Notes under the pieces: model-generated
Told to the model about the DNA's origin: nothing
The model's input: the letters and a program-made list of their open reading frames with translations, nothing else
The model's database searches: none
Virus record (IMG/VR): IMGVR_UViG_3300000553_003777
Span: 1 to 33,340 of that record
Length of the DNA: 33,340 nt
Strand: one strand, 5' to 3'
Origin: a virus
In this document: piece after piece, positions 1 to 33,340 of the stretch
Numbering within the stretch: the stretch's first letter is position 1
How the letters are laid out: each line of letters begins with the position of its first letter
Position numbers and translations under genes: made by a program

Positions 1-2
1 TA

Positions 3-365
3 ATGGAAATAAAGAGATTTGAAGCATATAAATACGGTTATGGTGGTAAAGGATTAAAATCTAATCGTAATCAAGTTATTGAAGAAATGTTTGATATTTT
101 TCAAGATGCTGATTTTTTAGGTTATGAGATTGTTATGACTGAATATCATCCAAAAGATGAATTTTTATATTTAATTGTAGATAAAAATGGCAAATATGAA
201 AATTCTGGTAATTGTATTAAATTAGATTTATCAGGATTAGGAATTGAAATTGGTAAAAAACATTGGAACCAAGAAAAAGAAGAAATGGATGAATTTATTC
301 CAGAGGTAAATCTCGATAGTGATAATGTTAAAACTATAAAAAATATTAAAAAATATAATTTATAA
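3..365 (+). CDS. Small protein with CTS-like N-terminus and KYNL C-terminus
   Basis: A 120-residue acidic protein that I do not recognise. It begins MEIKRFEAYKYG, close to the short N-terminal motif (MKxxKxFExF) shared by many otherwise unrelated proteins here, and ends KKYNL like six others. In T4, similar N-termini are capsid targeting sequences on internal head proteins, so packaging into the head is an inference. There is no Shine-Dalgarno sequence; the upstream region lies outside the window. No membrane segment or cysteine motif is visible. A real gene is likely because the reading frame is long and both termini match the family; the function is unknown. Confidence 0.75.
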   Translation: MEIKRFEAYKYGYGGKGLKSNRNQVIEEMFDIFQDADFLGYEIVMTEYHPKDEFLYLIVDKNGKYENSGNCIKLDLSGLGIEIGKKHWNQEKEEMDEFIPEVNLDSDNVKTIKNIKKYNL

Positions 366-388
366 TTTTTTATTTGAATTTAATTTTG

Positions 389-396
389 TATTTTTG
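389..396 (+). promoter_or_regulatory. Bacteroidota-type -7 box (TAnnTTTG)
   Basis: TATTTTTG followed by TAAAAAT, ending 14 bases before the ATG at 411. It matches the -7 element of Bacteroidota housekeeping promoters. No good TTG -33 element is visible at the usual distance, so the call is moderate. Confidence 0.4.
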
Positions 397-410
397 TAAA
401 AATATAAATT

Positions 411-566
411 ATGGGACTTTTAACAGAACAAATAGAACATCTTGAACATTACCTTGGTGGTAAGTCCCATTCAAGACGATGGATGAAAAATCAAATGAAT
501 CGTAAAATAAGACGAGTTAAAAAAACTGAAATTCCTAAAGTTGGTTATAAAGGTTGGGAATACTAA
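411..566 (+). CDS. Small basic protein, unknown function
   Basis: An ORF of 51 residues starting MGLLTEQIEHLEHYLGG, followed by a strongly basic stretch (SRRWMKNQMNRKIRRVKK) and ending YKGWEY. It lies directly downstream of a TAnnTTTG box and a typical A-rich, Shine-Dalgarno-less leader. The stop is 10 bases before the next start, so the two genes are probably co-transcribed. The basic centre could bind nucleic acid, but there is no recognisable domain. Confidence 0.6.
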   Translation: MGLLTEQIEHLEHYLGGKSHSRRWMKNQMNRKIRRVKKTEIPKVGYKGWEY

Positions 567-576
567 AATTTATAAA

Positions 577-831
577 ATGGAGTATTGGGAAAAAGCGGCT
601 AAGGAAGCCAAAGAAAGAAAAGAACTTCAAAAAAAATATCCTCTTTTGGGTAAAAAAGTACGAAGAAAAGGTATAAGTAAATGGGAAGAAGGTATTGTAA
701 TATTACATAATCCTGAATGGTCAGATAGTGAAGAATTATCTATCAAATATTCAGATAATGATTTAGAAGGATTATATGGCTTACCTTTTGAAGTTTGGGA
801 TGAAAAATTAAAAAAATGGGTAAAAAATTAA
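577..831 (+). CDS. Small charged protein, unknown function
   Basis: I take the ATG at 577 (MEYWEKAAKEAKERKELQ) rather than an upstream in-frame TTG at 541, because 541 lies inside the preceding gene. The 84-residue product has a charged N-terminal helix, a central KVRRKG turn and a C-terminal part rich in acidic and aromatic residues (FEVWDEKLKKWVKN). No family is recognised. It follows the 51-residue gene with a 10-base gap. Confidence 0.6.
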   Translation: MEYWEKAAKEAKERKELQKKYPLLGKKVRRKGISKWEEGIVILHNPEWSDSEELSIKYSDNDLEGLYGLPFEVWDEKLKKWVKN

Positions 832-925
832 ACTTTTAAAACATTTTAACCTATATCAAAAACAGAAAAAAACGACATTTTTAAAGAAATATATAAATTG
901 AGTTTTTTATTTCGGAAAAGTTCCG

Positions 926-933
926 TAAATTTG
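926..933 (+). promoter_or_regulatory. Bacteroidota-type -7 box (TAnnTTTG)
   Basis: TAAATTTG followed by TAAAAG, 45 bases before the ATG at 979. It is a perfect match to the Bacteroidota -7 consensus, and the nearest TTG is slightly too far upstream. It would drive the 34-residue peptide gene and its terminator. Confidence 0.45.
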
Positions 934-978
934 TAAAAGATTCAAAAAACAAATAAACATTTTAATAGAATAGAAATT

Positions 979-1083
979 ATGAACAACATTAGGAGAAATA
1001 CAACCGTGGCAACCACAACGACCGCCCCCGTAACAGGAGGCAGACCAGCGATGGACTCGGGTGTATTATACCTATTTGAATGA
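979..1083 (+). CDS. 34-residue peptide, unusually G+C-rich
   Basis: A 34-residue ORF reading MNNIRRNTTVATTTTAPV, then TGGRPAMDSGVLYLFE. Its codons are far richer in C and G (acc, gcc, ccc, ggc, gcg) than any neighbour. It stands alone between a TAnnTTTG box and a strong terminator, so it forms its own short transcription unit just before the tRNA array. No membrane segment is seen. It could be a recently acquired small protein, a leader peptide or a small RNA with a chance ORF. Translation is plausible but unproven. Confidence 0.5.
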   Translation: MNNIRRNTTVATTTTAPVTGGRPAMDSGVLYLFE

Positions 1084-1107
1084 TATTTATTGTCAGAGAA
1101 AGTGTAA

Positions 1108-1147
1108 GAAAACCCGAGGAGTGAAAAACTTTTCGGGTTTTTTGTTT
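1108..1147 (+). terminator. Intrinsic terminator after the 34-residue peptide
   Basis: AACCCGA (1111-1117) pairs with TCGGGTT (1133-1139), extended by A-T pairs on both sides, and is followed by a T-rich tract (TTTTTTGTTTTT). Confidence 0.85.
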
Positions 1148-1180
1148 TTAATAATGTTCTTAAAAGTATTGAAATTAAAC

Positions 1181-1255
1181 ATAGTAGTTCCACAGATGGT
1201 TATATGGACTTGCCCTGGAAGCAAGCGTTCGTGGGTTCGAATCCCTCCTACTATA
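1181..1255 (+). tRNA. tRNA-Pro(UGG)-like with C at position 33
   Basis: The acceptor stem ATAGTAG/CTACTAT is perfect; the anticodon stem CTTGC/GCAAG and T arm with loop TTCGAAT are good. The seven-base loop CCTGGAA puts TGG at 34-36 (1216-1218), but position 33 is C instead of the near-universal U, and 37 is A where proline tRNAs have G. The body is almost identical to the next tRNA, with a different acceptor stem. Amino-acid identity is uncertain. Confidence 0.65.
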
Positions 1256-1263
1256 CAAAATAA

Positions 1264-1338
1264 CTGGGTGTTCCACAGATGGCTATATGGACTTGCTTTG
1301 GAGGCAAGCGTTCGTGGGTTCAAATCCCTCTACCCAGA
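1264..1338 (+). tRNA. tRNA-Pro(UGG)-like, paralogue of the preceding tRNA
   Basis: Acceptor CTGGGTG/TACCCAG, anticodon stem CTTGC/GCAAG, loop TTTGGAG with TGG at 1299-1301 and a normal U33. It shares nearly all of its D arm, anticodon stem and T arm with the tRNA at 1181, but the acceptor stem is different. A37/G38 are unusual for proline. CCA is not encoded. Confidence 0.7.
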
Positions 1339-1347
1339 CAAAATAAT

Positions 1348-1424
1348 GGTCCTGTAATGGCGGAGTCTTCTAAACTCTATGTGCATAACGGATGAAAATG
1401 TGGGTTCGAATCCCTCCTGGATCA
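1348..1424 (+). tRNA. D-arm-less tRNA-Arg(UCU)-like with long variable region
   Basis: Acceptor GGTCCTG/CTGGATC (one mismatch, one G-U), then TA at positions 8-9, but only five bases (ATGGC) before the anticodon stem GGAGT/ACTCT, so there is no room for a D stem. The loop CTTCTAA gives anticodon TCT (1369-1371). The variable region is 21 bases (1379-1399). The T arm GTGGG/CCCTC has loop TTCGAAT. It shares this plan with the element at 4803. Confidence 0.6.
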
Positions 1425-1440
1425 CTAAAATTAATGAATT

Positions 1441-1651
1441 ATGAAAAAAGATGAATCAAAATTAATAGGAATAGTTTATTTCTGTGAAGAATTAAAGAAA
1501 GAAATAGTATTGAAAGATACCTCAAAATATAGTATATCAGCAACTTCACAGGAATGTGATACTTGTTGGCGCGCGTTCACACGGTGAAGTAACTATGTAT
1601 GTTGATTGTGAATGTGGTAAAAATCACGATATCATAATTAATAGTTGGTAA
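1441..1651 (+). pseudogene. Zinc-finger-like small protein split by one base
   Basis: The ATG at 1441 opens MKKDESKLIGIVYFCEELKK and continues to ECDTC before stopping at 1587 (48 residues). Dropping one T in TGTTGG at 1564-1569 restores a 69-residue protein continuing GARSHGEVTMYVDCECG and KNHDIIINSW, ending at 1651. The restored frame yields a sensible four-cysteine pattern (CxxC...CxC), strong evidence that the downstream frame was once, or still is, translated. It could be decay, +1 frameshifting or an assembly indel. It sits between tRNA genes. Confidence 0.55.
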
Positions 1652-1656
1652 AAATA

Positions 1657-1731
1657 GGGGGATGGAACTGCTAGGGTGGTCATCTGATTTGCACTCAGAA
1701 AAACAGAACGATTCGAATTCGTTATCCTCCA
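1657..1731 (+). tRNA. tRNA-Ala(UGC)
   Basis: Acceptor GGGGGAT/ATCCTCC contains the G3-U70 wobble that identifies alanine tRNAs. Anticodon stem TCTGA/TCAGA, loop TTTGCAC with TGC at 1690-1692; T stem AACGA/TCGTT with loop TTCGAAT. CCA is not encoded. Confidence 0.8.
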
Positions 1732-1770
1732 CAGAATTTAGGTTCTTTGACATATTGGAAAATTTAAGTT

Positions 1771-1843
1771 GGGGGCACATGTTCCAAGGCTGGCGAGAGA
1801 CCTTTGCAAGGTTTCTGGGAGATTTCGATTATCTCTGTCTCCA
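1771..1843 (+). tRNA. tRNA-Ala(UGC), second copy
   Basis: Acceptor GGGGGCA/TGTCTCC, again with G3-U70; anticodon stem AGACC/GGTTT, loop TTTGCAA with TGC at 1805-1807; T stem GAGAT/ATCTC with loop TTCGATT. Positions 8-9 are CA instead of the usual UA. The sequence is quite different from the first alanine tRNA, so this is not a recent duplicate. Confidence 0.75.
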
Positions 1844-1891
1844 CTATAAAATGTTTGAGTTCATTTTAGAAAATTTCCACTTTTTTATTTT

Positions 1892-1899
1892 TATATATA
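1892..1899 (+). promoter_or_regulatory. Late-type TATATATA promoter candidate
   Basis: TATATATA after a T-run, 12 bases before the HNH start at 1912. The same box lies before many genes on both strands here and resembles the T4 late promoter TATAAATA. Confidence 0.4.
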
Positions 1900-1911
1900 C
1901 AAATAAAAAAT

Positions 1912-2778
1912 ATGGGTAAGTGTAAAAATTGTGGTGATGAAACTAAAAAGAAAAATGTTTATTGTTCTTTGAAATGTAGAAATATTTATGTCAATAAAAA
2001 TTTAAGAGACTATTCAAAGTTTAAAGAGACAATGAAAAAGAAAAGAGATTCGGCAAAAATAAAATACAATGAGAATCCTAGAAAATGTAAAAATTGTGGA
2101 TCGATATTAAAATTTGAAAAGAATTGGAAAGATGTGAGTTTTTGTAATCATTCTTGCTCAGCCGAATACTCTAACAAAAGACGAAGTGGATATGAATATA
2201 ATTTAACTGAAAAAGGACTTAATAATATTATAAAATCAAATAAAAATAGAAATGGAAATCCTTCAGTTGAATATTATAAAAATCCTAAACATTGTTTAAA
2301 TTGTGGTAAAATTATTGAATATTCAAAGAGAAATAATGGAAATTGTGGCTGGAAATGTAGAAAAGAATATTATTCTAAAAATAAAGAAGATTATCAAGTA
2401 TATTATGAATTATCAAGATTTAAGTTTAATTTGAATGATTTTAATGAAGAATTTGATTTCAGTTTAATTGAAAGATATGGTTGGTATAAAGCAAAAAATA
2501 ATGGTGATAATGTAGATGGAGTTAGTAGGGATCATATGTTTTCTGTGAAAGAGGGATTTAGAAGATTGATAAACCCTTTATTACTTGCTCATCCGGCAAA
2601 TTGTGAATTGATTATTAATAAAAAAAATCAAAGTAAATGTGATGGTTGCTCACTAACAATAAAACAACTTTTAGAAAAGATAAAAGAATTTGAAAATAAA
2701 TATGGTAAGTATTATGATAAAGAAATGAAAGTATATGTAGAATTAGAAGAATTAAAAGTATTGTGGTCTCTTAGTTAA
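1912..2778 (+). CDS. HNH homing endonuclease with zinc-finger repeats
   Basis: This 288-residue protein starts MGKCKNCGDETKKKNVYC and carries three CxxC...C/H-type treble-clef units (about residues 4-25, 58-80 and 125-145) that would bind DNA. The C-terminal catalytic part has SRDHMFSVKEGF, LLLAHPANCEL and IINKKNQSKC, matching the order of HNH motif residues (DH, H-AN, N-K). Homing endonucleases of this kind cut intronless alleles and spread into relatives. The gene sits inside the tRNA array and its last 14 bases are also the 5' acceptor strand of tRNA-Thr(GGU), so insertion did not destroy the tRNA. Confidence 0.85.
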   Translation: MGKCKNCGDETKKKNVYCSLKCRNIYVNKNLRDYSKFKETMKKKRDSAKIKYNENPRKCKNCGSILKFEKNWKDVSFCNHSCSAEYSNKRRSGYEYNLTEKGLNNIIKSNKNRNGNPSVEYYKNPKHCLNCGKIIEYSKRNNGNCGWKCRKEYYSKNKEDYQVYYELSRFKFNLNDFNEEFDFSLIERYGWYKAKNNGDNVDGVSRDHMFSVKEGFRRLINPLLLAHPANCELIINKKNQSKCDGCSLTIKQLLEKIKEFENKYGKYYDKEMKVYVELEELKVLWSLS

Positions 2779-2837
2779 GATGGTGAGAATACGAACTTGG
2801 TAAGTTTGAGACCCCAGATCGTTACTGGGAGAGACCT
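2765..2837 (+). tRNA. tRNA-Thr(GGU)
   Basis: Acceptor GGTCTCT/AGAGACC is perfect; anticodon stem CGAAC/GTTTG, loop TTGGTAA with GGT at 2799-2801; T stem CCCAG/CTGGG. The T loop is ATCGTTA, with A54 and U58 instead of U54 and A58. The first 14 bases overlap the end of the HNH gene. Confidence 0.85.
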
Positions 2838-2838
2838 C

Positions 2839-2905
2839 AAAGATAAAGAATACATTCAGCAATTAAAAAACTTTCTATGGTGAAACAAATCGTATTCTGT
2901 TCTTT
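2839..2905 (+). ncRNA. Structured RNA motif, copy 1
   Basis: Outer helix AAAGA/TCTTT (2839-2843, 2901-2905), internal loop TAAA/TGT, inner helix GAATAC/GTATTC (2848-2853, 2892-2897), then ATTCAGCAATT and a small apical hairpin TTTC/GAAA enclosing an ATGGT-type loop. Three other copies have the same order of parts with different outer helices. It directly follows tRNA-Thr and probably belongs to the same transcript. Confidence 0.75.
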
Positions 2906-2911
2906 AAAAAA

Positions 2912-2986
2912 TTGAACTAAAAGATTACATACAGCAATTAAAAAAAACAAACTTCCAATTTGTAAAAAAAGATAATCTGAGTTCAA
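2912..2986 (+). ncRNA. Structured RNA motif, copy 2
   Basis: Outer helix TTGAAC/GTTCAA (2912-2917, 2981-2986), internal loop TAAAA/TGA, inner helix GATTA/TAATC (2923-2927, 2973-2977), then CATACAGCAATT and an apical hairpin ACAAA/TTTGT. The third inner pair is T-A where the other copies have A-T, a compensatory change. It ends 5 bases before tRNA-Gly(GCC). Confidence 0.75.
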
Positions 2987-2991
2987 AATTT

Positions 2992-3063
2992 GCAGATGTA
3001 GTATAATGGTTATTACGGGGGCTTGCCAAGTCTCATATGCCTGTTCAATTCAGGTCATCTGCT
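2992..3063 (+). tRNA. tRNA-Gly(GCC)
   Basis: Perfect acceptor GCAGATG/CATCTGC, D arm GTA...TAC with TAATGG loop, anticodon stem GGGGC/GTCTC (two G-U pairs), loop TTGCCAA with GCC at 3025-3027, T loop TTCAATT. Confidence 0.88.
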
Positions 3064-3071
3064 CAATAAAT

Positions 3072-3154
3072 GCGGCTATCGTATAATGGTGACGAGAGTT
3101 TGATTATGTCGGTCTTCCAAACCGAGGATGAGAGTTCGATTCTCTCTAGCCGCC
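3072..3154 (+). tRNA. tRNA-Gly(UCC) with enlarged D arm
   Basis: Perfect acceptor GCGGCTA/TAGCCGC, anticodon stem TCGGT/ACCGA, loop CTTCCAA with TCC at 3116-3118, T loop TTCGATT. Between position 9 and the anticodon stem there are about 28 bases instead of about 16; ATAAT and ATTAT could form a longer D stem. The rest is canonical. Confidence 0.82.
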
Positions 3155-3157
3155 AAT

Positions 3158-3241
3158 GTTCCCGTAGTGTAATTGGTAACACCTCACGCTTACATCGTGA
3201 AAACCTAGTCGGATTTACAGGTTCGAGTCCTGTCGGGGAAT
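3158..3241 (+). tRNA. tRNA-Val(UAC) with long variable region
   Basis: Acceptor GTTCCCG/CGGGGAA (a G1-A72 mismatch and one G-U), D stem GTG/CAC, anticodon stem TCACG/CGTGA, loop CTTACAT with TAC at 3191-3193, T stem ACAGG/CCTGT. The variable region (3201-3216) is 16 bases and can form a short stem AAACC/GGATT with one mismatch, which is atypical for valine tRNAs. Confidence 0.8.
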
Positions 3242-3247
3242 ACAAAA

Positions 3248-3321
3248 GTTCTTATGGTGTAATTGGCAACACATCACTTTGACGGAGTGAAGACTTATAG
3301 GTTCGAGTCCTATTGAGAACA
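3248..3321 (+). tRNA. tRNA-Val(GAC)
   Basis: Acceptor GTTCTTA/TGAGAAC, D stem GTG/CAC, anticodon stem TCACT/AGTGA, loop TTGACGG with GAC at 3281-3283, T stem ATAGG/CCTAT with loop TTCGAGT. Canonical, unlike the preceding valine tRNA. Confidence 0.88.
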
Positions 3322-3326
3322 CAGAT

Positions 3327-3402
3327 GGCTCTTAAGCATTTAATGGATGATGTCTAACCTTGTAAGTTAGGGAAGTCGGATCGTTACCGAAATGAGCCTC
3401 CA
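3327..3402 (+). tRNA. tRNA-Thr(UGU), CCA encoded
   Basis: Acceptor GGCTCTT/ATGAGCC (one mismatch), anticodon stem CTAAC/GTTAG, loop CTTGTAA with TGT at 3361-3363, T loop ATCGTTA (A54/U58). This is the only tRNA here with a clearly encoded CCA (3400-3402). Confidence 0.85.
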
Positions 3403-3430
3403 AATTAGAAAAAAGTTAGATTTTTTTATT

Positions 3431-3438
3431 TATATATA
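3431..3438 (+). promoter_or_regulatory. Late-type TATATATA promoter candidate
   Basis: TATATATA after a T-rich stretch, 22 bases before the ATG of the HNH gene at 3461; same context as other late-type boxes in the window. Confidence 0.4.
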
Positions 3439-3460
3439 ATAATAAAAATAATCAAACTAA

Positions 3461-4162
3461 ATGAAGTTAAAAAAAGATTATGTAAAAATATTATCTTGGG
3501 CAAAAAAAATCAAGGCTATAGAAATATTGGGAGGTAAATGTCAACATTGTGGTGATGAAAATGTATTTCATTTAACATATCATCATATGAATCCAGAAGA
3601 AAAAGAATTTAACATGTCATCTATAAGACAAGGGAGATGGAGTAAAATTGAAAAAGAATTAAATAAATGTATATTATTGTGCTATAATTGCCATAATGAA
3701 ATACATAAATTAAATAATAATGAAAACAGTAGATTTAATGAAAATAAGAGATTATTTTTAGAATTTAAAAATATTGATTCTTGTAAAAAATGTGGTTATA
3801 ATAAATATAATGGTTCATTACATTTTCATCATGAAAAGGAAAAATATTTTACTTTGAATAGAGTTATGGTCACTTATAAAACTGTTGACGAATTAAGTGA
3901 AGGCATTACAAAAGAATTAAATAAATGTATAGTTTTATGTGCAAATTGTCATGAAGAACTTCATCATAATACAGGATTTTTTGAAGAATACAAAGAAGAA
4001 ATTTATGAAAAATCTAGAAATGTTAGAGAAAATACTCCAAAGATAGATAGAGAAATAGTAAAAAAAATGTACTTTGAAGAAGGTAAAAGACAAATAGATA
4101 TAATTAGATTTTTTGGTTGCACTAAAGGTACAATTAGTGATATTATAAAGAAATTAAAATAA
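3461..4162 (+). CDS. HNH endonuclease with two HNH units and a C-terminal HTH
   Basis: The 233-residue protein has two tandem HNH/treble-clef units: CQHCGDE...YHHMNPEE...CYNCHNEIH (about residues 28-85) and CKKCGYN...HFHHEKE...CANCHEELH (about 105-170). The last 40 residues (REIVKKMYFEEGKRQIDIIRF and CTKGTISDIIKKLK) look like a helix-turn-helix. It is a full-length paralogue of the minus-strand gene at 26427-27140, with the same order of parts. Its stop is one base from tRNA-Thr(CGU). Its role is probably homing into RNA-gene loci; DNA recognition would come from the HTH and the duplicated zinc knuckles. Confidence 0.85.
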   Translation: MKLKKDYVKILSWAKKIKAIEILGGKCQHCGDENVFHLTYHHMNPEEKEFNMSSIRQGRWSKIEKELNKCILLCYNCHNEIHKLNNNENSRFNENKRLFLEFKNIDSCKKCGYNKYNGSLHFHHEKEKYFTLNRVMVTYKTVDELSEGITKELNKCIVLCANCHEELHHNTGFFEEYKEEIYEKSRNVRENTPKIDREIVKKMYFEEGKRQIDIIRFFGCTKGTISDIIKKLK

Positions 4163-4163
4163 T

Positions 4164-4235
4164 GCCGTTTTAGTTTAACAGGTAGAATAGTTGATTCGTA
4201 ATCATCAGATGCTGAATCGTACTCAGTAAGCGGCT
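4164..4235 (+). tRNA. tRNA-Thr(CGU), copy 1
   Basis: Acceptor GCCGTTT/AAGCGGC (one G-U), anticodon stem GTTGA/TCATC (one mismatch), loop TTCGTAA with CGT at 4197-4199, T stem GCTGA/TCAGT with loop ATCGTAC (A54/U58 again). It starts one base after the HNH stop codon. Confidence 0.78.
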
Positions 4236-4253
4236 CAATATCGGGTATTTGGG

Positions 4254-4272
4254 GAGCCAGGTCACTTGGCTC
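4254..4272 (+). other. Short hairpin between threonine tRNAs
   Basis: GAGCCA pairs with TGGCTC around a 7-base loop and is followed by AAAATAAAA. There is no T-run, so it is a processing signal or spacer hairpin rather than an obvious terminator. Confidence 0.4.
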
Positions 4273-4290
4273 AAAATAAAATAGTTATGT

Positions 4291-4361
4291 TCTGGAGTAA
4301 TATAATGGTATTATTAATCATTCGTAATGATTAAATGGTGGTTCGATCCCACTCTCCAGAT
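4291..4361 (+). tRNA. tRNA-Thr(CGU), copy 2
   Basis: Perfect acceptor TCTGGAG/CTCCAGA, perfect anticodon stem AATCA/TGATT, loop TTCGTAA with CGT at 4323-4325, T loop TTCGATC (normal U54). It has the same anticodon as the previous tRNA but an unrelated body. Confidence 0.85.
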
Positions 4362-4371
4362 CAATAAATAG

Positions 4372-4418
4372 CAGATGTGTTAAGATGTGTTGTGGTTCGA
4401 ACCCGGCATACAACAGAA
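4372..4418 (+). other. Possible tRNA remnant
   Basis: GTGGTTCGAACCC has the look of a T arm, and TACAACA could be a 3' acceptor strand, but no convincing anticodon arm or 5' acceptor precedes it. It is followed by an open stretch reading TEEEAAKLVATNF then stop, perhaps the tail of a lost gene. Low confidence. Confidence 0.25.
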
Positions 4419-4510
4419 GAAGAAGCAGCAAAACTTGTTGCTACAAATTTTTAAACTTTTATTATATAATATTATATCAAAATAAGATTAAATTTTTTGA
4501 TTTATCATAA

Positions 4511-4585
4511 GGCCACATAGCTCAGCGGATTAGCAGCGACAGCCTTCTAAGCTGTAGGTCGAAGGTTCGAATCCTTCTGTGGTCA
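4511..4585 (+). tRNA. tRNA-Arg(UCU), canonical
   Basis: Acceptor GGCCACA/TGTGGTC, D arm GCTC...GC with AGCGGATTA loop, anticodon stem ACAGC/GCTGT, loop CTTCTAA with TCT at 4546-4548, T stem GAAGG/CCTTC. It is a fully normal cloverleaf, unlike the D-arm-less element at 1348 with the same anticodon. Confidence 0.92.
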
Positions 4586-4613
4586 CACTTTTCCTTTTGG
4601 AAGATCCAAAAAA

Positions 4614-4800
4614 CATTGGTGTAGTTCACTCACAACAGAAGTGATAGCCGAACCGCCCGAAAAAGGCAGGCGATTAATTTGAGCGAGTTGTAAGAGTTTA
4701 GAAACCAAATATGTTATCTCTCTTTGGATAGTAGGTGAAGTATCCGTAGATATAGGAGCCCGAAAAAGGCAGGATATGAACTGGGTGCTATAGATAGTAA
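4614..4800 (+). ncRNA. Structured RNA region with a repeated 16-base hairpin
   Basis: This 220-base gap between two arginine tRNAs is rich in helices. TTGGT/ACCAA (4616-4620, 4704-4708) encloses a hairpin TCACT/AGTGA whose loop ACAAC can pair with GTTGT at 4687-4691 (a pseudoknot), and a hairpin closed by CGCC/GGCG. The 16-mer GCCCGAAAAAGGCAGG occurs at 4655-4670 and again at 4758-4773, each able to form GCC/GGC around CGAAAAA; the second is flanked by ATAT/ATAT and preceded by GGATA/TATCC. I do not recognise the family. It could be two related small RNAs or tandem aptamers. Confidence 0.5.
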
Positions 4801-4802
4801 AT

Positions 4803-4885
4803 GCGCCAGTAACCGAGACAGTTTCCTAAACTGTTTATCCGTAATAGGAATGTTGAAAATGAGGGTTCGAGCCCCTTCTGGCGTA
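4803..4885 (+). tRNA. D-arm-less tRNA-Arg(CCU)-like with long variable region
   Basis: Acceptor GCGCCAG/CTGGCGT, then TA at 8-9 and only six bases (ACCGAG) before the anticodon stem ACAGT/ACTGT, so no D stem can form. The loop TTCCTAA gives CCT (4825-4827). The variable region is 26 bases (4835-4860) with a possible TCC/GGA stem; T stem GAGGG/CCCTT with loop TTCGAGC. It shares CTAAAC and TGAAAATG segments with the element at 1348. Confidence 0.65.
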
Positions 4886-5006
4886 CTTAAAGTTCATATT
4901 AATTTTATATTAATTTTATTAAAAATAGGAAAACTAAGTTGACATATATTACTATATATATTTAGGTAAAATAGTAATATTTTCCTTAAAAAATAAATAT
5001 AAAATT

Positions 5007-5312
5007 ATGTCAAAATTGCATGGAGCAACATTAAATGGTCTTGTTAACCCTATGGGTGCGGTTACTACTGTAACATTTGAATATGGAATTGATACTACTT
5101 ACGGTACAGTAGTTGTTCTTCCGGATGCCATTTCCGGTAAAGTAGCATTACCAGTTTCTATTAATATTACAGAACTTGATGCTGATACACTTTATCATTT
5201 CAGAGTTAAGGCGTCAAACATTTCGGGAGAATCTATTGGTGAAGATTTAACATTTACGACTATGGTGGATTTACCTGAGGTTACAACTTTAGCAGCTACA
5301 AATATTAGTTAA
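5007..5312 (+). CDS. Fibronectin type III-like protein
   Basis: A 101-residue protein forming essentially one FN3-type beta sandwich: NPMGAVTTVTFEYGIDTTYG, then ITELDADTLYHFRVKASN and SIGEDLTFTT. The spacing of Y, G and the L-x-x-D-T-x-Y-x-F motif is typical of FN3 repeats in phage tail fibres and virion decoration proteins. The tail LPEVTTLAATNIS looks like the first strand of a second repeat that is missing, so it may be a fragment of, or module for, a longer repeat protein. A probable virion surface role is inferred. Confidence 0.75.
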   Translation: MSKLHGATLNGLVNPMGAVTTVTFEYGIDTTYGTVVVLPDAISGKVALPVSINITELDADTLYHFRVKASNISGESIGEDLTFTTMVDLPEVTTLAATNIS

Positions 5313-5314
5313 TT

Positions 5315-5455
5315 ATGATTTTACTTATAATTATTATATTAATTCAATCCATAATGAATTTAAATCTTTTGTGTTTTATGATCAGATGGTATAGAAGAAG
5401 TAAATTTGTTGGAACTCCTAGTCTTAGAACAAAGAAAGTAACTGGTTTATACTAA
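5315..5455 (+). CDS. Small single-span membrane protein
   Basis: A 46-residue ORF beginning MILLIIIILIQSIMNLNL, a clear hydrophobic transmembrane helix, followed by a basic tail (IRWYRRSKF) ending KKVTGLY. It starts two bases after the FN3 stop and ends at a strong terminator, so both form one unit. The positive-inside rule would place the tail in the cytoplasm. Holin or regulatory roles are possible, but nothing here decides. Confidence 0.6.
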   Translation: MILLIIIILIQSIMNLNLLCFMIRWYRRSKFVGTPSLRTKKVTGLY

Positions 5456-5478
5456 AAGGACGAAAGTCCTTTTTTTTT
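5454..5478 (+). terminator. Intrinsic terminator
   Basis: AAAGGAC/GTCCTTT around a GAAA tetraloop, followed by a long T-run. It lies between the plus-strand FN3 unit and the convergent minus-strand gene ending at 5482. Confidence 0.88.
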
Positions 5479-5481
5479 GTT

Positions 5482-5679
5482 TTAGTCTTCCTTATGTGCT
5501 GACACAATATAACCTAAATAGTTTTCATCCTCAACAAAAAAGGCATACTCACTCTTGGTCATCCCTAAATAATCACATAATGGCAAGTCAGTAATACTGT
5601 TGTGCCATTCTTCAATGTAATCATCAATATCTGATAATATTGCATCACTGTCGATGCATTTTTTTATAAAATTAGACAT
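5482..5679 (-). CDS. Small acidic protein, unknown function
   Basis: 65 residues: MSNFIKKCIDSDAILSDIDD, then EEWHNSITDLPLCDYLGMTK followed by SEYAFFVEDENYLGYIV. The LxxYLGMTxxEYxxFxED pattern recurs in small phage proteins, where short helical domains dominate, but I cannot assign a function. It is the last gene of a minus-strand run with the genes at 5697 and 6158. Confidence 0.6.
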   Translation of the reverse strand: MSNFIKKCIDSDAILSDIDDYIEEWHNSITDLPLCDYLGMTKSEYAFFVEDENYLGYIVSAHKED

Positions 5680-5696
5680 CCGATTTTCTCCTTCTT

Positions 5697-6161
5697 TTAA
5701 AGATTATATTTTTTTGAGATGATAAAACTTTCTAATGTTTCTAAGATTTCGTTTTTATCATTTAATAAAAAAAATAAACATAAATTTCTCGGATTTTGAT
5801 TTGTGATATATTCGCTTAAAGCTTCACTCACGAAATTAAAAAAATCGAGAGATGTATCCTTAAAACTATCCTTAAATATATATATAAACATTGAAACATT
5901 ATCATCTTCTATTTGAAGTATTATTTGTAATAATCTTCCTAAAATTTTATCACTGTAATGAATTTTTATTGAACCATCATCATTAAAATATCTTCTAACA
6001 ATGCCGCTTGATCGTTTTTGGTATGATAGAGTATAACCGTCTATATCTTTAATTTCAATAATAATATCTTCAAGTTTTCTGCTAAAATCTCGTAAAATAT
6101 GATTAACTGCAATTGGATCAGTGTGTTTTATTGCATATTCAAATAATTTTAAATATTTCAT
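5697..6161 (-). CDS. CTS-like/KYNL cassette protein
   Basis: 154 residues, beginning MKYLKLFEYAIKHTDP and ending FIISKKYNL. Its first 27 bases are identical to those of the upstream neighbour at 6158-6496, while the bodies are unrelated, so the start region behaves as a shared module. The middle is rich in aliphatic residues and acidic turns (IILQIEDDNVSMFIYIF). Its ATG overlaps the TGA of the previous gene (ATGA). A T4-type capsid targeting role for the N-terminus is inferred; the body is unrecognised. Confidence 0.75.
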   Translation of the reverse strand: MKYLKLFEYAIKHTDPIAVNHILRDFSRKLEDIIIEIKDIDGYTLSYQKRSSGIVRRYFNDDGSIKIHYSDKILGRLLQIILQIEDDNVSMFIYIFKDSFKDTSLDFFNFVSEALSEYITNQNPRNLCLFFLLNDKNEILETLESFIISKKYNL

Positions 6162-6496
6162 AAGTTATATTTATTTGCTAATTTTTCAAGTTCAATTTCT
6201 TTAACCTTTTCTTCGTATTCCTTTCTGCTAAATGGTCCTGATATGAAATCTGTATGAACATCAAATTCTCTTTCTATAGCTCGATGTTCTATTTCATCAT
6301 CTGTTATTCTATAATCAACTTTAAAATGTGGAATATAACCCCGATAAACAATCCCTTGCTCTGGTTCGCTCTGAACAATAATTTTACCATAAATATTATA
6401 AATCCAATCATATTGAGGTTGATTATATGCTAGTATGACCAAATCACCATTTCGATATTCGTGATATTTATATTCAAATAATTTTAAATATTTCAT
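6158..6496 (-). CDS. CTS-like/KYNL cassette protein
   Basis: 112 residues, beginning MKYLKLFEYKYHEYRNGDLV and ending ELEKLANKYNL. After the shared start, the segment YRNGDLVILAY...YGKIIVQSEPEQG resembles a small SH3-like barrel; this is only an impression. A TATATATA box lies immediately upstream (6502-6509 on this strand). It is first in the minus-strand run of three genes. Confidence 0.75.
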   Translation of the reverse strand: MKYLKLFEYKYHEYRNGDLVILAYNQPQYDWIYNIYGKIIVQSEPEQGIVYRGYIPHFKVDYRITDDEIEHRAIEREFDVHTDFISGPFSRKEYEEKVKEIELEKLANKYNL

Positions 6497-6548
6497 TCAT
6501 TTATATATAATTTTTTTTATATCAAAATAAATAATTATATTTGTAAAT

Positions 6549-7262
6549 ATGACGAGATTCGAAGACTATTTTAACCAACAAATTAAAAATTTTAATGAAT
6601 ATCATTCTAATTTATTAAAGGAAACAACAGAAGATGATATACATAAAATAAGGACTACCATTAAGCGATTGAAATCATTTAATATCCTTTTAGATGGTTT
6701 ACTTTTCAGACAAAAAGATTTTCCGACTGAACTAAATAATTTATTTCATTTGGCAGGTGAAATCAGGGACATTCAAATTCAACAAAAAATTCTTGAAGAT
6801 TACGATGATGGATATAAAAATTATCTTCTTTTTATGTATGAGGATAAGGTATCCAAATTTCAGATTAAAGAAAGTTTTGAAAAGGAAATTCAGCACCTAA
6901 CAGATAAATTAAATTTAGTGGAAGATTATCATATTGATGAACAAGCAATTATAAATATAAAGGTTTATATTGAATTGAGTTATAATGATATTCGTAATAT
7001 GATTAAAGATATTTCACCTGAAAATTTACATGAAATAAGAAAGAAGATTAAAAGAGTTTATTACACACTTTTAATATTGGATGATTTAACTGATATTGAT
7101 AAATTAGATTTGATACAGGATAAAATTGGATTGTGGCACGATTGTGATGTTACAATTGAAAATATCAGAAATTTTGATAATAATTTACATATAATCAAAT
7201 CTTTAAAAAAGAAAAGAGATTCACTTTATGATGAATCTCTTGAATTGATTAAATCGTTTTAA
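6549..7262 (+). CDS. CHAD domain protein
   Basis: 237 residues with two halves that each carry the CHAD signature of conserved basic residues on helices: DDIHKIRTTIKRLKS (about 29-43, with H32, R35, K39, R40) and NLHEIRKKIKRV (159-170, with H161, R164, K168, R169). Helix motifs LAGEIRDIQ (68-76) and GLWHDCDV (194-201) match the family's second conserved helix. CHAD domains are alpha-helical, bind inorganic polyphosphate and often sit with polyphosphate enzymes. None is next to this gene, and a free-standing CHAD protein in a phage is unusual. Its last bases overlap the convergent gene at 7259. Confidence 0.82.
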   Translation: MTRFEDYFNQQIKNFNEYHSNLLKETTEDDIHKIRTTIKRLKSFNILLDGLLFRQKDFPTELNNLFHLAGEIRDIQIQQKILEDYDDGYKNYLLFMYEDKVSKFQIKESFEKEIQHLTDKLNLVEDYHIDEQAIINIKVYIELSYNDIRNMIKDISPENLHEIRKKIKRVYYTLLILDDLTDIDKLDLIQDKIGLWHDCDVTIENIRNFDNNLHIIKSLKKKRDSLYDESLELIKSF

Positions 7263-7501
7263 TATCTACTGATTAAGTTGTTTAAGATATTGTCAAATGA
7301 CATATCGTAATCTGTGTCTCCTTCTGCGTCTGGATGTCCATTTCTAGAACACCAAGCATAAAATTGTTCTTCTAAATCTGCAACAATTTCTCCGACTTTT
7401 GTTTTTGCTTCATCAAATTCAGGAGAATCTTGAAATCCCATTTCAACATCTTCTATTGGTGCTGATTCGTTAATAACATTAAAATTTTTTACATGTTTCA
7501 T
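7259..7501 (-). CDS. Small acidic protein with CTS-like N-terminus
   Basis: I prefer the second ATG (MKHVKNFNVINESAPIED, 80 residues) over one three codons upstream because it matches the start of the gene at 8424 (MKHVKDFKINES) and the window-wide N-terminal motif. The rest is acidic and helical, ending FDNILNNLISRY. It could be an internal head protein. It is convergent with and overlaps the CHAD gene by four bases. Confidence 0.7.
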   Translation of the reverse strand: MKHVKNFNVINESAPIEDVEMGFQDSPEFDEAKTKVGEIVADLEEQFYAWCSRNGHPDAEGDTDYDMSFDNILNNLISRY

Positions 7502-7643
7502 AATCGGCAATTATTTTTTAGTATATATTAATATTTTTAACGAATTTTTCTTTTCTTTTATATTTGTTCAAATACCAAGTATTTTTTTGGCAGTTATTTT
7601 ACGCGGGGCATGACAGCAGTTTAAAAATCTAAAATTTCATTTA

Positions 7644-7987
7644 TCATAGAATAATAATCAGTTTATTGGTTTTTACATATTCTGATTTATTGGAATATCC
7701 AAATGTACCTGATGGTTTACCAGTTCCTGTTGAACTATAGGATTCAAAAACTGGCAATTTATCACCATAAATGTGAATTTGATTTTTGTCATTAATTAAT
7801 CTTTGTAATTTTTCAAGATTTGTTTTGATGTCTTGATCATGAAGACTTTGAATTTTCAATTTTCTAAGTCCTTTTAGGTCAAAATTAAAGATCCAATCAT
7901 GTTGGGTTTTTTTATTTCTGAAAAACTTAATAGAAAATTTATCGTTTCTTGATTGTAAAAAGTTGTACTATTCAATCCAATATACAT
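7644..7987 (-). pseudogene. Split small gene, unknown function
   Basis: An ATG at 7987 reads MYIGLNSTTF, and a second frame, open from about 7967 to 7644 without an ATG, reads NDKFSIKFFRNKKTQHDWIF and continues to KSEYVKTNKLIIIL. One base change at the five-base homopolymer at 7957-7961 joins them into about 114 residues. The second frame looks protein-like (amphipathic, few rare residues), so it is likely a real gene with a frameshift or an assembly indel. Function unknown. Confidence 0.45.
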
Positions 7988-8094
7988 ATAATTATAATTA
8001 TTTTTTATAAAATATGTAGTTATTTTTATATGATTGGTTGCCTAAAAAGTTAAAAAAAAGATGATTCACTTTATGATCTTCACATTTTTCTAAT

Positions 8095-8424
8095 TTAGAT
8101 GTCATGTTTTTCTGGATCATATGGTTCTGCTGAATAAGCTAGCCAACTTTCTCGTTCTTGATTATAGATTTCCTCTGCTATTTCCTCGTCAACATTATCT
8201 TCTTCCATAATTTCATCTATTGTTCTTAACCCGTGTAATCCTACATAGGATTCATAATCTTCACAAGCTTTTTCCCAAGCGTAAGTATTTGCTTCATCTT
8301 CATCCTTAGCATCAATAATTTCAAAATTATTTGCTCCACCAAAACCACCACCTAATCCATAAGAAATGAACCATTTACCTTGTTCTATTGATTCATTAAT
8401 TTTAAAATCTTTTACATGTTTCAT
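8095..8424 (-). CDS. Small acidic protein with CTS-like N-terminus
   Basis: 109 residues, starting MKHVKDFKINESIEQGKWF. The segment WFISYGLGGGFGGANNFEII, then an alanine-, aspartate- and glutamate-rich helix (KDEDEANTYAWEKACEDYES), resembles a family of small phage proteins I have seen without known function. The start closely matches the gene at 7501. Its acidic, glycine-loop composition would fit a soluble head-internal or regulatory protein. Confidence 0.72.
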   Translation of the reverse strand: MKHVKDFKINESIEQGKWFISYGLGGGFGGANNFEIIDAKDEDEANTYAWEKACEDYESYVGLHGLRTIDEIMEEDNVDEEIAEEIYNQERESWLAYSAEPYDPEKHDI

Positions 8425-8476
8425 ATTTTTGTATTATTTTTAAACTTTTCTAAGAAATTTTTTATTTTTGTTTCTG

Positions 8477-8522
8477 AAAACATTTTGATTTTTAATTCTA
8501 TAGAAGTCAAAATGTTTTTTTA
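8477..8522. terminator. Long hairpin, probable terminator
   Basis: AAAACATTTTGA (8477-8488) pairs perfectly with TCAAAATGTTTT (8507-8518), followed by T's on the plus strand. On the minus strand it lies between the split gene at 8527-8711 and the gene at 8095-8424 and could end the upstream minus-strand transcript. Confidence 0.6.
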
Positions 8523-8526
8523 TCTT

Positions 8527-8711
8527 TCATTCTTGCATTTTTAACTTTCTTAAATTCTTCAATGACAGATGATAGTAATAAACGCCATAATATTCATCTT
8601 TAAGTTTTTCAATTTCAGGAATTTTATTTAGAAAATTTCTAATCGGGTTTACATTGTTTTTGAGGTATTCATATCTGAATCATAATAACCTTTTAATATT
8701 GCAAAGTACAT
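8527..8711 (-). pseudogene. Split small gene, unknown function
   Basis: ATG at 8711 reads MYFAILKGYYDSDM and then leaves frame. A shift of one base near 8665 restores EYLKNNVNPIRNFLNKIPEI, then KLKDEYYGVYYYHLSLKNLR and KLKMQE to a stop at 8527, giving about 61 residues. A TATATATA box (8725-8732) lies 13 bases upstream, as for intact genes, which argues that this was or is expressed. Function unknown. Confidence 0.45.
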
Positions 8712-8737
8712 AATAGTTTTCTTTTATATATAAAATT

Positions 8738-9532
8738 TTAGATAATAGGTTGTCCTAAAAAGTAATGATTTCTTTTTGAAATTTTTATATCACTTTCATA
8801 AGATTCCTTATCAAATAATAATATAGTTTGCGAACCCCATACAAAATAACCTAATTTATCTGCTATTTCTATTGTGTCACCTTTTTTAACGAGAAAATTG
8901 AAATCTTGAATTGCAGATTCACCAACTAATAGCATATAAACTGGTTTCTTTTCGGTTTCAAATTCTAAGAACCAGAGAGTATTTTTACCAAATAAACCTA
9001 ATTTTTTATCGACTGGAATTGCTCTTTTTAATTTACCAGAAATTGGCGAATGAATATTATGATAATAACTCACCAGAAGTTTCATATTAACGAACCAATA
9101 GTTTTCATCAACTCCTAAATTTTTAAGATCCTGAGCAACCTGAGTAGTGGATTTTTTCAATCTAATGATGCTTGAGGTATCTTTAACTTGTCCTATAGAT
9201 TCAATATTACATTCGTTAGGAATTATAATTTGAGATTTTTTTGCTTGTTTTTTAATTTCTTTGAATTTATCTGGTACTATACTTCTATTAAAAAAGTCCA
9301 TAAAGTTCTCATAGTCATTGATAAACCATTCTTGATGGACTTCTGATGTCTTCATCCTCCAAAATTTGTTATTTTTTGCGTCTTTCGACTTGAAACACTC
9401 TATTAAATTTTGTATATTTTCAGTACCTATTTCCTTGTATTTCACATATTTAAGTTTTGAAAGTATGTATCTCTCGTTTGCCCTAATAGATACTAATTTA
9501 AATAACTCTTCGAGGATTTTTTCATCATTCAT
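8738..9532 (-). CDS. psd: Phosphatidylserine decarboxylase-like protein
   Basis: 264 residues with the order of motifs of phosphatidylserine decarboxylase, the pyruvoyl enzyme that makes phosphatidylethanolamine: DFFNRS (79-84), YYHNIHSP (156-163, family YHxxHSP) and YFVWGSQTILLF (229-240), which contains the Gly233-Ser234 bond where the proenzyme cleaves itself. The conserved PADG motif that supplies the Asp of the self-cleavage triad reads PNEC (105-108), so Asp is replaced by Glu or lost; activity may be altered. No N-terminal membrane helix is obvious, and it is shorter than E. coli Psd (322). It starts 4 bases after the stop of the DUF3326 gene, so the two are co-transcribed. Confidence 0.85.
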   Translation of the reverse strand: MNDEKILEELFKLVSIRANERYILSKLKYVKYKEIGTENIQNLIECFKSKDAKNNKFWRMKTSEVHQEWFINDYENFMDFFNRSIVPDKFKEIKKQAKKSQIIIPNECNIESIGQVKDTSSIIRLKKSTTQVAQDLKNLGVDENYWFVNMKLLVSYYHNIHSPISGKLKRAIPVDKKLGLFGKNTLWFLEFETEKKPVYMLLVGESAIQDFNFLVKKGDTIEIADKLGYFVWGSQTILLFDKESYESDIKISKRNHYFLGQPII

Positions 9533-9536
9533 TTCA

Positions 9537-10814
9537 TTAATTTATTATTTTTGTCGGACCAATTGGTCTGTTTAAGGAATAAGGACTTATTCCTGATTTT
9601 AAAGCCACAAGGATTCCTGCTGCTTCTAAATAATTTTTTGCTTTAAAGAATTGATTTTTATTCCAAGGCAATAATGAAAGATCATTTTTCATTAAATTTG
9701 TTTCATCTTCAATTGCTATAACTGGAATATTTTGTTCTAATGCAGAAATTAATGGTAAACCTATACATCTATCTGGTGTTACTAATGCACTTATATTTCT
9801 ATTTGTAATAACACCAGGTTGGCTTACGGGCTCAACAATTCTTGGTGATTGATACATACCTTTGATTGTGCAAAATAGTTCTGTTGTAGATAATATTTCG
9901 GGAGTTTTTCTAGGATCAATAATTTCAAATGGATATTCTAAAAACATTTTTTCTAAAACTGGTGCGTGAGCACAAGGTACATCATAAAGATTTGATATTG
10001 TATGTGTGAGTAGCGCTTCCGCAGATCCCCAAGGATTAGCAAGGTTTTTATCATTACTATAATAATTATCTAATAATTCTTGTGTATCACCATCTAACAA
10101 TGTATATAAAATAAATGAATCATAATTATCTTTATGTTGTTCAATGATATTTGTTAATTTTTCAAGTTTGTTTATCTTACCTGTTGCCATACCGAGTTCA
10201 TTATAAAATATTTCATAATAAGGTGTATCACTCAATTCAATAACATCTATTTCACAACCAAGTGTCACTCTTGCAGCTGATGCCATATTAATAGGACGAA
10301 AGTTATGATAATGATTACTGGTGTTGGTATCAAAAATTAAAAGAATTTTGTTCATTTTAGTTGGTGCAAGTCCAATAGTACCCATCATAAATCTATTTAA
10401 TATACTGCCTTCGACATAAAGGGTATTTGTTGTCATTTCATTTATATCTGCAGCATTTACAACATTTGGATGTGTAATCAAGGTGTCAGCAACATTACCA
10501 AGAAGTCTTGCTGATGGATTACCATCACCAGAATTACCACCTACATCTGCTCTAATACCTGTTGGAATAATTTGAACCACATTAAATGTAGTTTCATCTT
10601 TAATTTTTATTGGATTGAACTCGAATATATTCTTATATTGATGATTACCAATATTTTCTATTTCAGCATATTCACATTCTATATTATTATTTTTATAATC
10701 TATAATAGCAAATCTTGAAATATTTCTATTTTTAAAAAATTCTTTTAATCTATTAAAATTTCCTTTTGAATTAAAAGAAAATGTTACTTTTTCATTTTTC
10801 TGTGAAACTTCCAT
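9537..10814 (-). CDS. DUF3326 family protein
   Basis: 425 residues. The core (about residues 78-420) matches the DUF3326 family as I remember it: VVQIIPTGIRADVGGNSGDG, then ARLLGNVADTLITHPNVVN (followed by AAD), then NTLYVEGSILNRFMMG and, near the end, GVITNRNISALVTPD. The glycine-rich GGNSGD loop and THPNVVN look like a ligand site, but the biochemical role of the family is unknown to me. The first 75 residues are an extra domain. Its start overlaps the end of the split GIY-YIG gene by 23 bases, and its stop is 4 bases from the Psd-like gene, suggesting a joint function, possibly in lipid or membrane metabolism (inference). Confidence 0.75.
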   Translation of the reverse strand: MEVSQKNEKVTFSFNSKGNFNRLKEFFKNRNISRFAIIDYKNNNIECEYAEIENIGNHQYKNIFEFNPIKIKDETTFNVVQIIPTGIRADVGGNSGDGNPSARLLGNVADTLITHPNVVNAADINEMTTNTLYVEGSILNRFMMGTIGLAPTKMNKILLIFDTNTSNHYHNFRPINMASAARVTLGCEIDVIELSDTPYYEIFYNELGMATGKINKLEKLTNIIEQHKDNYDSFILYTLLDGDTQELLDNYYSNDKNLANPWGSAEALLTHTISNLYDVPCAHAPVLEKMFLEYPFEIIDPRKTPEILSTTELFCTIKGMYQSPRIVEPVSQPGVITNRNISALVTPDRCIGLPLISALEQNIPVIAIEDETNLMKNDLSLLPWNKNQFFKAKNYLEAAGILVALKSGISPYSLNRPIGPTKIIN

Positions 10815-11073
10815 CTTTATTTCTTGTTAATTTTTTTATCAATTTGTAGCCGTTGTATTCACCATTTTTTAATATGGCGGTTTTATAATCAAAAAAAGAT
10901 AATAAATTCCTATAGGAATTCATATTAATAATTTCTCCATTGGGTGCTTCTAATACATATATAACTTTTACATAACCTTTTTGAACTCCACCACTACGAT
11001 TTTGTTTCATTTTTTCTACACTTTCTTTGGAGTGTTTTTTACCAAACATACCATTTTTTTTCACCAGATGCAA
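10792..11073 (-). CDS. C-terminal part of split GIY-YIG endonuclease
   Basis: This frame continues the GIY-YIG gene: NGMFGKKHSKESVEKMKQN repeats the FGKKHSKESIEKMKN motif of the upstream part (a NUMOD3-type DNA-binding repeat), followed by EAPNGEIINMNSYRNLLSFF and a C-terminal helical module typical of NUMOD1. The two frames meet at a run of eight A's (11054-11061). Its independent start is doubtful, so it should be read as the tail of 11039-11503. It overlaps the DUF3326 start. Confidence 0.6.
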   Translation of the reverse strand: MHLVKKNGMFGKKHSKESVEKMKQNRSGGVQKGYVKVIYVLEAPNGEIINMNSYRNLLSFFDYKTAILKNGEYNGYKLIKKLTRNKDGSFTEK

Positions 11074-11503
11074 TACCTTTATGAGAATTTTTCATTTTTT
11101 CTATACTTTCTTTGGAGTGTTTTTTACCAAAAAAATAGTTATTTTCACCTGATAATTTTTGAGATATTTTTTTAATTATTTCTGCTCTATTAGGATTATT
11201 TGTGTATGTATCACCACCCTCTCCACCAGTAGAAATATTATAACCGTTAGGCAATAAGGATTTTAATTTTTTTATCCAATATTTCTCTCTTTCCCACATT
11301 TCTTCAAATGTTTTACATTTCTCAATTTCTGATATTTCAAAATTTTCTATGCCATATTTTTTAAAGGCTGAGTATAACGGTCTATTCTCGTTATATTTTG
11401 ATCTTTTTATATGTTTGATAAGTCTTGTGTTGATATCTTTTTCGTTTGTCATACCAACATAAATTTTATGATTAATCTTATTCTCTATCTTATAAATAAA
11501 CAT
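11039..11503 (-). CDS. GIY-YIG homing endonuclease, N-terminal part
   Basis: 154 residues with the GIY-YIG catalytic fold: MFIYKIENKINHKIYVGMT (the paired Y...YVG), R and H in NTRLIKHIKRSKYNENRP, and E in EEMWEREKYWIKKL. NGYNISTGGEGG follows, then a NUMOD3 motif (FGKKHSKESIEKMKN). The frame ends just after GEKK at a run of eight A's; a one-base shift continues into 10792-11073 for a total of about 236 residues. Homing endonucleases of this family cut a neighbouring gene; the site could be in the DUF3326 gene whose start it overlaps. Confidence 0.8.
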   Translation of the reverse strand: MFIYKIENKINHKIYVGMTNEKDINTRLIKHIKRSKYNENRPLYSAFKKYGIENFEISEIEKCKTFEEMWEREKYWIKKLKSLLPNGYNISTGGEGGDTYTNNPNRAEIIKKISQKLSGENNYFFGKKHSKESIEKMKNSHKGIASGEKKWYVW

Positions 11504-11590
11504 TCTTATACTTAAAATTTTTTATTATATATTATATTTTCAAGTTCATTTTTGTTAAAAACACTCGTTCAAAAATAGAAAAAACTGATA

Positions 11591-11610
11591 TTTTTATATA
11601 AATATATAAG
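11591..11610 (+). promoter_or_regulatory. Late-type promoter candidate before the RNA block
   Basis: TTTTTATATAAATATATAAG preceded by an A-rich AAAATAGAAAAAA element, much like the sequence before 900 and before 3461. It is the only promoter-like sequence I see ahead of the structured RNAs at 11712-12006. Confidence 0.4.
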
Positions 11611-11711
11611 TAGTTGGTTTTAAATGAATTAAAAGAAATAAAAAATTATAAAAGATTTTTCAAACTTTTTTCTGGTTTTAAACTAACATTATATCCGTTC
11701 ATTGAAAAAGT

Positions 11712-11788
11712 AAAATTATTGAAGGAATACACACAGCAATCACAAAAACTTTCAAATGGTGAAACAAAAACGTATTCTGCATAATTTT
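11712..11788 (+). ncRNA. Structured RNA motif, copy 3
   Basis: Outer helix AAAATTAT/ATAATTTT (11712-11719, 11781-11788), internal loop TGAAG/TGC, inner helix GAATAC/GTATTC (11725-11730, 11772-11777), then ACACAGCAATCA and apical hairpin TTTCA/TGAAA, with ATGGTGAAACAAA as in copy 1. The outer helix shares no sequence with the other copies yet is perfectly paired. Confidence 0.78.
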
Positions 11789-11799
11789 CTTAACATATA

Positions 11800-12006
11800 C
11801 TCATAAAGAATACATTCTGCAAGTAAAACTTACAAATATGTAAACTTGAAACGCCGTGATGGGCGTAGTGTTTTAAACTTTTCTAAAGTTTTCACTATGG
11901 TTGGCTCATCACCGAAAATAAAAGGAAAGGCTAAACCGAACAAAAACTGGAAAAGAAATTTTTACCCCTGAGTTTTTTGAGAAACAAACTCTTGTATTCT
12001 GTTGAG
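11800..12006 (+). ncRNA. Structured RNA motif, copy 4 (long version)
   Basis: Outer helix CTCA/TGAG (11800-11803, 12003-12006), internal loop TAAA/TGT, inner helix GAATAC/GTATTC (11808-11813, 11994-11999), then ATTCTGCAAG. The interior is about 180 bases: a hairpin CAAGT...ACTTG with TTACA/TGTAA; a long nested hairpin GTGATG/CATCAC, TAGTG/CACTA and AACTTT/AAAGTT (about 11854-11912); and GAGTTT/AAACTC near the end. The long nested arm recalls Y RNA-like architecture. It ends about 210 bases before the Ro-like gene. Confidence 0.75.
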
Positions 12007-12012
12007 GATTTA

Positions 12013-12038
12013 GTACACTATGGTAAGGGATAGTGTGC
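12013..12038 (+). other. Stable hairpin after RNA copy 4
   Basis: GTACACTAT pairs with ATAGTGTGC (nine pairs, one G-U) around the loop GGTAAGGG. It lies between the copy 4 outer helix and the terminator and may be the 3' domain of the same RNA. Confidence 0.55.
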
Positions 12039-12044
12039 GTCTAA

Positions 12045-12084
12045 AAAATCCCAACTGAAGAAATTTAGTTGGGATTTTTTATTT
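12045..12084 (+). terminator. Intrinsic terminator of the RNA block
   Basis: AAAATCCCAACT (12045-12056) pairs with AGTTGGGATTTT (12067-12078), followed by TTATTTT. It separates the structured RNAs from the leader of the Ro-like gene and fits an RNA-only transcript ending here. Confidence 0.88.
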
Positions 12085-12143
12085 TAGGGGATGCTAATAT
12101 TCGCTATAAACAAAAGTATTAGATACTAAGCCAAAAAAGCAAA

Positions 12144-12216
12144 AAAACCTCTCAAGATTGCTAACAGCAAAAAAAGTAAATGCAATCTGAGAATAAAAAA
12201 CAAACAAGGAGGTTTT
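12144..12216 (+). promoter_or_regulatory. Leader able to hide the Shine-Dalgarno of the Ro-like gene
   Basis: The gene at 12217 has a strong Shine-Dalgarno (AAGGAGG), rare in this window. Upstream, AAAACCT (12144-12150) is complementary to AGGTTTT (12210-12216), enclosing a hairpin CTC-AGATTGC/GCAATCT-GAG (12151-12161, 12182-12191, one bulged A). Closed, this fold covers the ribosome site and reaches the start codon, so translation could be controlled by a protein, by RNA or by temperature. Confidence 0.55.
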
Positions 12217-12651
12217 ATGAACTCAAATTCAAATTTAGTAAACGCAACAAGACAAGAAGATACCTTAACCGCAAACAGTATGGTAACAAATTCAACATCA
12301 TTGAATTCATGTGTTGATATGTTCTTTTTAGCAGGTGCTTCAAGGAATATGACAGAAAAAGATATCGAGATTCTTTTTCAGAAAGCAATTGTGGAAAATC
12401 CATTAGTTGCGCTTAAACTTATGTTTTGGGCAAGAGATGTCAGAGGTGGTGCTGGTGAAAGAAGGTTTTTCAGAATTTGTTCTAAATTCTTGAGAAAAAA
12501 CTATCCTGATTTACTGATTAAAAATTTGAGAAGTATTGCTGAATATGGAAGATATGATGATGTAACTTTCTTGTTAAGTGAAGGTGAAAATGATAAAATT
12601 GATAAAGAGATTCTCTTTTATATAAAAGAAACTTTAGAAGGTGATAAATGA
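12217..12651 (+). CDS. DUF2828/Ro60-like protein, N-terminal helical part
   Basis: 144 residues that match the N-terminal helical-repeat part of DUF2828 proteins: CVDMFFLAGASRNMTEKDIE, then NPLVALKLMFWARDVRGGAG followed by ERRFFRICSKFL and AEYGRYDDVTFLLS. The WARDxRGGxGER motif is the family hallmark. DUF2828 and TROVE (Ro60) proteins share this plan of a helical-repeat ring closed by a vWA domain that binds RNA ends. The start has a near-perfect Shine-Dalgarno (AAGGAGG, 8 bases upstream). The frame stops at TGA (12649) just where the vWA-containing frame takes over; together they give about 479 residues, close to a full-length family member. Confidence 0.8.
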   Translation: MNSNSNLVNATRQEDTLTANSMVTNSTSLNSCVDMFFLAGASRNMTEKDIEILFQKAIVENPLVALKLMFWARDVRGGAGERRFFRICSKFLRKNYPDLLIKNLRSIAEYGRYDDVTFLLSEGENDKIDKEILFYIKETLEGDK

Positions 12652-13657
12652 AAATAAAATAATTAAGACACATATGAAAAATTTATTAGCAAAATGGTTA
12701 AGTAGAAAAGGATATGAATTTGAAAAGGTTCGTAAATATTTAGGATTAAGTCCTAAGGAATACCGTAAACTTGTCGTAGGTTTATCGAATACTGTTGAAC
12801 AAAAAATGTGTGCAAAAGATTGGGATGCTATCACTTTCTCACATGTTCCATCAGTTGCTATGAATAAGTATAGAAAAGCATTCTTGAGAAATGATGAAAG
12901 TCGTTTCAACGAATATATTTCTTTGGTTCTTGAAGGCAAAGAAGAAATTAAGGCTGGTGTCTTGTTTCCACATTTATTATATCAAGCATATAATAGAGGT
13001 GAAGATAAGAAAGCAGTAGAAGCACAATGGATGAACTTAATTGATTTTATGGCAGATTCGAATGAAAAAATCATTCCAGTTTGTGATGTATCAGGAAGTA
13101 TGACTGGTCTTCCAATGGATGTATCAGTTTCATTAGGTGTTTATATTTCCGAAAGAAATAAAAGTATTTTTAAGGATGCTTTTATCACCTTCTCTGACAG
13201 ACCAAAAATGCAATATTTAAAAGGTTCGTTGTACGAAAGATTAAGACAACTTGAATCAGCCGAATGGGGTGGAAGCACCAATTTGGAAGGTGTTTACAAG
13301 TTGATCTTAACAAAGGCATTAGAAAATAAGGTAGCAGAAAGTGATATGCCAACTAAGATTTTAATTATCTCTGATATGGAATTTAATAGTTGTGTGTCAA
13401 ATGGTGGTGACTCTGCATTGAGAATGATTCAAAGAATGTATTCTGAATCAGGTTACAAGATGCCTGAACTTATTTTCTGGAATGTAAATGGTCGTCTTGG
13501 TAATGTGCCTGCAAACTTTAAATCAAAGGGTGTAGGATTGGTATCAGGATTCAGTCCTTCAATATTAAAATCAATTTTACAAGGTAAGATTGATACTCCT
13601 GAAGGTTTAATGTTAAGGACTATAATGAGTGAAAGGTATCAACCAATCACAATATAA
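12641..13657 (+). CDS. DUF2828/Ro60-like protein, C-terminal part with vWA domain
   Basis: This frame (first Met in good context at 12674) continues the helical part (LLAKWLSRKGYEFEKVRKYL, SPKEYRKL, CAKDWDAITFSHVPSVAMNK, KYRKAFLRND) and then a von Willebrand A domain with an intact metal site: DVSGSM (Asp149 of this frame, base 13085), the GGSTNLEG threonine and ISDMEF. Ro60 and bacterial Rsr use this arrangement to bind Y RNAs and misfolded RNAs. Joining it to the upstream frame needs one T skipped at AAA-T-GAA (12646-12652), so +1 frameshifting, a split into two polypeptides or a sequence error are all possible. No Shine-Dalgarno precedes 12674. A strong terminator follows. Confidence 0.82.
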   Translation: MINENKIIKTHMKNLLAKWLSRKGYEFEKVRKYLGLSPKEYRKLVVGLSNTVEQKMCAKDWDAITFSHVPSVAMNKYRKAFLRNDESRFNEYISLVLEGKEEIKAGVLFPHLLYQAYNRGEDKKAVEAQWMNLIDFMADSNEKIIPVCDVSGSMTGLPMDVSVSLGVYISERNKSIFKDAFITFSDRPKMQYLKGSLYERLRQLESAEWGGSTNLEGVYKLILTKALENKVAESDMPTKILIISDMEFNSCVSNGGDSALRMIQRMYSESGYKMPELIFWNVNGRLGNVPANFKSKGVGLVSGFSPSILKSILQGKIDTPEGLMLRTIMSERYQPITI

Positions 13658-13661
13658 GAGA

Positions 13662-13692
13662 AAGACCTCACTTTTAAGTGAGGTTTTTTTTA
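13662..13692 (+). terminator. Intrinsic terminator after the Ro-like gene
   Basis: ACCTCACTT/AAGTGAGGT around a two-base spacer, followed by a run of T's; it ends the Ro-like transcript 5 bases after the stop. Confidence 0.88.
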
Positions 13693-13706
13693 TTAAAAAA
13701 TTTTAG

Positions 13707-13714
13707 TATCTTTG
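13707..13714 (+). promoter_or_regulatory. Bacteroidota-type -7 box (TAnnTTTG)
   Basis: TATCTTTG followed by TAGAAAT, 15 bases before the ATG at 13730. The spacing to the start is the same as at 389-411. It would drive the operon 13730-15131. Confidence 0.45.
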
Positions 13715-13729
13715 TAGAAATAAAAAAAT

Positions 13730-14041
13730 ATGAAAAAGAAAGAACCAGTCAAGAAAGTTACGAAAACACCTGTAAAAAAGGTTGCTACTAAAAAACCTGC
13801 AACTAAAAAGACAACAACTAAAAAGAAAGAAAAAGAAATTCATATTTGTTTTAAGTGTTTGAATGAGGTTGCACCAACTACATTAAGATGGGTAATGATC
13901 AAGGATTGGCTTGGTTTGACAAGTGAAATTTTGATCTGTGATGATTGTATTGAAATTTATAAAGAGAAATACGAAGTTTTTGAAGTACTTGAACCCCTTT
14001 ATAAAAAAAGGGAATATAAAAAGAAAACAAAGGATGCATAA
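13730..14041 (+). CDS. Lysine-rich protein with a CxxC...CxxC zinc ribbon
   Basis: 103 residues in two parts. Residues 1-40 are a histone H1-like tail made of KKxTxK and KKPATKK repeats. The remainder carries CFKC (about 43-46) and CDDC (about 68-71), a likely zinc ribbon, then a charged helix. This suggests a nucleic-acid-binding protein, for example a transcription or translation modulator, but no specific family is recognised. It is first in a tight operon with the genes at 14034, 14270 and 14769. Confidence 0.72.
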   Translation: MKKKEPVKKVTKTPVKKVATKKPATKKTTTKKKEKEIHICFKCLNEVAPTTLRWVMIKDWLGLTSEILICDDCIEIYKEKYEVFEVLEPLYKKREYKKKTKDA

Positions 14042-14270
14042 TCGGGACATGATATGGACAACTAAGGAAGGTATAAGATTGAAAATAAAAGATATTCCTT
14101 CTGCACATCTTAGTAATATTTTCTTTTTTATTGAATCTAAAAATGAAGCATATAGATTAAGATATGGTTCAAAAAAATTAAAGAAAATTAAGTTCAATAT
14201 CAAACAAGAAATAAGATTTAGAAAGTTGAATAGAATTAATACTACTAGTCAAGAAAACGACATATTTTAA
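14034..14270 (+). CDS. Small basic phage protein
   Basis: I start it at MHNRDMIWTTKEGIRLKIKD (78 residues), overlapping the previous stop by 8 bases; the longer frame from 13938 would lie mostly inside the previous gene. The WTTKEGxRLxIKDxPSxHLxN pattern occurs in small proteins of phages and plasmids with unknown role. The C-terminal half is strongly basic (GSKKLKKIKFNIKQEIRFRK), so nucleic-acid contact is plausible. Confidence 0.65.
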   Translation: MHNRDMIWTTKEGIRLKIKDIPSAHLSNIFFFIESKNEAYRLRYGSKKLKKIKFNIKQEIRFRKLNRINTTSQENDIF

Positions 14271-14785
14271 TGAATTTAATGAATAATGTATTTTTGGATA
14301 ATCAATCTATGATTGATTATATGTTTCCAAAAATAGCACAAAAATGTAAAAAAATGGGAAACTGGGAACATAGAATTTGTACTGATGCCGAACTTAAAGA
14401 ACTTGTTCGCGATGTATATGATTGTAAAACCTTTACATCTTTACAATGTAAAGATGATATGATGATGGTTTTTATGCCCATGATGTTTATTGGTTCAAGA
14501 CCTTCTGCACCATCATTATGTGATGATAACCAGATTAACAGAAGAAATAAACTTCAGTATATTGAAGATTGTTTAACCTATGAAAGAGAAACACCCGAAA
14601 GGGAAATTTATTTAAAGACCATTGGTATGTTATATGAAGATCATTCTAAGGCAATGCCAAGAAGTTGCAATGGATATCCTATTTTTGCAAGTTGTAAAAT
14701 TATGTCTATCGAAGATACAAAGAGGTTCATTGAAATGTATCGTAAATATGAAAAAATGAGGGAGGAATTTGAAAAGGAATTTTAA
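14270..14785 (+). CDS. Unknown protein, methionine- and cysteine-rich
   Basis: 171 residues beginning MNLMNNVFLDNQSMIDYMF. Seven cysteines are scattered (none in CxxC pairs), with a short DDMMMVFMPMMF hydrophobic core strand and a C-terminal charged helix (YRKYEKMREEFEKEF). Start and preceding stop overlap as TAATG, so it is translationally coupled. No family recognised. Confidence 0.68.
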   Translation: MNLMNNVFLDNQSMIDYMFPKIAQKCKKMGNWEHRICTDAELKELVRDVYDCKTFTSLQCKDDMMMVFMPMMFIGSRPSAPSLCDDNQINRRNKLQYIEDCLTYERETPEREIYLKTIGMLYEDHSKAMPRSCNGYPIFASCKIMSIEDTKRFIEMYRKYEKMREEFEKEF

Positions 14786-15131
14786 ATATTGGGTAAGTAG
14801 ATTTTTTAAGTTAATTTTCACAATTGATAAAGAGACAATTAAATCTTGTCAGAAAGAAAATACTAGAAATCATCATCTGAAATATAGGCTATTGTTATTG
14901 ATTGTATTGTCTCCTATTTTATATGTTTTGCTATTTTCTGATTTTCATAATAGTGGATTTACTTTTATGAATATTTTTAGAGTTATTTTAACATTGCTAA
15001 TGTTTAGAATTATAGCAAAAGAATTAACAGATACAATAATAGTTTTGTTTTTTTATAAATCATCATATAACTTATCATTGAAAGAAATAAGAAAGTTTAA
15101 GTTAAGAAGATTAAATAAAAAAAGCCGTTAA
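14769..15131 (+). CDS. Small membrane protein with two helices
   Basis: 120 residues from a TTG start that has a Shine-Dalgarno (GGAGGAA) 4 bases upstream, overlapping the previous gene by 17 bases. Two hydrophobic segments (YRLLLLIVLSPILYVLLF, about 40-57, and IFRVILTLLMFRII, about 69-82) are flanked by basic residues at both ends (KRNFKYW..., KFKLRRLNKKSR). It could be an inner-membrane effector or a holin-like protein; nothing identifies it. It ends at a bidirectional terminator. Confidence 0.62.
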   Translation: MKRNFKYWVSRFFKLIFTIDKETIKSCQKENTRNHHLKYRLLLLIVLSPILYVLLFSDFHNSGFTFMNIFRVILTLLMFRIIAKELTDTIIVLFFYKSSYNLSLKEIRKFKLRRLNKKSR

Positions 15132-15148
15132 ATAACGGTTTTTTTTAT
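15118..15148. terminator. Bidirectional terminator between convergent operons
   Basis: AGCCGTTA/TAACGGTT with A-run before and T-run after, overlapping the last codons of both the plus gene (ends 15131) and the minus gene (ends 15128). Confidence 0.88.
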
Positions 15149-15316
15149 TTTTTCAAGTTTATATTTTCTAACCATTTTTTTGATATGTAGTTCATTACAA
15201 TCATACCATTTATTATAAGTCATTGGATGTGCTATCATAACAACATTGCCGTTTGTGTTAGCAAAGCAACTATTATAGTATTCTGAATATATTTTTGCTA
15301 AGGCTTCGAAGTGCAT
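15128..15316 (-). CDS. Small unknown protein
   Basis: 62 residues, MHFEALAKIYSEYYNSCFAN then GNVVMIAHPMTYNKWYDC and a basic tail (KKMVRKYKLEKIKK). Its ATG touches the TAA of the preceding gene (single-base overlap at 15316). The last gene of the minus operon that begins with the PRPP-synthetase homologue. No family recognised. Confidence 0.62.
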   Translation of the reverse strand: MHFEALAKIYSEYYNSCFANTNGNVVMIAHPMTYNKWYDCNELHIKKMVRKYKLEKIKKTVI

Positions 15317-15528
15317 TACACAGTCTCATTGATTTTTTCAACTAACAAAACAACTTTTTGATTTCTAATTGAGAAATGCCTTTCTATGACAAGATATTCT
15401 TTTTCTTGTTCAAGATCATCATCTATGATAACATCATTAACCATTGGTATTATGGTTGAATAATAATCATTTATCCATTCACCCTCAGGATAATTTAATA
15501 ATATAATTTGGTAGGACTTGTTAAACAT
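15316..15528 (-). CDS. Small unknown protein
   Basis: 70 residues, MFNKSYQIILLNYPEGEWIN, an acidic turn (IIDDDLEQEKEYLVIE) and beta-rich C-terminus (KVVLLVEKINETV). It overlaps its upstream neighbour by 8 bases. No family recognised. Confidence 0.62.
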   Translation of the reverse strand: MFNKSYQIILLNYPEGEWINDYYSTIIPMVNDVIIDDDLEQEKEYLVIERHFSIRNQKVVLLVEKINETV

Positions 15529-15820
15529 TACAACTTTTTATTTTTTCTATATCAGAAATTTTCAAAAGTTTTTGTTTTCTCAAATAAATGTTTAATAACT
15601 TATCAAGATAGATTTTCAATTTTGAATAATAGTCTAAATGACATATGTTAAAAGACATTCCACTTGATCTACTTATCCATTCGTCACCAGACTTAAAATA
15701 ACATCCCAAATAGTCAAATCTACTCATACCTATTCTATCTGATATTTTTATTTTTTCATTACTGGATAAATTATAAAAATCAATTTGGTAAAACCCCCAA
15801 CTATTTTTCTTAATATTCAT
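15521..15820 (-). CDS. Unknown protein
   Basis: 99 residues beginning MNIKKNSWGFYQIDFYNLSS, rich in Tyr, Ser and Lys, with FDYLGCYFKSGDEWISRSSG in the middle and a helical C-terminus (LDKLLNIYLRKQKLLKISD). It overlaps both neighbours, so translation is coupled along the operon. No family recognised. Confidence 0.65.
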   Translation of the reverse strand: MNIKKNSWGFYQIDFYNLSSNEKIKISDRIGMSRFDYLGCYFKSGDEWISRSSGMSFNICHLDYYSKLKIYLDKLLNIYLRKQKLLKISDIEKIKSCNV

Positions 15821-16061
15821 AAGGTTTAATACCTAATTTTTCTTCTAATTGTTCAAGATTATATCTTTCAAAAGCAACTTTCAATAATGACATTTTTTGT
15901 TCTTCCATTAAATTGGTGACTTTAATGTCCGAACCGATAATATTTCTAATTTCTTTTAGTTCATCTTCATCACAACTTTCAATAAGTTCCATGATGGCTT
16001 CGAACGATATATCATATTCACAATCGATATTTTGTTCACTATAAATAGTTTTATTTCTCAT
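15810..16061 (-). CDS. Unknown acidic helical protein
   Basis: I take the Met at MRNKTIYSEQNIDCEYD (83 residues) rather than one 16 codons upstream, because the upstream part runs into the end of the PRPP-synthetase gene. It is acidic and helical (EAIMELIESCDEDELKEIRN), ending EKLGIKPYEY. No family recognised. Confidence 0.62.
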   Translation of the reverse strand: MRNKTIYSEQNIDCEYDISFEAIMELIESCDEDELKEIRNIIGSDIKVTNLMEEQKMSLLKVAFERYNLEQLEEKLGIKPYEY

Positions 16062-16071
16062 TTTTTTTAAA

Positions 16072-17088
16072 TTATTTTTTAAACAAGTTTGAAATTGACT
16101 CGTTTGCATTCATTCTTAGAATTGTAATTCCAAGTAATTCAGATACGCTCAGAACTTTAATTTTATCTGATTTTCTGTATAATGGAATACTATCTGTAAT
16201 CACAATTTCTGTAATCAAAGATTTTTCGATTTTATCATAAGCAGGTCCTGATAGGACTGCGTGAGGAATACAAGCCCTAACACTTTTTGCACCTTTTTTT
16301 GTCATAAGAATATCAGCGGCTTTTGTGATTGTTCCTCCTGTATCAATAATATCATCAATAAAAATAACATCACAACCATTCACATCACCAATAAGTTCCA
16401 TTTTTTCAATAGTATTGGCGGCACCTCTTTCTTTGTACATAAAAATCATACGGGTTTTAAAGTAATTTGCATATGGTTTTACTCTTTTTCCACCACCTTC
16501 GTCAGGTGAGCCCATTACAAGATTTTTAAGCCCCAATGATTCAATGTATGGCATAAAAATCCACGAACTTTGAAGTGCATCAACTGGAATATCGAAGAAG
16601 CCTTGAATTTGATCCGCGTGAAGGTCAATTGTGATGATTCTAGTGGCACCTGCCTTTGTAATTAGATTTGCAAGTAATTTAGCAGTAATAGGAACTCTGG
16701 GTCTATCTTTTCTGTCTTGTCTTGCCCATCCAAAATAAGGAATAACGGCAACAACATCTAATGCTGATGCTCTCTTTGCTGCATCAATCATTTGAAGAAG
16801 TTCCATTACGGTTGGAGAAGAAGAAATAAAAGTTTTTAGAATTTCCATAGCCTCAATGTGCTTTTCCTCTGGAATAAGGTTGAGAATTTTATACATTTCA
16901 TTGTAGAATGAATGTAATGATGATACAATGAAAATTTTGTCTCCTCTAACATTTTCTTTCAATTCTGGACAAAATTCACCATCAGAAAAAATGGTAAGGG
17001 AACTATCACTCAAAGTCGTACCATAAGAATTGGCGATTTTCTCTGCCAAATGTGTTGATTTTGATGTTGAAAAGATTTTAACTGCCAT
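16072..17088 (-). CDS. prs: Ribose-phosphate pyrophosphokinase (PRPP synthetase) homologue
   Basis: 338 residues with the family motifs in order: FSDGEF (34-39), IPYFGWARQDRKDRP (116-130), DLHADQIQGFFDIPVD (155-170), GSPDEGGGKRVK (193-204) and the PRPP loop DDIIDTGGT (245-253). PRPP synthetase transfers pyrophosphate from ATP to ribose 5-phosphate for nucleotide and NAD synthesis. Between VSSLHS and SPTVMELL there is an insertion of about 28 residues (61-88) where bacterial enzymes have a short loop. Phage homologues can instead act on ADP-ribose in NAD-restoring pathways, so the substrate is open; no nicotinamide transferase gene is in the window. A TAnnTTTG box lies upstream. Confidence 0.9.
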   Translation of the reverse strand: MAVKIFSTSKSTHLAEKIANSYGTTLSDSSLTIFSDGEFCPELKENVRGDKIFIVSSLHSFYNEMYKILNLIPEEKHIEAMEILKTFISSSPTVMELLQMIDAAKRASALDVVAVIPYFGWARQDRKDRPRVPITAKLLANLITKAGATRIITIDLHADQIQGFFDIPVDALQSSWIFMPYIESLGLKNLVMGSPDEGGGKRVKPYANYFKTRMIFMYKERGAANTIEKMELIGDVNGCDVIFIDDIIDTGGTITKAADILMTKKGAKSVRACIPHAVLSGPAYDKIEKSLITEIVITDSIPLYRKSDKIKVLSVSELLGITILRMNANESISNLFKK

Positions 17089-17138
17089 ATAATATATTTT
17101 AGGGTTTATATTATTTTTATCTATGAAAGTTTCAACTA

Positions 17139-17146
17139 CAAATATA
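17139..17146 (-). promoter_or_regulatory. Bacteroidota-type -7 box for the prs operon
   Basis: On the minus strand TATATTTG followed by TAG, 50 bases before the prs start codon. It lies in the short divergent region shared with the plus-strand RHH gene at 17226. Confidence 0.45.
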
Positions 17147-17225
17147 ATTATTTTTTACGAGTATAAAAAATGGAAAAATATGACTTATCTATATTAATAT
17201 ATAGTATAAAATAATATAACATAAT

Positions 17226-17387
17226 ATGAAAAAAGTTTTTAGTTTTACATTAGATGAGGGAATCATTAAGGAACTTGATGATTTTTGTAAAGATGGATTA
17301 ATAACGAAATCCAAATTAGTGAATAAAATTATACAGGATTACATAAAAAACGAAAAAATAAAGAAAGAAAATGAAAAAAGTTTGTAA
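17226..17387 (+). CDS. Ribbon-helix-helix protein
   Basis: 53 residues: MKKVFSFTLDEGIIKELDDF then KDGLITKSKLVNKIIQDYIK. A short beta strand (VFSFTLD) followed by two helices with a turn (GLITKS) is the CopG/Arc ribbon-helix-helix plan, so it is probably a dimeric DNA-binding repressor. It reads divergently from the prs operon and could control it. Its end overlaps the start of the HNH gene by 17 bases. Confidence 0.65.
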   Translation: MKKVFSFTLDEGIIKELDDFCKDGLITKSKLVNKIIQDYIKNEKIKKENEKSL

Positions 17388-17979
17388 GAGGTGTAATGAA
17401 GAAAAAGAGTTAAAAAAATTTAGATACAGACCTGATCATTATAGTGGTGATGGTTACGCTAAAACTTGTAGTGATTGTTGGAATAAGACCAGAAATGAAT
17501 ATTATAAAGTGCACAAAGAAGAATTATTACCATTGCATAAGGAAAGAAAGAAAAAATATGCTAAGGATAACAGAGATAAAATTAATAAGACTCAAATTAC
17601 ATATTATCATAATAAATTTAAAATTACAAATAGAATGAATTTTATTTGGAGATCATTATTGGCATCTTGTTTAAGAAGAATGAATAAGAAAAAAAGTGAC
17701 AGAACGATTAGTATGCTAGGGTACTCAGCATACGAATTAAAAATACATATTGAAAATCAATTTACAAGTGGAATGACTTGGGATAATCACGGAGAATGGC
17801 ATATAGATCATATAAAGAGTGTATCTAATTTTTCAGATGATACACCTGCTTCTGTTGTTAATGAACTTTCTAATTTGAGACCAATGTGGTCAACTTCTAG
17901 AACTATTGAGAATGTTTTTTATTTAGGTAATTTAAATAAGTCTAAATATGATAAACTAAATTCACAAAAAAATCTATAA
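17371..17979 (+). CDS. HNH endonuclease with N-terminal zinc knuckle
   Basis: 202 residues. The N-terminus has CKRCNEEKELKKF...CSDCW (about 5-40), a zinc knuckle common in phage HNH proteins. The catalytic region is GEWHIDHIKSVSNF (about 143-156) followed by ELSNLRPMWSTSRTIENV, giving the DH and N residues of the HNH site. A basic linker joins them. It overlaps the RHH gene and precedes the methylase, so it is likely a selfish insertion between them. Confidence 0.85.
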   Translation: MKKVCKRCNEEKELKKFRYRPDHYSGDGYAKTCSDCWNKTRNEYYKVHKEELLPLHKERKKKYAKDNRDKINKTQITYYHNKFKITNRMNFIWRSLLASCLRRMNKKKSDRTISMLGYSAYELKIHIENQFTSGMTWDNHGEWHIDHIKSVSNFSDDTPASVVNELSNLRPMWSTSRTIENVFYLGNLNKSKYDKLNSQKNL

Positions 17980-17997
17980 AAATAAAAAATAAAATTT

Positions 17998-19077
17998 ATG
18001 GCAAAACCAACACTTCACGGATATTTTGGTGGAAAAAATAAAATTGGCAATTGGATTCAAACTATTATACCTAAAAATATTAAAACATATGTAGAACCAT
18101 TTGCGGGTAGCTTTGCAGTTTATTTTTTGACTGATATTTCAGATAATGTTAATGTTGTGTATAATGATTTGAACGAAGATCAAGCAAATTTAATTGCCTG
18201 TTGTAAAGATTATAAAAAATTACACGATATTATAAAATATGAATTAGAAGATGTCAATGGTAAATTATATTGTAAGGAAACAGATGAAGATTTGATTAAG
18301 ACGCATTACAAAGAATTGTATTACAAATTAAAAAATTCAAATTTCAGAAATGAAAGTTTTAATATACCAGATTTTGATAGAGCAACATATTATGCATTTT
18401 TACTAACATCAGCATTTTCAAGTTGTTCTTATACTGCTGCTGGGTTTAGTGGATTTAAATTAAGAACATTCGTTAAAAAATTGGAGAATAAAGAATTACA
18501 AAAAAAATTACTTAAAATAAATATAGTTGAAACATTAGGATTTGAAGAAATTATTAAAAAATATGATTCGCCTGATACATATATTTATTTGGATCCGCCA
18601 TATTATGAGGAAAAAGATAAGCGTTCTGGATGGTATGGTACCAAAAATGAATTTGGACAAGAAGATCATATAAAACTATTAGAATTGTTAAAAACACTAA
18701 AATCTCGTTGGTCTTTATCATATTATTATTTCCCTGCATTAGAAAAACATCTACCTAAAGATAAATTTGTTTGGTTAGAGAAAGATTTTTTTAGGTCTTC
18801 TGCAAGTTTTTCTGAAAATAAAAGTACAAAAGGTACAGAGGTGTTGATTTTGAATTATGACCCTAATTACATAATAAATTCTACTCCTGTAGGAGAGAAA
18901 TTAATTGATGAAATTGAATATATGAATGGTGGTGCTTTTATTAGACCTGCTGATTGTCCTGAAATGAAAGGAATTGTAGACATTGCAAAAGGTGGGCATT
19001 TTGAAGTTGTACCTGTAGAACCATACAAATATCCTACTAAAAAAGAAGAAGATATAGACGATTTTTGGAATAGTTAA
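17998..19077 (+). CDS. D12-class DNA adenine N6-methyltransferase
   Basis: 359 residues. The N-terminal GYFGGKNKIGNWI and YVEPFAGSFAVYF (31-43) form the S-adenosylmethionine motif, and YIYLDPPYY (195-203) contains the catalytic DPPY; this alpha-type order is that of Dam/T4 Dam enzymes (usually about 260-280 residues). The last 80 residues (SFSENKSTKGTEVLILNY, then PVGEKLIDEIEYMNGGAF) form an extension. Phage Dam enzymes protect DNA from host restriction or mark it for packaging. It heads a tightly spaced run to 20771. The target site cannot be read from sequence. Confidence 0.9.
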   Translation: MAKPTLHGYFGGKNKIGNWIQTIIPKNIKTYVEPFAGSFAVYFLTDISDNVNVVYNDLNEDQANLIACCKDYKKLHDIIKYELEDVNGKLYCKETDEDLIKTHYKELYYKLKNSNFRNESFNIPDFDRATYYAFLLTSAFSSCSYTAAGFSGFKLRTFVKKLENKELQKKLLKINIVETLGFEEIIKKYDSPDTYIYLDPPYYEEKDKRSGWYGTKNEFGQEDHIKLLELLKTLKSRWSLSYYYFPALEKHLPKDKFVWLEKDFFRSSASFSENKSTKGTEVLILNYDPNYIINSTPVGEKLIDEIEYMNGGAFIRPADCPEMKGIVDIAKGGHFEVVPVEPYKYPTKKEEDIDDFWNS

Positions 19078-19079
19078 AT

Positions 19080-19385
19080 ATGAAACATAGAGAATTTAGA
19101 AAAATAGTTGTTAACAACAAGGAATATGATTGGTTGTATGTAGATGATTCTTGGTGTTCATCAACAATTAATGTTTTTGAGATTTCTTATATTAAACATA
19201 ACACTAGGAAATGGAAAAAAGATATAAGGAAAAGAAAAATGATGTTTAAATATGATGTTTCAGATCCTAATTTGCAGATAACACCAAAAAAAATTAGGAA
19301 CTTAATTTCTTATGGTCATTTTCTTTCTAAACAAGAAGAAAGAAAATATAAATTAATGAAATTAAATGAGAAAAACTCTATCTGA
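19080..19385 (+). CDS. Unknown basic protein
   Basis: 101 residues beginning MKHREFRKIVVNNKEYDWLY. Strand-rich first half (W-L-Y, W-C, ISYIKH), then a very basic stretch (RKWKKDIRKRKMMFKYD) and a C-terminal ISYGHFLSKQEERKYKLMK helix. The stop overlaps the next start by 20 bases. No family recognised; RNA or DNA contact is plausible. Confidence 0.65.
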   Translation: MKHREFRKIVVNNKEYDWLYVDDSWCSSTINVFEISYIKHNTRKWKKDIRKRKMMFKYDVSDPNLQITPKKIRNLISYGHFLSKQEERKYKLMKLNEKNSI

Positions 19386-19686
19386 GTTGGGTTTAACTGA
19401 AAAAGATTTTAAATATGAATTTATTGATTTTACTGATCTTTCATATCCTAATGGTGGTTTTAATCCAACAAGAACCTTAATTGCAAAAATTAATGGTGTT
19501 ATGTGTAAGGTTAAAACCAATGTGAATGTAGAGATGTTACAAGATATTCAAGCAATGACTGGTATGAATGCTAGTAGAGAAGTTGAAAAATTATTAAAGG
19601 AGGAAGCAATAAATTGGTATATAAATAATAATCAATTTATTAGAAAAATGAAATTGACTAAAATAAAAGAGAGATATGGAGTTTAA
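19366..19686 (+). CDS. Unknown protein
   Basis: 106 residues beginning MRKTLSELGLTEKDFKYEFI, with NGGFNPTRTLIAKINGVMC and a helical C-terminus (ASREVEKLLKEEAINWYINN). It overlaps both neighbours, which suggests translational coupling. No family recognised. Confidence 0.65.
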   Translation: MRKTLSELGLTEKDFKYEFIDFTDLSYPNGGFNPTRTLIAKINGVMCKVKTNVNVEMLQDIQAMTGMNASREVEKLLKEEAINWYINNNQFIRKMKLTKIKERYGV

Positions 19687-20077
19687 TAGAGATTCAATTG
19701 CCAATTTCATATATGATTTAATGAAATTTGAGAAAGTTTGTCAAAAAGACTTAGAATATGCATTCCAAGTTTTTGTTAAGAATCAAGAGTATGAAAAATG
19801 TTCAGTAATTAAAGAATTACTTGAACTGAAATATTACGATAATAGAAAAAGAAATAATAATGAAGCATTGTTAAAAGTAGAAAATCTTATTACAGCAATA
19901 ACTTCTGGTAATTTAATTTTTGAGAAAAAGGAATTTATGAAGCAAAGGGAAAGAATTAAAAAACTTAAGCAAGATATTGAAGATTTTTATGATATGATGC
20001 ACAATGTTGGTAGAGATAAGATGGTTATTCCTCCATTTAAAAGGGAAAAAACAAAAGAATATTTTCTAACAATATGA
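19676..20077 (+). CDS. Unknown protein with coiled-coil character
   Basis: 133 residues beginning MEFNRDSIANFIYDLMKFEK. It is almost entirely helical; residues about 70-115 (LKVENLITAITSG...KKEFMKQRERIKKLKQDIED) have heptad-like spacing. The TGA stop overlaps the next ATG (ATGA). No family recognised. Confidence 0.65.
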   Translation: MEFNRDSIANFIYDLMKFEKVCQKDLEYAFQVFVKNQEYEKCSVIKELLELKYYDNRKRNNNEALLKVENLITAITSGNLIFEKKEFMKQRERIKKLKQDIEDFYDMMHNVGRDKMVIPPFKREKTKEYFLTI

Positions 20078-20619
20078 TTGTAATAGATAAATATAAAGCC
20101 ATTAAAAAATGGAAACCTGTAATTGAAAGTTTAAAGGTAACAGATGAAAGAAAGATTGAATTATTATCAATTTATGGAGAATATAAAGGTGTGACACAAT
20201 CTGCATCAAATTTGGCTCAGGGCTCAGCAAACTTATTACCATTAGAGTTTAAAATTTTATCAAAATTAAATTTAGAAGGTAAAGGAGTTATTATGAATGG
20301 TTTAAATGATGATAAAATTAAATTTATTAATCCTCATCCTATGTTAAAATTCACATTAAGTTATGAAGAAATTGATACAGATATAAAATTGGCAAGAAAA
20401 AATAAAATAAATGCCATAAATGGAAATTTCTTATCAAGTGGAATGGCATTCGCTCATAGATTAGATCACATGTCTACTGATTTAATTATCTCAGATTTAA
20501 ATGGAAGACTAAAAGATGGACAAATATTATACATTGATCAACAAATTATTTCAGATTTAACAATAATAAATTCAAAACCAACAACAATGGAAATAAAAGT
20601 AACTTATGATGTTATATGA
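20074..20619 (+). CDS. Unknown protein
   Basis: 181 residues beginning MIVIDKYKAIKKWKPVIESL. Middle part contains GVTQSASNLAQGSANLLPLE and a beta-rich C-terminus (KDGQILYIDQQIISDLTII, then TTMEIKVTYDVI), which could be a virion or scaffold component; this is only an impression. It is coupled by ATGA overlaps at both ends. Confidence 0.68.
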   Translation: MIVIDKYKAIKKWKPVIESLKVTDERKIELLSIYGEYKGVTQSASNLAQGSANLLPLEFKILSKLNLEGKGVIMNGLNDDKIKFINPHPMLKFTLSYEEIDTDIKLARKNKINAINGNFLSSGMAFAHRLDHMSTDLIISDLNGRLKDGQILYIDQQIISDLTIINSKPTTMEIKVTYDVI

Positions 20620-20771
20620 AAATATTTGAAAGACAAAAAGAATTTTGTATAGATTGTAAATTTAGTTTTGTGAGAGAAAAACAACTTTTTTGTGCTAAAA
20701 CAATAGGTATAACAAAACCGAACAATAATTGCGAACAATATGAAATAAAAAATAAAAAGAAAATTAAATAG
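20616..20771 (+). CDS. Small four-cysteine protein
   Basis: 51 residues: MKIFERQKEFCIDCKFSFVR, EKQLFCAKTIG and NNNCEQYEIKNKKK. The CxxC...C...C pattern could bind one zinc or an iron-sulfur cluster. It starts in an ATGA overlap with the previous gene and ends the operon before the TATATATA box of the dUTPase fusion. Confidence 0.6.
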   Translation: MKIFERQKEFCIDCKFSFVREKQLFCAKTIGITKPNNNCEQYEIKNKKKIK

Positions 20772-20790
20772 AATAGGAACGATAGATTTT

Positions 20791-20798
20791 TATATATA
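20791..20798 (+). promoter_or_regulatory. Late-type TATATATA promoter candidate
   Basis: TATATATA after a T-run, 16 bases before the ATG at 20815. Confidence 0.42.
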
Positions 20799-20814
20799 CT
20801 ATAAAAATGAATAT

Positions 20815-22137
20815 ATGAAACTTAAAGTAAATTGTGAAATATGTGGAAAAGAAGAATTGGTATTTCTAAGTAGATCAAAAAAATATAAAACCTGTTCAGT
20901 AAAATGTTTGAGTGAATATAATAAGGCTGAAAATGATTTAACTTGTTGTGTGTGTAATAAAAAATTTCATGTGAAGCCTTTTAGAGTAAATAAAATAAAA
21001 AATGAATTTGGAATAACTTGTTCTAAGAAATGTTCAAATAAATTAAAAACAAAAATGTATATGGGAAGAAAAAATCCGAACACAAAATATTTAAAATTAG
21101 ATGATAATTTTTTCAAAAATGTTGATAGCGAAGGTAAAGCATATTTATTGGGTTGGATAGCAAGTGATGGTACTGTAGGCTTATCTAGTATTACAATAAA
21201 AATAAATAATAAAGATGTAAAATGTTTAGAGTCTTTGAGTGATATTATTTGTCAAGAATTACCAATTGTACCTAATAAAGATATGGTATCTTTAACTATT
21301 TCATCTAAAACTATTTCGAAAAATGTATGTGAATTATTAAATATATTACCAGAAAAAAAATCAGATAAGGTTTGTTTTCCTTCTCTTGAAAAAGATGAAT
21401 TAAAATGGGCTTTTTTGAGAGGGTTTTTTGATGGTGATGGATCTGTACATGGTATATCTGAATCTCACAATTCACCATATTGTAATATCACAACAAATTC
21501 TGAATCTATGAGAAAAACTATAATGGAATTTACAAAAATTCCATGTTCAGAAAATAAAAATCAATTAGGATGGAGTGGAAATAATGCACTAGATTTTCTA
21601 GATAAAATCTATAAAAATGCCAAATATAGACTTTTAAGAAAATATGAATTATACTTGGACATTTCAACTTGGGTGCCATCTGTATCTTATAGTAAATATT
21701 TCAAAAATGAACATTGCAAATGGTCAAAAACAAGAACGGATGCAATTTCACCTTCAAAAGAAAGGGCTTCTGATTCTGGATATGATTTAGTTTTATTAGA
21801 GAAGATAAAAACCGTAGGTAAAGTTGAATTTTATGACACAGGAATAAAAGTTAAACCAAATTTTGGTTATTATTTTCAGGTAGTACCTAGAAGTTCAATA
21901 AGCAAAACTGGTTATATGTTGGCTAATTCTGTTGGTATAATAGATAGAACTTATTTAGGAAATATTATAGTAGCATTAATTAAAATTGATGATTCTATGC
22001 CTGATTTGGTTTTACCTATGAGATTAGTTCAAATGATTCCAACACCAATTGTTCATTTTGAATTAGAAGAAGTTGATAGTTTTGATGTTAATGAGACACA
22101 TAGAGGTGAAGGCGGTTTCGGTTCATCAAATAAATAA
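20815..22137 (+). CDS. dut: LAGLIDADG homing endonuclease fused to dUTPase
   Basis: 440 residues in three parts. Residues 7-75 hold two zinc-finger units (CEIC...CSVKC and CCVC...CSKKC). Residues 105-285 form a LAGLIDADG endonuclease with both signature helices, YLLGWIASDGTV (110-121) and FLRGFFDGDGSV (200-211). Residues about 302-440 are a complete trimeric dUTPase: SDSGYDL (319-325), PRSSI (358-362), NSVGIIDRTYLG (371-382), RLVQMI (403-408) and RGEGGFGSS (430-438). dUTPase hydrolyses dUTP to dUMP, keeping uracil out of DNA. No in-frame ATG stands at the junction, so dUTPase is made only as the fusion unless it is processed. Intein splice residues are absent. Confidence 0.9.
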   Translation: MKLKVNCEICGKEELVFLSRSKKYKTCSVKCLSEYNKAENDLTCCVCNKKFHVKPFRVNKIKNEFGITCSKKCSNKLKTKMYMGRKNPNTKYLKLDDNFFKNVDSEGKAYLLGWIASDGTVGLSSITIKINNKDVKCLESLSDIICQELPIVPNKDMVSLTISSKTISKNVCELLNILPEKKSDKVCFPSLEKDELKWAFLRGFFDGDGSVHGISESHNSPYCNITTNSESMRKTIMEFTKIPCSENKNQLGWSGNNALDFLDKIYKNAKYRLLRKYELYLDISTWVPSVSYSKYFKNEHCKWSKTRTDAISPSKERASDSGYDLVLLEKIKTVGKVEFYDTGIKVKPNFGYYFQVVPRSSISKTGYMLANSVGIIDRTYLGNIIVALIKIDDSMPDLVLPMRLVQMIPTPIVHFELEEVDSFDVNETHRGEGGFGSSNK

Positions 22138-22141
22138 AAAT

Positions 22142-22463
22142 ATGGGAGAAACATCAGTAGTAATAGAGAAAGCGGTAGAATTATTAAGTCAATGTTATGG
22201 CGGAATTTATGTCAAAATATTGTCTGATATGATTCAAAAATATCCTGATAGTTATGCAAAAAATGGTTATTGGGGTGTTTATATCGAGATAGGTTTTGGT
22301 GATTATGAATTAGTACCTAAAACATAAAGTTTTTTTTAAACATCAACTTGCAGAAGATATACTATTTTATGGTGGTCATGTGGGTAATGAATTTGTACAT
22401 AGTATATTAAAAGATGATGTGCAAAAACTTATAAGACTTCAACGGAAGTTAAAAATTAAATAA
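22142..22463 (+). CDS. Small unknown protein split by one base
   Basis: The ATG at 22142 gives MGETSVVIEKAVELLSQCYG and continues to FGDYELVPKT, stopping at 22327 (61 residues). One A skipped in the A-run at 22319-22322 leads into a second open frame, HKVFFKHQLAEDILFYGGHV and NEFVHSILKDDVQKLIRLQR, ending at 22463 for about 106 residues. The second frame has no start codon of its own, which favours a single gene. It follows the dUTPase fusion by 4 bases. Function unknown. Confidence 0.55.
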
Positions 22464-22468
22464 ATTAA

Positions 22469-22879
22469 ATGAATCTAACAAGTAAAACAATAAGTGTAGG
22501 AAACAGATCAATAAATTCAAAAATTACAAGAGAACAAGTAGAAGACTTAAAAAATTTATATAAATCATTCAGATATAAAATTGAAAATGAATCTGAAAAG
22601 TTGATTCTTCAAAAATATTTCAATGTCAAATTTATAAAGGAAGATTTTGTTCATTATTCTATTCCTAGAAAGCAAGAAATTAGAAGATTTAAACTTTTAA
22701 TTCTTAAAAAAGATGACCTTGCTGAAATAATACAAAGAATTTTAGATAATTCTGAACTTGTGAATGATCCTTCAATTCAAGATATGGAAACTATTTTGGT
22801 TAATGAAATAAGTCAATCGATAAATAAGGAAATAATTTCTAAATTGATGAATATGAGCAATTTTAAATATGGTAAGTGA
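22469..22879 (+). CDS. Unknown helical protein
   Basis: 136 residues beginning MNLTSKTISVGNRSINSKIT. After a short polar N-terminus it is helical and charged (EQVEDLKNLYKSFRYKIENE), with a C-terminal ETILVNEISQSINKEIISKL helix. Its last codon abuts the convergent gene ending at 22880. No family recognised. Confidence 0.66.
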   Translation: MNLTSKTISVGNRSINSKITREQVEDLKNLYKSFRYKIENESEKLILQKYFNVKFIKEDFVHYSIPRKQEIRRFKLLILKKDDLAEIIQRILDNSELVNDPSIQDMETILVNEISQSINKEIISKLMNMSNFKYGK

Positions 22880-23704
22880 TTATTTTGTATCTTTAATGAT
22901 ATGAATTTGTTTTTCATCATCTGCAATAATATCACCACCTAATCTTCTTTTTGCATTATAAGCATCTGTTTTAGAAGGTGTTTCAATAATTATTTTACCG
23001 GGTCTTTGTTTTAATTTTCCAGTTGGTCTATCGGATGTTTCTAAATCTGTATCGTCTATATTTATATTAATAAAACTATCTTCTAAATCACCTGTTGATT
23101 CTTTTACAAAGGCTTCCCATGTTTTAATTTTTTTCATTTTTATATTATTGTTTTTTGATTCTTGTTGAATACTTGGTTGTGCAGGTTGTACTTGTCCTGC
23201 AGGAGGACTGCTTCTAGCCTTTACAACACCTGGTTGTTGTGGCTCAGCAGTTGTAGTTGCAGTTGCATCTACTTGTTGTTGTGCTTGTTGCTTTGATTGA
23301 AATTCATCATCAGTATATTCAACTACTTTTGGATCTATTTCACAATTAATAAATTGTCCACCACGAATTTCACCTGATTCTATTTTACCTTTAAAGAATT
23401 TTCCTTTATAAATAATTCCAGATTTGAATATACCATCTCTCCAAACACCATTATACCATACTCCATTTTGCCAAGTTCCATAACGCCATTCACCATCTCT
23501 CCATACACCAAAATACCAACTTCCATTATACCAAATACCACCATTCCAAACAAGTGTATCTTGAAAAATTTCAAGTCTAGCATTTTTTATTTCAGCATTA
23601 ACTAGCCAAGTGAATTTATTTTTAATGAGAATCTCATCAATTTTCCATTGTTCAGTATGTGTTATGCCTTCGTGTTTAAGTTCGGCGTATCTTATTTCAC
23701 TCAT
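22880..23704 (-). CDS. WxNGxW-repeat protein with an internal CTS-like segment
   Basis: 274 residues in three parts. Residues about 52-100 are tandem five- to six-residue repeats (WNGGIWYNGSWYFGVW, RDGEWRYGTWQNGVW and so on), which probably form a flat beta-solenoid as in MORN or pentapeptide-like repeats. A Gln/Pro/Ala-rich linker follows (KQQAQQQVDATATTTAEPQQ). At residue 190, MKKIKTWEAFVKESTG matches the capsid-targeting-like N-terminal motif of other genes here, so a second product of 85 residues may start at 23137, where the sequence upstream is A-rich. A TATATATA box lies 22 bases upstream of the main start. Repeat surface proteins are often virion components. Confidence 0.75.
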   Translation of the reverse strand: MSEIRYAELKHEGITHTEQWKIDEILIKNKFTWLVNAEIKNARLEIFQDTLVWNGGIWYNGSWYFGVWRDGEWRYGTWQNGVWYNGVWRDGIFKSGIIYKGKFFKGKIESGEIRGGQFINCEIDPKVVEYTDDEFQSKQQAQQQVDATATTTAEPQQPGVVKARSSPPAGQVQPAQPSIQQESKNNNIKMKKIKTWEAFVKESTGDLEDSFININIDDTDLETSDRPTGKLKQRPGKIIIETPSKTDAYNAKRRLGGDIIADDEKQIHIIKDTK

Positions 23705-23738
23705 TTATTTAAAATATTTCTTTTTCTATATATAAAAT

Positions 23739-24218
23739 TTATAAATTATATTTTTTTGCGGCTGCAAAATGTTCAAATTCTGGTATAGTTTCTAACACTC
23801 TTTTGAAATTTTTTATAAATTTTGGGTACCAACCACCATCTCCTCCGTCTCTTGGAACTTTAAGATTATCAAATTCATTTTGTATATATTCATAAAAATA
23901 TGTACAAATATCTGTATATTTATTATAAAATTCAATAGGTGTTAAAAAAGATTTTGCAAATATTGAAAATTCTTCTTTTGTTAAAATTTCGTGATTACCA
24001 AAGGCTTCACAATTGGATTTTTCAATATTCATATCTAAACAATCAAATTCTACAAAAAGTCCAGTATATTTGGGTACGCCAAAAATTTTATTATTTTTAG
24101 TAATTTGTATGTCAATACACATACTTATGGAATAAGTATTGCCACTTTTTTGTATAAGAAAATTGTCAATGTATCTATTAAGATCAGCATTTTCAAAAAT
24201 TTTAAAATTTGTTATCAT
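23739..24218 (-). CDS. CTS-like/KYNL cassette protein
   Basis: 159 residues, beginning MITNFKIFENADLNRYIDNF and ending AAAKKYNL. The first ten residues fit the shared N-terminal motif (xFxIFEN) and the last five the shared C-terminal one. The body contains a strand pair (FGVPKYTGLFVEFDCLD) and a glycine-rich GGDGGWYP loop. It is transcribed alone on the minus strand. The function is unknown; packaging in the head is inferred. Confidence 0.72.
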   Translation of the reverse strand: MITNFKIFENADLNRYIDNFLIQKSGNTYSISMCIDIQITKNNKIFGVPKYTGLFVEFDCLDMNIEKSNCEAFGNHEILTKEEFSIFAKSFLTPIEFYNKYTDICTYFYEYIQNEFDNLKVPRDGGDGGWYPKFIKNFKRVLETIPEFEHFAAAKKYNL

Positions 24219-24270
24219 AATAATGTATTAATTTTGATTTAAACTTTTTGTAATAGAACTTATATTATAT

Positions 24271-24278
24271 TATATATA
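24271..24278 (+). promoter_or_regulatory. Late-type TATATATA promoter candidate
   Basis: TATATATA within TATATTATATTATATATAAT, 20 bases before the ATG at 24299. Confidence 0.42.
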
Positions 24279-24298
24279 ATTAAAAAATAATTATTTTT

Positions 24299-25087
24299 AT
24301 GATAAATAAGATTTTTGTTGACAAGACAACAGGTGAGCAAGTGAGAATTATAAATGAAGATGCAATTAACTATCAATTAGATAACAGTGTTAGAATTAAG
24401 AAAGAAGTTTTTCCTAAAAGATATGAAGAACAAATAGAAGTTGATCCAAATGCTTTTTTTCAACAAGTATATAAATCTAATGATCCACTAGCAAATCTAG
24501 CAAATCAAATAAAACAGTTAGATTCAAGTAAAATAGTAGATAATCCAAATTCTGGTGCACAAGTAAAATATACACCACCCGTCGTGCTTTCTGATAATTC
24601 TATGACTCAAGTTGCAGTAAAGCAACAACAAATCGAAGGTGCAGTACAATTAACACCTGAACAAAAAAAAGCAATGCTAGATGAATGGCGTAAAAGTCAA
24701 CCAGGTGCTCAAATTCCAGAGGTACAAAATAGAAATTATGATGAGGAGGAAGAAAGATTTTTAAATGGTGACAAACCAATAGCAACTAAAACATCTGAAC
24801 CAAAGGTTGATCCAATTCAAATGATGTTTAAAATGTTTAAAAAAAATTATTCTGTTAAATTAGATATAGAAATTGAAGATAATATACCAAATCCCCAGTT
24901 CATAGCAATAATTCAAGAAAATGTTGAAGCTGATGCTATTAGATATTATGCGGATTTAATTTCTGATAAATTATTACAAGATCCTGAAAAACTTAAAGAT
25001 GAAGTTTATAAACAACTTAAAGTAATAGTAAATAAAGAATTAGGTATCGAGGAAGAAAAAAATAATAAAGAAGATGAATCTAAGTGA
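24299..25087 (+). CDS. Unknown protein, possible virion component
   Basis: 262 residues. Residues 1-60 form a strand-rich start (INKIFVDKTTGEQVRI, YEEQIEVDPNAFF); residues about 60-165 are low-complexity and Gln/Pro/Asp-rich; residues about 175-255 (MMFKMFKKNYSVKLDIEIED and ADLISDKLLQDPEKLKDEVY) form a compact alpha-beta end. This layout of a flexible middle between small folded ends is common in phage baseplate and scaffold proteins, but no family is recognised. It overlaps the next gene by 14 bases. Confidence 0.68.
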   Translation: MINKIFVDKTTGEQVRIINEDAINYQLDNSVRIKKEVFPKRYEEQIEVDPNAFFQQVYKSNDPLANLANQIKQLDSSKIVDNPNSGAQVKYTPPVVLSDNSMTQVAVKQQQIEGAVQLTPEQKKAMLDEWRKSQPGAQIPEVQNRNYDEEEERFLNGDKPIATKTSEPKVDPIQMMFKMFKKNYSVKLDIEIEDNIPNPQFIAIIQENVEADAIRYYADLISDKLLQDPEKLKDEVYKQLKVIVNKELGIEEEKNNKEDESK

Positions 25088-25487
25088 ACACAATGAAAGA
25101 TTTGAATTTTGTAGAAAATTCAGAGAATATGAATCAAAAATAATCAAAATGGCTGGACATCTTGCTGATTATTATATAGATAGAGCATTAGAATCAGAGG
25201 ATTTTTCTCATGTTTCTGGATTTTTAATTGATTATTTTTCTGGACCAGTTGGAAAACCACTTGATGCATATGAATTGCTACAACAGTATAAAGAATTTGG
25301 TCTTAATGAAAAAATTGAAGATATAGATTTTAATATTGATGAATGGTATAAAATTAAACGTGAGATTGATAAGCCATATATGTCTGATCCTGAAAGAGAT
25401 AAGTGTATAAAAATGAATGATGATGAATATTTAAAATATATGATTGAAAAAAGAAGAAAAGAAGCGAATGAGGATACCGAAATTTAG
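25074..25487 (+). CDS. Unknown acidic helical protein
   Basis: 137 residues beginning MNLSEHNERFEFCRKFREYE. Helical, with a central FLIDYFSGPVGKPLDAYELL and a charged C-terminus (KYMIEKRRKEANEDTEI). It is co-transcribed with 24299 and 25530. No family recognised. Confidence 0.66.
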   Translation: MNLSEHNERFEFCRKFREYESKIIKMAGHLADYYIDRALESEDFSHVSGFLIDYFSGPVGKPLDAYELLQQYKEFGLNEKIEDIDFNIDEWYKIKREIDKPYMSDPERDKCIKMNDDEYLKYMIEKRRKEANEDTEI

Positions 25488-25529
25488 GATGGATAAATTG
25501 ATAGAAACTTGAATAAAAATAACTTAAAA

Positions 25530-25901
25530 ATGATAGCAGAACAATATATTAGAGATGGTGTAAGATTAAGAAAATCTTATATTGAAAATTTAAAGCAAAT
25601 TTTGAAACAAGAGCCTGCTATAAATGATAAAAAGCAAGTTTTTGAAGATTTAAAGAATGAAATGGAAAAAATAGTTCATTCTGATTTAAATGATGTCAGA
25701 AAAACATTAGAACTTAATAATAAATTAAATGTACTTGATAAAGAAATTAGAAAAGTACAAGAAATTTTAAAACCTTATTATGATGCTATTGAAAATTTGA
25801 AATTTGAAAGGGATAGATTATATATAGCAATTAAAGAAAAATATCCAAATATAACTGACAGAGAAATAGAATCAGAAATAATGGCACATATAGAAGAATG
25901 A
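25530..25901 (+). CDS. Unknown coiled-coil protein
   Basis: I use the ATG at 25530 (MIAEQYIRDGVRLRKSYIEN, 123 residues) rather than an in-frame TTG 21 bases upstream. Nearly all helical with heptads (LKNEMEKIVHSDLNDVRKTL, LNVLDKEIRKVQEILK), ending EIESEIMAHIEE. The stop overlaps the next ATG. No family recognised; a structural or chaperone-like role would suit a coiled coil of this length. Confidence 0.62.
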   Translation: MIAEQYIRDGVRLRKSYIENLKQILKQEPAINDKKQVFEDLKNEMEKIVHSDLNDVRKTLELNNKLNVLDKEIRKVQEILKPYYDAIENLKFERDRLYIAIKEKYPNITDREIESEIMAHIEE

Positions 25902-25978
25902 ACTACTACAATAAAGATGTAGTTGTTTTCTTTGACGGACTCTATAAAAATGTTATTTCAAAAAATAGAAAAACTTAA
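25898..25978 (+). CDS. Possible 26-residue coupled peptide
   Basis: ATGA overlap with the preceding stop, reading MNYYNKDVVVFFDGLYKN then VISKNRKT. The overlap is the one used by many real gene pairs here, which is the main support. It ends 41 bases before the tmRNA. Confidence 0.35.
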   Translation: MNYYNKDVVVFFDGLYKNVISKNRKT

Positions 25979-26019
25979 CAAAAAATTATAACTATATAGT
26001 TTATCGTTCTTTAAAATAA

Positions 26020-26385
26020 GGGGGTGACCGATTTTGACAGTATTGTATAATGAGGTTATCGGCAAGTAACGCATTTTCTAATAAGGCGTTTTATAAATTT
26101 ATAGGAACAAACAATAAATGGCGAAGCACATACGCATATCGTTACTTCAAATTCAACATTTTCAGTTGCTGGAACTGTTGTTGAGAGTGGAGTTCTCGTA
26201 GCCTAAACAGAAAAAACCAGACCATCTTTTTAGTAAACTATATTGAGACTTTCAAAAATGTTTAGTGGATTTGACAATTACCAATTAAAAATTATCTATT
26301 TCGTTCTGATTAGAAAAATAGAACTAAACTTGTAGAAGATGCCGAAAGGCGTTATTGGACCGGGGTTTGAGTCCCCGCACCTCCA
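26020..26385 (+). ncRNA. ssrA: tmRNA (transfer-messenger RNA)
   Basis: The 5' end GGGGGTGACCGATTTTGACAG and the 3' end (T arm CGGGG-TTTGAGT-CCCCG, then CACCTCC and discriminator A) form the alanine-type acceptor GGGGGTG/CACCTCC with the G3-U70 pair needed by alanyl-tRNA synthetase. The internal reading frame resumes at GGC (26120) and runs to TAA (26204-26206), giving a 28-residue tag that starts GEAHTHIV and ends ESGVLVA. Bacteroidota tags also start Gly-Glu and end in small hydrophobic residues but have about ten residues. tmRNA rescues stalled ribosomes and tags the product for proteolysis; this phage copy may alter host quality control. CCA is not encoded. Confidence 0.93.
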
Positions 26386-26416
26386 CATTAACTTATTGAT
26401 TATCAATAAGTTAAAT

Positions 26417-26447
26417 AAAAAGCCAACTATTTAGTTGGCTTTTTTAA
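26417..26447. terminator. Terminator shared by the tmRNA and the convergent HNH gene
   Basis: AGCCAACT/AGTTGGCT (26421-26428, 26433-26440) with A-run before and T-run after. A second long inverted repeat, TTAACTTATTGAT and its complement, lies just upstream (26388-26414). The hairpin also encodes the last residues of the HNH protein on the minus strand. Confidence 0.88.
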
Positions 26448-27140
26448 TTTCAATTCTTTTATAATATTTGAAATTGTGCCCTTTGTCGCACCAAAATATT
26501 TTGCAATTTCTATTTGCTTTGTTCCGCTTGTATATAACTCATTAACCTTATTTCTGTCTATTTTTTTCATAACTTCTTTTTTTGTTTTTGATTTTTTAAT
26601 AATTTCAATTTTGAATTTTTCAAAAAAATCAATATCGGAGTGTTCTTTTTTGTGACAATTTTTACAGATGACTACACATTTATTTAATTCTTCGGCAATT
26701 TTAATAGATAGATCTTCTATACTATTAAAAGTGATATAAATTTCACCTATCATAAAATCTTTTTCGTTTTTATCTAAATGATGAAAATCTAAAGATGAAT
26801 TACATTCATTATACCCACATTTTTCACATCCAGAGATACCCTTATATTCTAAATATATTTTTTTATTGTTTTTCAATTTACTGTCATTTTCATTGGAATG
26901 TATTTTACCATGGCAATTTCCACATAACAAAATACATTTTTGAATTTCTTTTTCAATGATTGACCATCTACAATCTTGTATCGCCCAAATTGTAGCATCT
27001 TTTTCTGAACTATTTTTATGATGAAATTCTAAGGAAAAAATATTTGTTTCACCACACTTTTCACATTTCCCACCTAAATATTCAATTGCTTTAATTCTTT
27101 TAGATAATCTATCTATTTTTACCCATTCTCTTTTTGTCAT
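26427..27140 (-). CDS. HNH endonuclease with two HNH units and HTH, paralogue of 3461
   Basis: 237 residues with the same plan as the protein at 3461: CEKCGETN...FHHKNSSE...CGNCHGKIH (about 28-85), CEKCGYNE...DFHHLDKN...CKNCHKKEH (about 108-170), and a C-terminal HTH (KVNELYTSGTKQIEIAKYF then TKGTISNIIKELK). The two share long stretches at roughly half identity. This copy lies next to the tmRNA 3' end, the other abuts a tRNA-Thr, so the family favours RNA-gene neighbourhoods. A TATATATA box (27161-27168) lies 20 bases upstream. Confidence 0.86.
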   Translation of the reverse strand: MTKREWVKIDRLSKRIKAIEYLGGKCEKCGETNIFSLEFHHKNSSEKDATIWAIQDCRWSIIEKEIQKCILLCGNCHGKIHSNENDSKLKNNKKIYLEYKGISGCEKCGYNECNSSLDFHHLDKNEKDFMIGEIYITFNSIEDLSIKIAEELNKCVVICKNCHKKEHSDIDFFEKFKIEIIKKSKTKKEVMKKIDRNKVNELYTSGTKQIEIAKYFGATKGTISNIIKELKLKKPTK

Positions 27141-27225
27141 AAGTTGTTTTCTTTTTATTGTATATATAAATTTTAGAAAACAACTTTTTTACTATTTTTT
27201 GTATTTTTTTATTTATATATAATTT

Positions 27226-27432
27226 ATGAAATATTTAAAAATTTTTGAAGATTATACTATACAAAAGCCTTACTGCAATTCTTTTATTATATATCCAGAT
27301 TTTTTTACTGAAGGAGAATTATTTGATTATTTTAATTTAGTAGGTGAAGCAGATTGGTGTGATCTTCCTAAAACAGATACAATAGAATATTATGAATATT
27401 CAATTAAATTTGATAAAAAAGGAATAAACTAA
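27226..27432 (+). CDS. CTS-like cassette protein, N-terminal part of a split gene
   Basis: 68 residues beginning MKYLKIFEDYTIQKPY and stopping after KFDKKGIN. At a run of six A's (27415-27420) a one-base shift continues into the next frame through RNKLRKKKKEEILSYINDF and the gene at 27456, for a total of about 160 residues. The joined product would have the shared N-terminal motif here and the shared KKYNL end there, exactly the pattern of intact family members, so I read these as one gene. A TATATATA box ends 4 bases before the start. Confidence 0.65.
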   Translation: MKYLKIFEDYTIQKPYCNSFIIYPDFFTEGELFDYFNLVGEADWCDLPKTDTIEYYEYSIKFDKKGIN

Positions 27433-27455
27433 GAAAGAAGAAAAAAGAAGAAATA

Positions 27456-27707
27456 TTGAGTTATATAAATGATTTTATGAAATTGCCTGAAAATGAAAAT
27501 TTTTGTGAAGGTTTAATTGAATCTAAAATTATAGACTTCGAAATAGTTGTTGTTGGTACTGGTAAGTTTGGTACTGTTAAAGTTAAAACGATAAAACTTA
27601 AATCGTTGATGGGCTCTTATGTGTTAAATCAAAAAGATTTTGAAAAATTAGTAATTTACACAAGTAATCCAGAATTATACCTAGATGCAAAAAAATATAA
27701 CTTATGA
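27456..27707 (+). CDS. KYNL cassette protein, C-terminal part of a split gene
   Basis: The frame gives SYINDFMKLPENENFCEGL, then a beta-rich stretch (KIIDFEIVVVGTGKFGTV, KVKTIKLKSLMGSYVL) and ends LDAKKYNL. Its only own starts are a TTG (27456) and an ATG (27477), neither with a clear leader, while the frame is open upstream to the six-A run where the previous ORF ends. It is best read as the second half of that gene. Its TGA overlaps the next ATG. Confidence 0.6.
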   Translation: MSYINDFMKLPENENFCEGLIESKIIDFEIVVVGTGKFGTVKVKTIKLKSLMGSYVLNQKDFEKLVIYTSNPELYLDAKKYNL

Positions 27708-27961
27708 TAAAAATTTATGAGGATTTTAAAAAAACATATTCTTTAATTGGCTATCCAAATGATGATGAGATAATAACTATATCACAAAAAGAATTTGATT
27801 TGATAAATATGGTTACGAATTTTCTGATTTTATGGAAAGTACTCAAACAAAGTTGGACTTATCAAGATAAAGAAAAAAATGAATTAAAAGATTGGTTGGA
27901 AGCATACAGAGAAACCGGTGACACAGAATTGGCGACAGATATAAAAAAATATAACTTATGA
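27704..27961 (+). CDS. CTS-like/KYNL cassette protein
   Basis: 85 residues beginning MIKIYEDFKKTYSLIG and ending DIKKYNL. Body helical with acidic patches (LKDWLEAYRETGDTELAT). Its ATG overlaps the previous TGA and its TGA overlaps the next ATG; both overlaps lie in the repeated AAATATAACTTATGA sequence that also encodes KYNL. Function unknown; head packaging inferred. Confidence 0.75.
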   Translation: MIKIYEDFKKTYSLIGYPNDDEIITISQKEFDLINMVTNFLILWKVLKQSWTYQDKEKNELKDWLEAYRETGDTELATDIKKYNL

Positions 27962-28581
27962 AAAAATATAAGGAATTTAATGAAAAATTCGATCAGGAAA
28001 TAATTGATGGATTAATTGATAAAGGTTTGGAAAATTTATCAAAAAAAGAAAGAGATTATTTAAATGATCCACATAATGTCAATTTGGATAAGCAAAAAAT
28101 TGAAAAATCTACTGTGAAAGAAGTTCCTGTGAAAGATGAGAAAACAAAGAATTTAATTAATAAATGGAAACAAAAAGGTGAAGATGATAAAAAAGAGTGG
28201 AGTAAAAATGCTAATAAAAATCTAAATAAAACTATTGATGTAAGTGAAAGGGGACCTGTGGTTCTTATAAATTGGATAGAATTGTATTATTTTATAGAAA
28301 AAAATTATCCAGATTTCGATAAATCCCAAATACATAACATTATTAAAAACATATTAGATGCTAAAATAGTCCACTACTCTGATGATGATGAAGATACTGA
28401 TTTTATATTTATTGATAAAGAATATACAAAAAACGAAATGGTTTGGTTTAATGTTGGTCGAGATCCCAGTATAAAAACAGCATGTGTGAGATTTAATGAA
28501 TATGAAAAATTTTGGATACCTAGATTATTAAATGCCCATAATTTTCATACAATAAGAATAGAAGATTATAAAAACAGATAA
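27958..28581 (+). CDS. CTS-like cassette protein
   Basis: 207 residues beginning MKKYKEFNEKFDQEIIDGLI. The first half is very charged (Lys/Glu/Asp), like T4 internal head proteins; the second half folds more regularly (RGPVVLINWIELYYFIEKN, FWIPRLLNAHNFHTIRI). It ends at a strong terminator. The motif at the start and the charged first third suggest that an N-terminal piece could be removed by a prohead protease; this is inference. Confidence 0.74.
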   Translation: MKKYKEFNEKFDQEIIDGLIDKGLENLSKKERDYLNDPHNVNLDKQKIEKSTVKEVPVKDEKTKNLINKWKQKGEDDKKEWSKNANKNLNKTIDVSERGPVVLINWIELYYFIEKNYPDFDKSQIHNIIKNILDAKIVHYSDDDEDTDFIFIDKEYTKNEMVWFNVGRDPSIKTACVRFNEYEKFWIPRLLNAHNFHTIRIEDYKNR

Positions 28582-28590
28582 TTAAAGAAA

Positions 28591-28624
28591 GAAAGCCAGT
28601 ATGAAAATACTGGCTTTTTTTATT
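28591..28624 (+). terminator. Intrinsic terminator
   Basis: AGCCAGTAT/ATACTGGCT around GAAA, followed by seven T's; ends the cassette operon 27226-28581. Confidence 0.92.
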
Positions 28625-28650
28625 TATATATAATCTAACTTTAAAAAATT

Positions 28651-28658
28651 TATATATA
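28651..28658 (+). promoter_or_regulatory. Late-type TATATATA promoter candidate
   Basis: TATATATA followed by AAAGAAAA, 16 bases before the ATG at 28675; a second copy lies at 28625-28632. AAAGAAAA after the box recurs before the RNase H gene on the other strand. Confidence 0.45.
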
Positions 28659-28674
28659 AAAGAAAATTAAAATT

Positions 28675-28950
28675 ATGGCAGTAGAACCTCAAAGAATAGA
28701 TCCTTGGAATGGTGATTCTCTAACAGCAACAACATATTATGGCTATTCAGTAGCAGGAACACAGGATTCAGATCCATTGTGGTCAATAAAAAGAAAAACT
28801 GTTGTAGGTGGTGTACTTATATATTCATATCCATATGTAACAGGCACTACATTACAAAATGCTTATCCAGCAATTCAAATTGATAATCAATATTATATGC
28901 AACTATCTGGTTTAAGATGGGATTTGAGAACTGGTTATACCTACAGGTAA
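28675..28950 (+). CDS. Small beta-rich protein, probable virion component
   Basis: 91 residues: MAVEPQRIDPWNGDSLTATT, YYGYSVAGTQDSDPLWSIKR, KTVVGGVLIYSYPYV and QLSGLRWDLRTGYTYR. It is rich in Tyr, Thr, Gly and Trp with strand-turn alternation and no charged low-complexity tails, unlike its cassette neighbours. Such composition is typical of small tail or head decoration proteins, but no family is certain. It has the best late-type promoter of the window. Confidence 0.65.
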   Translation: MAVEPQRIDPWNGDSLTATTYYGYSVAGTQDSDPLWSIKRKTVVGGVLIYSYPYVTGTTLQNAYPAIQIDNQYYMQLSGLRWDLRTGYTYR

Positions 28951-28967
28951 AAAAATAAAAATAAAAT

Positions 28968-29219
28968 ATGAAAACTAAAAATTTTGGTGAATTTTTAAAT
29001 GAAGAAATAATGGATAGTGGATTTAGTGATGATGAATTGAACGATGTTACAGGAGAAAGACCAACATTAAATGATCAAGACTTAAATGATAGTGAAACAT
29101 ATGATTATGATGGAATTTTAGATATAATTACATCTAATTCACCAGAAGAAGCAGCAGAAATAATTTATAATTATATTGCGGCTGGTGAATCTTATCAGCG
29201 TTCCCTTGATAAATACTAA
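28968..29219 (+). CDS. Small acidic protein with CTS-like N-terminus
   Basis: 83 residues: MKTKNFGEFLNEEIMDSGFS at the start is the closest match here to T4 capsid targeting sequences (MKTxxEFxxE). The rest is very acidic (DDELNDVTGERPTLNDQDLN) with a C-terminal helix (SPEEAAEIIYNYIAAGESYQ). Probably packaged in the head (inference). Confidence 0.72.
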   Translation: MKTKNFGEFLNEEIMDSGFSDDELNDVTGERPTLNDQDLNDSETYDYDGILDIITSNSPEEAAEIIYNYIAAGESYQRSLDKY

Positions 29220-29247
29220 TAAATAAAAATAAAAATAAAATAGGAAT

Positions 29248-30012
29248 ATGAAAAAATTTAGTACTTTACACGAAGAAGTAAAACCAAAATATGAATTGAA
29301 AGATTCATTAAGGAACGAAATTTATTCTTTAATAGAAAGTTCATTATCAATCAAAATTTCAAATGAAGAATCTTTAGACAAAGATATTAATATCAATGGT
29401 AAAGAAGAATTAGTCGAAAAAATTAAAGGTTTATTAGATGATGTTAGAATTAAAGAAAGAACCTTTACTTTAGAAACGGTTAAGAAAAATGTATATAGAA
29501 ATTTTGATATGAATTGGTTGAATGAACAGATTGATAATTTAACTAAAATTAAAATCGGAAGCAATTTCATTTTGAGAGAATCTATTAAAGAAAATTCTAT
29601 TACTGATCAATATAGAGCAGAAATTCTTAATTATTTTGCTAAAAAATTGAATGAAAATAAGAAAATTGGTGATTTTGAATTTATTCACGATCCATCAGAA
29701 GGAATTTTCGAATTTGCAAATGATCAAGAAGGTATTATTGTAAAGGCAACACCATTTTTCAATGACGCAAGTGGAATTCCGATTGAAGTTTTCGACGAAG
29801 ATGTTGCAGATTCACATATATTCTTGGAACAAAGAGAATTTAATATTGAAGATATTCTTTTTGAGAAATATAAAGAAATCATGGAAAAGTTTTTGATTGA
29901 GGATTTTGATAATTGGATGACTAAAGTTGATAAATTTGATGAAGAAAAAGGTACAGAACCAGATTTAAGAAAATTGGATTTTGAAAAAGGCGAAAATAAA
30001 CAGCCTTTCTAA
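29248..30012 (+). CDS. CTS-like protein, charged
   Basis: 254 residues beginning MKKFSTLHEEVKPKYELKDS. Alternating acidic and basic helices, an LxE-type context (RESIKENSITD) around residue 112, and a strand-rich segment (IGDFEFIHDPSEGIFEFAND, EGIIVKATPFF). No family recognised. T4-type prohead protease cuts after LxE/IxE, so several sites are conceivable. It ends at a terminator. Confidence 0.7.
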   Translation: MKKFSTLHEEVKPKYELKDSLRNEIYSLIESSLSIKISNEESLDKDININGKEELVEKIKGLLDDVRIKERTFTLETVKKNVYRNFDMNWLNEQIDNLTKIKIGSNFILRESIKENSITDQYRAEILNYFAKKLNENKKIGDFEFIHDPSEGIFEFANDQEGIIVKATPFFNDASGIPIEVFDEDVADSHIFLEQREFNIEDILFEKYKEIMEKFLIEDFDNWMTKVDKFDEEKGTEPDLRKLDFEKGENKQPF

Positions 30013-30039
30013 AAAAAAGAGCCGTGAGGCTCTTTTTTT
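30013..30039. terminator. Intrinsic terminator, usable on both strands
   Basis: GAGCC/GGCTC around GTGA, flanked by an A-run and a T-run. A second hairpin (ACTACA/TGTAGT, about 30059-30075) follows and would end the convergent minus-strand heat-shock gene. Confidence 0.88.
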
Positions 30040-30084
30040 ATAGATACCGTAAGAAAACAACTACATCTTTAGTGTAGTAGTAGT

Positions 30085-30522
30085 TCATTTAATTTTGATT
30101 TCAATATTACTAAGTTTTTTTTCTTCTTTTAATTTAGGAATTGATACTGTTAAAATACCATCAATCATAGTGGCAGAAATTGCATTTTTATCGGCAATTT
30201 TAGGTACTAAAAAACTTCTCTCAAAACTAGATTTATAAAATTCTCTTCTATAATATCCATCATTTTTTTCTTCTTTTTCGTCCTCGTACACAGAAGAAAT
30301 TCTTAAAATATCATTATCTAGTTCTATTTTAATATCTTCTTTTTTGAGACCAGGCGCACTAAGTTCAATAAGATACTCGTTTTCCTTTTCTAAAATGTTT
30401 GACAATCCACCATTTTTTGTTGTAAATAATGGAGAGTCGAAGTAATTGAAATCTTCGTTAAAAAACCTTCTTGCTAAATCAAAGAAAGGTCTGTTTTCTG
30501 TTTTCATTAAATTTCTGTTCAT
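30085..30522 (-). CDS. Small heat-shock protein (Hsp20/alpha-crystallin)
   Basis: 145 residues. A short N-terminal region (RPFFDLARRFFNEDFNYFD) is followed by an alpha-crystallin domain (about 40-135) with the usual strands: YLIELSAPGLKKEDIKIEL, LRISSVYEDEKEEKNDGYY, RREFYKSSFERSFLVP and the hallmark DGILTVSIPK. The C-terminal IEIKIK is the I-x-I motif used in oligomer assembly. Hsp20 proteins hold unfolding proteins; T4-like cyanophages also carry one. Length is normal for the family. Confidence 0.92.
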   Translation of the reverse strand: MNRNLMKTENRPFFDLARRFFNEDFNYFDSPLFTTKNGGLSNILEKENEYLIELSAPGLKKEDIKIELDNDILRISSVYEDEKEEKNDGYYRREFYKSSFERSFLVPKIADKNAISATMIDGILTVSIPKLKEEKKLSNIEIKIK

Positions 30523-30663
30523 ATTTTTATAATTATTTTTATTTAAATATAGTCAAATTTTATACCAATGATATTTAGTGACATTTTTTCAAAAAGTTTA
30601 TGTCAAATTGTCAGGTAAAAATTTGAATAATTAAAAATAATATATAAAGAAAAATGGTTTTGT

Positions 30664-31338
30664 ATGGAAACAAAAGTTCTTAAATATGAAGAATTTGTTG
30701 ATGAGAAGTTAAATTTTAAAACTGCTGCTTTGGGTGCGATGCTTGGTGCTTCAGTTGCTCTTGGTGGATGTGATACACATAAAGGTTTTGCAGAATTAGA
30801 TAAAACTGAACAGATTGGGAATCAAACTTTTAAGGAATATGAATTATGTGCTGAAGGACAAACTTTTAAATTAACTGTTAATGATGATTTTATGGTAGCT
30901 TATCACAGTTATTCAGAAAGTCATGGTAGTGGAAAACACAGACACACAGTAACACATCAAATTTATAATCTATTTATTCCTTCAGTTGTAAAATTTATTT
31001 GGTATTATGATAAAACTTTCGGTGGTACATATGCTAGTCCTAAACCTTTTAAGGGTGCACATTTAATTAAAATGAGCGATTTAGAAGTAGATGATGATAC
31101 ACCAAATTATACAACATATAAAATTAAAGGACTTTTTTCCTCATCACCGTTTAAATATATTATAGTAAATAAAAAGAATGCAAAACCAGAAGGTGAGGAA
31201 TTTAAATTAACAGATAATAATTTAGGAACTTATATTTGTGAAAAAATAAATAAAAATTTGTATATTATTAGTGTGAACGGACTAGGTGGTGGAAAATTTG
31301 GTGGGGGCGGTTCAGGAAAAACTGGTGGAGAATTTTAA
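30664..31338 (+). CDS. CTS-like protein with a lipobox-like segment
   Basis: 224 residues. METKVLKYEEFVDEKLNF resembles the shared N-terminal motif; a short hydrophobic stretch ending LGGCDTH (about 22-38) looks like a lipoprotein signal (LxGC) but is preceded by 21 mostly charged residues, so export is doubtful. The middle is strand-rich with an unusual SESHGSGKHRHTVTHQ histidine loop, and the end is glycine-rich (GGGKFGGGGSGKTGGEF). It could be a head-packaged protein or, less likely, a lipoprotein. Preceded by AATATATAAAG. Confidence 0.65.
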   Translation: METKVLKYEEFVDEKLNFKTAALGAMLGASVALGGCDTHKGFAELDKTEQIGNQTFKEYELCAEGQTFKLTVNDDFMVAYHSYSESHGSGKHRHTVTHQIYNLFIPSVVKFIWYYDKTFGGTYASPKPFKGAHLIKMSDLEVDDDTPNYTTYKIKGLFSSSPFKYIIVNKKNAKPEGEEFKLTDNNLGTYICEKINKNLYIISVNGLGGGKFGGGGSGKTGGEF

Positions 31339-31452
31339 TTATGATTTTACCATTCCCGGTTATGGTTTTGACAATTCCAACGTGCAACTAACTCTGAAAC
31401 CCGGCTGGGCAGGGTTTTAAACATTATAAAATATAAATTATTTGAATTAACA

Positions 31453-31902
31453 ATGCAACAATTTGAAAGAGATTTTCAAAAAGAAAGAGATGCAAGTGTT
31501 GATAAAAATATACAACCAATATCAGGTAGATATTATTGGAAAATAAAGGCTGATAATTTAGATATCATAAAAGCATCTCTTGATAAACTTGGTGCACCAA
31601 AAGATATCTTTTTAGATATTCAAATATGTAAAAGACGAGGATTAATTGCTGTCCGTCGACCTCTATTACTGCTTCGAGGTAAAAGTCATTTTATAGAAAT
31701 TTGGCATAATGAAAATTTCAAATCAGAAGATAAAAATACATGGATGAGTGATGAATGGTCTTGGATGGAATGGCAACATGACAAAAGACTTAAAGGTTTT
31801 GATGATCTTAGATATAGAAGAGGATATAAATATATGGGCGTAGTAAAATTAACACAAGAGGAAATAGAACTATACACTTCAATGAATAAATATAATTTGT
31901 AA
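31453..31902 (+). CDS. KYNL cassette protein, start codon uncertain
   Basis: 149 residues from ATG 31453 (MQQFERDFQKERDASVDKN), ending YTSMNKYNL. In frame upstream, codons 31426-31452 read I-KYKLFELT, the same as the KYxKLFE motif starting other cassette genes, with ATA (31426) where ATG would be expected. So the true start may be this ATA or a lost ATG. The body is basic and Trp-rich (SDEWSWMEWQHDKR). Confidence 0.7.
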   Translation: MQQFERDFQKERDASVDKNIQPISGRYYWKIKADNLDIIKASLDKLGAPKDIFLDIQICKRRGLIAVRRPLLLLRGKSHFIEIWHNENFKSEDKNTWMSDEWSWMEWQHDKRLKGFDDLRYRRGYKYMGVVKLTQEEIELYTSMNKYNL

Positions 31903-31903
31903 A

Positions 31904-32227
31904 ATGTTAAAAAAATATGAAAACTTTGTTTTTGAAAATGAAATCAAAGGTAAATTTAAAACAGTAGATTATAAGATAATCATAAAAGATTTGAATGATC
32001 GTCCAACGACATTAGTGACTGATTTTAAATTGGTTAAATCAGAAGATGGTAAATCAGAAATAAAAGCAAAAGGATATCTTTATACTAACTTAGATGGCTT
32101 CGGTTGGAATGGTGACAAGAAGAAAAAAGGTTGGATTGCTTTTGATAATGAGAAAGATAATAAAACCATAATTGTTCGTAATAAACATTTTGAAAATGGT
32201 TCAAAGAAAATAAAAGTCTATCAATAA
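31904..32227 (+). CDS. CTS-like small basic protein
   Basis: 107 residues beginning MLKKYENFVFENEIKGKFKT, which fits the shared N-terminal motif. The rest is beta-rich and very lysine-rich (GYLYTNLDGFGWNGDKKKK, GWIAFDNEKDNKTIIVR). It starts one base after the previous stop. No family recognised. Confidence 0.7.
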   Translation: MLKKYENFVFENEIKGKFKTVDYKIIIKDLNDRPTTLVTDFKLVKSEDGKSEIKAKGYLYTNLDGFGWNGDKKKKGWIAFDNEKDNKTIIVRNKHFENGSKKIKVYQ

Positions 32228-32231
32228 AAAA

Positions 32232-32255
32232 GAGCAATTTCTTTCAAAATTGCTC
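32232..32255. terminator. Hairpin between convergent genes, possible terminator
   Basis: GAGCAATTT pairs with AAATTGCTC (nine pairs), followed by CCGCTCCGCTC instead of T's on the plus strand; on the minus strand the hairpin is followed by TTTTTTATTG, so it would terminate the RNase H transcript. Confidence 0.6.
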
Positions 32256-32304
32256 CGCTCCGCTCAAATTGAGGAGTACCACACTTTATAAAAAAATAGG
32301 AAAA

Positions 32305-33279
32305 TCAAATTTTAATTGTATCATAAAGAAGTTTTTCATATCCGTCCGGTAAATATTTACCATCTAATCTTGTTAGTTTTCTAGATAATTTAATATTTTC
32401 GACCACTTTTTCTTTGAAGTTAAGTTCTTTATTTTTACGATATATAGAAAGAATATCAACAAAATTTTTTATAAATTCATCCGAATCAAAATCAATCTCT
32501 TCAGGAAATTTTTGTTTGAACATAGCATAAACCGTATTAGCGCCAGCAGTACCAATTCCCCTTGTATCTGGCGTAAATTTAACGACACTTAAAATATTAT
32601 CACCAGAATCACCAGAAACTAATTTTTTAAAATAAGATTCTTCATTATTTATAGGTGTTATTTTGGCTTTATTTGTTAATTTATCAAAATAATTTATAAA
32701 ATCTATATCATTGTTCATATCAAAAATATCGCCAACTGATGTATCTTCAATATACTTTAAAAATATACTGTAGTTTCTAGGTACAAAAAGCCTTTCGTCT
32801 TGAAATTTATGATTGTAAATCATATTGATGTAATTGTCGGTTGTGCTAAATTTTAACAATTGATGAAGGTCGCCATCATTAGACAAAATAATATTAGAAC
32901 CACCTTGACTATTTGTTACTTTTACGATGTGTGCAATAATATCATCACCTTCAAAAGGGTCAATTTGATATTCAAGACAATTGTGTCTTCTTTTAATATT
33001 TTCTTTAAATTTATCAAAAGTATCAAAAACAAATTCCCAATCTATTTTTTCTTCCTTTTTTCGTTTACCTTTGTACTCAGAGTAATATGCTTTTCTCCAA
33101 CTTTTTTTACTATCAGAAATAAAGTAAATTAATGTGTAAGGGTATGCGTTAGTAATATTGTTATAGTCATTTAACAATAATGTTTCCAAGTCACCATAAA
33201 GAGTTTTTAATCTGTGTAAAATAAAGACTGCACGATACAAAAAATAATTGCCATCCACCAGCAAATTAACGTTAATCAT
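32305..33279 (-). CDS. rnh: T4-type RNase H (FEN-family 5' nuclease)
   Basis: 324 residues (T4 RNase H has 305). The metal-binding acidic residues of the family are in place: LLVDGNYFLYR (D9), FISDSKKSWRKAYYSEYKG (D56 and the arch region), DPFEGDDIIAHIV (107-119), LSNDGDLHQLLKF (132-144) and SGDSGDNILSVVKF (about 226-239, the helix-hairpin-helix side). The enzyme removes RNA primers and trims flaps during lagging-strand synthesis. Good evidence for a T4-like replication system. A late-type box lies about 16 bases upstream (33295-33301). Confidence 0.9.
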   Translation of the reverse strand: MINVNLLVDGNYFLYRAVFILHRLKTLYGDLETLLLNDYNNITNAYPYTLIYFISDSKKSWRKAYYSEYKGKRKKEEKIDWEFVFDTFDKFKENIKRRHNCLEYQIDPFEGDDIIAHIVKVTNSQGGSNIILSNDGDLHQLLKFSTTDNYINMIYNHKFQDERLFVPRNYSIFLKYIEDTSVGDIFDMNNDIDFINYFDKLTNKAKITPINNEESYFKKLVSGDSGDNILSVVKFTPDTRGIGTAGANTVYAMFKQKFPEEIDFDSDEFIKNFVDILSIYRKNKELNFKEKVVENIKLSRKLTRLDGKYLPDGYEKLLYDTIKI

Positions 33280-33340
33280 ATATTATTTTTCTTTTATATA
33301 TCATAATATATTAAAGATGTTTAAAAAATGATATTTAAAT

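What the first reader, a model, noticed from the sequence alone, without database searches (positions are those of the whole stretch)
2839..12006. An undescribed structured RNA family, four copies in two clusters
At 2839-2905, 2912-2986, 11712-11788 and 11800-12006 the same parts occur in the same order: outer helix, internal loop (UAAA, UAAAA, UGAAG or UAAA on the 5' side; UGU, UGA, UGC or UGU on the 3' side), inner helix GAAUAC/GUAUUC, then AnnC(A/U)GCAA, then an apical part. The four outer helices differ completely (AAAGA/UCUUU, UUGAAC/GUUCAA, AAAAUUAU/AUAAUUUU, CUCA/UGAG), yet each pairs perfectly. In copy 2 the inner helix has a swapped pair (GAUUA/UAAUC). This covariation within one genome is strong evidence for selected RNA structure. 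I know no named family with this plan.
Basis: seen in the sequence. Interest (0 to 1): 0.92.

Follow-up and report, generated by a model that had tools for sequence, protein, structure and literature searches.

The report
Phage Y-RNA-like RNAs for Ro-like protein
A large phage carries five copies of a small structured RNA that, across phages, bacteria and archaeal MAGs, sits beside the gene for a Ro60-like RNA-binding protein, and that closely resembles an RNA class thought to exist only in social amoebae, so all of these may be parts of one ancient RNA-handling machine.

Summary
The four copies exist as drawn, and I found a fifth at 12150-12192, in the leader of the next gene. They belong to a large RNA family: a 6-bp covarying stem, usually starting with G, with N3-CAGCAA after its 5' arm and (U)G after its 3' arm. 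The outer helix is real here but not general. Copies 3-5 lie just upstream of a DUF2828 gene; its predicted fold has a phage Ro60 as the only significant PDB hit. RNAs of this kind flank DUF2828 genes in phages of Listeria, Shigella, Staphylococcus, Mycobacterium, Campylobacter and Vibrio, and in bacterial and archaeal MAG genomes never used for training (71 of 72 hits on the gene's strand). In several relatives the loop holds the tRNA-like module of YrlA, the bacterial Y RNA. Best explanation: these are Y-RNA-like partners of a Ro60-like protein, with copy 5 probably autoregulatory. "No named family" is not quite right: copy 1 passes Rfam's cut-off for Dictyostelium Class I RNA, and that model hits the same RNAs in other phages. 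Homology to Class I RNAs is suggestive, not proven. Binding and expression are untested.

The parts
2839..2905 (+). RNA copy 1, directly after tRNA-Thr; stem 2848-2853/2892-2897, CAGCAA 2857-2862, outer helix AAAGA/UCUUU
   Evidence: R2 54.1 bits; RF01414 41.7 bits, above gathering score; fold
2912..2986 (+). RNA copy 2, between copy 1 and tRNA-Gly; inner stem GAUUA/UAAUC, outer helix UUGAACU/AGUUCAA
   Evidence: R2 43.1 bits; RF01414 26.8 bits; fold
11712..11788 (+). RNA copy 3; stem 11725-11730/11772-11777, outer helix AAAAUUAU/AUAAUUUU
   Evidence: R2 44.2 bits; RF01414 26.3 bits; fold
11800..12006 (+). RNA copy 4, long form with about 180 nt apical domain; stem GAAUACA/UGUAUUC, motif CUGCAA; conserved in L003-L006
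   Evidence: alignment A6, consensus fold, R1 22.3 bits
12043..12080 (+). intrinsic terminator closing the transcription unit of copies 3 and 4 (preceded by a small hairpin, about 12013-12040)
   Evidence: fold z-score -7.9 followed by U run
12150..12192 (+). RNA element copy 5 in the leader of the DUF2828 gene; outer UCUCA/UGAGA, inner GAUUGC/GCAAUC, UAACAGCAA
   Evidence: R2 33.8 bits (part of the R2 seed); found first by R1, 26.4 bits, not in its seed; fold z -4.93; equivalents before DUF2828 in L005, L006 and L091
12217..12651 (+). N-terminal half of a split DUF2828 (Ro60-like) gene
   Evidence: Pfam PF11443 E 4.6e-15
12641..13657 (+). C-terminal half: DUF2828 end plus DUF7788 (VWA-like, DVSGSM)
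   Evidence: Pfam PF25043 E 2.1e-47, PF11443 E 1.9e-22; homologue model resembles phage Ro60 9l5y
2765..2838 (+). tRNA-Thr immediately 5' of copy 1
   Evidence: ARAGORN, Rfam
2992..3064 (+). tRNA-Gly immediately 3' of copy 2
   Evidence: ARAGORN, Rfam

Best explanation
These RNAs are Y-RNA-like noncoding RNAs that form a ribonucleoprotein with the Ro60-like DUF2828 protein encoded next to copies 3-5. The docking element is the 6-bp stem with N3-CAGCAA leaving the 3' end of its 5' arm and (U)G leaving the 3' end of its 3' arm. What is held in the loop varies (about 20 to 180 nt) and in relatives includes tRNA-like modules; it would be the part that blocks or directs the protein's RNA-binding ring. 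Copies 1 and 2 lie in the tRNA array and would be cut out by tRNA processing; copies 3 and 4 form their own terminated unit; copy 5 lets the protein bind its own mRNA leader and limit its synthesis. The likely role is quality control, repair or turnover of tRNAs and other structured RNAs during infection. Shown: the structure, covariation, linkage to DUF2828, Ro-like predicted fold, YrlA-type modules in relatives. Inferred: binding, processing, autoregulation, and the cellular role.
For: Linkage: R2 on 67 DUF2828 loci, 91 of 92 hits on the gene's strand; on 80 bacterial and archaeal MAG DUF2828 loci not used in training, 71 of 72 on the gene's strand, mostly within 400 nt upstream. 26 of 28 DUF2828 phage records have a hit of at least 30 bits (includes seed records) against 0 of 12 records clearly without DUF2828. 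In 150 Lachnospiraceae genomes the top three R2 hits all lie next to a DUF2828 gene on its strand, two of them (G044, G048) in genomes not chosen for it. Fold: pLDDT 82 model of a DUF2828 homologue; only PDB match with E below 0.001 is Ro60 of Thermus phage phiLo, TM 0.52/0.52. Y-RNA likeness: Rfam YrlA hits inside CAGCAA stems in L154, Mycobacterium phage Moostard and Serratia phage BF. Permuted element inside tRNA-like RNAs in Lachnospiraceae. Leader copies before DUF2828 in window, L005, L006, L091; in Vibrio phage ValKK3 the 3' arm of the stem contains the start codon. RNA ligase, RtcB or tRNA nucleotidyltransferase genes near DUF2828 in Listeria, Salmonella and Serratia phages.
Against: No binding or expression data for these RNAs. 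DUF2828 matches Ro60 by fold only; the sequence match to solved Ro60/TROVE is not significant (E 0.32). No YrlA match reaches its gathering score (69 bits; best 41.6), and the window's own copies hold no recognisable tRNA module. Some DUF2828 phages keep the RNAs in tRNA clusters or gaps far from the gene. In 391 Clostridia genomes, hits of 32-38 bits occur without an adjacent DUF2828, so the model alone is not specific genome-wide below about 40 bits. One of 28 DUF2828 phage records (G010, perhaps a fragment) gave no hit.
Confidence: 0.8

Rival explanations
1. The element is a cis-regulatory mRNA structure: DUF2828 (or the ribosome) binds it only to control its own expression, and the other copies are leftovers or regulate neighbouring genes.
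For: A copy sits in the DUF2828 leader in the window, L005, L006, L091 and overlaps the start codon in ValKK3; many bacterial copies are 50-400 nt upstream of the gene.
Against: Most phage genomes have several copies; many lie among tRNAs or downstream of the gene; copies 3 and 4 are followed by a strong terminator before the gene; long copies carry conserved or tRNA-like loops.
Confidence: 0.08
2. The elements belong to tRNA-array biology (processing signals, decoys for anticodon nucleases or tRNA-modifying enzymes) and the DUF2828 link is secondary.
For: Copies 1-2 and those of Sf14, PC14 and BF lie between or beside tRNA genes; tRNA-like modules occur in some copies.
Against: Lachnospiraceae and other cellular loci have DUF2828 and the RNA without a tRNA array; T4, a tRNA-bearing phage without DUF2828, has only a 19-bit hit.
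Confidence: 0.06
3. Chance A+T-rich hairpins and recent local duplication.
For: Window is A+T-rich; fold z-scores of copies 1-3 alone are modest; some weak R2 hits in Clostridia look like chance.
Against: 52 against 4 hits by strand with about 4 expected, covariation of the stem across phyla, and an invariant motif.
Confidence: 0.01
4. The RNAs act through another partner (for example an RRM protein, as reported for Dictyostelium Class I RNA and Rnp1A) and merely share an operon with DUF2828.
For: Class I RNA DdR-21 binds the RRM protein Rnp1A (PMC7919456).
Against: DUF2828 is the gene common to loci spanning many phyla and phages, and its leader carries the element.
Confidence: 0.05

Closest known systems
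Dictyostelium Class I RNA (Rfam RF01414)
   Same: 5' G, 6-bp covarying stem joining both ends, ACAGCAA motif beside the 5' arm, variable loop of about 40 nt, CUG 3' end. RF01414 finds the same RNAs in 15 of 20 DUF2828 phage records; 29 of its 31 hits coincide with R2 hits.
   Different: Only copy 1 passes the gathering score. Spacer between stem and CAGCAA is 3 nt here, 4 in the RF01414 consensus; T3 of the 11-nt motif is not invariant here. Reported as unique to dictyostelids (PMC7919456); their reported partner is an RRM protein. Whether dictyostelids have DUF2828 could not be tested.
YrlA, bacterial Y RNA (Rfam RF02553), partner of Rsr/Ro60
   Same: Small RNA next to a Ro-type gene; base stem plus, in some relatives, the same tRNA-like module in the order T-arm, acceptor-like hairpin, D-arm.
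   Different: Base stem is a different element (CAGCAA stem in place of the YrlA base); no match reaches 69 bits; window copies lack the module; protein is DUF2828, not TROVE-annotated.
Ro60/TROVE protein with Y RNA
   Same: Predicted fold: N-terminal helical repeats and C-terminal VWA-like domain; best PDB fold match is Thermus phage phiLo Ro60 9l5y.
   Different: Pfam places it in DUF2828/DUF7788; no significant sequence match to Ro60; canonical Y RNA family gave no hit in the window.

Membership tests
Dictyostelium Class I RNA (RF01414) | score at or above Rfam gathering score | tested here: inconclusive
   copy 1 41.7 against 41.5; copies 2 and 3 26.8 and 26.3; copy 4 none; other phage copies up to 37.1
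Dictyostelium Class I RNA (RF01414) | 5' G and 6-bp covarying stem joining the ends | tested here: met
   first pair GC in 38 of 39 phage-set copies, 35 of 54 bacterial-set copies (the rest mostly AU)
Dictyostelium Class I RNA (RF01414) | 11-nt motif with T3, C6, C9, A10, A11 almost invariant | tested here: inconclusive
   C6, C9, A10, A11 kept; T3 variable and spacer one nt shorter
Dictyostelium Class I RNA (RF01414) | found only in dictyostelids, with DUSE promoter | tested here: not met
   phage, bacterial and archaeal MAG sequences; published claim in PMC7919456; promoter itself not tested
Dictyostelium Class I RNA (RF01414) | bound by the same protein | not testable with these tools
   no dictyostelid genomes or binding data on hand
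YrlA (RF02553) | score at or above Rfam gathering score | tested here: not met
   best 41.6 against 69; none in window
YrlA / bacterial Y RNA | tRNA-like module | tested here: inconclusive
   present inside the stem in L086, L112, L153, L154 (two), L170, L174; absent from window copies
YrlA / bacterial Y RNA | encoded with a Ro-type protein | tested here: met
   DUF2828 adjacency and Ro60-like predicted fold
YrlA / bacterial Y RNA | binds the Ro-type protein | not testable with these tools
   needs RIP or EMSA
Ro60/TROVE protein | Ro60 fold: helical-repeat ring plus VWA domain | tested here: met
   AF2 model pLDDT 82, pTM 0.80; Foldseek 9l5y E 3.4e-5, TM 0.52, for a homologue (L006), as the window gene is split
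Ro60/TROVE protein | significant sequence match to TROVE/Ro60 | tested here: not met
   profile search of PDB sequences best E 0.32; Pfam hits DUF2828 and DUF7788 only
tRNA | cloverleaf called by ARAGORN or Rfam | tested here: not met
   copies not called

The most novel reading that the evidence does not exclude
The DUF2828 protein and the CAGCAA-stem RNAs are a second, previously unrecognised lineage of Ro/Y RNA particles shared by phages, bacteria, archaea and, through Class I RNAs, dictyostelid amoebae. Class I RNAs, until now called unique to social amoebae and tied to their multicellularity, would be Y-RNA-like members of this family, and should have a DUF2828-type partner.
Probability: 0.45. 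Interest if true: 0.95.

Novelty: new variant of a known kind. Interest (0 to 1): 0.88.

Why it matters
DUF2828 genes are common in phages (675 records in the phage collection match) and scattered through bacteria, often annotated only as RNA-binding or hypothetical, with no RNA partner described in the literature I could search. This gives a candidate partner, with a short recognisable binding element, and so makes the function of a large protein family directly testable. It suggests that the tRNA-like module of bacterial Y RNAs is portable between two different base stems. It also removes the apparent isolation of Dictyostelium Class I RNAs: a published claim that they are unique to social amoebae can now be tested against a prokaryotic and phage family with nearly the same plan.

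Tried and rejected
Outer helix as a family feature: tested on 74 copies, only weakly above swapped flanks; kept as a local feature. The published 158-nt most densely transcribed ncRNA of Campylobacter phage NCTC 12673 (PMC6024767): at first looked like my Campylobacter copies, but the sequence at 7110-7267 lacks CAGCAA and has other neighbours, so it is not used as expression evidence. Rfam Qrr hit at 11969-12082: sub-threshold and explained by the terminator hairpin. R2 hit at 25812-25876: inside an ORF, motif UAGCAA, dismissed. Class-wide co-occurrence in 391 Clostridia: inconclusive, since only a few candidates per genome are scored and weak hits without DUF2828 look like chance. Control search via PRPP synthetase and thymidine kinase relatives gave few loci, so named phages were added. 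Literature: no paper found on DUF2828 with an RNA partner; the Ro60 review cited by others is not held.
Full report
CHECK OF THE OBSERVATION. The window is a 33.3 kb virus record of a large A+T-rich phage (T4-type gp23 trace, 5'-3' exonuclease, tRNA array, tmRNA). Copies 1 and 2 lie in tandem between tRNA-Thr (2765-2838) and tRNA-Gly (2992-3064). Copies 3 and 4 lie in tandem at 11712-12006 and are followed by a strong intrinsic terminator at 12043-12080. Fold energies of copies 1-3 alone are not striking (z about -1.7 to -2.0), so the case rests on comparison.

A LARGE FAMILY. The gene after copy 5 is a DUF2828/DUF7788 gene. I collected 80 related viral loci. A strand-symmetric scan for a G-initial stem of at least 6 bp, three or more nt, C(A/T)GCAA and a closing arm followed by TG gave 52 matches on the DUF2828 strand, 4 on the other, and 4.3 in shuffled sequence. 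A first covariance model R1 found 54 further or known copies, all 54 on the gene's strand, among them three in tandem before DUF2828 of Listeria phage LP-124 and several between tRNAs in Shigella phage Sf14. A wider model R2 gave 92 hits in 67 loci, 91 on the gene's strand. The stem covaries at all six pairs; the motif C(A)GCAA and the G after the 3' arm are nearly invariant.

INDEPENDENT TEST IN CELLULAR GENOMES. DUF2828 genes were found at 80 loci of bacterial and archaeal genomes, most of them MAGs. None was used to train R2. R2 gave 72 hits, 71 on the gene's strand, most within 400 nt upstream; 54 of them aligned show 99.7% pairing, six of six pairs with two-sided changes and covariation 0.840 against 0.271. 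In 150 Lachnospiraceae genomes, 19 have DUF2828; the three best R2 hits lie next to DUF2828, same strand, within 200 nt of its matched domain. One of the three (G016) is the genome chosen for it; G044 and G048 were not. Only three of 19 were detected, so sensitivity in such a scan is low. In a class-wide scan weak hits without DUF2828 appear, so hits under about 40 bits should not be trusted outside DUF2828 loci. Some of these cellular loci carry long tRNA arrays and may be phages or prophages binned with their hosts.

WHOLE PHAGE GENOMES AND CONTROLS. In 28 whole DUF2828 phage records R2 finds hits in 27, 26 of them at 30 bits or more (some are seed records). Where the DUF2828 neighbourhood has none, the hits lie in intergenic gaps or tRNA clusters: Serratia phage BF at 301-307 kb between tRNAs, phiAS5, PHA46 and ValKK3 in gaps. 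Twelve records without a DUF2828 match (T4, phiKZ, SPO1, ICP1, phage K and seven IMG/VR contigs) have none at 30 bits (maximum 26.9); crAss001 has only a weak, below-cut-off DUF2828 match and a 19-bit RNA hit.

THE PROTEIN. An AlphaFold2 model of the intact homologue in L006 has mean pLDDT 82 and pTM 0.80, with N-terminal helical repeats and a C-terminal alpha/beta domain. The only PDB match with E below 0.001 is Ro60 of Thermus phage phiLo (9l5y; TM 0.52 both ways); the next are VWA domains. By sequence the Ro60 match is not significant (E 0.32). So the protein works like, and probably is, a distant Ro60 relative; it is not a TROVE member by sequence test.

Y-RNA FEATURES. In a Hyphomicrobiales MAG locus (L154) Rfam's YrlA model hits twice, inside two CAGCAA stems (41.6 and 26.5 bits; gathering score 69). 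Reading the sequence, the loop holds a T-arm, an acceptor-like hairpin and a D-arm, the order of YrlA. The same layout is found inside the stems of copies in Mycobacterium phage Moostard, Serratia phage BF, Treponema, Acidimicrobiales and Mycolicibacterium, and the top YrlA hits of those two phages coincide with it (many weak YrlA hits elsewhere are probably ordinary tRNAs, since control genomes ring too). In Lachnospiraceae a different fusion occurs: a tRNA-like RNA upstream of DUF2828, called by Rfam but not ARAGORN, carries the element circularly permuted, as arm 2-UG-loop-arm 1-N3-CAGC; its stem pairs 100% with six of six pairs changing on both sides over 14 sequences (the 14 were found by a scan that required pairing). 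The same parts in two connectivities argue that the stem, CAGCAA and UG form one protein-binding module.

HOW IT PROBABLY WORKS. Shown: RNA structure, its linkage to DUF2828, the Ro-like predicted fold, tRNA-like modules in relatives. Inferred: DUF2828 binds the stem/CAGCAA/UG module; the variable loop gates or directs the protein's RNA-binding ring, as Y RNAs are thought to do for Ro60 (established knowledge of the Ro60/Y RNA field); copies 1-2 are released from the tRNA transcript by tRNA end processing, copies 3-4 from their own terminated transcript; copy 5 lets the protein repress its own mRNA. In Vibrio phage ValKK3 the 3' arm of such a stem includes the DUF2828 start codon, which fits autoregulation. 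RNA ligase, RtcB-like or tRNA nucleotidyltransferase genes lie near DUF2828 in Listeria, Salmonella and Serratia phages, which fits a role in tRNA quality control or repair. That last step is the least certain (about 0.4).

DICTYOSTELIUM CLASS I RNA. Copy 1 passes the Rfam gathering score for RF01414. On 20 whole DUF2828 phage records RF01414 gives 31 hits at E up to 0.1 in 15 records, and 29 coincide with R2 hits; none but copy 1 passes the gathering score. It also hits a Woesearchaeota MAG copy at 32.4 bits. Class I RNAs are described as having an invariant 5' G, a 6-bp compensating stem and an 11-nt motif, and as unique to dictyostelids (PMC7919456). The plan is the same; the spacer is one nt shorter here and T3 of the motif varies. 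This is either homology or convergence on a common kind of binding site. I could not search dictyostelid genomes for DUF2828.

NOVELTY. I found no description of a DUF2828 RNA partner and no Rfam family other than RF01414 for the canonical copies. It is a new variant of a known kind (Ro/Y RNA particles), with a possible cross-domain link that would be more than that.

Noticed in passing
window 12217-13657: DUF2828 is split into two overlapping ORFs; L003 is split at the same place, with about 800 nt between the halves, while L004-L006 have one ORF. Perhaps an old intron or homing-element scar, or a two-chain protein.
   Followed up: partly
L145:5740-5862, L156, L144, L151, L155, L160, L164, L172, L178, L184, L185, L197: Circularly permuted CAGCAA element inside tRNA-like RNAs upstream of DUF2828 in Lachnospiraceae and other Clostridia.
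   Followed up: yes
L154:2052-2183 and 2768-2882; L086:5107-5234; L112:11200-11319; L153; L170; L174: YrlA-type tRNA-like modules held in the loop of CAGCAA stems.
   Followed up: yes
L096:2111-2268 (Campylobacter phage NCTC12673 7110-7267): Published most densely transcribed ncRNA of this phage holds two hairpins whose 3' arm is followed by UG, but no CAGCAA; possibly a divergent relative.
   Followed up: partly
window 26020-26388: Phage-borne tmRNA gene (Rfam 81.9 bits) with a long predicted tag.
   Followed up: no
window 20815-22137: dUTPase with a LAGLIDADG-like insert in its N-terminal half, likely an intein or a fused homing domain.
   Followed up: no
window 11039-11503 (-): GIY-YIG/NUMOD3 homing endonuclease gene just upstream of copies 3 and 4; HNH-type genes at 3461-4162 and 26427-27140.
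   Followed up: no
window 8738-10814 (-): Phosphatidylserine decarboxylase-like gene beside a DUF3326 gene, unusual for a phage.
   Followed up: no
L025, L030, L044, L058, L063, L067 (downstream of DUF2828): A copy (GGUUCC/GGAACC) is followed at once by a second, longer RNA-like stretch beginning GGAUCGGUACAGCAA; not analysed.
   Followed up: partly

Follow-up and report, generated by a model that had tools for sequence, protein, structure and literature searches.

The window, here the whole stretch of 33,340 nucleotides that was analysed, is a virus record of 33 kb that includes tRNA genes and a tmRNA. On its plus strand, one uninterrupted open reading frame (ORF) encodes a LAGLIDADG homing endonuclease followed by a complete dUTPase (Table 1). 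Elsewhere, the window encodes two HNH-type endonuclease-like ORFs, one of them amid the tRNA genes, a ribose-phosphate pyrophosphokinase homologue, and a phosphatidylserine decarboxylase homologue, a phospholipid-synthesis gene on a phage, which adjoins a DUF3326 gene.

Table 1. Features of the window, with the fused homing endonuclease gene (HEG) and dUTPase resolved into segments.
Feature	Position	Strand	Basis
11 tRNA genes	1181..4586		
HNH-type endonuclease-like ORF	3461..4162	+	
Phosphatidylserine decarboxylase homologue	8738..9532	-	Pfam 4.8e-18; this ORF and the next assigned by listed order
DUF3326 gene	9537..10814	-	1.5e-72
Ribose-phosphate pyrophosphokinase homologue	16072..17088	-	phrog_619, 1.8e-39
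Leader; nucleotide homology to L002/L173 starts here	20761..20814	+	blastn block 20761-22140, 78% identity
HEG-dUTPase fusion, one ORF, 440 codons (440 aa); ATG at 20815, stop at 22135-22137	20815..22137	+	ORF calls, Pfam, PHROGs, AlphaFold2, motifs
Cys-rich N-terminal segment, aa 1-94	20815..21096	+	Paired Cys; no Pfam match; dN/dS 0.26 vs L002
Two-repeat LAGLIDADG endonuclease domain, aa 104-290	21124..21684	+	Pfam; PI-PfuI/I-DmoI structural matches; dN/dS 0.20 vs L002
LAGLIDADG motif 1 AYLLGWIASDGT, catalytic acid D118	21139..21174	+	Motif alignment
LAGLIDADG motif 2 AFLRGFFDGDGSV, catalytic acid D208, D206 adjacent	21409..21447	+	Motif alignment
Linker, variable and low-confidence, aa 291-297	21685..21705	+	Family alignment, AlphaFold2 model
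dUTPase domain, aa 298-440; motifs SDSGYD / PRSS / NSVGIIDRTYLG / RLVQ / RGEGGFGSS	21706..22134	+	Pfam, motifs, structure; dN/dS 0.05 vs L002
tmRNA gene; predicted tag unusual, ends GVLVA	26020..26386	+	Rfam 81.9 bits
HNH-type endonuclease-like ORF	26427..27140	-	

Both parts of the ORF were recognised by Pfam (LAGLIDADG_3, 3.8e-9; dUTPase, 2.3e-13) and by PHROGs, which placed an endonuclease family at aa 57-284 and a dUTPase family at aa 282-438. TIGR00576 also matched the dUTPase at 1.6e-23, yet below that model's whole-protein cut-off. An AlphaFold2 model based on an alignment of 24 family members (mean pLDDT 85.7) aligned with PI-PfuI (Z 17.8) and I-DmoI (Z 15.4) over aa 104-290, and with the dUTPase of Mycobacterium tuberculosis (Z 13.9, 111 residues, 32% identity) over aa 299-412. 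The nuclease part holds two LAGLIDADG motifs, both catalytic acids, and the two-repeat alpha-beta fold seen in the solved structures of I-DmoI and PI-PfuI, though these are intron- or intein-encoded and have no metabolic enzyme attached. The dUTPase part displays a beta fold and motifs I-V, including the motif III aspartate and the C-terminal motif V, in agreement with the intact dUTPase described in the first-pass annotation. It resembles the homotrimeric dUTPases of M. tuberculosis and phage T5 in fold and motifs, while these enzymes come without the 300-residue N-terminal nuclease part. The protein would accordingly be expected to cut DNA at a target site and to act on dUTP. The N-terminal segment had been called a zinc finger; it is indeed Cys-rich and, from its sequence, is presumed to bind zinc and contact DNA, yet no Pfam model matched it and it varies within the family.

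The two domains share one frame, as first proposed, and a frame break was found neither in the window nor in its relatives: the fused frame is also open in the independent contig L002 (77% protein identity) and in many others, excluding a sequencing artefact. The earlier statement that no start codon lies between the parts applies to ATG, whereas an in-frame TTG (21655) and GTG (21673) are located near the junction. Internal initiation of a free dUTPase would depend on these two codons and is unsupported, since the valine there is not conserved; the junction position in relatives reads W-V/T/Q-P, and the valine is often missing. No cleavage motif is conserved in the linker across the fused family alignment. 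Ahead of the ORF, ATGAATATATGA at 20807 was also considered as a tiny 5' end of a native dut, and dropped as it is not conserved in L002.

The fusion is not confined to the window. A first scan with the dUTPase part found six loci, all six of them fusions, and wider contig scans together with an all-frame domain search brought the family to at least 33 members, 33 distinct fused dUTPases being used for the tree. Alignment-based scans were required, as single-sequence scans of viral contigs with the whole protein or the HEG alone gave no matches. Most fused proteins are found in phage contigs, both AT-rich and GC-rich, and every viral locus is metagenomic; others are in contigs that binning assigned to Microscilla, Polyangia, a cyanobacterium, and Methylomirabilis. 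Among bacteria, domesticated fusions are rare, with 1 in 282 Myxococcota genomes and 2 in the 291 of the Microscilla order. The fusion was also absent from 50,697 deposited phage records, in which no single place reached 80% coverage of any of the four fused queries. In the dUTPase tree, a branch with SH-aLRT 92 separates the fusions from all plain outgroups, the fused side also taking in three short or plain members. Fused dUTPases are 52-91% identical to that of the window, against about 36% for plain phage dUTPases. One of the plain members within the clade is the dUTPase of L105, from which the HEG has possibly been lost; directly upstream of it is a DNA polymerase ORF (84-3938) with two apparent intein-like insertions.

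As nearest sisters, the fused clade has plain dUTPases, including those of L051 and L060, where a free-standing HEG lies directly 3' of plain dut. A tree of the HEGs, with weakly supported inner branches, likewise unites these free-standing HEGs with those of the fused family in one clade. Not all close free-standing relatives adjoin dut, as L189 carries one with no dUTPase nearby. A 545 kb virus contig (L199) has four LAGLIDADG HEG ORFs in tandem within 5 kb. Within the fused family, the window and L002 are related phages with the element at one shared position, a case of vertical inheritance. The ORF also recurs, at 59% protein identity, amid unrelated surroundings in L010/L168.

Several relatives retain pieces of a resident dut gene, all known from metagenome assemblies, and these suggest where the element inserted. 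In L037, the 5' half of the resident dut reads ...IWSRSGLAAEFDIEKGAG and ends at the ATG of the fused ORF. The break comes after '...EKGAG', immediately ahead of motif III VID, where uninterrupted relatives go on GAGCIDENYRGE into motif III; the contig itself stops within the fused dUTPase, leaving the right border outside. In L060, an intact plain dut is followed by the free-standing family HEG and then by GYRGEVLVRFKVVPS, a displaced dut 3' end starting from GYRGE (motif III), of which 35 of 41 nt match the intact upstream copy, and by an out-of-frame GLGSTGG. As the fused ORF of L037 and the free-standing HEG of L060 both border on motif III, which holds the catalytic Asp, one common site is indicated, resting on these two loci. 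Furthermore, a dut tail follows 40-140 bp past the fused stop in L018, L021, and L026, reading DRIAQMVFAP...RGTGGFGSTGK in the first two and being weaker in L026. In two cases, a second dut copy nearby has an altered motif III, with GIIE and YQG in L090 and a deletion and general decay in L013. The nuclease lineage of this family thus appears, from these sequences, to be aimed at dut genes, with the HEG beside or within its own putative target in L037 and L060. The window ORF itself is intact and has no dut remnant beside it, and most family members likewise lack one. The free-standing HEG of L060 also seems, by eye, to contain a TnpB-like transposon gene (about 1655-2985), a selfish element within a selfish element.

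The hosts of the fused gene may have come to depend on it, as no other dUTPase was found on 10 of the 11 fused phage contigs of at least 90 kb. In the two Microscilla genomes (9.3 and 9.8 Mb), the fused gene is the sole PF00692 gene. It precedes nucleotidyltransferase (NTase) and TPR genes, and among 20 other genomes of the order that were examined, 13 have the same NTase behind a plain native dut, indicating that the fused gene took the native dut slot. The Microscilla nuclease is dead, SDG being replaced by ANG and GDG by DAYG, despite an intact predicted fold, and the replacement in situ could therefore have occurred by ordinary recombination. The idea put forward in the first-pass annotation, that fusion to a useful enzyme makes a selfish nuclease hard to lose, is well supported at its core by an old family that serves as sole dUTPase and in which the nuclease decays and the dUTPase is kept. 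The apparent targeting of dut and the replacement of the native gene in situ had been missed.

Judged by substitution rates against the nearest relative, L002, both domains of the window fusion are under purifying selection (Table 1), as in L018 against L026, where dN/dS was 0.09 for the Cys-rich segment, 0.07 for LAGLIDADG, and 0.03 for the dUTPase, although all such figures are rough, with dS near or above 1 in several comparisons. Both nuclease acids are kept in 20 of 32 members, including the window, and lost in the other 12, which takes seven or more changes across the tree, whereas the dUTPase motifs are intact in every aligned member. The dUTPases of several marine and other phages (L024, L028, L029, L031, L032, L020, and L096) carry as their N-terminal domain a dead LAGLIDADG relic under purifying selection. 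Because dN/dS of the dead domain in marine phages is 0.15-0.18, it is more than junk, and it may either be needed in folded form for the dUTPase or have gained a new role. The catalytically dead member L064 was modelled with the two-repeat fold complete (pLDDT 89.5, pTM 0.86), and most dead members retain the segment NNALDFLGKLY. These observations would suit a single ancient fusion in which the LAGLIDADG fold became an accessory to the dUTPase, in tethering it to DNA, packing, or regulation, and in which homing has ended, also in the window. Yet a purely structural role would make the catalytic acids superfluous in the 20 members that keep both, and the dut remnants at the insertion borders favour mobility. 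Domestication throughout the family is therefore unlikely, though the strongest of the alternatives.

Phage HEGs frequently adjoin genes of nucleotide metabolism, and an ordinary free-standing HEG could have landed by chance upstream of dut and in frame with it, contributing neither to spread nor to dependence. Such an accident would hardly yield at least 33 distinct fused proteins that form a single clade across genomes unlike in GC, without any plain sister nearer than the base of the clade apart from the three short members, and with the fused dUTPases resembling each other as closely as they do; this explanation is very improbable. Even less probable is a functional coupling of the kind first suggested, in which dUTP binding or assembly of the dUTPase trimer controls or concentrates the nuclease. 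dUTPases of this fold are homotrimers as a rule, and pTM is high for the L064 model, but the linker is variable and of low confidence in the window model. I-DmoI acts as a monomer. By analogy, the window domain, holding both repeats, could do so as well, and a trimer gathering three nucleases is not needed. Finally, a decayed intein or group I intron, with the dUTPase as 3' extein or exon, is the least credible: such elements often house LAGLIDADG nucleases and in L037 a 5' part of dut precedes the ORF, yet neither Pfam nor a further domain search found a Hint or intein domain, in line with the intein residues first reported as absent, there is no N-extein or HN-Cys/Ser/Thr junction and the linker is not conserved, no Rfam intron RNA was found in the window, L060, L051, L037, or L018, and every fused ORF has a complete dUTPase including the N-terminal strand and motif I, superfluous for an interrupted gene.

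The reading preferred here is that the window ORF is probably a dut-aimed LAGLIDADG HEG whose frame ends in its own complete, diverged rescue dUTPase. The sequences themselves show the fusion and its single clade, the dut remnants at several members, the in-situ replacement in Microscilla, and the repeated loss of the nuclease with the dUTPase kept. The nuclease would cut plain dut at the conserved motif III codons, and repair of the break from an element-bearing genome would insert the element or swap out the resident dut. The fused dUTPase, its DNA too diverged for cutting, would then assume dUTP hydrolysis, making the invasion non-lethal. Subsequently, the resident dut would decay and the ORF of the element would become needed by the host. 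Once all neighbours carry the element, the nuclease would be free to decay, while the ORF would be undeletable because the dUTPase shares the start codon of the nuclease. A free-standing HEG with a resupplied dut 3' end, as in L060, could represent the ancestral stage and the full-length fused copy a later step, which agrees with the dUTPases of L051 and L060 being the nearest sisters. Exact target, homing, and repair-driven insertion are postulated along with both enzymatic activities. The balance tips slightly towards the wider proposal that the family is a natural home-and-rescue drive, which targets dut active-site codons, carries a cut-proof fused dUTPase, spread among unrelated phages, and entered bacterial chromosomes, where it replaced native dut and became the sole dUTPase, after which the nuclease was dispensable and the fused domain stays.

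The closest analogue is the mobile ORFs (mORFs) of fungal mitochondria, described in atp6, atp9, cox2, and nad3 of Glomus sp. and in atp6 of Allomyces macrogynus (PMC3630166). There, an HEG ORF enters a core gene and supplies a foreign copy of the disrupted part, leaving the native 3' end downstream. L060 shows this arrangement for dut, and L037 and L018 in part. However, mORFs resupply only a C-terminal part that is joined to the native 5' part, whereas the fused family brings a whole dUTPase in frame, in phages and bacteria, and its target is the gene of a free enzyme of dUTP metabolism. Synthetic HomeR gene drives similarly link a nuclease against an essential gene to a recoded, uncuttable rescue copy (PMC7968924), but these are engineered CRISPR systems in animals, while the fused family is a natural protein fusion in phages with putative cutting. 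The same two-domain architecture is probably present in a 'dUTP diphosphatase' of Clandestinovirus (A0A8F8KKJ2, BFVD), as its 386-residue predicted structure aligns nearly full length with the window and L064 models (398 and 389 columns, 26-27% identity). Unlike the phage and bacterial family, Clandestinovirus is a giant virus of amoebae, and its genome paper mentions LAGLIDADG endonucleases, not the dUTPase. None of the ingredients is new in itself, be it LAGLIDADG HEGs, dUTPases, or HEGs that resupply part of a gene. Literature searches on dUTPase with LAGLIDADG or homing endonuclease returned no report of such a fusion, nor is a whole enzyme that is fused to a nuclease, replaces the attacked gene in phages, and is captured by bacteria found in the literature searched.

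The usual view of HEGs is that they persist by hiding in introns, inteins, or intergenic space and disappear after reaching fixation. An element whose single polypeptide also supplies the function that it destroys would explain long persistence, and it opens dependence on a selfish gene to direct testing. If the proposal is true, the fused family would be nature's equivalent of the engineered home-and-rescue drives, and Microscilla would mark a clear route from a selfish nuclease to a permanent domain of a cellular enzyme. Across phages, a foreign copy could then displace a metabolic gene even though the new enzyme brings no selective advantage.

What the first reader, a model, noticed from the sequence alone, without database searches (positions are those of the whole stretch)
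26020..26385. Phage tmRNA with an unusually long tag
The alanine-type acceptor with G3-U70 and the tag frame are clear. The tag has 28 residues (GEAHTHIV...ESGVLVA) against about ten in Bacteroidota hosts, though it keeps the Gly-Glu start and a small hydrophobic end. A changed tag could direct rescued peptides to a different protease or avoid degradation.
Basis: partly seen in the sequence, partly recalled or inferred. Interest (0 to 1): 0.72.

Follow-up and report, generated by a model that had tools for sequence, protein, structure and literature searches.

The report
Phage tmRNA with conserved long tag
A phage carries its own version of a bacterial RNA that frees stuck ribosomes and labels the unfinished protein, and its label is about three times longer than usual and has been kept at that length across related phages, which suggests that the extra length does something.

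Summary
Window 26020-26386 (+) is a tmRNA gene (ARAGORN; Rfam RF00023, 81.9 bits, E 1.7e-30). The resume codon GGC lies four bases after the A86 equivalent and opens a 28-codon tag, GEAHTHIVTSNSTFSVAGTVVESGVLVA.

The length is no accident of one sequence. A search pattern that ignores the tag found ten other IMG/VR contigs with this tmRNA, all ten with 28- or 33-residue tags. The 735-kb phage LR756501 has a relative with 33 residues and also encodes SmpB. Between the two lengths the aligned gaps are 18 and 3 bases, both in frame. Pairs outside the tag covary; inside it the constraint is mainly on amino acids, and moderate. Control bacterial tags have 9-10 residues in 32 of 33 Bacteroidota-phylum loci.

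Most likely it rescues ribosomes and adds a degradation tag; the end LVA is destabilising in E. coli. Escape from degradation is unsupported but untested. Phage tmRNAs are known, and so are long tags (recalled); the conserved long-tag phage family is the new part.

The parts
26006..26015 (+). leader motif GTTCTTTAAA just upstream of the tmRNA 5' end
   Evidence: GTTCTTT present 5' of 6 of 8 distinct family members; TTCTTT in 10 of 33 Bacteroidota-phylum control loci against 1 of 29 Bacillota-phylum
26020..26386 (+). tmRNA (ssrA) gene, standard one-piece form
   Evidence: ARAGORN; Rfam RF00023; covariation
26020..26026 (+). acceptor stem 5' strand GGGGGTG, including G3 of G3-U70
   Evidence: 7 of 7 pairs
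26062..26107 (+). PK1 region upstream of the tag (conserved GCAAGTA..CG core)
   Evidence: alignments; consensus stem
26115..26119 (+). resume-codon context UAAAU (U85/A86 equivalents and -1 triplet)
26120..26206 (+). tag reading frame, 28 codons plus TAA: GEAHTHIVTSNSTFSVAGTVVESGVLVA
   Evidence: conserved in relatives
26207..26325 (+). downstream helix/pseudoknot region
   Evidence: consensus helices with compensatory changes
26326..26384 (+). H2 3' strand, T-arm (CGGGG-TTTGAGT-CCCCG) and acceptor 3' strand CACCTCC with U70; 3' CCA not fully encoded
26417..26444 (.). palindromic terminator-like hairpin after the tmRNA; its arms begin in A5 and end in T5, so it could serve both strands
   Evidence: reported on the - strand; sequence
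26427..27140 (-). HNH endonuclease gene convergent with the tmRNA (neighbour, not part of it)
   Evidence: Pfam, PHROGs
24299..25901 (+). three unknown ORFs upstream (24299-25087, 25074-25487, 25509-25901); same neighbourhood in L069 (tmRNA present) and L066 (tmRNA absent)

Best explanation
This is a working phage-encoded tmRNA. Charged with alanine and carried by SmpB (the host's, as far as this fragment shows; the 735-kb relative encodes its own), it enters ribosomes stalled on broken messages during infection, releases them, and adds alanine plus a 28-residue tag. The last residues (VLVA) act as a degron read by a host AAA+ protease of the ClpXP kind. The roughly 18 extra residues before it are kept by selection and most likely help delivery: an unstructured engagement segment or an adaptor/protease contact tuned to the infected cell. 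Shown: gene, structure, resume context, tag length and its conservation. Inferred: expression, charging, partner SmpB, degradation, and the role of the extension.
For: Gene calls (2, 3). Acceptor 7 of 7 pairs with G3-U70 kept in all 8 distinct members, with compensatory pair changes at positions 4, 5 and 6. 23 of 74 consensus pairs with double-sided change. Same resume context in all members (rule from passages of PMC2481249). Tag length 28 in six and 33 in two distinct members, with in-frame gaps of 18 and 3 between the groups. No stop in frame 0, while frames 1 and 2 carry stops in the four pairs read. Amino-acid change more conservative than same-number random change: L003/L023 P 0.0015; win/L026 P 0.021 (BLOSUM measure). 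Third codon positions most variable, 14 of 28 against 10 and 6. SmpB in LR756501. C-terminal LVA destabilises GFP in E. coli (passages of PMC9097571). GTTCTTT leader shared with some Bacteroidota tmRNA genes.
Against: Selection signal is moderate: the column-shuffle test gives P 0.046 for third positions and 0.41 for synonymous-only codons, and several pairwise tests are not significant. No ClpP, Lon or FtsH peptidase in 12 records, so the protease is assumed. No SmpB in the window or in the ten IMG/VR records, though these are probably fragments. L066, a relative with the same neighbours, has no tmRNA there, so the gene is not fixed in the clade. No expression data.
Confidence: 0.6

Rival explanations
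1. The long tag gives rescued peptides another fate: it is stable, or steers them to a phage structure or a different protease instead of routine host degradation.
For: 7 of the 13 invariant residues of the 28-residue tags lie in the first ten, outside any C-terminal degron; the tag is rich in V, T, A, G, S, 20 of 28 against 24% in the phage's ORFs; the 735-kb relative encodes a ClpB-like AAA+ protein with no protease partner found.
Against: All members keep a hydrophobic-plus-Ala C-terminus, and LVA is destabilising in E. coli. The AAA+ protein is below NCBIfam cut-offs for ClpA and ClpB alike, so its partner cannot be read from it. The 33-residue group has a different composition.
Confidence: 0.2
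2. The extension is kept for the RNA, not the peptide: the tag region folds on itself and replaces a structural element of the tmRNA.
For: The tags of both 33-codon members fold better than synonymous recodings (P 0.000 and 0.025), with 2 of 29 pairs double-changed between them; GGC of the resume codon can pair with GCC of the last sense codon in all six 28-codon members.
Against: No pair within the 28-codon tag shows compensatory change (0 of 20) while helices outside do; 5 of 6 of these tags fold no better than synonymous recodings (P 0.09-0.39; the sixth 0.043). Amino acids are conserved beyond chance in some pairs.
Confidence: 0.13
3. Neutral drift: an ancestral stop codon was lost and the tag ran on, with no function in the extra residues.
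For: Selection tests are only moderate; phage growth on E. coli needs ribosome release but not destruction of the tagged peptide (passages of PMC2481249).
Against: Length is exactly 28 in six distinct sequences with no gap inside, while the surrounding RNA has gaps; the two gaps to the 33-codon group are in frame.
Confidence: 0.05
4. Decoy: the phage RNA titrates SmpB or alanyl-tRNA synthetase to disable host trans-translation, as proposed for the mycobacteriophage DS6A fragment.
For: DS6A precedent (passages of PMC4131195).
Against: DS6A is little more than the tRNA-like domain, whereas here PK1, resume context, tag and stop are all kept.
Confidence: 0.02

Closest known systems
Standard one-piece bacterial tmRNA (Rfam RF00023)
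   Same: Acceptor with G3-U70, T-stem, H2, PK1, UAxxx-GGC resume context, tag and stop, downstream helices.
   Different: Tag of 28 codons; commonest length is 10 in a 97,179-sequence database (PMC11915505, passages and section 12 part 1). Lower score (81.9 bits) than the over-cut-off bacterial hits listed (105-198 bits).
tmRNA and SmpB of huge phages (Al-Shayeb et al. 2020, PMC7162821)
   Same: That paper reports tmRNAs and SmpB in huge phages and a 735-kb genome (passages); the 735-kb record LR756501 holds the closest relative found in the INPHARED phage collection.
   Different: Tag length is not mentioned in the passages seen. Two Lak phages, also with SmpB, have ordinary 10-residue tags; LR756504 has 24.
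Mesoplasma florum long ssrA tag read by Lon
   Same: A tag of about 27 residues (recalled), in use with its own Lon as an orthogonal degron (papers listed; passages of PMC9097571).
   Different: C-terminal residues differ (recalled YAFA against VLVA), no sequence match tested, and no Lon in 12 family records.
Melnitz two-piece phage tmRNA (PMC9004378)
   Same: Complete phage-encoded tmRNA; passages say 402 of 18,146 phage genomes had one.
   Different: Permuted two-piece form of alphaproteobacterial type; here one-piece.

Membership tests
standard tmRNA (RF00023) | full-length match above the curated score | tested here: met
   81.9 bits against 47, model positions 1-374
standard tmRNA (RF00023) | alanine identity pair G3-U70 in a 7-bp acceptor | tested here: met
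   7 of 7 pairs, G-U at position 3
standard tmRNA (RF00023) | resume codon four bases after a conserved A (A86), open tag frame ending in a stop | tested here: met
   UAAAU-GGC, 28 codons, TAA
standard tmRNA (RF00023) | structure conserved by compensatory change | tested here: met
   23 of 74 pairs with a double-sided change over 7 sequences
standard tmRNA (RF00023) | aminoacylation, SmpB binding and tagging | not testable with these tools
   needs biochemistry
Bacteroidota-type proteolysis tag | 9-10 residues ending YALAA, YAMAA, YRLAA or similar | tested here: not met
   28 residues ending VLVA; controls 9-10 in 32 of 33
huge-phage trans-translation kit (tmRNA plus phage SmpB) | SmpB encoded by the same phage | tested here: inconclusive
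   1 of 12 records has it (LR756501); the window and the ten IMG/VR records, probably fragments, do not
Mesoplasma-type Lon-dependent tag | dedicated Lon protease reading the long tag | tested here: inconclusive
   no Lon_C in 12 records; a host Lon is possible

The most novel reading that the evidence does not exclude
A lineage of large phages, reaching to the 735-kb genome that was the largest phage described in 2020, has evolved its own class of extended trans-translation tag (28-33 residues) that reroutes or specially marks products of rescued ribosomes during infection, partly with its own SmpB and AAA+ ATPase, separating phage quality control from the host's.
Probability: 0.25. Interest if true: 0.75.

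Novelty: new variant of a known kind. Interest (0 to 1): 0.52.

Why it matters
It turns 'why do phages carry tmRNA?' into a question with a handle: if phages only topped up host rescue, the host's 10-residue tag would do. A long tag kept across divergent phages says that the tag itself matters to the phage. It may also supply new, orthogonal degrons, as the Mesoplasma tag did.

Tried and rejected
Short tag through another resume codon: rejected from the context rule and its conservation.

Tag hairpin as the reason for the length: weak in the 28-codon group.

Tag homology to known phage proteins: tblastn of the 28-residue tag against 50,697 phage records gave no match; the 33-residue tag matched only LR756501 and LR756503, both 735,411 bases and probably one genome deposited twice.

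A cellular source: the tag-independent pattern had 0 matches in genome contigs. A looser one gave 13 stretches, none called a tmRNA by ARAGORN; Rfam, run on 4 of the 13 (L055, L057, L058, L065), found none either. A distant search of 72,556 plasmid records gave one partial match, 20% of the query.

Pattern hits that were not tmRNAs and were dropped before counts: 6 of 12 (L018, L019, L021, L022, L024, L025), 1 of 7 (L030), 10 of 20; ARAGORN called none of them, and Rfam was run on L030 and nine of the ten. ARAGORN also misses L006, L008, L026-L029 and L003; these are counted as tmRNAs on Rfam (for L003 only 21.1 bits, below the cut-off, plus 84.8% identity to L023).

Link to the phage's own tRNAs: 12 of 28 tag codons are read by tRNAs of the window against 19.6% in ORFs, P 0.004. 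This is post hoc, from one fragment, and I do not rely on it.

Phage-encoded ClpA/ClpC delivering to host ClpP: the 744-residue AAA+ protein of LR756501 scores best as ClpB but below every curated cut-off shown; I see no IGF/IGL loop (judged by eye from recall), so it was not claimed.

Relatives of the upstream ORF in LR756502 and LR745206 (28-29% identity): about 40 kb around each had no Rfam hit; the rest of those genomes was not searched.

Literature: searches. In the passages read I saw no report of this phage tag family, but the 79 bacteriophage sequences of the 2025 database were not inspected and may include members.

Full report
What is there. The window is an IMG/VR virus record of 33,340 bases, 27% G+C, probably a fragment of a larger tailed phage. 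At 26020-26386 (+) lies a one-piece tmRNA gene, found by ARAGORN and by Rfam RF00023 over the whole model (81.9 bits, gathering score 47, E 1.7e-30). The acceptor has all seven pairs with G3-U70, and the T-stem all five. The 3' CCA is not fully encoded. The tag frame opens with GGC at 26120 and ends with TAA at 26204-26206: 28 residues.

Is the tag start right? In E. [quoted passage not shown] Here U-A-AAU-GGC fits, and the same context stands in all eight distinct family members and, as UAAAU-GAC, in two Lak phages and LR756504.

Relatives. Five pattern scans of viral contigs found ten other contigs with this tmRNA: L006, L007, L008, L009, L020, L023, L026, L027, L028, L029. One search used the tag itself and the resume context, so these are biased; one search used only sequence upstream of the tag and found all ten, every one with a long tag (tags). 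Some are duplicates (same tag in window and L009, L006 and L008, L026 and L028, L027 and L029). With LR756501 of the phage collection there are eight distinct tmRNAs: six with 28 residues (consensus G-E/N/K-AH-T/A-HI-V/L-TS...V...VV...V-x-VA) and two with 33 (L003 from LR756501, and L023), listed. In a MAFFT alignment the two groups differ inside the tag by gaps of 18 and 3 bases, both in frame, with I-x-T-S and V-E residues in register.

Is the RNA under selection? Over seven sequences the consensus has 74 pairs, of which 23 show at least one double-sided change that keeps the pair, in the acceptor, T-stem, H2 and downstream helices. The tag region is different: in the six 28-codon sequences none of 20 predicted pairs has such a change, and 5 of 6 tags fold no better than synonymous recodings (P 0.09-0.39; the sixth 0.043). 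The two 33-codon tags do fold better (P 0.000 and 0.025), so some RNA role there is possible.

Is the peptide under selection? Moderately. Variable columns fall 10, 6 and 14 on codon positions 1-3 (shuffle P 0.046), 13 of 28 residues are invariant, but the number of synonymous-only codons is not unusual (P 0.41). Placing the same number and type of base changes at random, observed amino-acid change is milder for L003/L023 (P 0.0045 by count, 0.0015 by BLOSUM) and win/L026 (0.038, 0.021); the other eight pairs tested range from 0.018 to 0.21 by BLOSUM. Pairs share ancestry, so these are not independent.

How unusual is the length? In loci from the phylum of a Flavobacterium genome plus three others (33 tags; 30 are the best-scoring of 60 genomes with hits), 32 tags have 9 or 10 residues and one has 14. 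In 29 of 30 Bacillota-phylum loci called by ARAGORN, 27 have 8-11 and two have 19. A 97,179-sequence database gives 10 as the commonest length (PMC11915505, passages). Long tags as such are known from mycoplasmas (recalled). Among other huge phages seen here, two Lak phages have 10 residues and LR756504 has 24.

Host. Untested directly. The tmRNA 5' flank carries GTTCTTT in 6 of 8 distinct family members. TTCTTT stands within 40 bases upstream in 10 of 33 Bacteroidota-phylum controls and 1 of 29 Bacillota-phylum controls (Fisher P 0.007). It resembles a leader element, perhaps boxA-like (recalled). Many Bacteroidota control tags also start G-E, G-D or G-N. A Bacteroidota host is therefore plausible, not shown.

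Partners. SmpB was found in 1 of 12 family records, LR756501 (E 1.4e-53; NCBIfam smpB above cut-off). The same genome has a 744-residue ClpB-like AAA+ protein. No ClpP, Lon or FtsH peptidase was found in any of the 12. Al-Shayeb et al. already reported tmRNAs and SmpB in huge phages (passages), and 402 of 18,146 phage genomes were reported to hold a tmRNA (PMC9004378, passages).

Mechanism. The best-supported reading is ordinary trans-translation with a special tag. Infection yields broken messages; the phage RNA frees the ribosomes and marks the products. The end VLVA resembles the destabilising LVA (PMC9097571, passages), and every member ends in a hydrophobic residue and Ala, so the degron is probably kept for a host ClpXP-like protease. 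The additional residues ahead of it are conserved, and my guess is a delivery or adaptor role.

Gene neighbourhood. The three unknown ORFs upstream recur in L069 (tmRNA present) and L066 (tmRNA absent at that place and, over the cut-off, in that 98.8-kb record). The tmRNA is thus probably an accessory gene, next to mobile genes: HNH here, a TnpB-like ORF in L069 (named from its sequence by eye, no family search).

Verdict. The thing is a new variant of a known kind: a phage tmRNA family with a conserved, extended tag. The function of the extension is open and directly testable.

Noticed in passing
L006, L020, L026, L027 and LR756504 (L036) tmRNA T-arms: T-loops depart from TTCGANT (GTCGTA, ATCGTAC, TCTCGGAT, TATTGTAT, TGTCGTAA) although the T-stems stay paired. 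Altered loops might block group I introns or integrases that use this site; not tested.
   Followed up: partly
L003:5346-5577: A group I intron (RF00028, 96.1 bits) interrupts the tmRNA T-loop of the 735-kb phage LR756501; relative L023 has no intron. T-loop introns in bacterial tmRNAs are known (PMC11915505).
   Followed up: partly
window ORFs 5697-6161 -, 6158-6496 -, 8095-8424 -, 27958-28581 +, 29248-30012 +: Several proteins share an N-terminus like MKxxKxFxE, resembling T4 capsid-targeting sequences (recalled); some of these and others end in KYNL (ORFs 3-365 +, 5697-6161 -, 6158-6496 -, 23739-24218 -, 31453-31902 +).
   Followed up: no
window 12217-12651 and 12641-13657 (+): A DUF2828/DUF7788 (Ro60-like) protein is split over two overlapping ORFs in different frames; the C-terminal part is 50% identical to LR756501.
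   Followed up: partly
window 8738-9532 and 9537-10814 (-): A phosphatidylserine decarboxylase-family protein lies beside a DUF3326 protein; the DUF3326 protein had no match in the phage collection.
   Followed up: no
window 20815-22137 (+): A LAGLIDADG endonuclease domain is fused in frame ahead of a dUTPase domain.
   Followed up: no
window 1181-4586 (+): Eleven ARAGORN tRNAs, four of them Thr and two Val, with an HNH gene in the array related to the one beside the tmRNA. Rfam adds a tRNA at 3072-3154 that ARAGORN does not call.
   Followed up: no
L036:2039-2114 (LR756504): ARAGORN reports a tRNA with a four-base anticodon (tcta), as in frameshift-suppressor tRNAs.
   Followed up: no
window 2848-2899 (+): A Dictyostelium class I RNA match (41.7 bits, cut-off 41.5) in the tRNA array; probably chance.
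   Followed up: no
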